Source: Sipunculus nudus (Eukaryota > Annelida > Sipuncula > Golfingiida > Sipunculidae). Taken from it: 64,000 bases of DNA. A program made the position numbers and the translations under genes. The stretch is taken from positions 54,761,886 through 54,825,885 of the forward strand of contig CM049322.1 of the NCBI GenBank assembly GCA_026874595.1. The letters run 5' to 3'. Numbering within the stretch: the stretch's first letter is position 1; the number at the start of each line of letters is the position of its first letter. Positions 1 through 64,000 of this stretch are shown piece by piece. Below the pieces are notes generated by a model, which had not been told where the DNA came from, did not search any database, and saw nothing but the letters and a program-made list of their open reading frames with translations.

Positions 1-1990
1 TGATTCTATAAGATCTTCCATTTCTCTTTTGATTTCAGCTCAGTTAGATTAGTTATTTGCATACTGCAGAGAAGCACTTTTTTTCTAACGTTGCAATTTA
101 TTATTTTTATAATTTTTTTACTAAATCAAATGGTTTCTCGCATAATGTACTTTTTTAAACACATTAAAGCATGGTTAATCTCTTTATTTTCTTCTTGTGC
201 AGATTAAATGTTTGTTTTTATTAGATCATTATATTTTTAGTTCTTTAATAAAGAGCAATTCAGTTTCCAGTATTCTGGACCTCTATTATGAATAAACATA
301 TCCAGTCCAAGAGATATACTTAGATGGTGCAATGAGAAGGGGCAATGTGTGTGTTTTTAACATTCCCCAATTATCCAACTCACACTAAAAAATAATCTAA
401 CCGGCTACCTTCCGATACATGCTTATTACGGACCGTTGTAAACTTCACTAAGTCAGGGTAATGTTGTCTCCAGATATCAACCATTTCTGTTTCTTCCATA
501 TATTCAAGAACTGTTTTCCTAGCTTTACTGATATTATTCTGATTTTTGTTTAACTGATCTAAATGTATATCTAATGTGACATTCCAGTCACCCCCAATAA
601 TCCTGTGATCATTTGGAATATTATCAATTTCTAAAAATAACCTTTTATAAAATTCTGGTGAATCATCATTAGTCAATACACATTTAGTAATGTGATCTTA
701 TAATCGTTAAGTAAGCATTCTAAAATTACAAATCTTCCATCTTTATCTATAACTTGCTTTTAAATTTCACAAGAAATATTGATCTTAATTAATATTGCTG
801 AACCCCTTGCGTTTGTTGTACCATTGCGATATATGATTCTTTGTCCCCATTCTGCTCTCCATTTAGCTTCTGTTTCTTTACTACTGTGAGTTTTTGCATG
901 AAAACTATTCCAATATTTCTCTTTCTTTGTAACCAATAAAAAATCCCTCTTCACTTTGCAAAGATGCCTAAACCCCGTACATTAATTGAAATTATGTGCA
1001 ACGAAGCGTTATGAGTTCCATGTGGAGCACCTGACCGTCGATTTGGATGGGCGATATTATATGAAATTAGATTTCCCTTAAAGTTAAGCATAATTGACTC
1101 AAAAAATATAAAGTCAGAATTTACAAATCTTACACTATCCACAAAAATTGTTAAATCCACAAAATATAGAAAATAAGCCAGTGCCTGTCACCTCGGCTTG
1201 GGCGTCTCAGCTTCGCCCGGCAGCACTCCAACACCTCAATACTTTTTGCCGTTACTTATTACTCAATCCTCTGATCAACTCCGCTAGAGGTCGACATCGC
1301 CACGCAAACATGCGGAGCGGTAGCGCCCCTAGGCGGTGCTGTCACCTGTCGTGCATAAAACAAAACAGTCACAAGAATGAGTTCTCGATTAACGCATGCG
1401 CACTTCTCAAGCCACGTGCTTGGTACCAAATCTCTTTAAAGTGTTTAAAAATTGACATATCACGTAGCCAACTTATGTGAATACTGAATAGTTTCTGGGT
1501 TAGTTATTCACGTAATTTCTTTGTGGTTAGCGCGTATTAGTCCCGTATTACCACCAGTTCACCGTTTATGTAAAGTTGGCACCTCCAGAATTGACCTTAT
1601 TAGCAACATTGTACGCTGCCGTCATCTGCGGTTTCGCTTTTTGTTTGGTTTGAAAGTCCCGCATTGCCAGGTCTTCAGCTACTCTAATGGTAGAATTCTT
1701 AAACTGTTTCTTTCCGCTGACAAGAACTTCATTTCAAATGGCCTATTGTGGAACCGTACCAAAATATGTCGAGGTTTCGTTCTTCCCTTGCCCATTCTGT
1801 GCGCTATTTCAATTGTGTTCTTTACTTGTTCTTCGCTCATATGCCTAACTATTCTGTTCTGTACAATCATTTTTGAAACAGTATTTTTACAATGTTCAAC
1901 CAGTCCAATTTCACCGACACCAATAATGCACACATTCCACTTCCTAAGATAGCGTTCTTGTTTGTTACAGGCCTCCAACATATCCTGCTG
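1..1990 (-). mobile_element. L1-type LINE remnant (unit 1)
   Basis: A minus-strand, decayed non-LTR retrotransposon. The endonuclease half of ORF2 is readable in pieces: a start like other LINE endonucleases (SINVRGLG, near 960-990), then a fragment with GTTNARGSAILI (760-954), then IIGGDWNVTLD and SRLDYFLV (380-676). ORF1 follows upstream at 1679-1981 with an RRM-like core (RYLRKWNVCIIGVGEIGL, HRMGKGRTKPRHILVRF). Frameshifts separate the pieces, so it is inactive. The reverse transcriptase half of this copy lies left of the window. The 400 bp between ORF1 and ORF2 (about 1160-1560) hold a GC-richer stretch with no readable product. Confidence 0.85.
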
Positions 1991-2450
1991 TTTCTTTTTT
2001 TTAAATAATAACTCCTTTGACCGTATTCAGGTCGGGTAAAACCGTAAATAAATCTTTAAATGCACATTGATCAGCCATTTCAAAAGTGCAACAAAATTCG
2101 TTTTCATGCGAAATATACAACGAGGCTATAGTTAGAGCAAATAAAGAAAGAGGTCAAAATGATAATATGGTGTGCAAAATTACATGTTTCATCAGAATAT
2201 GTTTCGTACAGTTTCTCACTGGCTGCACTATCTTTTCTCATCTATATATAATAATAAATGACGCCCACATATTCCTCAGTAGATTTGAAAAAAGGCAAAA
2301 GCACATATATTCAGACGTGTATAACCTGTATAGGGTATTACTTTCTATATATGAAATCCGTTAAGGCTGCATTATATTTTCTCATACATTGTTTCCTCTC
2401 AGTATCTCTATTGTATATATTATTTATAATATACGTGCCAAGAAGAAGCA
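1991..2450. other. 3' flank of pseudogene copy 1
   Basis: AT-rich DNA between LINE ORF1 and the end of the NACHT-LRR exon. Small open frames occur on the plus strand but look like chance frames. Relative to unit 3 it lacks the 1.24-kb segment found at 23884-25126; the deletion point is near 1999. It also has about 26 bp (near 2255-2280) that unit 3 lacks. Confidence 0.6.
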
Positions 2451-5400
2451 TCACACCTTCAGCCTCAGGTCTGGTAAGGTCTGATTCAGCTGCGTTTTAA
2501 TATTTTTTTGTAACAGGCTCACTCATGTTGTTATACATGAGATCTAACTCGTAAAGTCGTGACAGTTGTTGTGTCATGTTGAGTATCTGCTCTAATTCAT
2601 CATCCAGGTGGTTTTCACTCACAATTAAGGTCCTGAGTGAGGGGCATGACTGGAGCTCGTCAGTCAGTTGAATGACGGACTGGGTGTCAGTAAGACCACA
2701 GCGTCTCATGCCGATTATGCTCAGGTGGAGGAGTGATGACAGCTGCCGAGACAACTGTACTACACTGTCACTACCAATGTTATTGTTGCTATGATTCAAT
2801 ACTTGCAGCTGAGACGTCATCGACAGTCGTGAGATACATTTGTTCCAGGCTTCATGTATCAGTATATATTGATTTGATGTATATGGTTTTATTTCATGCA
2901 TGTCATATACATCACAGTCACCAAGCAGCAACTGTCTGATCTCAGGCAGGTTGACGAGCCTCTCGCCTAGCTGCTCCACACCTGCTGCATCCAGTGACAA
3001 GACTCCCATCTCCAGAACCTGCAGCCCGGGGGTGTACTGTAGGCCGTCCACTACAGCTACACCTTCACCACGTTCACCATAGGTGCATTTACATACACGT
3101 AATTCACAGAGCAGGGGAAGACGCTGTAACTGACGGCTTAACGTCTCAAACACAACACAGTCAGCTGTGTTTTTATTTGTATAACTTACACCTCGCCGTT
3201 TATGGGTAACTTGTGTTCCTTTGAGATCAAGCACAATGAGATTTGGTGTGTGGTGTAGGTTTGCCACAACACCTCCCACGGCATTATGTTTCTTACAATA
3301 AGGTACCCATAATTCTTTGAGCTCTGTAAATCTCCTCAATTGATTTCCTAGCTCTGTAAATTCAACCGACGTTACTTCGTTTCTGATAAGATCGAGTGAA
3401 CGTAATCTTGCCGTGTAATGTCGGAGTCCCCTTATTACTGGTCTCACAGCATCCACGACATCACACCTACACAGACGCAGTTCACGGAGTTCACTGAGAT
3501 GCTGTAGCTGATTAACAAAAACCTGGTACCCAGTCTCATCAACACTGTTGCTCATGTCATTTAATTCCTTAAAAACAGCTTGTTTTGCATACTTTGCCTT
3601 TAACCCAGATATATCAAGAATATTAAGTTCCGGCACTAAATGTATTTTATCTACAACGTGACGTACTGCATTCGTCTGATCAGACACACACAGTCGAAAT
3701 ACTCTAAGATTGGCAAGGTGTTTCAGCTGGTCACCAAGTATTGCAAACACCTCCGAGTCGGCCCTGTTACCAGAGAGATCTAGAGCTTGTAGTTGTGTTA
3801 CGTGTTGTAGAGATCTCACAACCGGGATCAGCCCTCGTGGTTCATCACATTCACACAGACGGAGCTCACGGAGCTTGGTGAGGCTCCTCATCCTGTCACC
3901 AAGCACCTGATACACATCTGACGTCACTTTATTACCAGTTGTCCTGCCCCTCACGTCTAGTGCCTCATACGGCTCAGGGTTAGAAATGTTTCCCGATATA
4001 TCTAAAATTTCTATTCCAAATGTGTGCCTGAGAGCGGTTATGAAAGACTCAGTAGCATTTTCGGTGTCACATTTGCATAAGTGAAGGGTTGTTAGATTTA
4101 AAAACCCCATTACTTGGTCCGCAATTTGTCTGCAAACCTCCGGGGATACCAAGAGACGGCTCAGGTCCAAGACAGTGAGGTCACATGGTTTGTGTATAAC
4201 ATCAGTATGCTGGCCACTCAGTATATCAAAAATGTCTCTGTATTTATTAAAATATGTTGATTTAGAAGTCAGAGCGGTGATACAGTTTGTCTGACACCAT
4301 TCCAGGAGGTACTCTTTTCCAAAGAATGGACAATTAACTATTATTTGATTTACTTTTAAGTCCTGACGTCCTGCAGTTTCATTCAGTTTTCTCTGAATGG
4401 TTATATTCCAATCAGAACCACGTACCACGACATGTCCATCTTTGGATATTTTGCTGAACCATACTTTAATATCTCTCGGGATGTCATCAAAATCATACAC
4501 ACTCAATGTTTCTATTTTAACAGCTTGGTGTTGCTTTCTTTCTATTTCCATTTCAAGGTTGTATAAAAATCCAGTGTTTTGTTTATATATCGTGACTGCT
4601 TTCAGCTTCGTATTCTGCAAGTATTGAAGGTACCGCAGTTGTTCCACAGACGGCGCCCATATTCTGATCGTTTCAACTTGAGAACTGTCCATTGAAAAAA
4701 ACGCTGAAGCACTTCAGAGGTATACAGATTATTGAATTCAATTTCTATTGTTTTTGGTAGAACAAAAGTTTCTGTGTTTATGTCAGATAAAAAGCCAGTT
4801 GAACGGCAGTATGTGTTTTGTCTCCTTCAGACCCTTCAATGATATCATGGATTATGCTTGTAATAATTTCTTTTCCTAATCCTTTGAGAAAAGTCAAGAT
4901 CATCGTGGATTCCTTGAGTGCGTTTGGTGAATTGACAAAATAAAAGAATAGCTCTTGCCTAATTTTTGGATCACAGTTGACGATGAAATAAGCAGTCAGA
5001 AATTCCTGCAATGTTTTATGCTTTAAATATATTTTTTTTCTTGTATGTTTTCTTTCTTTATCATTCAGTCTACCACTGGCATTCAGTAAACCTAACGTCA
5101 CTCAAGTCATTCAGAACAGATGTTGGAAAGCTTAGTTCTAATGTATCTCCCTTTAAACCATCAACAGCGACCTTTCCGATTTCCATAATAAACTGGTGAA
5201 ATATGTCAATTATTTTACCTTGGTCAGAACGATTGTCTTGAGAAACAAATTTTATTTCATATCTTCTGCACACATACTTTACAAAATCAAAATAAAATTC
5301 GGTGACAGAATTCGCGATCCTCTTTTGATCCCGCAAAAGAACACACATGAGTAACAGGACATCCGGGTAACAGCTAAATTCTTTTCTGTCCTTATTTTCG

Positions 5401-5956
5401 GCAATCTCAGTTCTTAGATTTTCACCATCATCTGAATTGTGGAAAAATCGGTCCGTGTTAGTTTTCACCCTTTTGTCAGAAAAACCTTTCAGAATGACAT
5501 GGGTCTTTGGGAATTCCTTTGGTGATTTAAAATGTAGTGATGGACGATTGCGTGAGGTAATGACCAGGTTGGTTTCCTTCAGATGATTTCTTTTAATAAT
5601 GTTTGTAATATCCATGGCTGTGTCTTCTCTGTACTCATCAAGACCCTCAAACAAAAAAAGAATATGTCGCTGATTGCTTTAATTATATTTACCATGCTCT
5701 CTTGGTTTCTTATATCTATATTTTGATGAAATGCTTCAGTTAGAGTTTCGTTTTGTCTGACATCCCTTAAGAAGATGGGGAGTACCAGCTGAAATTTCCC
5801 CAGATGTCTCTTAATATGTCTTGGTGTAAGAAAGGTTCTTCTCCACCAGCTGGCCAGAGTATACATCGCCCAGTCCACTAACAGACGTTTTGCTAATGTC
5901 GTTTTCCCTGTCCCAGCGGCTCCTTCTAGATAAACACTATGCTCCAATGTACTCTC
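2451..5956 (-). pseudogene. NACHT-LRR exon, dead copy 1
   Basis: Counterpart of the intact exon 25555-29079. Frame breaks relative to that copy, in transcript order: one base lost near 5680 (inside the Walker B stretch, so LFEGLDEY falls out of frame), 11 bases lost near 5095, one lost near 4793, one lost near 4700, and one T gained in the run at 2502-2508. A further six-base loss near 4818 keeps frame. Open pieces remain: the Walker A piece GAAGTGKTT (5579-5947), a middle piece (5070-5654), 4778-5101, and a long LRR piece of 731 codons (2497-4692). No Walker A to LRR protein can be made. Copy 2 carries the same lesions. Confidence 0.9.
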
Positions 5957-7095
5957 CTAGAAAAAATAAAATTTATAATTTTTGAAAATTTATATTCATC
6001 CATTAAGACCAATTCATTAAAAGAATACATTTAAATAGTGAGAAAGTCCCTTGATTTTATATTAAAATATCTAGAAAATCATATTGAGACAAACTTTTGT
6101 GTATTTTGCTAATTGATCACTTTGTCAGCTATAGCCGGTTGAAAATCTAGCTTTATGAATGTATTTATTTTTAAACAGGAGTTTCTATGGTAACAAACTA
6201 TTTGTATTCGTCATTCGGAGAAAAGCAGTCATCTGTTCAAAATGATTATTTCAATTCTCCAAACCAGTTCAATGCGTCTGTTCTACACTGTTTGACACTC
6301 AGAGCGGTCAGATGTTGAGAGTGCTCATAATCATATTTGTCTATAACCAGGAGAATTATAATTAAATAATTTTATATTTCTAAGAATTTCCCGCCCAGGA
6401 CGCTCTTTATTTAACCGTTCTACGATTAGCTTTGCGACCCAACAGACTTACTTGCGAGGCTGATGTAAGGTATGCTAACGATAGCTTTTGTGGATGTCAG
6501 TCAGCCCAAACTCATACGCCCAAATATAAGTTATATAATAAATAACATTTTTGAACATATCTGTGTAGAATCGTAAGTGCTCTTCTTCGTCCCCGAGCGT
6601 GGTGCTTTTTTTTGGCGAAGACCAGATCCGTGTACAGCTCATCAAGCTCGACTCTCATGATATCATCATCCCATTCCCACAACTCTATTTCACTGTATTC
6701 TCTTAATATAGTATTAGCGACTCTACGCTGCAGGTCTTTTGTAATAATGCCAACATTGCCTTAGGATAAAAAAGAACTTGCATTAGCTGATTTACCCAAT
6801 GTAGGGATTATTTTTAAACAATAGCTTCCAGAAAGAAATTTTATTTATGGGAAATGTTCGATTATTTATAGTCTCCCTATGCCATAGACTTTGGATTTAA
6901 CTCTTCTTTTTCTCAAGCTTTAATTACACATCCTCTGTTAAATGGGTTAATGATTTCAAGCTACATTCTGATACGTTTATTCGTGAGCTTAATAGTTAAA
7001 AAGTACACACGCTAATCTTTCAGATACAATCAAAACTATATGACTTCGCATTTGTAAACAAATACATAAAGCGCCTCTGTGGCACACATTCCTTC

Positions 7096-7366
7096 TGTGA
7101 CAGACGCATTTCCTCAACCACTCACACCCCCCACCCTCTCCTTCTTACACATCCATTACCATCTCCCTACATACACACGCTCTCTGACACACCCTTTCCC
7201 TCACACGAACCCTCTCACCAGGCACCAACACCCTCACACTCCCACAACCAGTCACTCCGAACACACTCTCACACTCCCACAACCTCTCAGTCACCCGTCA
7301 CCTCTCACTCACACCCTTTCACTCGCACCCCCTCTCAAACATACACCCTCTAACACACACCCTCTT
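7096..7366. repeat. CT/CA-rich low-complexity block (unit 1)
   Basis: About 270 bp of imperfect short repeats of ctctcacac / accctctcac type, almost free of G on the plus strand. On the transcribed (minus) strand this is a GT/GA-rich run with several G clusters. It lies in the intron between the two linker exons and recurs in units 2 and 3. Confidence 0.8.
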
Positions 7367-7759
7367 CAAAAGAATTGGAATTATATAGTTTTGTATAGTC
7401 AGCACGCACATACATATAATGGCTTTTCTTATGTATTTAAAGGAATATAGTTCTTTTCAAAACCAACAATTATTAAAGTGTATAAAAAAAATAAAACATT
7501 TATCATGAATAAGTGTCTTTCCATCAAAATGAAAAACCACCTCTGATAAATTGTAGAAAGTTGACTTAGGAAAAAATCACATTGTGCCAGACCAAGACCG
7601 AATAATAGTCCTCATATTATATAAGAGACTATTCAGAATGGCTAACCTCACAACACAAGGCATCAGACCTCGCAATATAATGGAGCCAGTGTATTTGAGA
7701 CAATGCCTGCAAAGCTGCTAACAATTGCCCAGTGCAAAAAATAGCTCCAAATATTAAAT

Positions 7760-8130
7760 ATGCTAAATGACCTTGAATATGAAAGTCAAGGTCACTGGTT
7801 TTCGAGCACATCACAGAACATGGTCAAGTCAATGTGTGTAGCAATTTTGAAGAAAAAATATGCAAGGCTTAAGAAGTTAGCTAAATCACCAAAAATTACA
7901 TACAAAAAGGCTATATAAATTTAAAAAAAATCTAATTCAAGGTCGACCAACAGTTGATGCGTTCGAGCAAGTCATAAGGCGATACATTTAACAATGTAAT
8001 AAGCAAATCAAATGAAAACTCTTGCCACTATCGCGCTAACGGGCGGGTAGGGTGATTTTTTTCCAGTATGAGCTGATCCATAAAAGCAAAGGTCAAGGTC
8101 AGACAATGAAGAAAAAAAAAAAAACGGTTG
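7760..8130. repeat. Intronic dispersed-repeat-like sequence (unit 1)
   Basis: Contains opposed copies of a tgaccttga / tcaaggtca word (7771-7794) and aaaggtcaaggtcag near 8089, ending in an A tract at 8110-8122 whose length differs among the three units (12, 10, about 13). This resembles an interspersed element with an A-rich end. No coding frame is convincing, and the family was not identified. Confidence 0.35.
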
Positions 8131-9724
8131 TCTATCTAAAGCAAGATTGCGAGATACAAGCCTCTAGGAAAAGCGGACGCGGACACGGAGCCGGTAACAA
8201 AAAAACCTATGGGGCGCTTAATTCAATCCGTTTTGAACATTGATGTACAATTTAAAAATAGGCCCTTGTCATATCAGGATGTGGAATTTCATTAAATAAA
8301 TTGAATACGTCCATGAATTATACATTGCTTTCCTCGCTCGATCGGTTACATACGAAGACTCCATACATAAAGTGTTAACAGTGTTGAATATAAGTAAAAA
8401 TCGTAATTCAAATCAGTGGAAACTGAAACATAGAGATAATAAAAGAGTCAGAGGGCACTCGTAATCTAGGCAACATACCTTTCTCTGTCAATTGAATCCT
8501 GACAGAATGAGCCATATCTGTTTCTAGATGTTCCATATGTCTTCCTCTTCTGTTGTAAAACTAGTTTTTTTTATATGTAATTAAACATAAACGGTTTGCA
8601 AAAACGCTATAGACATTTGCTACATAAAGCCCCTGGCTAGGAATCGACACTATTATTTATTACTGTATATTTCAGTGTTTCTTTCTCTTTATTTAATTAA
8701 AAGTTAAGGTTTAACTTTCACTTAAAAGAATAGCAAAAGTAATTTTTAAGTCTTGTTTTATAGCTTCTTTTTCGGCTGCAGATTTTAGTCAATCAATTTT
8801 ATGAATATTATGAGGGACTGAATATCATTTTCTACTCACGACTAATGGCTCTTTCCTACAACACATCATGCCAACTCGTTTTGTAACGCAGATTCCGATA
8901 ATGCCAGCAAGAAGTATTGTAAATCCACAAGACACAGCAATTAGAATAACTGCTATCGTCCACCCTCCTTATGAAAATATTTTCGTTCCAAGTTATTATA
9001 AGTTCGAAATAATAGATCATGTAATAAATAGAAAAGTGTTGTTAATAAACCAACGCTGAAAATATATTTTTTACCTGAACCATCATGGTAAATTGATGTC
9101 AGATTACTTTTTGTAGTCAGGTTGACTCTTATGGCATCACATATATAAGGCATTTTCTTTTGACAATCACTTGGCATGGAATTCCATGATGATGATTGCA
9201 CCGAAATAGAACCACATACGCCTGAATTCGGATGTTGACGTGGATCCCAGTAATCGTATATAATATCCTCTGAAATTTTAATAGAGTTACCTTTAAATTC
9301 CCACCCGTTAACTATCCATGCAAAATTCGATAGTAATATCGCAAAACGGGCATGTAGGTATGTTTATTAAAAAGGCCTGTACTGCTCTACTGCTTTGTAC
9401 TGAATGTTAACAGGAGAAATGTTGGAAATTAAACCATAATAACCTGGTGACCTCTCGTTGTCAACCCATTCCTCTCTTCTCAGACCAACCCAAAACCGAT
9501 GACAAGTCCACTCTTTCTTCGCCAGCACTTCCATTACGTCTCGATCTCTCACCAAAGCAAGTGTCTGGTTCCATTTTTGGCAGCGAGCCCTCGCCTCGTG
9601 CCATGTTCGTTGCTCACAATAATGCGCATAGCATATACCATTGTGACCAACACCAATGAGGGACAATATATCACGGGAACAATGGGAATCTGCAAACAAA
9701 CATATCTGTGACATTGGTCGAGTT

Positions 9725-12700
9725 GAAGGCCGCCTTTTTCGTATGATGCGATTAGGGAGGTCAGTTTTATTTTATCTGGTTTATAAGACCATATAGATTT
9801 ATACATTTTTTTCTAATTTTCTTATAGAGTGTGTTGTAGGGGATGGTTAGACTGATAATAGGTATATAATCTGGGCGTGCGCATGACAAATTTCCAATTG
9901 TTATTTTACCAACCAGTGTCATATATCGGAATGACCAGGTATGTATGCTTTTTTATTATATCCAATTTTGAAATGTATTGCCAGTTATTTATTTGTATAG
10001 TGAAGGTCGAAATAGGATGCTTAAGATAATTATTGGACCTTCAGATCATTGAAGGCCTTGTTTAGTTTAATATGTTTTTACAAATATTGTATTTGTTTGT
10101 GTTTTAATTGAAGGCATGACTGCAGTTTCATTTAGGTTCGTTTTAAGACAAGATATTCTCTCGTGATTTTTACACATTCTAAGATACTCTCCTAATCTGA
10201 AAACAATAGGACAGTATTATCTGCATACTGCAATATTTTATAATGGAATTTATCTATCTTAATCCCTTTTGATATATTTTCTTCTCTTAATCTCCTTGCC
10301 AATATTTCTGCAGAGATAACAAAAAGATAAGCGATCAGGGGACAACCCTGTCTCACACCTATTAGACCCTGAAAAAAAATGTGAACGTCATCCGTTATTA
10401 AAGATACGTTTCCCTCCTTGATACATGATTATTTATGTTTGATTTTTGAAAATCATGGGTGATTTATGTTTTTAGTAATAAACCAATAACACCTTGTCCT
10501 TGTGATATACTTAAATTCCCTTATTTTAGACTATATGTTATACAGGATGTGAGTGGTTGTTTTATTTCATGCCAAAATTTTATACAAAATTCCGCCGGAA
10601 TAATATCTAAGCCTGGTGCCTTTTTATTAGAAAATGATTTTCAAAAAGTTTTCAAAAATTTCATTTTCATTTATATTTGTATCACAAAAATTCTCTACTG
10701 TTCTGAAAGTTTTTCAATTCTTTTAAGGTTGTACTAATTTTGAGGTATACAATTTTTCTTAATAAGTCTTCTCTGCAGCTTAATTCTGCTCGGCATCACT
10801 GATAATTTTTCCATCATTTAACATTCATTTGTTTATCACTTTTCTATTATAGTTTCGTTTGTCAAGGTTGAGAAAATTCTTAGATCGTTTTTCTCCTTCT
10901 TCATACTATCTACATATATTTCTGAAAATGGCTACTTTTGTTCCTGATTCTATAAGATCTTCCATTTCTCTTTTGATTTCAGCTCAGTTAGTTTAGTTAT
11001 TTGCATACTGCAGAGAAGCACTTTTTTTCTAACGTTGCAATTTATTATTTTTATAATTTTTTTACTAAATCAAATGGTTTCTCGCATAATGTACTTTTTT
11101 AAACACATTAAAGCATGGTTAATCTCTTTATTTTCTTCTTGTGCAGATTAAATGTTTGTTTTTATTAGATCATTATATTTTTAGTTCTTTAATAAAGAGC
11201 AATTCAGTTTCCAGTATTCTGGACCTCTATTATGAATAAACATATCCAGTCCAAGAGATATACTTAGATGGTGCAATGAGAAGGGGCAATGTGTGTGTTT
11301 TTAACATTCCCCAATTATCCAACTCACACTAAAAAATAATCTAACCGGCTACCTTCCGATACATGCTTATTACGGACCGTTGTAAACTTCACTAAGTCAG
11401 GGTAATGTTGTCTCCAGATATCAACCATTTCTGTTTCTTCCATATATTCAAGAACTGTTTTCCTAGCTTTACTGATATTATTCTGATTTTTGTTTAACTG
11501 ATCTAAATTTATATCTAATGTGACATTCCAGTCACCCCCAATAATCCTGTGATCATTTGGAATATTATCAATTTCTAAAAATAACCTTTTATAAAATTCT
11601 GGTGAATCATCATTAGTCAATACACATTTAGTAATGTGATCTTATAATCGTTAAGTAAGCATTCTAAAATTACAAATCTTCCATCTTTATCTATAACTTG
11701 CTTTTAAATTTCACAAGAAATATTGATCTTAATTAATATTGCTGAACCCCTTGCGTTTGTTGTACCATTGCGATATATGATTCTTTGTCCCCATTCTGCT
11801 CTCCATTTAGCTTCTGTTTCTTTACTACTGTGAGTTTTTGCATGAAAACTATTCCAATATTTCTCTTTCTTTGTAACCAATAAAAAATCCCTCTTCACTT
11901 TGCAAAGATGCCTAAACCCCGTACATTAATTGAAATTATGTGCAACGAAGCGTTATGAGTTCCATGTGGAGCACCTGACCGTCGATTTGGATGGGCGATA
12001 TTATATGAAATTAGATTTCCCTTAAAGTTAAGCATTATTGACTCAAAAAATATAAAGTCAGAATTTACAAATCTTACACTACCCACAAAAATTGTTAAAT
12101 CCACAAAATATAGAAAATAAGCCAGTGCCTGTCACCTCGGCTTGGGCGTCTCAGCTTCGCCCGGCAGCACTCCAACACCTCAATACTTTTTGCCGTTACT
12201 TATTACTCAATCCTCTGATCAACTCCGCTAGAGGTCGACATCGCCACGCAAACATGCGGAGCGGTAGCGCCCCTAGGCGGTGCTGTCACCTGTCGTGCAT
12301 AAAACAAAACAGTCACAAGAATGAGTTCTCGATTAACGCATGCGCACTTCTCAAGCCACGTGCTTGGTACCAAATCTCTTTAAAGTGTTTAAAAATTGAC
12401 ATATCACGTAGCCAACTTATGTGAATACTGAATAGTTTCTGGGTTAGTTATTCACGTAATTTCTTTGTGGTAAGCGCGTATTAGTCCCGTATTACCACCA
12501 GTTCACCGTTTATGTAAAGTTGGCACCTCCAGAATTGACCTTATTAGCAACATTGTACGCTGCCGTCATCTGCGGTTTCGCTTTTTGTTTGGTTTGAAAG
12601 TCCCGCATTGCCAGGTCTTCAGCTACTCTAATGGTAGAATTCTTAAACTGTTTCTTTCCGCTGACAAGAACTTCATTTCAAATGGCCTATTGTGGAACCG

Positions 12701-12935
12701 TACCAAAATATGTCGAGGTTTCGTTCTTCCCTTGCCCATTCTGTGCGCTATTTCAATTGTGTTCTTTACTTGTTCTTCGCTCATATGCCTAACTATTCTG
12801 TTCTGTACAATCATTTTTGAAACAGTATTTTTACAATGTTCAACCAGTCCAATTTCACCGACACCAATAATGCACACATTCCACTTCCTAAGATAGCGTT
12901 CTTGTTTGTTACAGGCCTCCAACATATCCTGCTGT
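9725..12935 (-). mobile_element. L1-type LINE remnant at unit 1/2 junction
   Basis: Minus-strand LINE cut at its 3' side by the junction. Reading from the 5' side: ORF1 RRM-like core (12623-12925), endonuclease pieces (12104 down to 11324, with IIGGDWNVTLD), reverse transcriptase (NKKAPGLDIIPAEF near 10590-10630; GVRQGCPLIAYLF near 10345; active-site box YADN at 10216-10227), then KPDKIKLTSLIASYEKGGL, which runs into the junction at 9725. The ORF2 end and 3' tail are missing. Frameshifts and the YADD to YADN change mark it as dead. Confidence 0.88.
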
Positions 12936-13394
12936 TTCTTTTTTTTAAATAATAACTCCTTTGACCGTATTCAGGTCGGGTAAAACCGTAAATAAATCTT
13001 TAAATGCACATTGATCAGCCATTTCAAAAGTGCAACAAAATTAGTTTTCATGCGAAATATACAACGAGGCTATAGTTAGAGCAAATAAAGAAAGAGGTCA
13101 AAATGATAATATGGTGTGCAAAATTACATGTTTCATCAGAATATGTTTCGTACAGTTTCTCACTGGCTGCACTATCTTTTCTCATCTATATATAATAATA
13201 AATGACGCCCACATATTCCTCAGTAGATTTAAAAAAAGGCAAAAGCACATATATTCAGACGTGTATAACCTGTATAGGGTATTACTTTCTATATATGAAA
13301 TCCGTTAAGGCTGCATTATATTTTCTCATACATTGTTTCCTCTCAGTATCTCTATTGTATATATTATTTATAATATACGTGCCAAGAAGAAGCA

Positions 13395-16300
13395 TCACAC
13401 CTTCAGCCTCAGGTCTGGTAAGGTCTGTTTCAGCTGCGTTTTAATATTTTTTTGTAACAGGCTCACTCATGTTGTTATACATGAGATCTAACTCGTAAAG
13501 TCGTGACAGTTGTTGTGTCATGTTGAGTATCTGCTCTAATTCATCATCCAGGTGGTTTTCACTCACAATTAAGGTCCTGAGTGAGGGGCATGACTGGAGC
13601 TCGTCAGTCAGTTGAATGACGGACTGGGTGTCAGTAAGACCACAGCGTCTCATGCCGATTATGCTCAGGTGGAGGAGTGATGACAGCTGCCGAGACAACT
13701 GTACTACACTGTCACTACCAATGTTATTGTTGCTATGATTCAATACTTGCAGCTGAGACGTCATCGACAGTCGTGAGATACATTTGTTCCAGGCTTCATG
13801 TATCAGTATATATTGATTTGATGTATATGGTTTTATTTCATGCATGTCATATACATCACAGTCACCAAGCAGCAACTGTCTGATCTCAGGCAGGTTGACG
13901 AGCCTCTCGCCTAGCTGCTCCACACCTGCTGCATCCAGTGACAAGACTCCCATCTCCAGAACCTGCAGCCCGGGGGTGTACTGTAGGCCGTCCACTACAG
14001 CTACACCTTCACCACGTTCACCATAGGTGCATTTACATACACGTAATTCACAGAGCAGGGGAAGACGCTGTAACTGACGGCTTAACGTCTCAAACACAAC
14101 ACAGTCAGCTGTGTTTTTATTTGTATAACTTACACCTCGCCGTTTATGGGTAACTTGTGTTCCTTTGAGATCAAGCACAATGAGATTTGGTGTGTGGTGT
14201 AGGTTTGCCACAACACCTCCCACGGCATTATGTTTCTTACAATAAGGTACCCATAATTCTTTGAGCTCTGTAAATCTCCTCAATTGATTTCCTAGCTCTG
14301 TAAATTCAACCGACGTTACTTCGTTTCTGATAAGATCGAGTGAACGTAATCTTGCCGTGTAATGTCGGAGTCCCCTTATTACTGGTCTCACAGCATCCAC
14401 GACATCACACCTACACAGACGCAGTTCACGGAGTTCACTGAGATGCTGTAGCTGATTAACAAAAACCTGGTACCCAGTCTCATCAACACTGTTGCTCATG
14501 TCATTTAATTCCTTAAAAACAGCTTGTTTTGCATACTTTGCCTTTAACCCAGATATATCAAGAATATTAAGTTCCGGCACTAAATGTATTTTATCTACAA
14601 CGTGACGTACTGCATTCGTCTGATCAGACACACACAGTCGAAATACTCTAAGATTGGCAAGGTGTTTCAGCTGGTCACCAAGTATTGCAAACACCTCCGA
14701 GTCGGCCCTGTTACCAGAGAGATCTAGAGCTTGTAGTTGTGTTACGTGTTGTAGAGATCTCACAACCGGGATCAGCCCTCGTGGTTCATCACATTCACAC
14801 AGACGGAGCTCACGGAGCTTGGTGAGGCTCCTCATCCTGTCACCAAGAACCTGATACACATCTGACGTCACTTTATTACCAGTTGTCCTGCCCCTCACGT
14901 CTAGTGCCTCATACGGCTCAGGGTTAGAAATGTTTCCCGATATATCTAAAATTTCTATTCCAAATGTGTGCCTGAGAGCGGTTATGAAAGACTCAGTAGC
15001 ATTTTCGGTGTCACATTTGCATAAGTGAAGGGTTGTTAGATTTAAAAACCCCATTACTTGGTCCGCAATTTGTCTGCAAACCTCCGGGGATACCAAGAGA
15101 CGGCTCAGGTCCAAGACAGTGAGGTCACATGGTTTGTGTATAACATCAGTATGCTGGCCACTCAGTATATCAAAAATGACTCTGTATTTATTAAAATATG
15201 TTGATTTAGAAGTCAGAGCGGTGATACAGTTTGTCTGACACCATTCCAGGAGGTACTCTTTTCCAAAGAATGGACAATTAACTATTATTTGATTTACTTT
15301 TAAGTCCTGACGTCCTGCAGTTTCATTCAGTTTTCTCTGAATGGTTATATTCCAATCAGAACCACGTACCACGACATGTCCATCTTTGGATATTTTGCTG
15401 AACCATACTTTAATATCTCTCGGGATGTCATCAAAATCATACACACTCAATGTTTCTATTTTAACAGCTTGGTGTTGCTTTCTTTCTATTTCCATTTCAA
15501 GGTTGTATAAAAATCCAGTGTTTTGTTTATATATCGTGACTGCTTTCAGCTTCGTATTCTGCAAGTATTGAAGGTACCGCAGTTGTTCCACAGACGGCGC
15601 CCATATTCTGATCGTTTCAACTTGAGAACTGTCCATTGAAAAAAACGCTGAAGCACTTCAGAGGTATACAGATTATTGAATTCAATTTCTATTGTTTTTG
15701 GTAGAACAAAAGTTTCTGTGTTTATGTCAGATAAAAAGCCAGTTGAACGGCAGTATGTGTTTTGTCTCCTTCAGACCCTTCAATGATATCATGGATTATG
15801 CTTGTAATAATTTCTTTTCCTAATCCTTTGAGAAAAGTCAAGATCATCGTGGATTCCTTGAGTGCGTTTGGTGAATTGACAAAATAAAAGAATAGCTCTT
15901 GCCTAATTTTTGGATCACAGTTGACGATGAAATAAGCAGTCAGAAATTCCTGCAATGTTTTATGCTTTAAATATATTTTTTTTCTTGTATGTTTTCTTTC
16001 TTTATCATTCAGTCTACCACTGGCATTCAGTAAACCTAACGTCACTCAAGTCATTCAGAACAGATGTTGGAAAGCTTAGTTCTAATGTATCTCCCTTTAA
16101 ACCATCAACAGCGACCTTTCCGATTTCCATAATAAACTGGTGAAATATGTCAATTATTTTACCTTGGTCAGAACGATTGTCTTGAGAAACAAATTTTATT
16201 TCATATCTTCTGCACACATACTTTACAAAATCAAAATAAAATTCGGTGACAGAATTCGCGATCCTCTTTTGATCCCGCAAAAGAACACACATGAGTAACA

Positions 16301-16900
16301 GGACATCCGGGTAACAGCTAAATTCTTTTCTGTCCTTATTTTCGGCAATCTCAGTTCTTAGATTTTCACCATCATCTGAATTGTGGAAAAATCGGTCCGT
16401 GTTAGTTTTCACCCTTTTGTCAGAAAAACCTTTCAGAATGACATGGGTCTTTGGGAATTCCTTTGGTGATTTAAAATGTAGTGATGGACGATTGCGTGAG
16501 GTAATGACCAGGTTGGTTTCCTTCAGATGATTTCTTTTAATAATGTTTGTAATATCCATGGCTGTGTCTTCTCTGTACTCATCAAGACCCTCAAACAAAA
16601 AAAGAATATGTCGCTGATTGCTTTAATTATATTTACCATGCTCTCTTGGTTTCTTATATCTATATTTTGATGAAATGCTTCAGTTAGAGTTTCGTTTTGT
16701 CTGACATCCCTTAAGAAGATGGGGAGTACCAGCTGAAATTTCCCCAGATGTCTCTTAATATGTCTTGGTGTAAGAAAGGTTCTTCTCCACCAGCTGGCCA
16801 GAGTATACATCGCCCAGTCCACTAACAGACGTTTTGCTAATGTCGTTTTCCCTGTCCCAGCGGCTCCTTCTAGATAAACACTATGCTCCAATGTACTCTC
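13395..16900 (-). pseudogene. NACHT-LRR exon, dead copy 2
   Basis: Offset exactly 10944 from copy 1 and carrying the same indels: one base lost near 16624, 11 bases near 16039, six bases in frame near 15762, one base near 15737, one near 15644, and one T gained at 13446-13452. Only a few substitutions separate it from copy 1, such as Asp to Val in the first LRR block near 15178. The open remnants are the Walker A piece (16523-16891), 16014-16598, 15722-16045, and the 731-codon LRR piece (13441-15636). It cannot encode an intact NACHT ATPase. Confidence 0.9.
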
Positions 16901-17490
16901 CTAGAAAAAATAAAATTTATAATTTTTGAAAATTTATATTCATCCATTAAGACCAATTCATTAAAAGAATACATTTAAATAGTGAGAAAGTCCCTTGATT
17001 TTATATTAAAATATCTAGAAAATCATATTGAGACAAAATTTTGTGTATTTTGCTAATTGATCACTTTGTCAGCTATAGCCGGTTGAAAATCTAGCTTTAT
17101 GAATGTATTTATTTTTAAACAGGAGTTTCTATGGTAACAAACTATTTGTATTCGTCATTCGGAGAAAAGCAGTCATCTGTTCAAAATGATTATTTCAATT
17201 CTCCAAACCAGTTCAATGCGTCTGTTCTACACTGTTTGACACTCAGAGCGGTCAGATGTTGAGAGTGCTCATAATCATATTTGTCTATAACCAGGAGAAT
17301 TATAATTAAATAATTTTATATTTCTAAGAATTTCCCGCCCAGGACGCTCTTTATTTAACCGTTCTACGATTAGCTTTGCGACCCAACAGACTTACTTGCG
17401 AGGCTGATGTAAGGTATGCTAACGATAGCTTTTGTGGATGTCAGTCAGCCCAAACTCATACGCCCAAATATAAGTTATATAATAAATAAC

Positions 17491-20400
17491 ATTTTTGAAC
17501 ATATCTGTGTAGAATCGTAAGTGCTCTTCTTCGTCCCCGAGCGTGGTGCTTTTTTTTGGCGAAGACCAGATCCGTGTACAGCTCATCAAGCTCGACTCTC
17601 ATGATATCATCATCCCATTCCCACAACTCTATTTCACTGTATTCTCTTAATATAGTATTAGCGACTCTACGCTGCAGGTCTTTTGTAATAATGCCAACAT
17701 TGCCTTAGGATAAAAAAGAACTTGCATTAGCTGATTTACCCAATGTAGGGATTATTTTTAAACAATAGCTTCCAGAAAGAAATTTTATTTATGGGAAATG
17801 TTCGATTATTTATAGTCTCCCTATGCCATAGACTTTGGATTTAACTCTTCTTTTTCTCAAGCTTTAATTACACATCCTCTGTTAAATGGGTTAATGATTT
17901 CAAGCTACATTCTGATACGTTTATTCGTGAGCTTAATAGTTAAAAAGTACACACGCTAATCTTTCAGATACAATCAAAACTATATGACTTCGCATTTGTA
18001 AACAAATACATAAAGCGCCTCTGTGGCACACATTCCTTCTGTGACAGACGCATTTCCTCAACCACTCACACCCCCCACCCTCTCCTTCTTACACATCCAT
18101 TACCATCTCCCTACACACACACGCTCTCTGACACACCCTTTCCCTCACACGAACCCTCTCACCAGGCACCAACACCCTCACACTCCCACAACCAGTCACT
18201 CCGAACACACTCTCACACTCCCACAACCTCTCAGTCACCCGTCACCTCTCACTCACACCCTTTCACTCGCACCCCCTCTCAAACATACACCCTCTAACAC
18301 ACACCCTCTTCAAAAGAATTGGAATTATATAGTTTTGTATAGTCAGCACGCACATACATATAATGGCTTTTCTTATGTATTTAAAGGAATATAGTTCTTT
18401 TCAAAACCAACAATTATTAAAGTGTATAAAAAAAATAAAACATTTATCATGAATAAGTGTCTTTCCATCAAAATGAAAAACCACCTCTGATAAATTGTAG
18501 AAAGTTGACTTAGGAAAAAATCACATTGTGCCAGACCAAGACCGAATAATAGTCCTCATATTATATAAAAGACTATTCAGAATGGCTAACCTCACAACAC
18601 AAGGCATCAGACCTCGCAATATAATGGAGCCAGTGTATTTGAGACAATGCCTGCAAAGCTGCTAACAATTGCCCAGTGCAAAAAATAGCTCCAAATATTA
18701 AATATGCTAAATGACCTTGAATATGAAAGTCAAGGTCACTGGTTTTCGAGCACATCACAGAACATGGTCAAGTCAATGTGTGTAGCAATTTTGAAGAAAA
18801 AATATGCAAGGCTTAAGAAGTTAGCTAAATCACCAAAAATTACATACAAAAAGGCTATATAAATTTTAAAAAAATCTAATTCAAGGTCGACCAACAGTTG
18901 ATGCGTTCGAGCAAGTCATAAGGCGATACATTTAACAATGTAATAAGCAAATCAAATGAAAACTCTTGCCACTATCGCGCTAACGGGCGAGTAGGGTGAT
19001 TTTTTTCCAGTATGAGCTGATCCATAAAAGCAAAGGTCAAGGTCAGACAATGAAGAAAAAAAAAACGGTTGTCTATCTAAAGCAAGATTGCGAGATACAA
19101 GCCTCTAGGAAAAGCGGACGCGGACACGGAGCCGGTAACAAAAAAACCTATGGGGCGCTTAATTCAATCCGTTTTGAACATTGATGTACAATTTAAAGAT
19201 AGGCCCTTGTCATATCAGGATGTGGAATTTCATTAAATAAATTGAATACGTCCATGAATTATACATTGCTTTCCTCGCTCGATCGGTTACATACGAAGAC
19301 TCCATACATAAAGTGTTAACAGTGTTGAATATAAGTAAAAATCGTAATTCAAATCAGTGGAAACTGAAACATAGAGATAATAAAAGAGTCAGAGGGCACT
19401 CGTAATCTAGGCAACATACCTTTCTCTGTCAATTGAATCCTGACAGAATGAGCCATATCTGTTTCTAGATGTTCCATATGTCTTCCTCTTCTGTTGTAAA
19501 ACTAGTTTTTTTTATATGTAATTAAACATAAACGGTTTGCAAAAACGCTATAGACATTTGCTACATAAAGCCCCTGGCTAGGAATCGACACTATTATTTA
19601 TTACTGTATATTTCAGTGTTTCTTTCTCTTTATTTAATTAAAAGTTAAGGTTTAACTTTCACTTAAAAGAATAGCAAAAGTAATTTTTAAGTCTTGTTTT
19701 ATAGCTTCTTTTTCGGCTGCAGATTTTAGTCAATCAATTTTATGAATATTATGAGGGACTGAATATCATTTTCTACTCACGACTAATGGCTCTTTCCTAC
19801 AACACATCATGCCAACTCGTTTTGTAACGCAGATTCCGATAATGCCAGCAAGAAGTATTGTAAATCCACAAGACACAGCAATTAGAATAACTGCTATCGT
19901 CCACCCTCCTTATGAAAATATTTTCGTTCCAAGTTATTATAAGTTCGAAATAATAGATCATGTAATAAATAGAAAAGTGTTGTTAATAAACCAACGCTGA
20001 AAATATATTTTTTACCTGAACCATCATGGTAAATTGATGTCAGATTACTTTTTGTAGTCAGGTTGACTCTTATGGCATCACATATATAAGGCATTTTCTT
20101 TTGACAATCACTTGGCATGGAATTCCATGATGATGATTGCACCGAAATAGAACCACATACGCCTGAATTCGGATGTTGACGTGGATCCCAGTAATCGTAT
20201 ATAATATCCTCTGAAATTTTAATAGAGTTACCTTTAAATTCCCACCCGTTAACTATCCATGCAAAATTCGATAGTAATATCGCAAAACGGGCATGTAGGT
20301 ATGTTTATTAAAAAGGCCTGTACTGCTCTACTGCTTTGTACTGAATGTTAACAGGAGAAATGTTGGAAATTAAACCATAATAACCTGGTGACCTCTCGTT

Positions 20401-20630
20401 GTCAACCCATTCCTCTCTTCTCAGACCAACCCAAAACCGATGACAAGTCCACTCTTTCTTCGCCAGCACTTCCATTACGTCTCGATCTCTCACCAAAGCA
20501 AGTGTCTGGTTCCATTTTTGGCAGCGAGCCCTCGCCTCGTGCCATGTTCGTTGCTCACAATAATGCGCATAGCATATACCATTGTGACCAACACCAATGA
20601 GGGACAATATATCACGGGAACAATGGGAAT
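17491..20630 (-). pseudogene. Lectin-TM-linker part of dead copy 2
   Basis: Exon counterparts: lectin exons 20385-20630 and 20016-20210, transmembrane exon 19781-19908, linker exon one 19420-19501, linker exon two 17491-17703. Linker exon two has the same two-base loss in its T run (17550-17557) and the same AAT-GTTATT donor context as copy 1. The lectin and transmembrane exons remain open, but the copy begins 35 bp from the array junction and lacks upstream exons. Transcription, if any, would have to start from LINE or intron sequence. Confidence 0.85.
18040..18310. repeat. CT/CA-rich low-complexity block (unit 2)
   Basis: Same block as in unit 1, with one visible substitution (ctacacacac for ctacatacac) near 18112. 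It lies in the intron between the linker exons of dead copy 2. Confidence 0.8.
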
Positions 20631-20665
20631 CTGCAAACAAACATATCTGTGACATTGGTCGAGTT

Positions 20666-23045
20666 GAAGGCCGCCTTTTTCGTATGATGCGATTAGGGAG
20701 GTCAGTTTTATTTTATCTGGTTTATAAGACCATATAGATTTATACATTTTTTTCTAATTTTCTTATAGAGTGTGTTGTAGGGGATGGTTAGACTGATAAT
20801 AGGTATATAATCTGGGCGTGCGCATGACAAATTTCCAATTGTTATTTTACCAACCAGTGTCATATATCGGAATGACCAGGTATGTATGCTTTTTTATTAT
20901 ATCCAATTTTGAAATGTATTGCCAGTTATTTATTTGTATAGTGAAGGTCGAAATAGGATGCTTAAGATAATTATTGGACCTTCAGATCATTGAAGGCCTT
21001 GTTTAGTTTAATATGTTTTTACAAATATTGTATTTGTTTGTGTTTTAATTGAAGGCATGACTGCAGTTTCATTTAGGTTCGTTTTAAGACAAGATATTCT
21101 CTCGTGATTTTTACACATTCTAAGATACTCTCCTAATCTGAAAACAATAGGACAGTATTATCTGCATACTGCAATATTTTATAATGGAATTTATCTATCT
21201 TAATCCCTTTTGATATATTTTCTTCTCTTAATCTCCTTGCCAATATTTCTGCAGAGATAACAAAAAGATAAGCGATCAGGGGACAACCCTGTCTCACACC
21301 TATTAGACCCTGAAAAAAAATGTGAACGTCATCCGTTATTAAAGATACGTTTCCCTCCATGATACATGATTATTTATGTTTGATTTTTGAAAATCATGGG
21401 TGATTTATGTTTTTAGTAATAAACCAATAACACCTTGTCCTTGTGATATACTTAAATTCCCTTATTTTAGACTATATGTTATACAGGATGTGAGTGGTTG
21501 TTTTATTTCATGCCAAAATTTTATACAAAATTCCGCCGGAATAATATCTAAGCCTGGTGCCTTGTTATTAGAAAATGATTTTCAAAAAGTTTTCAAAAAT
21601 TTCATTTTCATTTATATTTGTATCACAAAAATTCTCTACTGTTCTGAAAGTTTTTCAATTCTTTTAAGGTTGTACTAATTTTGAGGTATACAATTTTTCT
21701 TAATAAGTCTTCTCTGCAGCTTAATTCTGCTCGGCATCACTGATAATTTTTCCATCATTTAAAATTCATTTGTTTATCACTTTTCTATTATAGTTTCGTT
21801 TGTCAAGGTTGAGAAAATACTTAGATCGTTTTTCTCCTTCTTCATACTATCTACATATATTTCTGAAAATGGCTACTTTTGTTCCTGATTCTATAAGATC
21901 TTCCATTTCTCTTTTGATTTCAGCTCAGTTAGTTTAGTTATTTGCATACTGCAGAGAAGCACTTTTTTTCTAACGTTGCAATTTATTATTTTTATATTTT
22001 TTTTACTAAATCAAATGGTTTCTCGCAAAATGTACTTTTTTAAACACATTAAAGCATGGTTAATCTCTTTATTTTCTTCTTGTGCAGATTAAATGTTTGT
22101 TTTTATTAGATCATTATATTTTTAGTTCTTTAATAAAGAGCAATTCAGTTTCCAGTATTCTGGACCTCTATTATGAATAAACATATCCAGTCCAAGAGAT
22201 ATACTTAGATGGTGCAATGAGAAGGGGCAATGTGTGTGTTTTTAACATTCCCCAATTATCCAACTCACACTAAAAAATAATCTAACCGGCTACCTTCCGA
22301 TACATGCTTATTACGGACCGTTGTAAACTTCACTAAGTCAGGGTAATGTTGTCTCCAGATATCAACCATTTCTGTTTCTTCCATATATTCAAGAACTGTT
22401 TTCCTAGCTTTACTGATATTATTCTGATTTTTGTTTAACTGATCTAAATTTATATCTAATGTGACATTCCAGTCACCCCCAATAATCCTGTGATCATTTG
22501 GAATATTATCAATTTCTAAAAATAACCTTTTATAAAATTCTGGTGAATCATCATTAGTCAATACACATTTAGTAATGTGATCTTATAATCGTTAAGTAAG
22601 CATTCTAAAATTACAAATCTTCCATCTTTATCTATAACTTGCTTTTAAATTTCACAAGAAATATTGATCTTAATTAATATTGCTGAACCCCTTGCGTTTG
22701 TTGTACCATTGCTATATATGATTCTTTGTCCCCATTCTGCTCTCCATTTAGCTTCTGTTTCTTTACTACTGTGAGTTTTTGCATGAAAACTATTCCAATA
22801 TTTCTCTTTCTTTGTAACCAATAAAAAATCCCTCTTCACTTTGCAAAGATGCCTAAACCCCGTACATTAATTGAAAATATGTGCAACGAAGCTTTATGAG
22901 TTCCATGTGGAGCACCTGACCGTCGATTTGGATGGGCGATATTATATGAAATTAGATTTCCCTTAAAGTTAAGCATTATTGACTCAAAAAATATAAAGTC
23001 AGAATTTACAAATCTTACACTACCCACAAAAATTGTTAAATCCAC
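20666..23045 (-). pseudogene. LINE ORF2 (endonuclease-reverse transcriptase), broken
   Basis: Endonuclease pieces: 22836-23045 (SINVRGLG near the end), 22645-22839 (GTTNARGSAILI), and 22265-22561 (GGDWNVTLD, SRLDYFLV). Reverse transcriptase: APGLDIIPAEF near 21540 and a 75-codon open piece at 21133-21360 with GVRQGCPLIAYLF and the palm box read as YADN (21157-21168) where active enzymes have YADD. The reading frame is interrupted between pieces, and the 3' end is cut at 20666. Confidence 0.85.
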
Positions 23046-23479
23046 AAAATATAGAAAATAAGCCAGTGCCTGTCACCTCGGCTTGGGCGTCTCAGCTTCG
23101 CCCGGCAGCACTCCAACACCTCAATACTTTTTGCCGTTACTTATTACTCAATCCTCTGATCAACTCCGCTAGAGGTCGACATCGCCACGCAAACATGCGG
23201 AGCGGTAGCGCCCCTAGGCGGTGCTGTCACCTGTCGTGCATAAAACAAAACAGTCACAAGAATGAGTTCTCGATTAACGCATGCGCACTTCCCAAGCCAC
23301 GTGCTTGGTACCAAATCTCTTTAAAGTGTTTAAAAATTGGCATATCACGTAGCCAACTTATGTGAATACTGAACAGTTTCTTGGTTAGTTATTCACGTAA
23401 TTTCTTTGTGGTTAGCGCGTATTAGTCCCGTATTACCACCAGTTCACCGTTTATGTAAAGTTGGCACCTCCAGAATTGA

Positions 23480-24200
23480 CCTTATTAGCAACATTGTACG
23501 CTGCCGTCATCTGCGGTTTCGCTTTTTGTTTGGTTTGAAAGTCCCGCATTGCCAGGTCTTCAGCTACTCTAATGGTAGAATTCTTAAGCTGTTTCTTTCC
23601 GCTGACAAGAACTTCATTTCAAATGGCCTATTGTGGAACCGTACCAAAATATGTCGAGGTTTCGTTCTTCCCTTGCCCATTCTGTGCGCTATTTCAATTG
23701 TGTTCTTTACTTGTTCTTCGCTCATATCCCTAACTATTCTGTTCTGTACAATCATTTTTGAAACAGTATTTTTACAATGTTCAACCAGTCCAATTTCACC
23801 GACACCAATAATGCACACATTCCACTTCCTAAGATAGCGTTCTTGTTCGTTACAGGCCTCCAACATATCCTGCTGTTTCTTTTGTATCTCTATATTTTTT
23901 TGCTTATTGTTTCTATTTCACTTCATGCAATTCTGCTTTAAGCTCTCCAACTTTTTTCCCAAGTCCCTGTTTACTAGCTTTTTATTCTTTAACTGTTGTT
24001 TCTAGTACATTTTACCCGTTTTCTATCGACTGAACGTTTTCTTTCAGAATATTCTGCCCTGTGGTTAGTCCATTAAGTTCCTTTTTCAGACTTTCATGCA
24101 TGCCTTTAGTTTCTTCTTTAATTTCTTTATTAGAGGCTCTGACCTTATTCATTTCTCACAGTACCTGTCTCAGCTGAGCATGAATGTCCATGGCCGCCAT
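23480..24200 (-). pseudogene. LINE ORF1 (RNA-binding protein), broken
   Basis: From an ATG at 24200 the frame reads MAAMDIHAQLRQVL, then in-frame stops separate a Lys/Glu-rich heptad-like region (KEIKEETKGMHESLKKEL), as in the coiled-coil half of L1-type ORF1. After a frame change the RRM-like domain follows at 23564-23866 (RYLRKWNVCIIGVGEIGL, IAHRMGKGRTKPRHILVRF). Several stops and frame changes make it non-functional. Confidence 0.8.
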
Positions 24201-25126
24201 ACCTTATGTCCCCTCCTCTGATTCACTATCAGTTCCTCCAGTATTTTTACTCTTTTCTTACTCTACTCACATGGCTTTCTGGGATGATTATGGTAAGAAA
24301 TTGTAAGGGATGGTAAGAGTATAATACTAAGCACAAATTATTCATTATATGATAAAATATAATTTACGTTAGGATCTTCGTAATTATAATGAAGTTATGA
24401 AATATAACAGAACTTTCCTCAGCGTGCACCATGGTTTATTTGTTTGAACATGCACATTCCATATCTAGCTACATGATACATCTAAATAATATTTAGACAT
24501 GTATTATATATTTCATTAACGATTTCAACACTTTAAAAAAATAATTTAATAAGTAAAGCCAACAACAAGCTACCCACAGACCAAAATGATAGCATAACAC
24601 AGCAACCCCCATTTAAACCATTTCCCTTTTGAAAAAGCTGCGAATGGATAAAAATAACCCATGAAAAGACAAAAGAGAAAAGGGATAAATCGCAAGAAGA
24701 AACGTATGTATATACGGGAACTGAACCTGAAAATAAATAGTCGTGAAAGCAATCAATAAAAAGCAACTGTACGTAATTTTCTTCATATTTGGAAAAGCAT
24801 TAATCGATATACAATCCCAGGTTATTTAAAGCTTAACCCGACATGGTCCACTACCTACTATTTAGAAACTATGATAAGGTTTTTTTAACTTTATTATTTC
24901 ACAGAAATTATTCGAGTTATAACTATCCGCTACCCGCCATTTAGAAAAATGAAAGATTTTGTAAAAACTTATTTGTTTAATAGAAATTAATCAGAAATAT
25001 AATACTCTAATTACGCTATCAAAAAGCTCCACCTACAGAGATATTATTGATATTGATGGGCCTATATATTAATCACAAAATAAGAAAATCTGAGAGGAAT
25101 TGGTCAAATCCGAATTTTTATTAATA
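23884..25126. other. Unit-3-specific 1.24-kb segment
   Basis: Present only in unit 3. In units 1 and 2 the flanks meet at a T/A-rich join (tttcttttttttt-aaataataactcc; near 1999 and 12943). The right part (23884-24250) is the 5' half of LINE ORF1. The remainder (24250-25126) is AT-rich without a readable gene. Because it interrupts a recognisable ORF1, loss from units 1 and 2 is more likely than insertion into unit 3. Confidence 0.7.
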
Positions 25127-25554
25127 TTAAATAATAACTCCTTTGACCGTATTCAGGTCGGGTAAAACCGTAAATAAATTTTTAAATGCACATTGATCAG
25201 CCATTTCAAAAGTGCAACAAAATTCGTTTTCATGCGAAATATACAACGAGGCTATAGTTCGAGCAAATAAAGAAAGAGGTCAAAATGATAATATGGTGTG
25301 CAAAATTACATGTTTCATCAGAATATGTTTCGTACAGTTTCTCACTGGCTGCACTATCTCTTCTCATCTACATATAATAATATAGATTTGAAAAAAAGGC
25401 AAAAGCACATATATTCAGACGTGTATAACCTGTATAGGGTATTACTTTCTATATATGAAATCCGTTAAGGCTGCATTATATTTTCTCATACATTGTTTCC
25501 TCTCAGTATCTCTATTGTATATATTATTTATAATATACGTGCCAAGAAGAAGCA
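25127..25554 (-). other. 3' flank / probable 3' UTR of the intact receptor gene
   Basis: AT-rich sequence directly after the TGA at 25555-25557 of the minus-strand NACHT-LRR exon. It is about 95% shared with units 1 and 2, apart from a 26-bp loss near 25380. I see no coding potential, and the cleavage site could not be placed with confidence. Confidence 0.4.
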
Positions 25555-28500
25555 TCACACCTTCAGCCTCAGGTCTGGTAAGGTCTGTTTCAGCTGCGTT
25601 TTAATATTTTTTGTAACAGGCTCACTCATGTTGTTATACATGAGATCTAACTCGTAAAGTCGTGACAGTTGTTGTGTCATGTTGAGTATCTGCTCTAATT
25701 CATCATCCAGGTGGTTTTCACTCACAATTAAGGTCCTGAGTGAGGGGCATGACTGGAGCTCGTCAGTCAGTTGAATGACGGACTGGGTGTCAGTAAGACC
25801 ACAGCGTCTCATGCCGATTATGCTCAGGTGGAGGAGTGATGACAGCTGCCGAGACAACTGTACTACACTGTCACTACCAATGTTATTGTTGCTAAGATTC
25901 AATACTTGCAGCTGAGACGTCATCGACAGTCGTGAGATACATTTGTTCCAGGCTTCATGTATCAGTATATATTGATTTGATGTATATGGTTTTATTTCAT
26001 GCATGTCATATACATCACAGTCACCAAGCAGCAACTGTCTGATCTCAGGCAGGTTGACGAGCCTCTCGCCTAGCTGCTCCACACCTGCTGCATCCAGTGA
26101 CAAGACTCCCATCTCCAGAACCTGCAGCCCGGGGGTGTACTGTAGGCCGTCCACTACAGCTACACCTTCACCACGTTCACCATAGGTGCATTTACATACA
26201 CGTAATTCACAGAGCAGGGGAAGACGCTGTAACTGACGGCTTAACGTCTCAAACACAACACAGTCAGCTGTGTTTTTATTTGTATAACTTACACCTCGCC
26301 GTTTATGGGTAACTTGTGTTCCTTTGAGATCAAGCACAATGAGATTTGGTGTGTGGTGTAGGTTTGCCACAACACCTCCCACGGCATTATGTTTCTTACA
26401 ATAAGGTACCCATAATTCTTTGAGCTCTGTAAATCTCCTCAATTGATTTCCTAGCTCTGTAAATTCAACCGACGTTACTTCGTTTCTGATAAGATCGAGT
26501 GAACGTAATCTTGCCGTGTAATGTCGGAGTCCCCTTATTACTGGTCTCACAGCATCCACGACATCACACCTACACAGACGCAGTTCACGGAGTTCACTGA
26601 GATGCTGTAGCTGATTAACAAAAACCTGGTACACAGTCTCATCGACACTGTTGCTCATGTCATTTAATTCCTTAAAAACAGCTTGTTTTGCATACTTTGC
26701 CTTTAACCCAGATATATCAAGAATATTAAGTTCCGGCACTAAATGTATTTTATCTACAACGTGACGTACTGCATTCGTCTGATCAGACACACACAGTCGA
26801 AATACTTTAAGATTGGCAAGGTGTTTCAGCTGGTCACCAAGTATTGCAAACACCTCCGAGTCGGCCCTGTTACCAGAGAGATCTAGAGCTTGTAGTTGTG
26901 TTACGTGTTGTAGAGATCTCACAACCGGGATCAGCCCTCGTGGTTCATCACATTCACACAGACGGAGCTCACGGAGCTTGGTGAGGCTCCTCATCCTGGC
27001 ACCAAGAACCTGATACACATCTGACGTCACTTTATTACCAGTTGTCCTGCCCCTCACGTCTAGTACCTCATACGGCTCAGGGTTAGAAATGTTTCCCGAT
27101 ATATCTAAAATTTCTATTCCAAATGTGTGCCTGAGAGCGGTTATGAAAGACTCAGTAGCATTTTCGGTGTCACATTTGCATAAGTGAAGGGTTGTTAGAT
27201 TTAAAAACCCCATTACTTGTTCCGCAATTTGTCTGCAAACCTCCGGGGATACCAAGAGACGGCTCAGGTCCAAGACAGTGAGGTCACATGGTTTGTGTAT
27301 AACATCAGTATGCTGGCCACTCAGTATATCAAAAATGTCTCTGTATTTATTATAATATGTTGACTTAGAAGTCAGAGCGGTGATACAGTTTGTCTGACAC
27401 CATTCCAGGAGGTCCTCTTTTCCAAAGAATGGACAATTAACTACTATTTGATTTACTTTTAAGTCCTGACGTCCTGCAGTTTCATTCAGTTTTCTCTGAA
27501 TGGTTATATTCCAATCAGAACCACGTACCACGACATGTCCATCTTTGGATATTTTGCTGAACCATACTTTATTATCTCTCGGGATGTCATCAAAATCATA
27601 CACACTCAATGTTTCTATTTTAACAGCTTGGTGTTGCTTTCTTTCTATTTCCATTTCAAGGTTGTCTAAAAATCCAGTGTTTTGTTTATATATCGTGACT
27701 GCTTTCAGCTTGGTATTCTGCAAGTATTGAAGGTACCGCAGTTGTTCCACAGACGGCGCCCATATTCTGATCGTTTCAACTTGAGAACTGTCCATTGAAA
27801 AATAACGCTGAAGCACTTCAGAGGTATACAGATTATTGAATTCAATTTCTATTGTTTTTGGTAGAACAAAAGTTTCTGTGTTGATGTCAGATAAAAACGC
27901 CAGTTGAACGGCAGTATGTGTTTTTGTTTTGTCTCCTTCAGACCCTTCAATGATATCATGGATTATGCTTGTAATAATTTCTTTTCCTAATCCTTTGAGA
28001 AAAGTCAAGATCATCGTGGATTCCTTGAGTGCGTTTGGTGAATTGACAAAATAAAAGAATAGCTCTTGCCTAATTTTTGGATCACAGTTGACGATGAAAT
28101 AAGCAGTCAGAAATTCCTGCAATGTTTTATGCTGAAAATATATTTTTTTTCTTGTATGTTTTCTTTCTTTATCATTCAGTCTACCACTGGCATTCAGTAA
28201 ACCTAACTTTTTGGCCACGTCACTCAAGTCATTCAGAACAGATGTTGGAAAGCTTAGTTCTAATGTATCTCCCTTTAAACCATCAACAGCGACCTTTCCG
28301 ATTTCCATAATATACTGGTGAAATATGTCAATTATTTTACCTTGGTCAGAACGATTGTCTGGAGAAACAAATTTTATTTCATATCTTCTGCACACATACT
28401 TTACAAAATCAAAATAAAATTCGGTGACAGAATTCGCGATCCTCTTTTGATCCCGCCAAAGAACACACATGAGTAACAGGACAGCCGGGTAACAGCTTAA

Positions 28501-29079
28501 TTCTTTTCTGTCCTTATTTTCGGCAATCTCAGTTCTTAGATTTTCACCATCATCTGAATTGTGGAAAAATCGGTCCGTGTAAGTTTTCACCCCTTTGTCA
28601 GAAAAACCTTTCAGAATGACATGGGTCTTTGGGAATTCCTTTGGTGATTTAAAATGTAGTGATGGACGATTGCGTGAGGTAATGACCAGGTTGGTTTCCT
28701 TCAGATGATTTCTTTTAATAATGTTTGTAATATCCATGGCTGTGTCTTCTCTGTACTCATCAAGACCCTCAAACAAAAAAAGAATATGTCGCTGATTGCT
28801 TTCAATTATATTTACCATGCTCTCTTGGTTTCTTATATCTATATTTTGATGAAATGCCTCAGTTAGAGTTTCGTTTTGTCTGACATCCCTTAAGAAGATG
28901 GGGAGTACCAGCTGAAATTTCCCCAGATGTCTCTTAATATGTCTTGGTGTAAGAAAGGTTCTTCTCCACCAGCTGGCCAGAGTATACATCGCCCAGTCCA
29001 CTAACAGACGTTTTGCTAATGTCGTTTTCCCTGTCCCAGCGGCTCCTTCTAGATAAACACTATGCTCCAATGTACTCTC
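25555..29079 (-). CDS. Intact NACHT-LRR exon (last exon of the receptor gene)
   Basis: One 3525-bp exon after acceptor TTTTTTCTAG; it opens ESTLEHSVYLEG. There is no ATG at its head (the residue before EHSV is TTG, Leu), so it must be spliced to upstream exons. Counting from that TTG as residue 1: Walker A GAAGTGKTT at 9-17; Walker B ILFLFEGLDEY at 96-106, with Glu where most NACHT proteins have the first Asp; sensor ITSRNRP at 130-136; winged-helix-like LSCYPAVLLLMCVLW at 191-205; the NLR helix motif HKTLQEFLTAYFI at 314-326. From about residue 598 there are ribonuclease-inhibitor-type repeats (LTVLDLSRL, LQALDLSGNRAD, LRSLDLIRNEV, LQVLNLSNNNI), often with Cys at the strand end (LHLCKC, LRLCECD). 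The stop is TGA. Six lesions in copies 1 and 2 are absent here. Confidence 0.93.
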   Translation of the reverse strand, partial: ESTLEHSVYLEGAAGTGKTTLAKRLLVDWAMYTLASWWRRTFLTPRHIKRHLGKFQLVLPIFLRDVRQNETLTEAFHQNIDIRNQESMVNIIESNQRHILFLFEGLDEYREDTAMDITNIIKRNHLKETNLVITSRNRPSLHFKSPKEFPKTHVILKGFSDKGVKTYTDRFFHNSDDGENLRTEIAENKDRKELSCYPAVLLLMCVLWRDQKRIANSVTEFYFDFVKYVCRRYEIKFVSPDNRSDQGKIIDIFHQYIMEIGKVAVDGLKGDTLELSFPTSVLNDLSDVAKKLGLLNASGRLNDKERKHTRKKIYFQHKTLQEFLTAYFIVNCDPKIRQELFFYFVNSPNALKESTMILTFLKGLGKEIITSIIHDIIEGSEGDKTKTHTAVQLAFLSDINTETFVLPKTIEIEFNNLYTSEVLQRYFSMDSSQVETIRIWAPSVEQLRYLQYLQNTKLKAVTIYKQNTGFLDNLEMEIERKQHQAVKIETLSVYDFDDIPRDNKVWFSKISKDGHVVVRGSDWNITIQRKLNETAGRQDLKVNQIVVNCPFFGKEDLLEWCQTNCITALTSKSTYYNKYRDIFDILSGQHTDVIHKPCDLTVLDLSRLLVSPEVCRQIAEQVMGFLNLTTLHLCKCDTENATESFITALRHTFGIEILDISGNISNPEPYEVLDVRGRTTGNKVTSDVYQVLGARMRSLTKLRELRLCECDEPRGLIPVVRSLQHVTQLQALDLSGNRADSEVFAILGDQLKHLANLKVFRLCVSDQTNAVRHVVDKIHLVPELNILDISGLKAKYAKQAVFKELNDMSNSVDETVYQVFVNQLQHLSELRELRLCRCDVVDAVRPVIRGLRHYTARLRSLDLIRNEVTSVEFTELGNQLRRFTELKELWVPYCKKHNAVGGVVANLHHTPNLIVLDLKGTQVTHKRRGVSYTNKNTADCVVFETLSRQLQRLPLLCELRVCKCTYGERGEGVAVVDGLQYTPGLQVLEMGVLSLDAAGVEQLGERLVNLPEIRQLLLGDCDVYDMHEIKPYTSNQYILIHEAWNKCISRLSMTSQLQVLNLSNNNIGSDSVVQLSRQLSSLLHLSIIGMRRCGLTDTQSVIQLTDELQSCPSLRTLIVSENHLDDELEQILNMTQQLSRLYELDLMYNNMSEPVTKNIKTQLKQTLPDLRLKV

Positions 29080-32000
29080 CTAGAAAAAATAAAATTTATA
29101 ATTTTTGAAAATTTATATTCATCCATTAAGACCAATTCATTAAAAGAATACATTTAAATAGTGAGAAAGTCCCTTGATTTTATATTAAAATATCTAGAAA
29201 ATCATATTGAGACAAAATTTTGTGTATTTTGCTAATTGATCACTTTGTCAGTTATAGCCGGTTGAAAATCTAGCTTTATGAATGTATTTATTTTTAAACA
29301 GGAGTTTCTATGGTAACAAACTATTTGTATTCGTCATTCGGAGAAAGGCAGTCATCTGTTCAAAATGATTATTTCAATTCTCCAAACCAGTTCAATGCGT
29401 CTGTTCTACACTGTTTGACACTCAGAGCGGTCAGATGTTGAGAGTGCTCATAATCATATTTGTCTATAACCAGGAGAATTATAATTAAATAATTTTATAT
29501 TTCTAAGAATTTCCCGCCCAGGACGCTCTTTATTTAATCGTTCTACGATTAGCTTTGCGACCCAACAGACTTACTTGCGAGGCTGATGTAAGGTATGATA
29601 ACGAAAGCTTTTGTGGATGTCAGTCAGCCCAAACTCATTTTAAAATATAAGTTATATAATAAATAACCTTTTTGAACATATCTGTGTAGAATCGTAAGTG
29701 CTCTTCTTCGTCCCCGAGCGTGGTGCTTTTTTTTTTGGCGAATACCAGATCCGTGTACAGCTCATCAAGCTCGACTCTCATGATATCATCATCCCATTCC
29801 CACAACTCTATTTCACTGTATTCTCTTAATATAGTATTAGCGACTCTACGCTGCAGGTCTTTTGTAATAATGCCAACATTGCCTTAGGATAAAAAAGAAC
29901 TTGCATTAGCTGATTTACCCAATGTAGGGATTATTTTTAAACAATAGCTTCCAGAAAGAAATTTTATTTATGGGAAATGTTCGATTATTTATAGTCTCCC
30001 TATGCCGTAGACTTTGGATTTAACTCTTCTTTTTCTCAAGCTTTAATTACACATCCTCTGTTAAATGGGTTAATGATTTCAAGCTACATTCTGATACGTT
30101 TATTCGTGAGCTTAATAGTTAAAAAGTACACAAGCTAATCTTTCTGATACAATCAAAACTATATGACTTGCATTTGTAAACAAATACATAAAGCGCCTCT
30201 GTGGCACACATTCCTTCTGTGACAGACGCATTTCCTCAACCACTCACACCCGCCACCCTCTCCTTTTTACACATCCATTACCATCTCCCTACACACACAC
30301 GCTCTCTGACACACCCTTTCCCTCACACGAACCCTCTCACCAGGCACGAACACCCTCACACTCCCACAACCAGTCACTCCGAACACACTCTCACACTCCC
30401 ACAACCTCTCAGTCACCCGTCACCTCTCACTCACACCCTTTCACTCGCACCCCCTCTCAAACATACACCCTCTAACACACACCCTCTTCAAAAGAATTGG
30501 AATTATATAGTTTTGTATAGTCAGCACGCACATACAAATAATGGCTTTTCTTATGTATTTAAAGGAATATAGTTCTTTTCAAAACCAACAATTATTAAAG
30601 TGTATAAAAAAAATAAAAACATTTATCATGAATAAGTGTCTTTCCATCAAAATGAAAAACCACCTCTGATAAATTGTAGAAAGTTGACTTAGGAAAAAAT
30701 CACATTGTGCCAGACCAAGACCCAATAATAGTCCTGATATTATATAAAAGTCTATTCAGAATGGCTAACCTCACAACACAAGGCATCAGACCTCGCAATA
30801 TAATGGAGCCAGTGTATTTGAGACAATGCCTGCAAAGCTGCTAACAATTGCCCAGTGCATAAATAGCTCCAAATATTAAATATGCTAAATGACCTTGAAT
30901 ATGAAAGTCAAGGTCACTGGTTTTCGAGCACATCACAGAACATGGTCAAGTCAATGTGTGTAGCAATTTTGAAGAAAAAATATGCAAGGCTTAAGAAGTT
31001 AGCTAAATCACCAAAAATTACATACACAAAAAGGCTATATAAATTTTAAAAAAATCTAATTCAAGGTCGACCAACAGTTGATGCGTTCGAGCAAGTCATA
31101 AGGCGATACATTTAACAATGTAATAAGCAAATCAAATGAAAACTCTTGCCACTATCGCGCTAACGGGCGAGTAGGGTGATTTTTTTCCAGTATGAGCTGA
31201 TCCATAAAAGCAAAGGTCAAGGTCAGACAATGAAGAAAAAAAAAAAAAGGTTGTCTATCTAAAGCAAGATTGCGAGATACAAGCCTCTAGGAAAAGCGGA
31301 CGCGGACACGGAGCCGGTAACAAAAAAACCTATGGGGCGCTTAATTCAATCCGTTTTGAACATTGATGTACAATTTAAAGATAGGCCCTTGTCATATCAG
31401 GATGTGGAATTTCATTAAATAAATTGAATACGTCCATGAATTATACATTGCTTTCCTCGCTCGATCGGTTACATACGAAGACTCCATACATAAAGTGTTA
31501 ACAGTGTTGAATATAAGTAAAAATCGTAATTCAAATAAGTGGAAACTGAAACATAGAGATAATAAAAGAGTCAGAGGGCACTGGTAATCTAGGCAACATA
31601 CCTTTCTCTGTCAATTGAATCCTGACAGAATGAGCCATATCTGTTTCTAGATGTTCCATATGTCTTCCTCTTCTGTTGTAAAACTAGTTTTTTTTTATAT
31701 GTAATTAAACATAAACGGTTTGCAAAAACGCTATAGACATTTGCTACATAAAGCCCCTGGCTAGGAATCGACACTATTATTTATTACTGTATATTTCAGT
31801 GTTTCTTTCTCTTTATTTAATTAAAAGTTAAGGTTTAACTTTCACTTAAAAGAATAGCAAAAGTAATTTTTAAGTCTCGTTTTATAGCTTCTTTTTCGGC
31901 TGCAGATTTTAGTCAATCAATTTTATGAATATTATGAGGGACTGAATATCGTTTTCTACTCACGACTAATGGCTCTTTCCTACAACACATCATGCCAACT

Positions 32001-35000
32001 CGTTTTGTAACGCAGATTCCGATAATGCCAGCAAGAAGTATTGTAAATCCACAAGACACAGCAATTAGAATAACTGCTATCGTCCACCCTCCTTATGAAA
32101 ATATTTTCGTTCAAAGTTATTATAAGTTCGAAATAATAGATCATGTAATAAATAGAAAAGTGTTGTTAATAAACCAACGCTGAAAATATATTTTTTACCT
32201 GAACCATCATGGTAAATTGATGTCAGATTACTTTTTGTAGTCAGGTTGACTCTAATGGCATCACATATATAAGGCATTTTCTTTTGACAATCACTTGGCA
32301 TGAAATTCCATGATGATGATTGCACCCAAATAGAACCACATACGCCTGAATTCGGATGTTGACGTGGATCCCAGTAATCGTATATAATATCCTCTGAAAT
32401 TTTAATAGAGTTACCTTTAAATTCCCACCCGTTAACTATCCATGCGAAATTCGATAGTAATATCGCAAAACGGGCATGTAGGTATGTTTATTAAAAAGGC
32501 CTGTACTGCTCTACTGCTTTGTACTGAATGTTAACAGGAGAAATGTTGGAAATTAAACCATAATAACCTGGTGACCTCTCGTTGTCAACCCATTCCTCTC
32601 TTCTCAGACCAACCCAAAACCGATGACAAGTCCACTCTTTCTTCGCCAGCACTTCCATTACGTCTCGGTCTCTCACCAAAGCAAGTGTCTGGTTCCATTT
32701 TCGGCAGCGAGCCCTCGCCTCGTGCCATGTTCGTTGCTCACAATAATGCGCATAGCATATACCATTGTGACCAACACCAATGTGGGACAATATATCACGG
32801 GAACAATGGGAATCTGCAAACAAACATATCTGTGACATTGGTCGAGTTAGTTTCCGTACACGTATGTAGAGGACATTAAGTACATGACAAGGAAAAAAAT
32901 ATGGATTCCTCTTACAAATACAATACAAAGAAGCTATTCAAACACATATAAATATCCATTATTAGACAATAGCCAAATAAATGCTGTGAGAGAAGACCAA
33001 GTTTAACACAGAGCTTTTCATGCGCATCGGATACATTGAAATCAATTAATATATTTTAGATGGGTCCATTTTTTAAATTTAATTCATAATTTTGCTTTAT
33101 TAATAATACCACTGGACCAGTGACCTAAGTCGAAGTAAAACAAAAATAATAGGACTCTATAACCCTAGTACAAATTTATTCTACGTATATTCCTAGTCCT
33201 GTACAGTGTTAGAGGTGATGATACTTTGTACTTTCCAAATATTTTACTGTGCCATTTTTCGGTATCAATATGAGAACACCTACAGAAAATGGATTTGATT
33301 AAAATTATAAAGAAATGTTTATTTCCACCATTTACTGAATAACTCTTTCTTATATGCAATTATTTTCACTTGTCACTTTTTGCATATTATCTATTCTGTC
33401 ACTATAGATACTTTGGTGAAATCCCTTAATATTTTTTTTCACTCATTGCAAGACCAGTTCAGGTGATGTACATAATCGTATACTTATTTTAGATGCACAT
33501 TAGACAAGTAAACGATCCCTGTGACTATTTATGTTTGTCGATTGAACACGAAAGGTGAAGCGAAAGATGCGGTTACGACTCCGATAACGGCAACTGTCTA
33601 TGCTACCTAATTTAAGGCCGACATACATGTTGCGACCCGACTCAGCTCAACAGGTGAAAAGCTGTTTAGTTGAGTCGCGTCGTAATGTGTATGCGTGAAA
33701 ACACACGACTCATCCGGAACCCAGTCGGCGTCAGGTTTTGGTTTATGGCAGTGTCAGAAAAAATCGTGTTCAGTTGAGCCCGTCACGTCGTTCAGAAGCA
33801 CAGTCAGCAAGCAATCACGCTACGTCTCTGGCCACATGAATATCTCAGTCATTTGATCGTCTGGGCCAAAATCATATGGTGTAGTGAAAGACATGATTAA
33901 ATTACATTAGCACTGTGTGCGCATAATATATGATTAGATCTGTATAGCCAGTGTCCCCTACGTAATGTGCATGTTCTCGAAGGTAGAATATATATTATGT
34001 TCATCACAAAACATCGAATAATATTGTTAAGATTTAAGTGATATTAAACGATTTTTTTTCAGCTATGGGATTGGGAGAATTGAAAGGGCGATATATAGAT
34101 ATATACATGTATACTAATAAATAAAATGACATGCATCAATGACTAACTTATTGGGGCGAACTCCGGTTAGATAATCTGTTGGTAAGTAGTTATGGGGAGT
34201 TTCGTGAAAATCCATCCATGCCCTGGTAAGTTTGCGCGGAATTAGAGTTAACGGACGGACGGACGGTGAGTATTCCCATAATACTGTCGTCATATGACAG
34301 GCGTAAAAATAACCTCTAAGGCAAGTCTTTGTAAAATATGAATCGATTCAAATTTCCATGGAAAGAAATTTTCTCAAGAGTTGAGAATGACGTCATTTGA
34401 CATAAGTCAGTGCACACTTGCTAGCATTTACTGCAAATAAGCAAACATTTTACTTACCCTTGAACGAACAGATACTGCCAACGGTTCTGTCGGAACAATG
34501 CCCGGTTTCGACACGGTTCGTTTTCTGATTGAACCAAGCGCAACCATCTTTATGCGGCACCAGGTGGTTAAACTCTTGGGTATAGGTGAAACAGTTTTAC
34601 TTTTGAATACATTCAGTAATCATTTAAATATACGAAAACATTATTTTTTTTCTGGATGAAAATTTACATTTACTTTTTCATACTTTATTATCATTGGCTA
34701 CATACTGAAATAGCTTTATCAGTTAAGGATGTATATTCCTATAATATATGATAAGAGAGATAAATTTCTATTAAGGAAGCAACCTGATATAAAATATCGT
34801 TTTGTAATTGAGAAGTTTATCATAATGTACCTGGTTTTGTACCGTCAGTCCACTCCCAGCTTGACATCATCTCCAATCTGACATTTATCCAAGTGGAATT
34901 GATCCACTTTTCCTCCAGTATTTTCCTCAGATGACTTGCTTTAGGATCGGTCGGTGTCTCAGGCAATCTGGCGCCTTTCTTGTCACAGCAGTGCTCGGCC

Positions 35001-35049
35001 TGCCACATATTTCCAGGGCGAGCGCATCGAGATCCACTCGTCGAGGGAC
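25555..35049 (-). CDS. Membrane-anchored C-type-lectin/NACHT/LRR receptor (intact gene, eight exons)
   Basis: Exons in transcript order: 35049-34831, 34574-34458, 32813-32568, 32393-32199, 32091-31964, 31683-31602, 29882-29668, 29079-25555. Intron phases are 1,1,1,1,0,1,0, and the exon lengths sum to one frame of 1575 codons plus stop. Domain order: lectin-like domain one (112 codons), lectin-like domain two (147), a transmembrane helix, a cytosolic linker of about 100 residues, the NACHT ATPase, and a long LRR tract. The protein would sense outside ligands with its lectin part and place an NLR-type ATPase under the membrane; this role is inference. No CARD, DEATH or PYD domain is visible. 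The first exon is not certain: the phase-1 acceptor at 35049 needs a signal-peptide exon, and the best candidate is 44228-44294. Alternatively the gene is split in two, with the lectin part separate, but the phase match argues against that. Confidence 0.7.
29668..29882 (-). CDS. Linker exon two of the receptor (pre-NACHT segment)
   Basis: Acceptor ATCCTAAG, phase 1 in, 215 bp, phase 0 out at AAG-GTTATT (a weak donor). It encodes a charged segment with WEWDDDIMRVELDELYTDLV followed by KKKSTT and FYTDMFKK. A 'D(D/E)LYT.L' stretch followed by a basic run and a 'DMF' motif just before Walker A is typical of invertebrate NACHT proteins as I know them, and it supports direct joining to the next exon (ESTLEHS). 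In units 1 and 2 this exon has lost two T's and is out of frame. Confidence 0.75.
29883..31601. other. Intron between linker exons (unit 3), with repeats
   Basis: About 1.7 kb with no open frame of interest. It holds a CT/CA-rich block (30218-30488) and dispersed-repeat-like sequence with tgaccttga/tcaaggtca words and an A tract near 31236-31248. The same layout is present in units 1 and 2. Confidence 0.6.
30218..30488. repeat. CT/CA-rich low-complexity block (unit 3)
   Basis: Same as the blocks at 7096 and 18040, with a few substitutions. On the transcript strand it is G-rich with clusters such as GAGAGGGGGTG. Confidence 0.8.
31602..31683 (-). CDS. Linker exon one of the receptor
   Basis: 82 bp, phase 0 in and phase 1 out (AAAG-GTATGT, a good donor). 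It reads FYNRRGRHMEHLETDMAHSV then RIQLTEK. The acceptor chosen is ACTAG before TTTTACAACAG, because only this gives a frame that continues both to the transmembrane exon (phase 0) and to linker exon two (phase 1). The other possible acceptor, CAG eleven bases later, would run into a stop in linker exon two. The pyrimidine tract upstream is poor, so this border is the weakest in the model. Confidence 0.6.
31964..32091 (-). CDS. Transmembrane exon of the receptor
   Basis: 128 bp, acceptor TTTTCATAAG, phase 1 in, strong donor GTC-GTGAGT, phase 0 out. It encodes GWTIAVILIAVSCGFTILL and then AGIIGICV, a single hydrophobic helix of about 24 residues, followed by KR and a short basic, Cys-containing stretch (GMMCCRKEP). 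Basic residues directly after the helix fit the positive-inside rule with the lectin part outside and the NACHT part in the cytosol. The Cys pair is a possible palmitoylation site (inference). Identical exons exist in both dead copies. Confidence 0.85.
32199..32393 (-). CDS. Second half of lectin-like domain two
   Basis: 195 bp, acceptor AAATTTCAG, phase 1 both sides, donor TTCAG-GTAAAA. It encodes the end of a C-type lectin fold: YDYWDPRQHPNSGVCGS, then SSSWNFMPSDCQKKMPYICD, with the two usual late Cys residues. The usual EPN/QPD calcium-sugar motif is replaced by QHPN, and there is no WND triplet, so classical calcium-dependent sugar binding is doubtful. A short stalk with two N-glycosylation sequons (NLT twice) precedes the membrane helix. 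In units 1 and 2 Trp in SIWV reads Ser (TGG to TCG). Confidence 0.85.
32568..32813 (-). CDS. First half of lectin-like domain two
   Basis: 246 bp with a strong acceptor (TTTGTTTGCAG), phase 1 in and out, donor CCAG-GTTATT. It encodes GVGHNGICYAHYCEQRTWHE and ARARCRKWNQTLALV, then FWVGLRREEWVDNERSPG, matching the C-type lectin pattern of an early Cys, W..A...C, L..V, and W.GL...W.D. The exon split falls at the same place as in lectin domain one (after the W-D-G-like loop), which supports the two being duplicates. Reading past the donor gives only a short tail, so splicing is required. Confidence 0.87.
33622..33693. repeat. Imperfect inverted repeat (hairpin)
   Basis: Arms 33622-33653 and 33662-33693 are complementary at 26 of 32 positions with an eight-base loop (gtgaaaag). 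The core contains cgactca / tgagtcg. It may be a small foldback element or MITE remnant; no target-site duplication was recognised. Confidence 0.7.
34150..34310. repeat. Dispersed repeat with ACGG tandem
   Basis: Contains gagtttcgtgaaaatccatc, then an ACGG tandem (34253-34275), then a tail with opposed tgtcgtcat / atgaca words ending gcgtaaaaat. I recall this layout from dispersed repeats of many marine invertebrate genomes. The family was not determined. Confidence 0.45.
34458..34574 (-). CDS. Second half of lectin-like domain one
   Basis: 117 bp, acceptor ACCCAAG, phase 1 both sides, strong donor AAGG-GTAAGT. It encodes EFNHLVPHKDGCAWFNQK and ETGHCSDRTVGSICSF. The Cys pattern fits the end of a C-type lectin fold, again without EPN or WND motifs. 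Splicing to 32813 gives KDSHCSRD in frame, linking the two lectin domains. Confidence 0.78.
34831..35049 (-). CDS. First half of lectin-like domain one
   Basis: 219 bp, acceptor ATATCAAAG after a ten-T run, phase 1 in and out, donor CCAG-GTACAT. It encodes SGSRCARPGNMWQAEHCC, KKGARLPE, then WINSTWINVR and SSWEWTDGTKPG. The W.WTDG loop is the classical C-type lectin signature. This exon has no counterpart in units 1 and 2, so only the parental locus has two lectin domains. An upstream exon ending in phase 1 is needed. Confidence 0.82.
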
Positions 35050-38000
35050 CTTTGATATTATGAAAAAAAAAATCATTTAGCGATATTAATGATATAATTT
35101 TACATGGTTTACGTTTTATCCAGACGAAGATATATTTATGAATGATACAAATCTTTAGTATATATACGAAGTGCATGCAAAATCGTATATAGGCCTACTG
35201 TAACATATTTCATAGATATCTTCTGTAACTTAGATGGAAGATACATTTAATTAAGATCAATAGCCAACATTAAAGATCATTGATCACAGTCAGAAGGTTT
35301 GTTTCTAGCAATAGCTGAAGTGGACGAATACCAAGGAGTTCTGGTGCAATGTTTTATGTGTAGCCTACACATCAATATTGGCACCTGACATGAACAAATA
35401 GGGTGAACCGGTACTCTCCCCAAAACACTCGCGTATGTTTGTGATGTAGACCTATTCTGTAAACGTTACTTTTTTGTATATATATATATATATATATATA
35501 AATTGATTTCGAGTTTATAGATAGTCTTATGTATTTCGTAATACGACACAATAAGAAAAAATGGAGAGCATATTTGGTCTTGTGTCTTGTGATGCTAGAA
35601 TATAGTTTACTGATAAGCCTTGTATGTCACTACCCAATTTAAAAAGCCATCCAGATCTCAACATTCTCTCTTAATTATTTAGGCCCTATTGCTAAAATAA
35701 TGATTTTGTACAAGCTGAGGCTAGGTGTGATCAATAATCAATGTTTATTTTTATAATAATCATTGGTTTGTATAGGCTGGGAGTATATGTCTATACTAAA
35801 AATAAAAGGAAGGCCTGGACTCATTTACAAGCGAAATCGGGGGGGGGGGTCTTGGTGTTATGACCCTAGAGAGTATAATAACGAAAAGACTCCCTATCTA
35901 AATCACAGGGATGATCATTAGTTTTATCAACTTATGAAATAGAATGTCATCAATTGTAGGTAAATTTATAATTTATTTCCTAGGGAATAAAATTATATAT
36001 AAAATGAAAATTTATTAATAATAACTGCGAAAAGAAGTGGATGAAATGGGAGATGTTATAGCTCAAGGGGGCTTCGCACTTGATCCGTCGTTTCAGGTAT
36101 GGAGACTGGGGGGGGGGGGGGGGGGGGTCTGTCTAGGTTCATTAAAAAAGTTAAGGGCCCCCAAAATCCACTTCTACCATTGATGTATGACATAATGAAA
36201 TGAGTGCCAAGGGATCGAGAAACACCTGTCGTTAACAGTTATTGACCCTGCAAATGGGTCAGTCCAACCCGGGTTTATTCACATGCACAATAGAATTGTG
36301 ACATACCATAAGGCCGCTTTTAGGGCAGTTCGGCTGTTTTCGGCTGAATTTTAAGTCTTGGAGATAAGCAGTAAAACAGAATGTTCTATTGTTAAACTTC
36401 CCCACGTAAATATACCTTTTGCCTACCAAAATACAATACAAATGTCCCGAACTTTGGGGGGTAGATACTTTTAATAAATACTGCATGAAGGCTGTTTATG
36501 GTCGGGGTATGGAGAGATGTGTATAATATAAATATATCTGTAAAATGCCATTGATCTAGGGGTTCAACTCCTTGTTTTATGTCAATTATAAATTTGCACA
36601 GTGGAATTTGTTATATCATGTGCTGGGTACTGCATGTTGCCACTGGCGGTCAATGTCAAATGTCATCCAGGGACATGTCATAGGGTACGGTGCATGTGAT
36701 GGCTATATCTGTAACAGTTTTTCATTACGTTTATCATTAACACTTTGTCATTAAGAGATCTGTGTGTTTTGTCTATCTGTGCAATGAAGTTTAACCAAGT
36801 AGCCCAAGTAACTGGCAATTTTCCTCTAGACAGTACAGTACCCAGATTGTCCTCTTGAGAAAGAATGTTCTCTACAGTGTTATTCTTGTTAACCTTAGTT
36901 CCTGCTGTCCTTGGTCTGCCAGTCCAAGCTTGCCGATTAACTGAAAAAGTCCTTTCAAAAAGTTAGATTTTCCTATTCGCAGAACGTAGATTCCACCCCT
37001 TCTCTGAAAATTCTTTTGCAATGACGCCCCTCTCCATGCCTTTTCCATGAAGCAACACTTGATCAATTCCTTCTCGGCAGAGCTAAAAAAAAGTATTCTG
37101 TATACAGCAGGGCATTGAAATCAAAAGTGCTTTATTTTGTTTTTGGCATGGAAATATGTACATAGTCACTTAGGAGCAAAAGACCATCACACCTGTACCA
37201 TATGTGCTGTACCGAGATGACACTTGACATCGACCGCCGGGGACATCATATGGCTGTATACAAAGCATTGGATATAGCAAATTTCACTATGCAAATTTAT
37301 TCATGTCATAAACCAGGAAGTTGAACAGCTGGATAAATAAGATTATACAGGCATATTTATATTTTATACATCTTTCTTCTCTGTAACTACTAATACAGTT
37401 TTTATGAAATAATTAACCCTTTAAGTATAGGACTTTTTTTTCTGAATCACCGGTTATATTTGTAATCAACACTATGATGACAGACCCTGCCGCTGCCGAA
37501 GCTGACAGAGTATTGTGTGATCTGCAAATCGTGTCATGGGTGTATCGCCGTACAACATCTCTGACATATATAAGAAGTCGAGGTTTTATATTTAGATTGA
37601 ACGGTAATATTAAAGTAAAAATCTGTACCTGGGTAAAACCTATTTTGTTTATTTTTTTCCCTTTAATCTGCTGTATTGATCCTCCAAATTAATTGGTATT
37701 ATTTATGCATTTGATATGATTTTGTTACACATTTGATTGACTTTTAACGATGCACTTTAACCTTGGAACATAGTTAATATCCTAATTATGATTGAAAAAA
37801 CTGTCGTATGGCCAGATAAAATGTCAGTCAGCTCGCCTCTGCGAATAAAGTATTTACATAATATATGGATGCGGCACTGATAAAAAAAGAACCCTTATCT
37901 AAAGGAAAATGCAAAGTCGCCTCCGTCACCGGATTATTGAAATAATCGGTTAATGTAAAACGTGTTCAAATAGAACAACTTATTCCACAATGGTCATCCT

Positions 38001-38907
38001 AGGCAAAGAGGGGGAACTTGTAAACAATTCAAAGAAGAAATGCAGGAATTTTCTCGTAACCTGGTCATCTGATGAAAGAGAACTGATTTTGTTTTAACAA
38101 GAAGGTTCTATATATTCACATCTGGAATCGTTTAATACATAAATTTTGAAAAAAAAACTACTAAGGAACAACAACGGTTTGCGAATAAAGACCAAAGGAA
38201 GATATGTAGAAGGTAAATGCGCCTGCTGCTTTTGATTCACAAGGTTGATAGTTTTTGGGGATCGTTGTAAATTACCAAAGAACAGAAAACAAGAAAACGT
38301 GTCCTGTACAGTTGAACATATTTTTTTTCTTTTTCCAATTTAGTTCAGACAAGAATTGTATTAGAATGCAAAGTTTTTAACATCCATTCTGTTGCTCTAC
38401 TGTTAACCTATATCCATGTTCCTCTACCGGAAACTTATGCCGTGAAGAGTGTATTATTTCATCTTAATTGAGAGGAACTCTAAACTCGAAGGGCTCGTTT
38501 GATTGATAGCTATGATTGATAAGGCTGAGCATATGTTAGCTTCTGGTTAGACAGAAGACTATAAACTGCGCATGTGTGACTTTAGTGTGACTCTAGTGAG
38601 CAATGCATCGGGGCAATATATATGGTATGTAAAGTGAGTGCCTAATGGTAACATTAATATAATCCTACATTTACATTTTAAAAAGTGATTGTTTATTACC
38701 AGGACAATTGAAACGTCGTTTCTGATTTTCTTTATTTAGACGCTTGATAGGTTGGTTAAGGCAGTGCGTATGGTGTGTGACACTTCATTATCACAAGCAG
38801 GTTTAAAGGTACCTAAAATCCTACTACCCACCAAGGGGTCGCCTGATTTATTTGTTAGCTTAGAAAGGTTAACCAGATTTTATGTTGCATCAAGGCAAAC
38901 TGACATT
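35050..38907. other. Probable first intron / intergenic DNA, no gene seen
   Basis: AT-rich with small open frames on both strands that show no family motif. Includes a short TA run (35479-35501) and one copy of a dispersed repeat (35812-36345). At 38319 (minus) a short frame MFNCTGHVFLFSVL resembles the signal exon at 44294, and 38490-38620 resembles the DNA upstream of that exon (see findings). Confidence 0.5.
35812..36345 (+). repeat. Dispersed repeat with long G tracts, copy 1
   Basis: Matches 41389-41920 in the same orientation over about 450 bp: ggcctgg, a G tract, gttatgacc, then aataataactgcgaaaagaa, a second G tract, tctaggt, gggatcgagaaacacctg. The G tracts are 11 (35839-35849) and 20 (36108-36127) bases. 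By eye, identity outside the G tracts is about 80%. Confidence 0.8.
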
Positions 38908-39084
38908 TCAAAAGTGCGCGTTAGAGTTTTCCTTTAGCATGTAAAAAGAAGTGGAATTAATGGCATAATATTCCAATTTTTGTACTCTGATTTCCTTTGC
39001 CTGTGTAGATGAAAAAAGGGGGAAAATAAAACAAGAGACGATAATTACGTAAACCGCAGTTAATACCCCAAAATACACAATGAT
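38908..39084 (-). CDS. Possible last exon with transmembrane helix
   Basis: After acceptor TTTCAAATATAG at 39085 the minus strand stays open in phase 1 and reads QGIIIVYFGVLTAVYVIIVS, then CFIF, a single hydrophobic helix, followed by a tail of about 40 mostly polar residues (AKEIRVQKLE...) and a TGA. It could be the membrane exon of a separate single-pass receptor starting at the signal exon 44294, which would then not belong to the lectin-NACHT gene. There is no family match, and chance is possible. Confidence 0.22.
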   Translation of the reverse strand: MIVYFGVLTAVYVIIVSCFIFPLFSSTQAKEIRVQKLEYYAINSTSFYMLKENSNAHF

Positions 39085-41388
39085 GATTCCTTGAACTATA
39101 TTTGAAACAACATGGAACAACGCTCAGTCATATCTCGGAATTATTCAGGGTTTTGTTCCTAGGATCGGATGTGAACCTTATATTTATGTATACATATAAA
39201 AACACACCTCGTCTCCAGAGGACTCATTCCTATGTGGGAATTTTAGATCGATAAGATGAACATTTTATCCTGCTTCAAGCCAACATGTTGACTTTTAATT
39301 TGCAAGAGTAATTTCATGGGTCATTTCAGGATAATGGTATAATAGACGGTATTCGAACATGATGTGAATTCAAGGCTCAGACACATTTGAAAATAAACGA
39401 GTGTTAAGTGAATAAAAATTACCTTCATAAATTAATTCGTTATTTAAACATAAAGCTGTTTGCTTTAATTGTGTTATATCTTGATAAATCATATATAAAC
39501 ATGAAAGGTCCTTTCAAATTAATTTGACCTTCAAATGAACATATCCATTTAAATACAAGGAAGTAAAGTATAAAAAAAAAACAAGCGGACGCCTTTCTCT
39601 AGTAGCAACATGTTGTCGTGCAATTTTTGTAGGAAACCTGCTTGAAAATATGAAGTTTTAAATCGCCCAACGCTGCACGCATATCAGTGGCCCTCACTTA
39701 CCGGCATGTTTCAAATAGAGTACAGTGTTTTATCTGTGTTAGAAGTTGGACTTAATGTCATCTAGGTCATGTTACAACATTCACAGAAGGGCGGTTTATT
39801 CATGGCCTAACTCGAATAGACCCGTCATGTATTATCCAATCAAAGTTCAACTGTACCTGTTGACAGGTAAATACAAGTTAACATTTAGTTTGTAGCAGTG
39901 GGTTTGTAATATATATGCAGGATAAACAGCAAACACACAGTGTGACATCGATTAATCTAAATGTTTCTATGTGATTTTTCTTCAGTTTATTTTCAGAAAC
40001 CACCGCTGCTAATCATGATTTACATTTGCACATATCACCTGGACATTGTACGTAAATAAAACACTTAAAGCCGCCTTGAACTTTCCGCCGGTAAAGATAT
40101 GGCACTCCGTATTGGACATGACGTGATGATCATCTTTCGCCTAGTGCTATTTACAAATATTGTTATGAAACAATAACAGTAATTTATGTTATTTACCGTA
40201 TCTTAAGGGTAACAAGTTATATGTTTTTCTGAGGCAAAACGGTTACTGTATGACCTTTAACCCTAAGCCAGTTATGAGATACGGATTGGCAATGTATGTG
40301 CCTTCATAATGTTGTGTTAGTTATTACTTTATAATTCACAAAGCAAGTAAGTTTCCAAATTTACTTCTAAACCCTATTACATCAATATAAGGTATTTATT
40401 ATCGATTTCTTGAGTATAATGAATCTTTTGCATTTTTAACACATTTATATTGCAATGTTAAGATTGTTTACATTTTCATTTATATATATATATGTCAGTG
40501 TCAGGAAGTAAGGAATGTTGTGCGTGTAATGAAAAGAGATTTCAGCAACGTTATACCAAGAGAAGTATTGTGAAAAGGTAGGGTTGTCAATCAGCAATAT
40601 CGGAACAAGAGGGATGCAGATGTCCAGATTTTGGTTGATAGTAATGTATTAATTGCGATATTGAAAATATCTGGATGTAGTGGCGTAAGCTGAAAAATAT
40701 ATAGTGTAGGTAAAGGGAAGGAGAGCCATCGTTTGTGTTTTTAAGGCATTTAGGTAACACGCGGCCGCTATTATAAGCATTCCCATCTTTGTCGGAACCA
40801 GTTGAGCTGTTTTCGGCGAGAGCGTACACGTTATTTAGAAACCACTCAAAATTCACTCCAAATGATATGTTCATTAAAATAATTTATTTTCATATCGGTA
40901 GGTAACTGCGGGAACCAGTGACGGATCCATGTGTTACCTGCTATATAGAGAACAGTTTATATATGTAAAGTAATGAGGAAATTTTGCACCTTTCTAAAAA
41001 AATATGAGGATATTCTGTTCTCAAAAATGTCTTTGCAGAACGTAGTCAAACTCTTCGTATGGCGGGCTAAAATATTTATATTTCTCGCAAATATGGATAT
41101 CAACTTGAATGTCCAAACATTGAATGGTTATAACATTTTGATTACCAATACCTTGAAAATGCCCACTTATATTTATAACTTGCAAAATAGCATAGTTTAA
41201 ATGCAATCCTCGTGGGAGTATAATTGATATGTTCAAGTCGCATATTAAATCTGCGTGCAATTTACCGGCTTCTGTGGTCTAAGCACCCCCCCCCCCCGAT
41301 TCAACAGAGCACAGATGGTGAGTTCGAGTATTAGACGAGGAGCAGTGAAATGTTTCACAACCCTAGCTGAGCTATGTAGGCTAATGGA
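39085..41388. other. No gene seen
   Basis: AT-rich single-copy sequence. The minus-strand open stretch at 40587-40874 and the plus-strand one at 40973-41200 show no motif and no convincing splice context. A C tract (41286-41298) lies near the right end. Confidence 0.5.
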
Positions 41389-41920
41389 AAGGCCTGGTGA
41401 CATTCACAGGCGAAATTGGGGGGGGGGGGGGGGCTGTCGGTGTTATGACCCAACAGAGTGTAATAACGGAAAGACTCCATCTCTTATTAAATCACAGGGC
41501 TAATCAGTAGTTTCCTCAACCTTTGAAATATAATGTTATCCATTGTGGGTAAATTAATAATTTCATATCTAGGGAGTAAAGTAATATAAAAAAATGAACA
41601 TTCGTTAATAATAACTGCGAAAAGAAATAGATAAAATGAAAGATGTAAGAGCTCAATGGGAGTCCCCTCTTGATCCATGGTTATAAGGGGGGGGGGGGGG
41701 GTGTCTAGGTCCATTATAAAACAGTTGCTGGGCCTGAAAAGGGGGGCTCCACTCCCCGGATCCGTTTCTACCGTTACTTTATGCTTACATAAGAAATGAG
41801 TGCAAAGGGATCGAGAAACACCTGTTGTCTTAATCCCGTGCTGCATGGAGGTTGATTAAATTGAGAATGACCATTAGGCCGGATTTTGAGTTTTGCCGAA
41901 GGCAGTTCGGTTGGTTTCTG
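41389..41920 (+). repeat. Dispersed repeat with long G tracts, copy 2
   Basis: Direct-orientation partner of 35812-36345. G tracts of 16 (41418-41433) and 15 (41687-41701) bases sit at the same places as in copy 1. The minus-strand open frame over this region is repeat sequence, not a gene. Confidence 0.8.
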
Positions 41921-44227
41921 TGGTATACTCACTCAGGTCGGAAAACACGAAAAATCAATCAAAATGATGTGTACATTAAAAATTTGCCTTTTGTTTTATC
42001 TTAAACTGACAGATTTAACCGAGAGATTATGTATTTTCTGAGAACACTACCATTATCTCCTAATTGCCCCATCCGGAACCGCACCATTGCCCCCCGCACA
42101 ATGAGCAAATAAGTGTCTCCGTGGTAGTTACATAATCATTAACATGAATAAGGATCTCTAATGACTACAAAGTATTCTGGATGCAAACGCTCATTCCCAT
42201 TTGATACTATGATGGGATTAAATTTGTTATGCTCCACGACATCACCTTATGAGGTACTAGGAATTAATACGTAGTATGTGTAATATCAAACGGCAATTGC
42301 TCTTAAAATTAATCTACTGAATAAATTCATCAAATCATTTGGGTGGAACTCGTACTTTAATTATAATCAATTTTCTAGGACATTTTATGTTGCTAGTATC
42401 AGGTGCGCACTCAGATATTTTATCATATGTTATCGGAGTAGAACTCTGACCTTTGGCATGAACCATAACATATTTATGAACTCGTATGCTTTCAATTCCA
42501 CAAACGAGGAGAATACTGCACTATTTGCACAATCTGTGACAAGTTCCCACTATTGGCTCAATCCTTGACAACAGCTTCCTTTCAAATACAATTGACATTT
42601 ACCACGGTAGAAAGCCAAACAACTTATTAGGAAGATCATTGGATGGAAAGGAATAAAGTAAACAGTTATGGGGCCACTTGACAAACAGTTATTGGTACCT
42701 ATGATAACGACACACCAGCAAACATTTTAGTCTAATTCTGCATAGGACGAGCATATTTTAGTATCAACTTGTTACTGAATGTTTGCTGTCAATAAAGACA
42801 AATACTAGACATCCCTTTGCAACATAATATCGACAAACCAAGCATTACCAGCTGTCTTTATCTGATAAATTTGAACATCCATGTTATGTTTATATGGCAA
42901 GGTCAACTGTCTAAGTTGATTTTTTAATATTCCAATACCTTATCTCTGTATAGGCTTACCAAAGTTTTCTACCCTCTCCAGCCACCGTGTAAAGATCTGG
43001 TGCATGTTTGATAAATCAATGCTATTCTTGATAACCTTTCCATATTTATTTCGCTCACTTTGAGACCAGGAACCTGATGGAGAGGTCCCTGAGCTGCTAA
43101 AAGAGGTAGAAATATTCGTACGTTCTAGTTTCTCACCTACTTTTTTGAGATATGACCAACACAACTATTTCACCTGCAATATATCACCACGATTTTTGTT
43201 ATTTATATATAAAGTCTCATTAATTGCAAATGTACTAGTTGGTGAATGAACATTAACACTTGTTTGTAAGGAAACATACACAATACAATATTTTTACTAT
43301 GTGATGTTTAAAAGTACAGAATCCAGGATACATATGGCTAGATATCGATTCGGTATTTGTTGGTATCATAAATATGATATAACAACATCGTCAGCTGATA
43401 TACGCAATCCGCATCATGGATTTATGAAGTATTGTATGTAATTAAAAAAGTTGAATCTCGTGTTGTATTTTTTATTGTCAGACTGCTTATACTCTAAATG
43501 TTTCTACTACTTAATGAACAATAATATTAGCGGACAAAAATACCTTTCATTTAAATTATGCTGATGTTGATTGTTGCCCGGGTTTCGTGAGGTAATATAT
43601 TCGTGTAAAGATCTATGTGTATGTATTTATGCATGAAGTTAAAAAAATCCTGTAACGTCATTGTTAAATTTCAAATGAGCATTTCCTGCATTCGTGATTT
43701 CTAATTAATCAAACATTGTCTCTGTTCAGTAACTGATTGTATCACAGTTGCACCGGTCTCACGTGATCAGGTGACAGGAACTTTAAGTGTATGCCGGACT
43801 TACCAGAGCTCTGTCAAGAAACATGACAGGATCATATATTTGTTTATTTTCAGTTTATTTTGATTTTATATATACCTGAAGTATAGTTGTAAACAATATA
43901 TGTTTAAAATGAATGTTATGTATAAAATATGATAATGAAAGCGACCAGATAATAATATATCTGATATAATTTTTCCACATAAAACTCAAAATGTAACACC
44001 AACACAAATATAAGGCAAGTAACTCAGAGGCATAAATACAAACCCTTCAGACATGATCAGACAACATGGCGTACATGGAAAATGTAGTGCACAAAATGGT
44101 GTCTTAGATAAGGGAACAGAGCTAACATACCAACGGGCCTGGCTACCAACTGTTTGGCAATAGAATAATCCATCATGTTGATCTAAGACAAGCTGAAAGT
44201 TCCATGTAAACAAGGTAGGAAACCTAC

Positions 44228-44294
44228 CTTGGACAGCGACCACAAGGAAGTAGAATAACGCACACAAGAAGACACCTCCATCGGGTGGAAACAT
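44228..44294 (-). CDS. Signal-peptide first exon (candidate start of the lectin-NACHT receptor)
   Basis: ATG at 44294; the product starts MFPPDGG followed by the hydrophobic run VFLCALFYFLVVAV and VQ, a typical secretory signal of 22 residues. The exon ends at a strong donor (CCAAG-GTAGGT) in phase 1, exactly the phase required by the acceptor at 35049. Joined directly, the receptor would be 1597 residues with a 9.2-kb first intron. A TATA-like box lies 93 bp upstream. Alternatively it starts another gene ending near 38908. Copy B has the same exon with a stop codon. Confidence 0.55.
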
Positions 44295-44386
44295 ATTTCC
44301 CGCTATTGTAAGTCACACCTATAGTTCAAATAAAGTTAATCTCGAAACCCGATGACACTTATCCCTACACACGTGTTCCGCCACTG

Positions 44387-44394
44387 TATTTATA
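44387..44394 (-). promoter_or_regulatory. TATA-like box upstream of signal exon A
   Basis: TATAAATA on the minus strand, 93 bp before the ATG, with an E-box-like cacgtg a further 22 bp towards the gene (44370-44375). The spacing would leave a 5' UTR of about 60 bases. Conserved in copy B. Confidence 0.35.
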
Positions 44395-45020
44395 ACTTAA
44401 TAAGCAGTGTAAGTTTCTTATCTATATTTACCGTTGGACTTTGTGTAACCTTACGCCGTCACATAGAGGTCGAATGATTGAAAGCTTGGTTATAGGCCAG
44501 CTATAAATGATTGATATGTTAGTTTGTTTCGAGGTAGGTTGTTAAATAAAACTTACGCATGTGTCACTAGTTCACTCACTCTACCCAGTATATGAATTGA
44601 GTCGTTAATGTGGCAACGTTTTTAATTTTATTAAGCGCACTCCGTATGTTACTGTCAGGCAATCCTTTTATTCAGAACATCTGGACATTATTTATCATAT
44701 GAGATATCATGTGTAGTGCACTTTTCAGGTTCACTTATTAAATTTTAATACTTATTGATACTTCATTCAATTTGAAATTTTACATTTTGAAATTAATAAA
44801 AGTAAATCATATTTTATATTCATTAAAAGCAGATGAATACTGTAAAACATTTTCAGGAACAGTTAATAAAAATGGCATGTTTTTTTACACAGAGCTTAGC
44901 ATAAAATACCTGTAGATGATAAGTACACGTAAGAATTACACCCTGACCCTAAAAGGCTATATTTAAATATAAAATAACAATATCTGTTTGGTTTCACCAA
45001 GAAATCGTTATATCCTAACA

Positions 45021-45022
<2 letters not shown>

Positions 45023-45076
<54 letters not shown>

Positions 45077-45148
45077 TTTTACTGTAGTAACCTCTGGATT
45101 GAGTGGCAGTGTTCATAAATCTGAGCACGTGCTGAGCAAGGGTAAGGT

Positions 45149-45211
<63 letters not shown>
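45023..45211. repeat. Two (TA)n microsatellites, copy A
   Basis: TA runs at 45023-45074 and 45149-45211 flank a 74-bp unique piece (tcgttttactgtagtaacctc...). Run lengths differ from copy B. Confidence 0.95.
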
Positions 45212-45532
45212 TTTAATTTCATGAGGTTAACCCTATTCTAATTTCTGCTTCGAGGCAAACCTGTGACTCAGAAATTTGTATCGTGAGTCAATCATAGCAC
45301 ATGCAAAATGTTGGTCAAAGGCTTGATTGTAAAAAATATGAGTTTATGTTCTACATACGACAAAAAAATATTTAAGGGGATAAAAAATAGTAAAATTAAC
45401 TCTCTAAATCAAGTCACTGCTGAACGAAAAATAGAGCAAAAGAAACCAAGAAGGAAGCTATTTGAACAATTCTTTAGTATTTCTCATATAATAAGTTCAT
45501 TGTCGGTTATATCTACATATATATATGAAAAA

Positions 45533-45537
<5 letters not shown>

Positions 45538-45577
<40 letters not shown>

Positions 45578-45613
45578 CGAGAGAGAGATAGAGAAAGATG
45601 ATGGGGGGGGGGG
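45538..45613. repeat. (GA)n microsatellite followed by G tract, copy A
   Basis: GA repeat with a few interruptions (45538-45592), then atgatg and an 11-base G tract at 45603-45613. Open frames here are translations of the repeat. Confidence 0.95.
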
Positions 45614-46064
45614 ATTTGCTATAAGGAAAAAATTTGTTATCACAAGCAGTCAAAGTGTCAAGATATTTAAGAATCTTCGTCGGAAAATATAAAAAAAAAC
45701 CTTTGATTATATAATTTTGCATATGTCAGCAAAGCCAGATAATAATATATTTAAATGTATATAAATGCTGACATACATGATTTTATATGAAGGTGCTACA
45801 GGAGTTGCATCACTTGAAAAAAGCAACCATGCTTAGAAATAGGGCCCTTCAAAAATAGGAAGGGTGATTATGGTAAATATTGGACGCGAAAATGAGCGTT
45901 TTTAAAATAAAAAGAATGCTGAAAGTTAAGAGTTTAACGTTTCGATTACATTTTTACCGGAGTGCCGGTTTCGGGAACACTGTGACCTATAACCTATCTA
46001 AACCTCTCACAATATTAAAACATTGTGTTAAAGTGAAAATGTGTAGAATGTAGATCTCATACAA

Positions 46065-46343
46065 ACAAGTGAAGAATTGAGAAAAGACATAGCTTTGCAA
46101 GAAGTGATCTGCAATGAAGGCGTTTGTTTTGCTTTGAATGATTTAAAAGTACAAGTGAATAAAGATTCAAGTAAATTTTCTACTCAAACTCAGGTATACC
46201 AGTTTTGTGAGCTGTTTAGATATTTACAGAGAAAATTAATTGATGTTATGCATTTATCATTGAGTTATCCCCATTACCCTCCGGAAGTGGTACACCACTT
46301 AATACGGACACATAGCAGACATCGTGTCACCTGGACTTTATAG
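46065..46343 (+). CDS. Unidentified open stretch, possible exon fragment
   Basis: Open without an ATG from a possible acceptor (GAATGTAG) to a TAG: it begins DLIQTSEELRKDIALQEV and continues through FALNDLKVQVNKDSSKF and YQFCELFRYLQRKLIDV to the stop. The composition is protein-like and amphipathic, but I do not recognise a family. Its first half lies in the 243 bp missing from copy B, so if it is a gene, copy B is broken. It may be a transposon remnant. Confidence 0.2.
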   Translation, partial: TSEELRKDIALQEVICNEGVCFALNDLKVQVNKDSSKFSTQTQVYQFCELFRYLQRKLIDVMHLSLSYPHYPPEVVHHLIRTHSRHRVTWTL

Positions 46344-49017
46344 AATAGTAATACCCGTTTTTAATTTCTTAGCAGCTTCATTTTTGATACATTTAAAGTC
46401 AAACATTAAAATTGTTAATTCAATTAACCTTTACAGTGATTATTTTAAGTTGCCCTGTGCTATGTGGTGGTGGTTAACATTTCATCATGCTGCACACATT
46501 TCCTCATTCAGATTACATTTCTTCTTTTTTTTACTTTGACGTATGATTTTGTATAAATCTGTAACATTATTGAATGGAAGATATTCGCAGGCTTTAGCAA
46601 GGTATCAAGTTTGAGTCATAACAGCACATTGTTAGTTATAGGCTAGCCTCATGAAGGACATATATCAGTGTATGTACCTTGTGACTGAGTATTCATTAGC
46701 AGTAAGGACACATTATAAATAACCCTTTTATAATTTAATCTCGACACCACTAAGCTCTACCAGGTGTTTTGTCTTATAAATTTGCTTTCGATTACCTTTA
46801 ACACATTATGAGGAGAGTCGACATTAACATCAGCCATGGCGAAACTATAAAAGAGAGAATGACTTTGAGGAGTATGGACCATACCGAATGACCAATGCTA
46901 TGGGTGCGTACGCGACATTTTACAATTCATATCATCGCTTGTAACACTGGTAATTATCGCCACTGTAGAGAAAAAAATGTATGAATAAATTGTTAAACAC
47001 TTCGATGTAATTGGAAATAATTTCTGTTTGAACCAACGTTCACTTATGTTTAAATATTTTGACAGGTTTTTCCTTCATTTCCCTTCAATTTTTTTTCTAT
47101 ATTCATTCTATAGAATATTAAATGTAGAGCATGTATTATTTCCGTACAAAACTGAGGTGTGGATGCTAGCAAAAAGTAATATAAGCTAGGGAAAAGTAAT
47201 ATTTTAATAAAATTAATATCGATTTTAAGTGATATATGTCATTCTGTGGCCACCTAGACGGGGTTTCCATTATTTAAATCATTAACTTTTTAATTTTTTT
47301 TGGCGTCAAACGTTTTACGTGTTATTTAAAATTTGCCACAATCCTAGAACCAAGGATTCCATGGCAAACCTATGACAATACTCAAATTAAGCAAAAAAAA
47401 TCCTTGAAATTGTTTTGAGTATTCAAACTACAACAACATATACCCACGTCAGTCAAATGTTATTATTATTATTATCATTGTTTATGTTTATGTTTATGGT
47501 TGAGTCCCTTGTCACTCAGGAGTCCTTATTTGTAATTCCTTGTGACAAAGAAGGCCATTTTATCCTGTTATTCTTTTATCCTAAAGCAATAGTCAATGAG
47601 CTTTAAATTTCTGTGTTCCATGGCAGTTTGAAAATTTGTATTTTTTTCATATATATGAAATAACATGTCGAATGCGCATAATGTATAACATGAAAACAGT
47701 ATAATAATAGTATTACCCGAAAAAAATACATTTGTAATTCCTTCTTGATACAGAACAAAAATGTCTTCATAATCTTTTATTCAAGCATGGGAATCAAAAT
47801 ATGGATTAAATAGGAAAAAAAGTTGAATTTTATGCAAAGTGGAGTGTTTGAGGATATGTCTGTTATGCTGTCATGTCACTGTTCGAATACCAAGTAGATA
47901 AAAGCAACCCAGATCGCCTCCATAAAGGCACAAAAAACATAGCAAGAACACAATTTTCCGGTGGAAAATCATATTTTCTTATTTTCCAAGACCTGTCTCG
48001 TTCTTAACAGGATATTACTCAGCTGAAATATTCTAAACCTCGTGTCGTATTGACGAGGTGTGTTCAAACCTTGTTATACTTTTTCACTGTTCATCTTTGA
48101 ACCAAGTAGTATCTTTCTGTGCCAACCACATGCATGGCTAATAGTCCAATTTTCTGTTCAAGGCAGTGTGCCATTTAACCGAAGGGTAACCTATATTTCA
48201 CTTGTGTACTTTAACACTCTAGTTATTCTTAAACATACACACACGTTTGAATGTTTTTTAGGAGATGGTCTTGGACTGTGGTGGTCTGCGTTATCTAACG
48301 TCGTTACCTATACATTTCATATTCTACAGAGGAAAATTAAGAAACAAACAGCAACCGTCATTTGCACAACGGTCATTTGTGAGAAGATGGGCAATGCCCC
48401 CTGTCGTCTACAGTAAAACTATCATTTCAGCATTCGTCCTAGCCGTTCATGTGACTATGTAATCAATCTGAGCACACTGAGTAGCCGTGGTTAAATAGAA
48501 AATGTCCTATAATATATTGAGATTATAATTATTATTCCTTCTGTCACACTAGTCTTTCTTAGTTTAAAAATCTCTCACCTCTAGGTGATCAGTTTAAGTC
48601 AGATTTTAAGATAAAACAGCTCTAGCCTACTCATGCATAGGCGAAAGTGTGAGTGTTGAGATAACATACATTTAGTACCTCAGCTAAAGTTTTATTTCTC
48701 AAAACACTAACTATATATCTAATATTTAATGGTTTGTGGAGACACCAACAGATATTATGTGTTGGTTTATAACATATATATTATGTGGTCTGTCAAACGT
48801 TTTGAAACTATAAGGATCAGAGTTTAATTAGAAAGAGACCAATATTCAAGGGCGAAATATTGCAATAATTGACGCTATTATTTTTGTTAGTCATAATGAT
48901 ATATCTGTTACCCAATATCTCCACTTCTGTCTGTTTAGTTTCTGTGTGTCAACATGATCTTTCCACTTCTCAGTTAAGTTGGAGACAGAGACAACTTGGA
49001 CAAATCCAATAAGAGCA

Positions 49018-49040
49018 CAAAAAAAAAAAAAAAAAAAAAA
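49018..49040. repeat. Poly(A) tract, copy A
   Basis: 22 A's (49019-49040) on the plus strand; copy B has 20 (57794-57813). Confidence 0.9.
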
Positions 49041-49824
49041 GAACACGATCGCATCTCGATTTTTTTTCTTCCTTCACATAGCCTGTCCGGTTCTTGGTGC
49101 ATATCTCACGAGGTGTTATATACTTAAAAAGATACTCACCATGTTTTCAATGTTAATTGTTACAGGATTTCTGGGTAAATAACTATTGAAAGATGAAATG
49201 GGGACTGAAGGACATTAGTATGTGTACATTGTGTGGTAAAGGAATTGAAGCAGTCATATGATTGTGTTAAATGTATTTGGCAACAAGTACACAATATAGT
49301 TGATTTAAGATACTATTAGAATTGCTTTAACACAATGATGCCCTTCTTGGTATTCATGATTTTGCAGACAGTTTATGTATATGTATTTTTATGAAAACGA
49401 TGATACAATTATTTGAGAAGGCACCCCCCCCCCTTCTTAAGCCAATTATTGATATATGGATAGAAACTACGATACCTTGTACGGGCACTCCCGGCTGGAT
49501 TGGTGAACTATAGAACAATGCATACGATAACGGATGTATCATTGGCTCAACGAGCTATAACTTGCCTAATGTCTTATCTGGAAGGTTTGGTTTTATACTC
49601 GAGACATTACGTTTTCCCTAAAGAATGGACACATGACCCCTAGACACTAAACAGGACCATTGATTATATGTTAATAACTGAACAGGCCTATTTGTCCGTT
49701 ATTCCTGAAACATGTAAGGCATCTTAGAATCTCTATATTGCGACAACTGATACAGATGTAACTTATTTACGCATGGGCATTAAAGTATTTCTTCTTCTAA
49801 AGTGAAAATGAGCGTCTATAACAA

Positions 49825-50153
49825 TGCGGTTAGGGGCCTGGACAGCTGGGCGGTAAAATGTCCGGCCTTGTCAGCTGGAGACCCGGGTTCGATGCCAGGT
49901 ACTGCCATAATAATGAGTTGTAGTGGCCCGTCCAATGTCGATGGTTCTCTCCGGGTTCTCCGGCTTCCTCCACCTCTTTCACTACCAACCTAAACTCTAT
50001 TAGTGTCTTCTACTTTTGCCTTGAATATCTAACCGCAAAACCGACTCCGTCTGTTAAACTTTGTCATTGCTGAGGGACCCAGTGAGTGCCGGATATTCCG
50101 GACACCTGTGACTGGCTTGAGCGCCGACTCATTTTTAGTCAGTCAGTCAGTAA
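49825..50153 (+). mobile_element. tRNA-derived SINE, copy A
   Basis: A pol III B box GGTTCGATGCC at 49886-49896 matches the consensus exactly; an A-box-like tggacagctgg lies about 40 bp before. A core follows with ggttctctccgggttctccgg and cttcctccacc, then a 3' part ending in a CAGT tandem (50138-50151). The CTCCGG-rich core resembles conserved SINE core domains described from metazoans including bivalves (recalled, not searched). The 63-codon open frame over it is not a gene. Confidence 0.65.
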
Positions 50154-50393
50154 CAATGAGGGTCGCCTGTTACTACCCACTGAGTAAAAGGTAAATATAA
50201 CAAATTACAGACCATGAAGGTGAACAAGTTTGCACGAAGTTTTGTTTGCGTGGCATTTATGACTAGGCTTTCCTACGTCCAGAGTATTAATTAACTGTTT
50301 GTGTTCAATGCGGTGCCTTGCACATCGGTTTTTGTATCACCTGTTATGATCAGCGTATGACAAATTATGCTGATATGATGTGTCATGTTCTTC

Positions 50394-51689
50394 AGCTGTA
50401 ATAAGTATTAAGTTGTTCTTTAACTATGTATGTCTTTGGGCCGAGTGAATCATGCTGTGATGTCAACAAAATGGCTGGATAATTCATTTAATTGATTATG
50501 GCTTATTTTATCAGCAAGGTAAAAAATATATAACCTGTGGACTTACTTTCAGGTTATATATATTAATCATAATTGTTCCACATGCGGCGTATTTTCCTTT
50601 GTTCTAACTGTACGTTTAAATCTGCTTGCATCACAGAGACATGAAAAGTGACCATGCAAGTGAAGTTGCATAGCGACTTTCCAAATATGGCAAAGAACTG
50701 GTGCGCTGCCAAAAAAATGACACGCGTGGCCTTCGCCCAAGGAGGCGGAGCATGTGGGACAAATCAGTTATAGCCCAATGAAATGTAAAACAAGCCATGA
50801 GATTTGCTCGGCTTGTGACAATCATAGCAGGCTCGCCTAAACGGCTCGCCAGCCATGTGACACAAGCCTCGGAAACCTCACGGCTTGCATAACATTTCAT
50901 TGGGCTATAACCAATACTTATACATCGCCTTTATCATGTATTCAGCGGACATACTTTACATTGTTGTGATAAGCCTTCCTCGGCGTTATCTCATTATTCT
51001 GCATTAGCATCAAATCTACTGGCTAAACAGAATATATAAATATTAAAAAGAGAGAAATAAAACCATCAAGTTGGTTCGAACAGCCAAACGACTTACATGT
51101 CAAGTGGTGAAAACGGTGTTTTTATCCATTATTAATAGCACATCAAGTTTTTTTATAGGGGAAACACGACCAATTGTCGAATAACTAGCATAAATTTAAA
51201 AAATCATTAATGGCAGCATTTCTTCAAAATCCCTTTCTTTTGAATTCGATTAATATCATATGCAGGAATAACGTTATATGTTACAGGCACTCCCTTCTGG
51301 AATGTTCGAGTAATTAAAAATTTATACAATTAAAAAAAAATGAGAGACTCGTGGTCCTATGTTCTGCTTATATGGCACTTACTAACTATAGAGACGGACA
51401 TATAAATTTAAATCATAGTAATTGGTTGAGTGTCAGTTATTTTTTTTTTTTAATTTAATCATTTCGTCATTGCCTTATGAATTTATACCATACTCCTGTC
51501 TACTCAACAAGACCGTCATTTATATGTACATAAAAATACAAGCATAAGCCTCTCCCCTATATGCAAATTGCATGTTCTTCTAATATGTATTCTAATAGAA
51601 ATGATAGTTCAGATTTGATGGTGCAGGCAGGTCTTTGTTTTTATAATTCGCGTTAACGTTTACTTATAATAATATTCTCTGATAATTTT
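50394..51689. other. Spacer between duplication copies A and B
   Basis: 1296 bp of single-copy DNA with a 145-bp foldback element (50767-50911). No gene seen. The minus-strand open frame at 50631-50900 is the translation of the foldback and its flank. Confidence 0.7.
50767..50911. mobile_element. 145-bp foldback (MITE-like) element
   Basis: Nearly the whole element is an inverted repeat: the outer 20 bases (gttatagcccaatgaaatgt) are perfectly complementary to 50892-50911, and the match continues imperfectly to a centre near 50839. It would fold into one long hairpin. No clear target-site duplication was recognised. Confidence 0.75.
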
Positions 51690-53291
51690 ACAACAGCTTC
51701 CTTTCAAATACAATTGACATTTACCACGGTAGAAAGCCAAACAACTTATTAGGAAGATCATTGGATGGAAAAGAATAAAGTGAAAATGATAACGACACAC
51801 CAGCAAACATTTTAGTTTAATTCTGCATAGGACGAGCGTATTTTAGTATCAACTTATTACTGAATGTTTGCTGTCAATTAAGACAAATACTAGACATCCC
51901 TTTGCAACATAATATCGACAAACCAAGCATTACCAGCTGTCTTTATCTGATAAATTTGAACATCCATGTTATGTTTATATGGCAAGGTCAACTGTCTAAG
52001 TTGTTTTTTTAATATTCCACTACCTTATCTCTGTATAGGTTTACCAAAGTTTTCTACCCTCTCCAGGCACCGTGTAAAGATCTGGTGCATGTTTGATAAA
52101 TCAATGCTATTCTTGATAACCTTTCCATATTTATTTCGCTCACTTTGAGACCAGGAACCTGACGGATAGGTCCCTGAGCTGCTAAAAGAGGTAGAAATAT
52201 TCTTACGTTCTAGTTTCTCACCTACTTTTTTGAGATATGACCAACACAACTATTTCACCTGCAATATATCACCACGATTTTTGTTATTTATATATAAAGT
52301 CTCATTAATTGCAAATGTACTAGTTGGTGACTGAACATTAACACTTGTTTGTAAGGAAACATACACAATACAATATTTTTACTATGTGATGTTTAAAAGT
52401 ACAGAATCCAGACACATATGGCTAGATATCGATTCGGTATTTGTTGGTACCATAAATATGATATTACAACATCGTCAGCTGATATACGCAATCCGCATCA
52501 TGGATTTATGAAGTATTGTATGTAATTAAAAAAGTTAAATCTCGTGTTGTATTTTTTATTGTCAGACTGCTTATACTCTAAATGTTTCTACTACTTAATG
52601 AACAATAATATTAGCGGACAAAAATACCTTTCATTTAAATTATGCTGATGTTGATTGTTGCCCGGGTTTCGTGAGGTAATATATTCGTGTAAAGATCTAT
52701 GTGTATGCATTTATGCATGTAGTTAATAAAATCCTGTAACGTCATTGTTAAATTTCAAATGAGCATTTCCTGCATTCGTGATTTCTAATTAAGCAAACAT
52801 TGTCTCTGTTCAGTAACTGATTGTATCACAGTAGCGACCGATCTCACGTGATCAGGTGACAGGAACTTAAAGTGTATGCCGGTGTATACTTATCAGAGTT
52901 CTGTCAAGAAACATGACAGGATTATATATTTGTTTATTTTCAGTTTATTTTGATTTTATATATACCCGAAGTATAGTTGTAAACAATATATGTTTAAAAT
53001 GAAAGCGACCAGATAATTATATATCTGATATAATTTTTCCACATAAAACTCAAAATGTAACACCAACACAAATATAAGGCAAGTAACTCAGAGGCATTAA
53101 TACAAACCCTTCAGACATGATCAGACAACATGGCGTACATGGAAAATGTAGTGCACAAAATGGTGTCTTAGATAAGGGAACAGAGCTAACATACCAACGG
53201 GCCTGGCTACCGACTGTTTGGCAATAGAATAATCAATCATGTTGATCTAAGACAAGCTGAAAGTTCCATGTAAACAAGGTAGGAAACCTAC

Positions 53292-53358
53292 CTTGGACAG
53301 CGACCACAAGGAAGTAGAATTACGCACACAAGAAGACACCTCCATCGGGTGGAGACAT
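53292..53358 (-). pseudogene. Signal-peptide exon, copy B, with stop codon
   Basis: Same exon as 44228-44294 with ATG at 53358 (MSPPDGGVFLCA), but codon 13 is TAA where copy A has TTA (Leu). The donor CCAAG-GTAGGT is intact. The change removes the hydrophobic core, so copy B cannot start a secreted or membrane protein from this ATG. Confidence 0.6.
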
Positions 53359-53450
53359 ATTTGCCGCTATTGTAAGTCGCACCTATAGTTCAAATAAAGT
53401 TAATCTCGAAACCCGATGTCACTTATCACTACACACGTGTTCCGCCACTG

Positions 53451-53458
53451 TATTTATA
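53451..53458 (-). promoter_or_regulatory. TATA-like box upstream of signal exon B
   Basis: TATAAATA on the minus strand at the same distance from the ATG as in copy A. Confidence 0.3.
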
Positions 53459-54082
53459 ACTTAATAAGCAGTGGAAATTTCTTATTTATATTTACCGTTG
53501 GACTTTGTGTAATCTTACGCCGTCACATAGAGGTCGACTGATTGAAAGCTTGGTTATAGGCCAGCTATAAATGATTGATATGTTAGTTTGTTTCGAGGTA
53601 GGTTGTTAAATAAAACTTACGCATGTGTCACTAGTTCACTCACTCTACCCAGTATATGAATTGAGTCGTTAATGTGGCAACGTTTTTAATATTATTAAGC
53701 GCTCCGTATGTTACTGTCAGGCAATCCTTTTATTCAGAACATCTGGATATTATTTATCATATGAGATATCATGTGTAGTGCACTTTTCAGGTTCATTTAT
53801 TAAATTTTACTACTTATTGATACTTCATTCAATTTGAAATTTTACATTTTGAAATTAATAAAAGTAAATCATATCTTATATTTATTAAAAGCAGATGAAT
53901 ACTGTAAAACATTTTCAGGAACAGTTAATAAAAATGGCATGTTTTTTTACACAGAGCTTAGCATAAAATACCTGTAGATGATAAGTACACGTAAGAATTA
54001 CACCCTGACTCTAAAAGGCTATATTTAAATATAAAATAAAAATATCTGTTTGGTTTCACCAAGAAATCGTAATATCCTAACA

Positions 54083-54084
<2 letters not shown>

Positions 54085-54125
<41 letters not shown>

Positions 54126-54197
54126 GTTTTACTGTAGTAACCTCTGGATTGAGTGGCAGTGTTCATAAATCTGAGCACGTGCTGAGCAAGGGTAAGG

Positions 54198-54251
<54 letters not shown>
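54085..54251. repeat. Two (TA)n microsatellites, copy B
   Basis: TA runs at 54085-54122 and 54199-54251, counterparts of those in copy A with different lengths. Confidence 0.95.
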
Positions 54252-54254
<3 letters not shown>

Positions 54255-54576
54255 TTTCATGAGGTTAACCCTATTCTAATTTCTGCTTCGAGGCAAACCT
54301 GTGACTCAGAAATTTGTATCGTGAGTCAATCATAGAACATGCAAAATGTTGGTCAAAGGCTTGGTTGTAAAAAAAGATGAGTTTATGTTCAACATACTAC
54401 AAAAAATATTTAAGGGGATAAAATATAGTAAAATCCACTCTCTAAATCAAGTCACAGCTGAACGAAAAATAGAGCAAAAGAGACCACGAATTAAGCTATT
54501 TGAACATTTCTTTAGTATTTCTCATATAATAAGTTCATTGTCGGTTAGACCTACATATATATATGAAAAAAACATC

Positions 54577-54607
<31 letters not shown>

Positions 54608-54629
54608 CGGGGGGGGGGGGGGGGGGGGG
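54577..54629. repeat. (GA)n microsatellite followed by 21-G tract, copy B
   Basis: GA repeat 54577-54603, then tgacc and a run of 21 G's (54609-54629). Confidence 0.95.
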
Positions 54630-57600
54630 ATTTGCTATAAGGAAAAATTTGTTATCACAATCAGTCAAAGTGTCAAGATATTTAAGAATCTTCGTCGGAA
54701 AATATAAAAAAACCTTTGATTATATAATTTTGCATATGTCAGCAAAGCCAGATAATAATATATTTAAATGTATATAAATGCTGACATACATGATTTTATA
54801 TGAAGGTGCTACAGGAGTGGCATCACTTGGAAAAGCAACCATGCTTAGAAATAGGGCCCTTCAAAAATAGGAAGGGTGATTATGGTAAATATTGGATGCG
54901 AAAATGAGCGTTTTTAAAATAAAAAGAATGCTGAAAGTTAAGAGTTTAACATTTCGATTACATTTTTTACAAGTTTTGTGAGCTGTTTAGATATTTACAG
55001 AGAAAATGAATTGATGTTATGCATTTATCATTGAGTTATCCCCATTACCCTCCGGAAGTGGTACACCGCTTAATACGGACACATAGCAGATATCGTGTCA
55101 CCTGGACTTTATAGAATAGTAATACCCGTTTTTTAATTTCTTAGCAGCTTCATTTTCGATACATTTAAAGTCAAACATTAAAATGGTTAATTCAATTAAC
55201 CTTTACAGTGATTATTTTAAGTTGCCCTGTGCTATGTGGTGGTGGTTAACACTTCATCATGCTCCACACATTTCCTCATTCAGATTACATTTCTTCTTTT
55301 TTTTTACTTTGACGTATGATTTTGTATAAATCTGTAACATTATTGAATGGAAGATATTCGCAGGCTTTAGCAAGGTATCACGTTTGAGTCATAACAGCAC
55401 ATTGTTAGTCATAGGCTAGCCTCATGAAGGACATATATCATTTGTGTGTACCTTGTGACTGAGTATTCATTAGCAGTAAGGACACATTATAAATACCCCT
55501 TTTATAATTTAATCTCGACACCACTAAGCTCTACCGGGTGTTTTGTCTGATAAATTTGCTTCCGATTACCTTTAACACATTATGAGGAGAGTCGACATTA
55601 ACATCAGCCATGGAGAAACTATAAAAGAGAAAATGACTTTGAGGAGTATGGACCATACCGAATGACCAATGCTATGGGTGCGTACGCGACATTTTACAAT
55701 TCATATCATCGCTTGTAACACTGGTAATTATCGCCACTGTAGAGAAAAAAATGTATGAATAAATTGTTAAACACTTCGATGTAATTGGAAATAATTTCTG
55801 TTTGAACCAACGTTCACTTATGTTTAAATATTTCGACAGGATTTTCCTTCATTTCCGTTCAATTTTTTTTCTATATTCATTCTATAGAATATTAAATGTA
55901 GAGCATGTATTATTTCCGTATAAAACTGAGGTGTGGATGCTAGCGAAAAGTAATATAAGCTAGGGAAAAGTAATATTTTAATTAAATTAATATCGATTTT
56001 AAGTGATATATGTCATTCTGTGGCCACCTAGACGGGGAATCCATTATTTAAATCATTAACTTTTTAATTTTGTTTGGCGTCAAACGTTTTACGTGTTATT
56101 TAAAATTTGCAACAATCCTAGAACCAAGGATTACATGGCAAACCTATGACAATACTCAAATTAAGCAAAAAAATCCTTGAAATTGTTTTGAGTACTCAAA
56201 CTACAACAACATATACCCACGTCAGTCAAATGTTATTATTATTATTATCATTGTTTATGTATATGTTTATGTTATGGTTGAGTCCCTTGTCACTCAGGAG
56301 TCCTTATTGTAATTCCTTGTGACAAAGAAGGCCATTTTATCCTGTTGTTCTTTTATCCTAAAGCAATAGTCAATGAGCTTTAAAATTCTGTGTTCCACGG
56401 CAGTTTCAAAATTGTATTCTTGTCTCCGTATATATGAAATAACATGGCGAATGCGCATAATGTATAACATGAAAACAGTATAATAATAGTATTACCCGAA
56501 AATAATACATCTGTAATTCCTTCTTGATACAGAACAAGTATGTCTTCATAATTTTTTATTCAAGCATGGGAACCAAAATATGGATTAAATAGGAAAAAAA
56601 GTTAAACTTTATGCAAAGTGGAGTGTTTGAGGATATGTCTGTTATGCTGTCATGTCACTGTTCGAATACCAAGTAGATAAGACCAACCCGGATCGCCTCC
56701 ATAAAGGCACAAAAAATATAGCAAGAACACAATTTTCCGGTGGAAAATCATATTTTCTTATTTTCCAAGACCTGTCTCGTTCTTAACAGGATATTACTCA
56801 GCTGAAATATTCTAAACCTCGTGTCGTATTGACGAGGTGTGTTCAAACCTTGTTATACTTTATCACTGTTCATCTTTGAACCAAGTAGTATCTTTCTGTG
56901 ACAACCACATGCATGGCTAATAGTCCAATTTTCTGTTCAAGGCAGTGTACCATTTAACCGAAGGGTAACCTATATTTCACTTGTGTACTTTAACACTCTA
57001 GTTATTCTTAAACATACACACACGTTTAAATGTTTTTTAGGAGATGGTCTTGGACTGTGTTGGTCTGCGTTATCTAACGTTGTTACCTATACTTTTCATA
57101 TTCTACAGAGGAAAATTAAGCCACAAACAGCAACCGTCATTTGCACAACGGTCATTTGTGAGAAGATGGGCAATGCCCCCTGTCGTCTACAGTAAAACTA
57201 TCATTTCAGCATTCGTCCTAGCCGTTCATGTGACTATGTAATCAATCTGAGCACACTGAGTAGCCGTGGTTAAATAGAAAATGTCCTATAATATATTGAG
57301 ATTATAATTATTATTCCTTCTGTCACACTAGTCTTTCTTAGTTTAAAAATCTCTCACCTCTAGGTGATCAGTTTATGTCAGATTTCAAGATAAAACAGCT
57401 CTAGCATACTCATGCAAAGGTGAAAGTGTGAGTGTTGAGATAACATACATTTAGTACCTCAGCTAAAGTTTTATTTCTCAAAACACTAACTATATATCTA
57501 ATATTTAATGGTTTGTGGAGACACCAACAGATATTATGTGTTGGTTTATAACATATATATTATGTGGTCTGTCTAACGTTTTGAAACTATAAGGATCAGA

Positions 57601-57793
57601 GTTTAATTAGAAAGAGACCAATATTCAAGGGCGAAATATTGCAATAATTGACGCTATTATTTTTGTTAGTCAGATATACCTGTTACCCAATATCTCCACT
57701 TCTGTCTGTTTAGTTTCTGTGTGTCAACATGATCTTTCCACTTCTCAGTTAAGTTGGAGACAGAGACAACTTGGACAAATCCAATAAGAGCAC

Positions 57794-57813
57794 AAAAAAA
57801 AAAAAAAAAAAAA
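57794..57813. repeat. Poly(A) tract, copy B
   Basis: 20 A's, counterpart of 49019-49040. Confidence 0.9.
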
Positions 57814-58600
57814 GAACACGATCGCATCTCGATATTTTTTCTTGCTTCAAATAGCCTGTCCGGTTCTTTGTGCATATCTCACGAGGTGTTATATACTTAA
57901 AAAGATACTCAACATGTTTTCAATGTTAATTGTTACAGGATTTCTGGGTAAATAACTATTGAAAGATGAAATGGGGACTGAAGGACATTAGTATGTGTAC
58001 ATTGTGTGGTAAAGAAATTGAAGCAGTCATATGATTGTGTTAAATGTATTTGGCAACAAGTACACAATATAGTTGATTTAAGATACTATTAGAATTGCTT
58101 TAACACAATGATGCCCTTCTTGGTATTCATGATTTTGCAGACAGTTTATGTATATGTATTTTTATGAAAATAATGATGCAATTATTTGAGAAGGCAGCCC
58201 CCCCCCCCCTTCTTAAGCCAATTATTGATATATGGATAGAAACTACGATACCTTGTACGGGCACTCCCGGCTGGATTGGTGAACTATAGAACAATGCATA
58301 CGATAACGGATGTATCATTGGCTCAACCAGCTATAACTTGCCTAATGTCTTATCTGGAAGGTTTGGTTTTATACTCGAGATATTACGGTTTCCCTAAAGA
58401 ATGGACACATCACTCCTAGACACTAAACAGGACTATTAATTATATGTTAATAACTGAACAGGCCTATTTGTCCGTTATTCCTGAAACATGTAAGGCATCT
58501 TAGAATCTCTATATTGCGACAACTGATACAGATGTAACTTATTTACGCGTGGGCATTAAAGTATTACTTCTTCTAAAGTGAAAATGAGCGTCTATAACAA

Positions 58601-58930
58601 TGCGGTTAGGGCCCTGGACAGCTGGGCGGTAAAATGTCCGGCCTTGTCCGCTGGAGACCCGGGTTCGATGCCAGGTATTGCCATAATAATGGGTTGTAGT
58701 GGCCCGTCCAATGTCGATGGTTCTCTCCGGGTTCTCCGGCTTCCTCCACCTCTTTCACTACCAACCTAAACTTTATTAGTGTCTTCTACTTTTGCCTTGA
58801 ATATCTAACCGCAAACCCGACTCCGTCTGTTAAACTTTGTCATTGCTGAGGGACCCAGTGAGTGCCGGATATTCCGGACACCTGTGACTGGCTTGAGCGC
58901 CGACTCATTTTTAGTCAGTCAGTCAGTAAC
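58601..58930 (+). mobile_element. tRNA-derived SINE, copy B
   Basis: Same insertion as 49825-50153, copied with the segment. The B box GGTTCGATGCC and the CAGT-repeat end are intact, with a few substitutions. Confidence 0.65.
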
Positions 58931-59169
58931 AATGAGGGTCGCCTGTTACTACCCACTGAGTAAAAGGTAAATATAACAAATTACAGACCATGAAGGTGAA
59001 CAAGTTTGCACGAAGTTTTGTTTGCGTGGCATTTATGACTAGGCTTTCCTACGTCCAGAGTATTAATTAACTGTTTGTGTTCAATGCGGTGCCTTGCACA
59101 TGGTTTTTTGTATCACCTGTAATGATCAGCGTATGACAAATTATGCTGATATGATGTGTCATGTTCTTC

Positions 59170-62080
59170 GGAAAAAATATAACATGCCCCTGGTATCACT
59201 TTTAGAATGATATTAGTGTCAACAGAGCACAGACCTACCTGTTACCAGTAACTGATAATATAATTCCAACAGATAAAGGTAAATCCAAGGTTTTAGCCCA
59301 ATGATAGTTTGTGTTTTAATATATCCCATTATAGGATGTATATATCAATGATGCAATTGATATACCCAAAAACGTTTTATATTGATATAATATTTTGGTC
59401 GAAATTAAGATATTGATAATATTCCAAAAAGATATCATAGTCCAACATCAATTATCTGGATATAAAATTCATGGCCGCCACAAAAATTCTGAAATATTTC
59501 GAGAAATTTTACTATTATATTAATTTTTTTATTTAAAAAAAGTGCGCACGACAGGCTGATAGAGCAGGAGCTTTTTCATAGAATGAAATATTTTGTTTTT
59601 TATTACGCGCGGCTATTTTTTGTCGCAAATGATATTCCCCAGGGATGTTTTAGTGTCCAGGTGGCTGGAGAATCCGCTGCTGTCGCTGTGAGGTAAGACG
59701 CACTACCTTGCAGACATCGATATTTAGCCCCCTTTCAATGAAATTAAGCACAAGTTACCCAAAAATGTTATGATTAAAAAGGAAAAGCATTTTACCTTAT
59801 TATATAATTGTTTTTATATTTATATTTCTTAGATTATATGATTTTTTTCCAGTAAAAAACGGGTATAGATGTCGCTGACAGTTTTCACTCGACCATGTTT
59901 AATTCAAAATTATTGAATAAAAAATACTGTATTGATGGTGACAAATACGTAAAATATTGAAAATATTTTAGTTTAATGCCCAATTGAGGCAAATAAGAAT
60001 TACGTCAAGACTGATTAAACCATTTCCTATGGAAATGGATATGGGGCCTACGTCGTCAGGTGGGCGATAAGAGGGGTTTGTATGTAATAGATCTACTCCG
60101 GAACTGTCGACTAATGAGGGCCATCTTGCAGGTTAAGCCTGCTGGTGGTACAAACAGTGATTGCTCCAGCACTCCCTGGTCATATTATATAGCATTTACC
60201 CTGTTATTGAAAGTCAGGTACTTTTTGTGTTATCTCCTCTTTTTTTCACAATTTTTTCAACAGAATTAGTGAAGGAATTCCTGGATTATCTGTTGGCAGA
60301 TGGATTGCCTCTGTTTGTTGGAAAAAAGGCCTGTTATTAAAAAAGGCCTATGACTCGTGTTTGAAGGGCTAGTGTACCTAAAGCTACAAACACTTGTCTA
60401 AACCATGTTGAAATCTCTTTAAAATTACAATTCATATTTTTAAATCTGCCAATCAGGTTGATTTAAACCATATTTCTTCAACCTCAGGGTGAGGTCTTAA
60501 ACCTCAGGGTGAGAGGAGCCAAAACAATAAGAACCACCCCATTAGAAACTGAGCTACATTCGAAGACTATACATGGGAAATATATAACACATTTGAAATG
60601 CCTGCGTTGTGTCCACTTGGTGCATCATACGACCCTAAGTAATCACTAGTGTATAATCCTTATTACTTTTTTGGTCGATGTCAGTCAGTAGGGAATTGAA
60701 CTTAGCTGTTTCATAAATGTTGAAATCTTCAGTAAATGTTAATTTTATTTTTCACTATTACTTGATCATATTATTAATATAACCTCATTATGTGGACTAT
60801 TATTTTTTATCTGAATTTATGCTTATTGCTTATCTTATTCTCTTAATTTGTTGATAGTTTATAATAATTTTACAACAATTGGTTCAGAATCCAGCGTTAA
60901 AAGCTCAACAAGTGTTAGGCAATTCATCTTTAAAAGTCATTATGTTTGAAAGATATAATTGATATTTAGATAATACTGTCATTTATCCAAATAATTCCCT
61001 AATGGTAGATAAAAAAATCTAGTTAAAAATTAAGCATGATGTACATTGTCTCTGTCTTGTTTACATTCATGAGGTGATAAGCACATGTATACAGTCTGAT
61101 CTATCTCTCCTGTGATATCAATTTGGGGATTTTATTAAATCTCACGGCTTCTTTGTTTGGCTTCAGTAGTTGCATATGTTATCCATCTGGTAGCATTTAA
61201 TTCTAATTATCCATGGTCATTTACAGATACATCTAAGTGATAGGGACCCTAGATTATACACACAGCCCTATATCCAGCCTACAGCTGTGGGTCACAGCCT
61301 CTGGTAACTGGACACAGTTTGTACTACCTGCAGGCATGTGGTAAGCTTGCAGAGGGTTCCGGATAAGGTCTATTGCTAAAGGGTAAGCATCTTGTAATAC
61401 ATTTCTCAGTTCTAGACTTGACAATTTTTTATTTATGTAGAGTTCTTTATGTGCTTTAGAATTAATTTCCTCACATACTGAATGATCTAACATTCAGAGA
61501 TGAAACAAAAATTTTTAAGAAAATGTTATATTATTTTTCAATTCTTATATATAGAGATAGAGATCAAATATTTTTCAATTTCATATCAGTTATAAGTTAA
61601 GTTTATATTCATGAAAAATTAAATGATGACAGATTGCCTCATCATAAAGTTTACATTAACCATAAGTGCCCCCCCCCCCTCCCAACACACACAGAGCATT
61701 TTCCTGTCAGCAAAGCATTTTGACATAACACTATTAACAGGAATATATATTTGTAATTGTTTTCTTCAAATTTAATGAAAGATTGTGATACATTTTAATT
61801 ATTTTATTGTTTTTTTCTTATTTTTCATGTTAGTTTTATTAATGTGAATACAGATAGTATTACTTTATATGTAATGTAAAGGATACTATGAACTTTATTT
61901 ATAAGTATATACGCAGGTTTATAATGTTTTTATTTACTGTGTTGTAATATTTTATTTAAATCACCATGTTGCCTCATCAAATAGGTAACATTAGACATAT
62001 CTGGCCCCCCCCTACACACACACGCACAGCATGGCCCTGTTAACAGAGTATTTTGACTTAAAACTATAAACAGTTATATA
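59170..62080. other. No gene seen
   Basis: AT-rich single-copy sequence. Open frames at 60060-60269 (+) and 61254-61493 (-) show no recognisable domain. A short direct repeat of acctcagggtgag occurs at 60481 and 60501. A C tract with acacaca lies near 61670-61692. Confidence 0.5.
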
Positions 62081-62082
62081 TA

Positions 62083-62170
62083 CAGTAGAGCGCCGTATTT
62101 CCGAATGCCGAATTTCCGAAAATTCGTTTTTCCGAAATTTATAATGGGGAACCGAAAATTTATTCCTTTT
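62083..62170. mobile_element. Possible pogo/Tigger-type terminal sequence
   Basis: Starts cagtagagcgccgtatttcc directly after a TA (62081-62082) and contains repeated tttccgaa words. Pogo/Tigger DNA transposons begin CAGT next to a TA target and often carry such words. The matching inverted end was not found before 64000, and no transposase was recognised, so it is either truncated or continues outside the window. Confidence 0.4.
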
Positions 62171-64000
62171 CCCGAAATATATTTCAAGTATGTCAAAACC
62201 TAAAATGATTATTTTAATTACGAGTCACAAGGCCTGCAGTCTTGTGTTAGGCCTAGTAACCGTAATAAATTAATTCTGGGTCGATGTTGTCGCCAGGGCA
62301 AAGGTGTGAAAACTACAACTAGCCCCGCAACGCTCGGCCCCCTGTACCCCCAGCAAGCGACTGAGCAGTTTATCCAAGAGCACTTGTGTGTTACCAACCA
62401 CATCTCGTTTGTACACAAGCAAGCATAATCGTCGGCTTGGGACAGGATGTCATGCCAAATAACTGAGCAGTTTACTGCATGAGCATAGGTGAGGTATAAT
62501 TCATTAAACGTTTGTGCTCGAGGAGCTTTTAAATGTCCCAGTCTTAAATTACGTAGATCGTTAAGAAACACCGTGTTCCTTGGCGATGTCACTTGACGTT
62601 TCCCTTTAGTGAATTTGATGCAAAAAAAAAGCATGCACGTATCCTTAAAGCAGGTTAGACTGATCTTTGTCAATTATGCTCGGTAATAATCCAATATTTT
62701 TTATACGTCCAGGTCGTCAATTACGAATATCGAAAAGAAACACCATGTTCCTCGAGTAAAATGGCAATAAGTAAATCATTAACTAAAGATGTCAGAAGTC
62801 ATGCATTGCTGGACAATTCATGTGTTTTATTGAGACAGAGCTAGATATTCGCCGCCTGCTTCTAGAGCAGTTCATCGGAAAGAGATTTAACACCATATTC
62901 CGGAATGGCGCAAATATTTTTTTTCTGCGTGATACCCTGCGAGCTTTCTTTGATGAGCATAAGCATGACAACAGTTTTTTTTAGATCTGTTCATGCTGAT
63001 TTTCAGGTTAAGCAGTTCACCGCTAGAGCCAGAACCCTTGGATTTTGTATTGATGGCCGCCGTGAGATAAAGCTTCGAGACCTAGCGCCATGATTACTTA
63101 GCTATAGCCGCAGATCATGCTAAGTTTATTTCCCACCGACGGTACATTGCTTACACGTTATACATATTATGACTGCAGAGTTATCTTCTAGACCAAAACA
63201 AAAATGTTTTACATGAACAAATATTTTAAATTATTAATGCTGCTCATTATTTTTGCACAACGAGCCACCACAACCCAGTTCACCAAGGTAGAGAACTGAG
63301 CGTTTTACCACTATCACGGATCCTCTTATACTCCAGATGTGACAGCTTGGCACTTGGCACCAGGGTTTAGAATTAAAATTATTTGTTATTATTCACATCT
63401 TGTGTTTTGTTTTCAGAGAGAGTCATATCATGGTAGAGTGCATGAGAGAATGTAAAAATCATGAACATTTTCATTAAAAAGTACAAATGATCCCCAGCTG
63501 GAATATTTATTAAACAACAACACAAATGCAAAAGACATGTAAAACAGCCCTGTGTAATCTGGCAATACATATGAGCATCATTCTGGAAACGGATGGCATC
63601 TAAACCTAGGAACTGAAGGGCTGCTAATTAATAAAAAAAAGAACTGGAAATTGCCAAAATTAAAAATAGAAACATCAGCAACTGAATTATGTTGATATTA
63701 AAATCTCTTGGGTTTTTGATCTCAAACATTTATGTGTTTGCAACAATTACAATGAAACTGCAAATAAATATAAAGTGATATATGAACTGGACACTGGGTT
63801 ACTAAGAGCATACACAAACTATTAATAGAACTTGGACACTGGAACACAAAAGTATTCATGGATATCTTCAACCATTGGCTGTTCGGAATTCCAGGGGATC
63901 ATTCAGGTACATGGAGTCATGCCAGGAAAACCTTCGGGACCTGTAACGTGTATTCTGATGCTCAATTTTTTTTGCCTGGATATAAGGTTTATTTGCAATC
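62171..64000. other. No gene seen, possibly transposon interior
   Basis: GC-richer than its surroundings at 62220-62560. A 151-codon minus-strand open frame (62218-62673) and a 62-codon plus-strand one (62905-63093) have no recognisable motif. The last kilobase is AT-rich. Confidence 0.4.

Follow-up and report, generated by a model that had tools for sequence, protein, structure and literature searches.

The locus analyzed here raises the question of whether two lectin-like domains (CTLDs), a transmembrane (TM) helix, a NACHT ATPase and LRRs, all encoded on one strand, belong to a single gene. In the textbook view, lectin receptors act on the cell surface, NLRs act in the cytosol, and the two are joined through separate adaptors. 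The window, by which we mean the whole stretch of 64,000 nucleotides from Sipunculus nudus, had been annotated from the sequence alone as containing one such gene of eight exons on the minus strand.

Gene structure

The eight exons read as described, the seven introns between them are all GT-AG, and in the window sequence both the intron phases (1,1,1,1,0,1,0) and the stop-free frame, which comprises 1574 codons plus the stop, were borne out. In the earlier exon list the fourth exon needs a start at 32393, as the frame is otherwise lost; the rest of the coordinates stand. The start of the gene was placed wrongly: the supposed first exon (exon 2 in Table 1) is internal, with an AG acceptor and phase 1, and an exon farther upstream had been overlooked. 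With this exon added, the locus probably constitutes one gene of nine exons, whose product would be a type I membrane protein 1597 aa long with a cytosolic NACHT-LRR part. From the N-terminus this protein would consist, with similar confidence, of a signal peptide, the CTLD pair, a single TM helix, a basic juxtamembrane segment, a linker, NACHT, and LRRs.

Table 1. Features of the gene and its surroundings in the window (positions are those of the window)
Feature	Position	Strand	Description
Exon 1	44228..44294	-	ATG and predicted signal peptide MFPPDGGVFLCALFYFLVVAVQ, 67 nt, end phase 1
Exon 2	34831..35049	-	CTLD1, first half; a 138-aa piece ending just past exon 3 matches Lectin_C at E 9.1e-9
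Exon 3	34458..34574	-	CTLD1, second half; Lectin_C match of the same 138-aa piece
Exon 4	32568..32813	-	CTLD2, first half; Lectin_C E 6.1e-17
Exon 5	32199..32393	-	CTLD2, second half, and membrane-proximal stalk; Pfam Lectin_C
Exon 6	31964..32091	-	Transmembrane helix aa 285-309, then basic stretch TKRVGMMCCRK
Exon 7	31602..31683	-	Basic juxtamembrane segment, phase 0 to 1
Exon 8	29668..29882	-	Pre-NACHT linker, FISNA-like position
Exon 9	25555..29079	-	NACHT, winged-helix/HD region, LRRs; 1174 aa, stop
NACHT domain	28558..29058	-	Residues 8-174 of exon 9; PF05729 E 2e-17
LRR stretch	25819..27006	-	Bounded by Pfam matches: LRR_14 residues 692-780, LRR_4 residues 1056-1087
TATA-box-like TATAAATA	44387..44394	-	Consensus match only; 92 nt separate TATAAATA from the ATG
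Signal-peptide exon, second copy	53292..53358	-	Broken by a stop
Broken tandem copy	2451..9689	-	Retains only exons 4-9, the last two of them with gaps
Second broken tandem copy	13395..20630	-	10.94-kb unit

Exon 1 was located by pattern search and not by homology, 9.2 kb upstream of exon 2; our initial signal-peptide scans of the window had stopped at 43000 and 41000, short of this exon. It begins with an ATG, contains 22 codons with a hydrophobic core, ends in phase 1 at the donor AAG/GTAGGT, and has in-frame stops upstream. In 128 kb of window sequence, with the two strands counted separately, it is the sole signal-peptide candidate scoring at least 4.3. One further candidate was found in 400 kb (both strands of 20 10-kb loci); it lies upstream of paralogue L031 and matches exon 1 in length (67 nt) and phase; in the initial scans, too, the L031 candidate alone came up among phase-1 exons. 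When ten further loci were scanned over 0.6-4.4 kb of upstream sequence each, L031 alone had a match above the limit, and L047 had one just below it. An all-against-all peptide comparison of the upstream regions recovered no convincing conserved 5' exon.

Several splice sites of the window score poorly on a generic splice matrix: the acceptor of exon 7 (31683) reaches -12.9, those at 35049, 34574, 32393 and 32091 range from -2.6 to -3.3, and the donors at 32568 and 29668 score 0.1 and -0.7. The TM exon of the window scored under a threshold that all ten paralogue TM exons passed, and exon 7, because of its poor acceptor, falls outside the five top-scoring candidates. The weakly scoring joints are backed more by the paralogues than by the window splice sites themselves. 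A coding-potential score, trained on long ORFs that include exon 9, preferred the claimed frame in 8/8 exons; we do not take this as proof, because the absolute score is near zero or negative in six of them.

Domains of the predicted protein

As the initial annotation proposed, Pfam finds Lectin_C, NACHT and LRR in the translated exons. The 400-aa front contains two Lectin_C stretches (E 6.1e-17), and no CARD, PYD or death-type domain is found in it by Pfam at E up to 10. The canonical Ca2+/sugar motif of C-type lectins is EPN or QPD plus WND. Both domains have the CTLD signature; inspection by eye finds this sugar motif absent from CTLD2 in the window and in some paralogue models, and the residues seen instead (HPNSG and SWNFMPSDC) are not conserved among the sequences inspected. 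The NACHT domain has intact motifs (Walker A GAAGTGKTT, Walker B FEGLDE), and we take the stretch FQHKTLQEFLTAYF to resemble the winged-helix motif of NLRs. The LRRs follow in the same exon; LRR_4 is above the Pfam cut-off, and LRR_14 and LRR_1 are below theirs. The protein has the NACHT with Walker A/B and the C-terminal LRRs of an NLR, and no classical CARD, PYD or death N-terminus was detected in it. The closest solved chains in a structure-database comparison are NLRC4 and NLRP3. A FISNA match is weak (E 0.048) and comes from a piece of paralogue L030 only.

Membrane anchoring is predicted from the signal peptide and the TM helix. The tail after the helix is short, basic and Cys-containing, and the positive charges stand on the NACHT side of the helix; this charge bias suggests that the CTLDs would lie outside and the NACHT domain inside the cell.

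Conservation of exon order among paralogues

Members of the paralogue family to which the gene belongs occur on at least 11 chromosomes. At least 23 of 68 relatives of exon 4 have a NACHT on the same strand no more than 10 kb downstream, and among the matches listed the three control orientations (upstream on the same strand, and downstream or upstream on the other strand) gave 0/68 each. This count excluded four array matches of the CTLD2 exon, the window's own among them; three long matches (q40-287), apparently from a separate intronless lectin family; and matches that belonged to other exons, lay in arrays, or overlapped the first listing. A whole-genome Pfam search for Lectin_C was swamped by other lectins and was left unused for co-localisation. 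Search matches as such are spread over C1-C17.

That a single gene unites the CTLD pair, the TM helix, the NACHT domain and the LRRs is supported by exon order, strand and phases in ten modelled paralogues. In all of them the lectin, TM and linker exons lie on one strand in the same order, and splice sites in the expected phases were found for every anchored exon, these phases having been imposed in the modelling. The open frames of the models are not independent proof, because the models were selected as stop-free and in phase. A TM exon of phase 1 to 0 lies between the lectin and linker exons in 10/10 modelled paralogues and in 0/11 antisense; at the same threshold any other phase pair occurs in at most 3/11 introns. 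The splice thresholds were adjusted once initial results had been seen, and at the loosest the phase pair 1-1 reaches 6/11. A counterpart of exon 7 (phase 0 to 1) is placeable in 10/10 paralogues, a placement made with no control.

For the close pair L041/L042, dN is 0.063 and dS 0.164 over exons E2-E7; at about 0.4 the dN/dS is moderate, and 2/4 comparisons with the window have a saturated dS. In a NACHT tree of 19 rows, a single clade of the eight CTLD-TM rows is rejected (p-AU 4.6e-6); L035, L037, L003 and L040 were left out beforehand, and L036 gave no row. This is a weak test: the fronts of L001-L008 are unread while L001 has a CTLD exon upstream, and L038 grouped with the others yet carries lectin exons. 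The tree does not separate repeated gain from loss or unseen fronts. Upstream of the NACHT of L044, an exon (2571-2715) appeared CARD-like by eye; it has no Pfam or PDB match, and we do not claim it as such.

Alternative explanations

One alternative, which is compatible with the single-gene reading, is that the full-length membrane NLR is accompanied by shorter products. Exons 6 and 7 together measure 210 nt and run from phase 1 to 1, so that skipping them would delete the membrane helix in frame, whereas a product that ended with exon 7 would be a simple lectin receptor; the phases thus permit a frame-neutral loss, and exons 2 to 5 are likewise all phase 1-1. However, the TM exon is kept in 10/10 modelled paralogues, and we consider such products unlikely, though not far-fetched.

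Another explanation is that the gene is a decaying, functionless family member like its neighbours in the array. Three further array copies are truncated and frameshifted (the one nearest the start of the window is without the signal peptide and CTLD1), the second signal-peptide exon is broken as well, and several splice sites are weak on the generic matrix. The window copy nevertheless retains an open frame of 1597 aa, its signal peptide, CTLD1, and intact NACHT motifs, which makes decay improbable.

Finally, the locus might consist of two adjoining head-to-tail genes, one for a CTLD receptor in the membrane and one for an NLR in the cytosol, that were duplicated jointly. Among the matches listed, 42/68 CTLD exons have no NACHT within 15 kb downstream, and some of these exons may belong to lectin-only genes. 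The NACHT exon also occurs with no CTLD or TM exon found upstream in L043-L045; these are weak negative controls, because only 4.4, 4.7 and 2.7 kb upstream are visible. However, exon 7 of the window is stop-free and closes with a phase-matching donor, and its counterpart can be placed throughout the modelled paralogues. Between TM exon and NACHT exon, L031 has three introns of only 379, 140 and 158 nt, and those of L047 measure 242, 139 and 126 nt, a tight fit for both the end of one gene and the promoter of another. The earliest Met of exons 8 and 9 is aa 386, within the conserved linker, and a separate NLR would therefore lack the first half of this linker. With the order from CTLD to NACHT also kept on 11 chromosomes, two separate genes are very unlikely.

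Proposed function and significance

What the analysis shows is limited to how the gene is built, which domains it encodes and that the family is conserved; beyond this, we propose that the product would be located at the cell surface and signal through its NACHT domain. Most likely it would be a type I membrane receptor whose NACHT domains cluster upon ligand binding. The lectin-like domains would bind a microbial or self ligand outside the cell, and clustering by the ligand, or a signal via the helix, would draw the NACHT modules together. The intact Walker A/B motifs and FQHKTLQEFLTAYF suggest that NACHT could then oligomerise at the membrane in an ATP-dependent manner. Since the search for a CARD, PYD or death domain found none, the NACHT platform would probably act by recruiting partners, for example for cytoskeletal uptake, by analogy with what is reported for AjNLRC4 (see below). 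The LRRs would hold the NACHT domain in a closed state and may also offer a second face for recognition inside the cell.

More tentatively, and at somewhat less than even odds in our judgment, the family may consist of two-sided immune receptors that, within one polypeptide, read the outside with lectin-like domains and the inside with LRRs, both of which control one membrane-fixed NACHT platform, and that originated by repeated cassette exchange. In such an exchange, a phase 1-1 lectin/TM unit might have come to stand before differing NACHT lineages, possibly creating a modular repertoire of surface NLRs without an adaptor death domain. If true, a genome-wide lectin-NLR fusion family would bypass the route through separate adaptors, and it would allow one to ask directly if a stimulus outside the cell can set off NACHT oligomerisation. 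Such a family would likewise illustrate how receptors become diverse in animals that lack antibodies, namely through the exchange of front exons that share one phase class.

Comparison with known systems

Vertebrate NLRC4 and NLRP3 are cytosolic and have a CARD or PYD in front; they share the layout of NACHT and LRRs with the window protein, which instead has a CTLD-CTLD-TM front. The statement in the initial annotation that known NLRs are cytosolic was too sweeping, since membrane NLRs have been reported in a sea cucumber, in anthozoans and in sponges. Its remark that the architecture is not a named family holds insofar as we found no lectin-TM-NACHT-LRR protein in the open-access literature, but membrane NLRs as such were already known.

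The pearl oyster has a large NACHT family concentrated on one scaffold in tandem arrays, whose fronts are death or DZIP3-like HEPN domains; the word "lectin" occurs 0 times in the accessible text of that report (PMC9646362). Anthozoan NLRs are predicted to be membrane-bound through 3-5 N-terminal TM domains (PMC5094078); these are several clustered helices, and a lectin ectodomain is undescribed in the part of the report available to us, whereas the window protein has a single helix and CTLDs. NLRs with TM domains are also reported for the sponge Dysidea avara and, as cited there, for Amphimedon queenslandica (PMC12909245); they share TM and NLR parts with our protein, and a CTLD front is undescribed in the available portion of that text. 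As far as the accessible parts of the two reports on the sea cucumber Apostichopus japonicus go, AjNLR-new combines NACHT, TM and an ectodomain-type module in a topology reversed relative to our model, with NACHT outside and Ig inside (PMC13133943), and AjNLRC4 consists of an extracellular Ig, two TM helices and an intracellular NACHT, without CARD or LRRs, and reportedly binds microbes, oligomerises and promotes phagocytosis (PMC8699970). Compared with AjNLRC4, the window protein has CTLDs in place of Ig, one TM helix in place of two, and LRRs in addition; the two have in common the order of ectodomain, TM and intracellular NACHT without a CARD, where the topology on our side is suggested by the charge bias.

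Gene structure

The lectin-TM-NACHT-LRR order in a single gene, proposed in the initial annotation, is well supported as an architecture and as a family; both are known from genome sequence alone, and its function we infer. The genome comprises 1.43 Gb in 153 contigs, with the window at C17:54761886-54825885. The eight minus-strand exons first described, joined by GT-AG introns of phases 1,1,1,1,0,1,0, are borne out by reading the sequence (1574 codons plus a stop), except that the fourth has to begin at 32393. The exon at 35049, previously taken as the front of the gene, is in fact internal, as it starts in phase 1 and is preceded by an AG acceptor.

We scanned both strands for ATG-hydrophobic-GT exons ending in phase 1. 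The signal-peptide exon is the window's sole match at a score of at least 4.3; it encodes MFPPDGGVFLCALFYFLVVAVQ, followed by the donor AAG/GTAGGT, and in-frame stops lie upstream of its ATG. The same scan on both strands of twenty 10-kb loci (400 kb) returned one further match, in paralogue L031, which is 67 nt long, ends in phase 1 and lies upstream of the first lectin exon. Among ten other upstream stretches (0.6-4.4 kb each), that of paralogue L047 holds a candidate slightly under the limit (4.25), and eight have weaker candidates or none. The complete nine-exon model encodes 1597 aa. Because exons 6 and 7 jointly run from phase 1 to phase 1, skipping both would preserve the frame and delete the membrane helix.

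The open frame belongs to one array copy, and the three others are broken. The unit of the window copies measures 10.94 kb, and the TM exon is identical in both broken copies within the window. The window has a second tandem duplication, of about 9 kb and 95-97% identity, and the signal-peptide exon lies inside it. Downstream of its gene copy, every array unit also has a fragment resembling L1 ORF1; PF02994 matches right at its cut-off in the one copy scanned.

Positions of the gene, its array copies and associated features in the window
Feature	Position	Strand	Remarks
Gene, nine-exon model	25555-44294	-	open frame
Signal-peptide exon	44294-44228	-	exon 1
TATAAATA	44394-44387		upstream of signal-peptide exon
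Exons 6+7	32091-31602	-	210 nt together, phase 1 to 1
Broken copy 1	2451-9689	-	exons 4-9 only; gaps in exons 8 and 9
Broken copy 2	13395-20630	-	exons 4-9 only; gaps in exons 8 and 9
Broken copy 3 (L029)	left of window		exons 4-9 only; NACHT frame split
Second tandem duplication	42701-50393 and 51786-59169
Duplicate of signal-peptide exon	53358-53292	-	contains stop
L1 ORF1-like fragment	12623-12970	-
Further L1 ORF1-like copies	1679-2026; 23564-23917

Domain content

Pfam searches matched Lectin_C, NACHT and LRR_4 in the order initially claimed. Lectin_C covers two stretches of the 400-aa front (E 6.1e-17) and also matches a piece holding only the first C-type lectin-like domain, CTLD1 (E 9.1e-9). 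The last exon matches NACHT (E 2e-17) and LRRs, with LRR_4 above its cut-off, and its closest solved chains are NLRC4 (2.1e-6) and NLRP3 (6.2e-6). A Pfam scan of the front at E up to 10 detected no domain of the CARD, PYD, death or HEPN type. The linker exon occupies the position that FISNA has in other NLRs; a weak FISNA match (E 0.048) occurs in the piece from paralogue L030 only.

The predicted membrane helix TIAVILIAVSCGFTILLAGIIGICV (aa 285-309) is directly followed by TKRVGMMCCRK. Under the positive-inside rule topology can be read from charge bias, and the bias after the helix suggests that its NACHT side is inside. The canonical sugar-binding motifs of C-type lectins are EPN/QPD and WND; since by eye CTLD2 contains neither, protein or non-canonical ligands are possible.

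One gene or two

The comparison across the family is the strongest test of the single-gene reading. Genome searches with the window and L030 fronts gave at least 115 and at least 114 matches, respectively. We compared 68 CTLD exons (47 CTLD2 exon matches, array excluded, and 21 more from the L030-front search) with at least 155 NACHT places. Among the matches listed, 23 of the 68 have a same-strand NACHT within 10 kb downstream, versus 0/68 in each control (same-strand upstream, opposite-strand downstream, opposite-strand upstream). Within 15 kb the count is 26, on 11 chromosomes, versus 1, 0 and 0, with a C13 neighbour as the lone same-strand upstream case; at a limit of 30 kb the count rises to 34 versus 4, 0 and 1. 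For the other CTLD exons a NACHT may be missing, or may lie downstream at a place outside the list.

Exons were read in twenty genomic stretches of 10 kb. Lectin exons, linker and NACHT follow one another on one strand in eight (L030-L034, L040, L047, L048). L041 and L042 have lectin exons and linker in order on one strand with the NACHT beyond the stretch, the closest one listed lying about 25 kb and 6 kb from the linker, respectively. L029 is the broken array copy left of the window, and the other nine hold a partial exon set within their 10 kb (e.g., linker and NACHT, no lectin, in L043-L045). Exons E2 and E4 had no match in the L047 stretch, nor E1 in that of L042; the L040 model is without E1, whose sole match is 4 kb further upstream. 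An exon-like stretch before a close NACHT relative (L044:2571-2715) looks CARD-like by eye and had no Pfam or PDB match; it could represent a front of the canonical kind joined to the same type of NACHT.

The TM exon was sought in eleven lectin-to-linker introns totalling 18,877 bp, one from the window and one from each of ten paralogues, with splice-score limits altered after a first look at the data. At a splice-score sum of at least 1, 10/10 paralogues contain a hydrophobic exon running from phase 1 to phase 0, versus at most 3/11 introns for every other phase pair and 0/11 for all nine pairs on the antisense strand. The corresponding counts are 6/11 versus at most 2 at a sum of at least 5, 8 versus 3 at 3, and 10 versus 6 (the 1-1 pair) at -1. 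In the window itself the TM exon has a weak acceptor and for that reason passes none of these limits. The basic juxtamembrane exon (phase 0 to 1), short and placed without a control, can be placed in 10/10 paralogues; the one picked was below the best-scoring candidate in L032 and L041, and exon 7 of the window lies outside its five best-scoring candidates. The three introns between TM exon and NACHT are short both in L031 (379, 140 and 158 nt) and in L047 (242, 139 and 126 nt), leaving little space in which one gene could end and a second promoter begin.

Evolution of the family

The close pair L041/L042 has a dN of 0.063 and a dS of 0.164 (exons E2-E7), L030/L032 a dN of 0.278 and a dS of 1.05 (before Walker A); between window and paralogues dS is at least 1.9 and saturated in two of four comparisons. 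In the NACHT tree the CTLD-TM genes are scattered over several positions, and their forming one clade is rejected (p-AU 4.6e-6), with fronts known for a minority of the comparison rows. Two loci counted as such rows, L001 and L038, have lectin exons upstream. Because of these two, and because most comparison fronts are unseen, the tree is compatible with several losses of an old front, with repeated swapping or with undetected fronts. Swapping would be easy, as the lectin exons are phase 1-1.

Many chromosomes carry Lectin_C matches, dozens in all, whose scores are nearly equal and whose open frames span 359-382 aa; some are paired about 1.4 kb apart (e.g., C7:2723460 and C7:2724894; C9:29181206 and C9:29182623). 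They resemble a family of CTLD genes that is mobile and lacks introns. A further NACHT expansion, separate from the one on C17, lies at C9:20.0-42.1 Mb: over 20 of the listed NACHT places fall there, and in many the open frame spans about 650 aa.

Comparison with known NLRs

In the portions of the open-access literature covered, including work on Aplysia (PMC9334734) and placozoans (PMC6321704), we found no lectin-TM-NACHT-LRR protein. The consulted parts of two bivalve lectin papers (PMC10140915, PMC12842671) lack the word 'NACHT' and, by word count, 'P-loop' and 'NTPase'. For a ctenophore, genes with NACHT and with CTLD are described as having unique architectures, and part of that text names no protein combining the two (PMC11797021). 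Death and HEPN fronts are described in the pearl oyster (PMC9646362). Membrane NLRs are already published, in the accessible text, as AjNLRC4 (PMC8699970) and AjNLR-new (PMC13133943), in anthozoans with 3-5 TM domains (PMC5094078) and in sponges (PMC12909245). To these the window gene, as modelled from the genome, would add a layout unseen in the literature covered, with a putative function.

The lectin-like domains outside would bind ligand, and the NACHT modules beneath the membrane would cluster and bind ATP. As no death-fold domain was detected, the output would probably be recruitment of partners, by analogy with AjNLRC4. According to the sections seen, AjNLRC4 binds microbes via extracellular Ig domains, then oligomerises and engages actin (PMC8699970); its ectodomain is of the Ig type, whereas that of the window gene is lectin-like.
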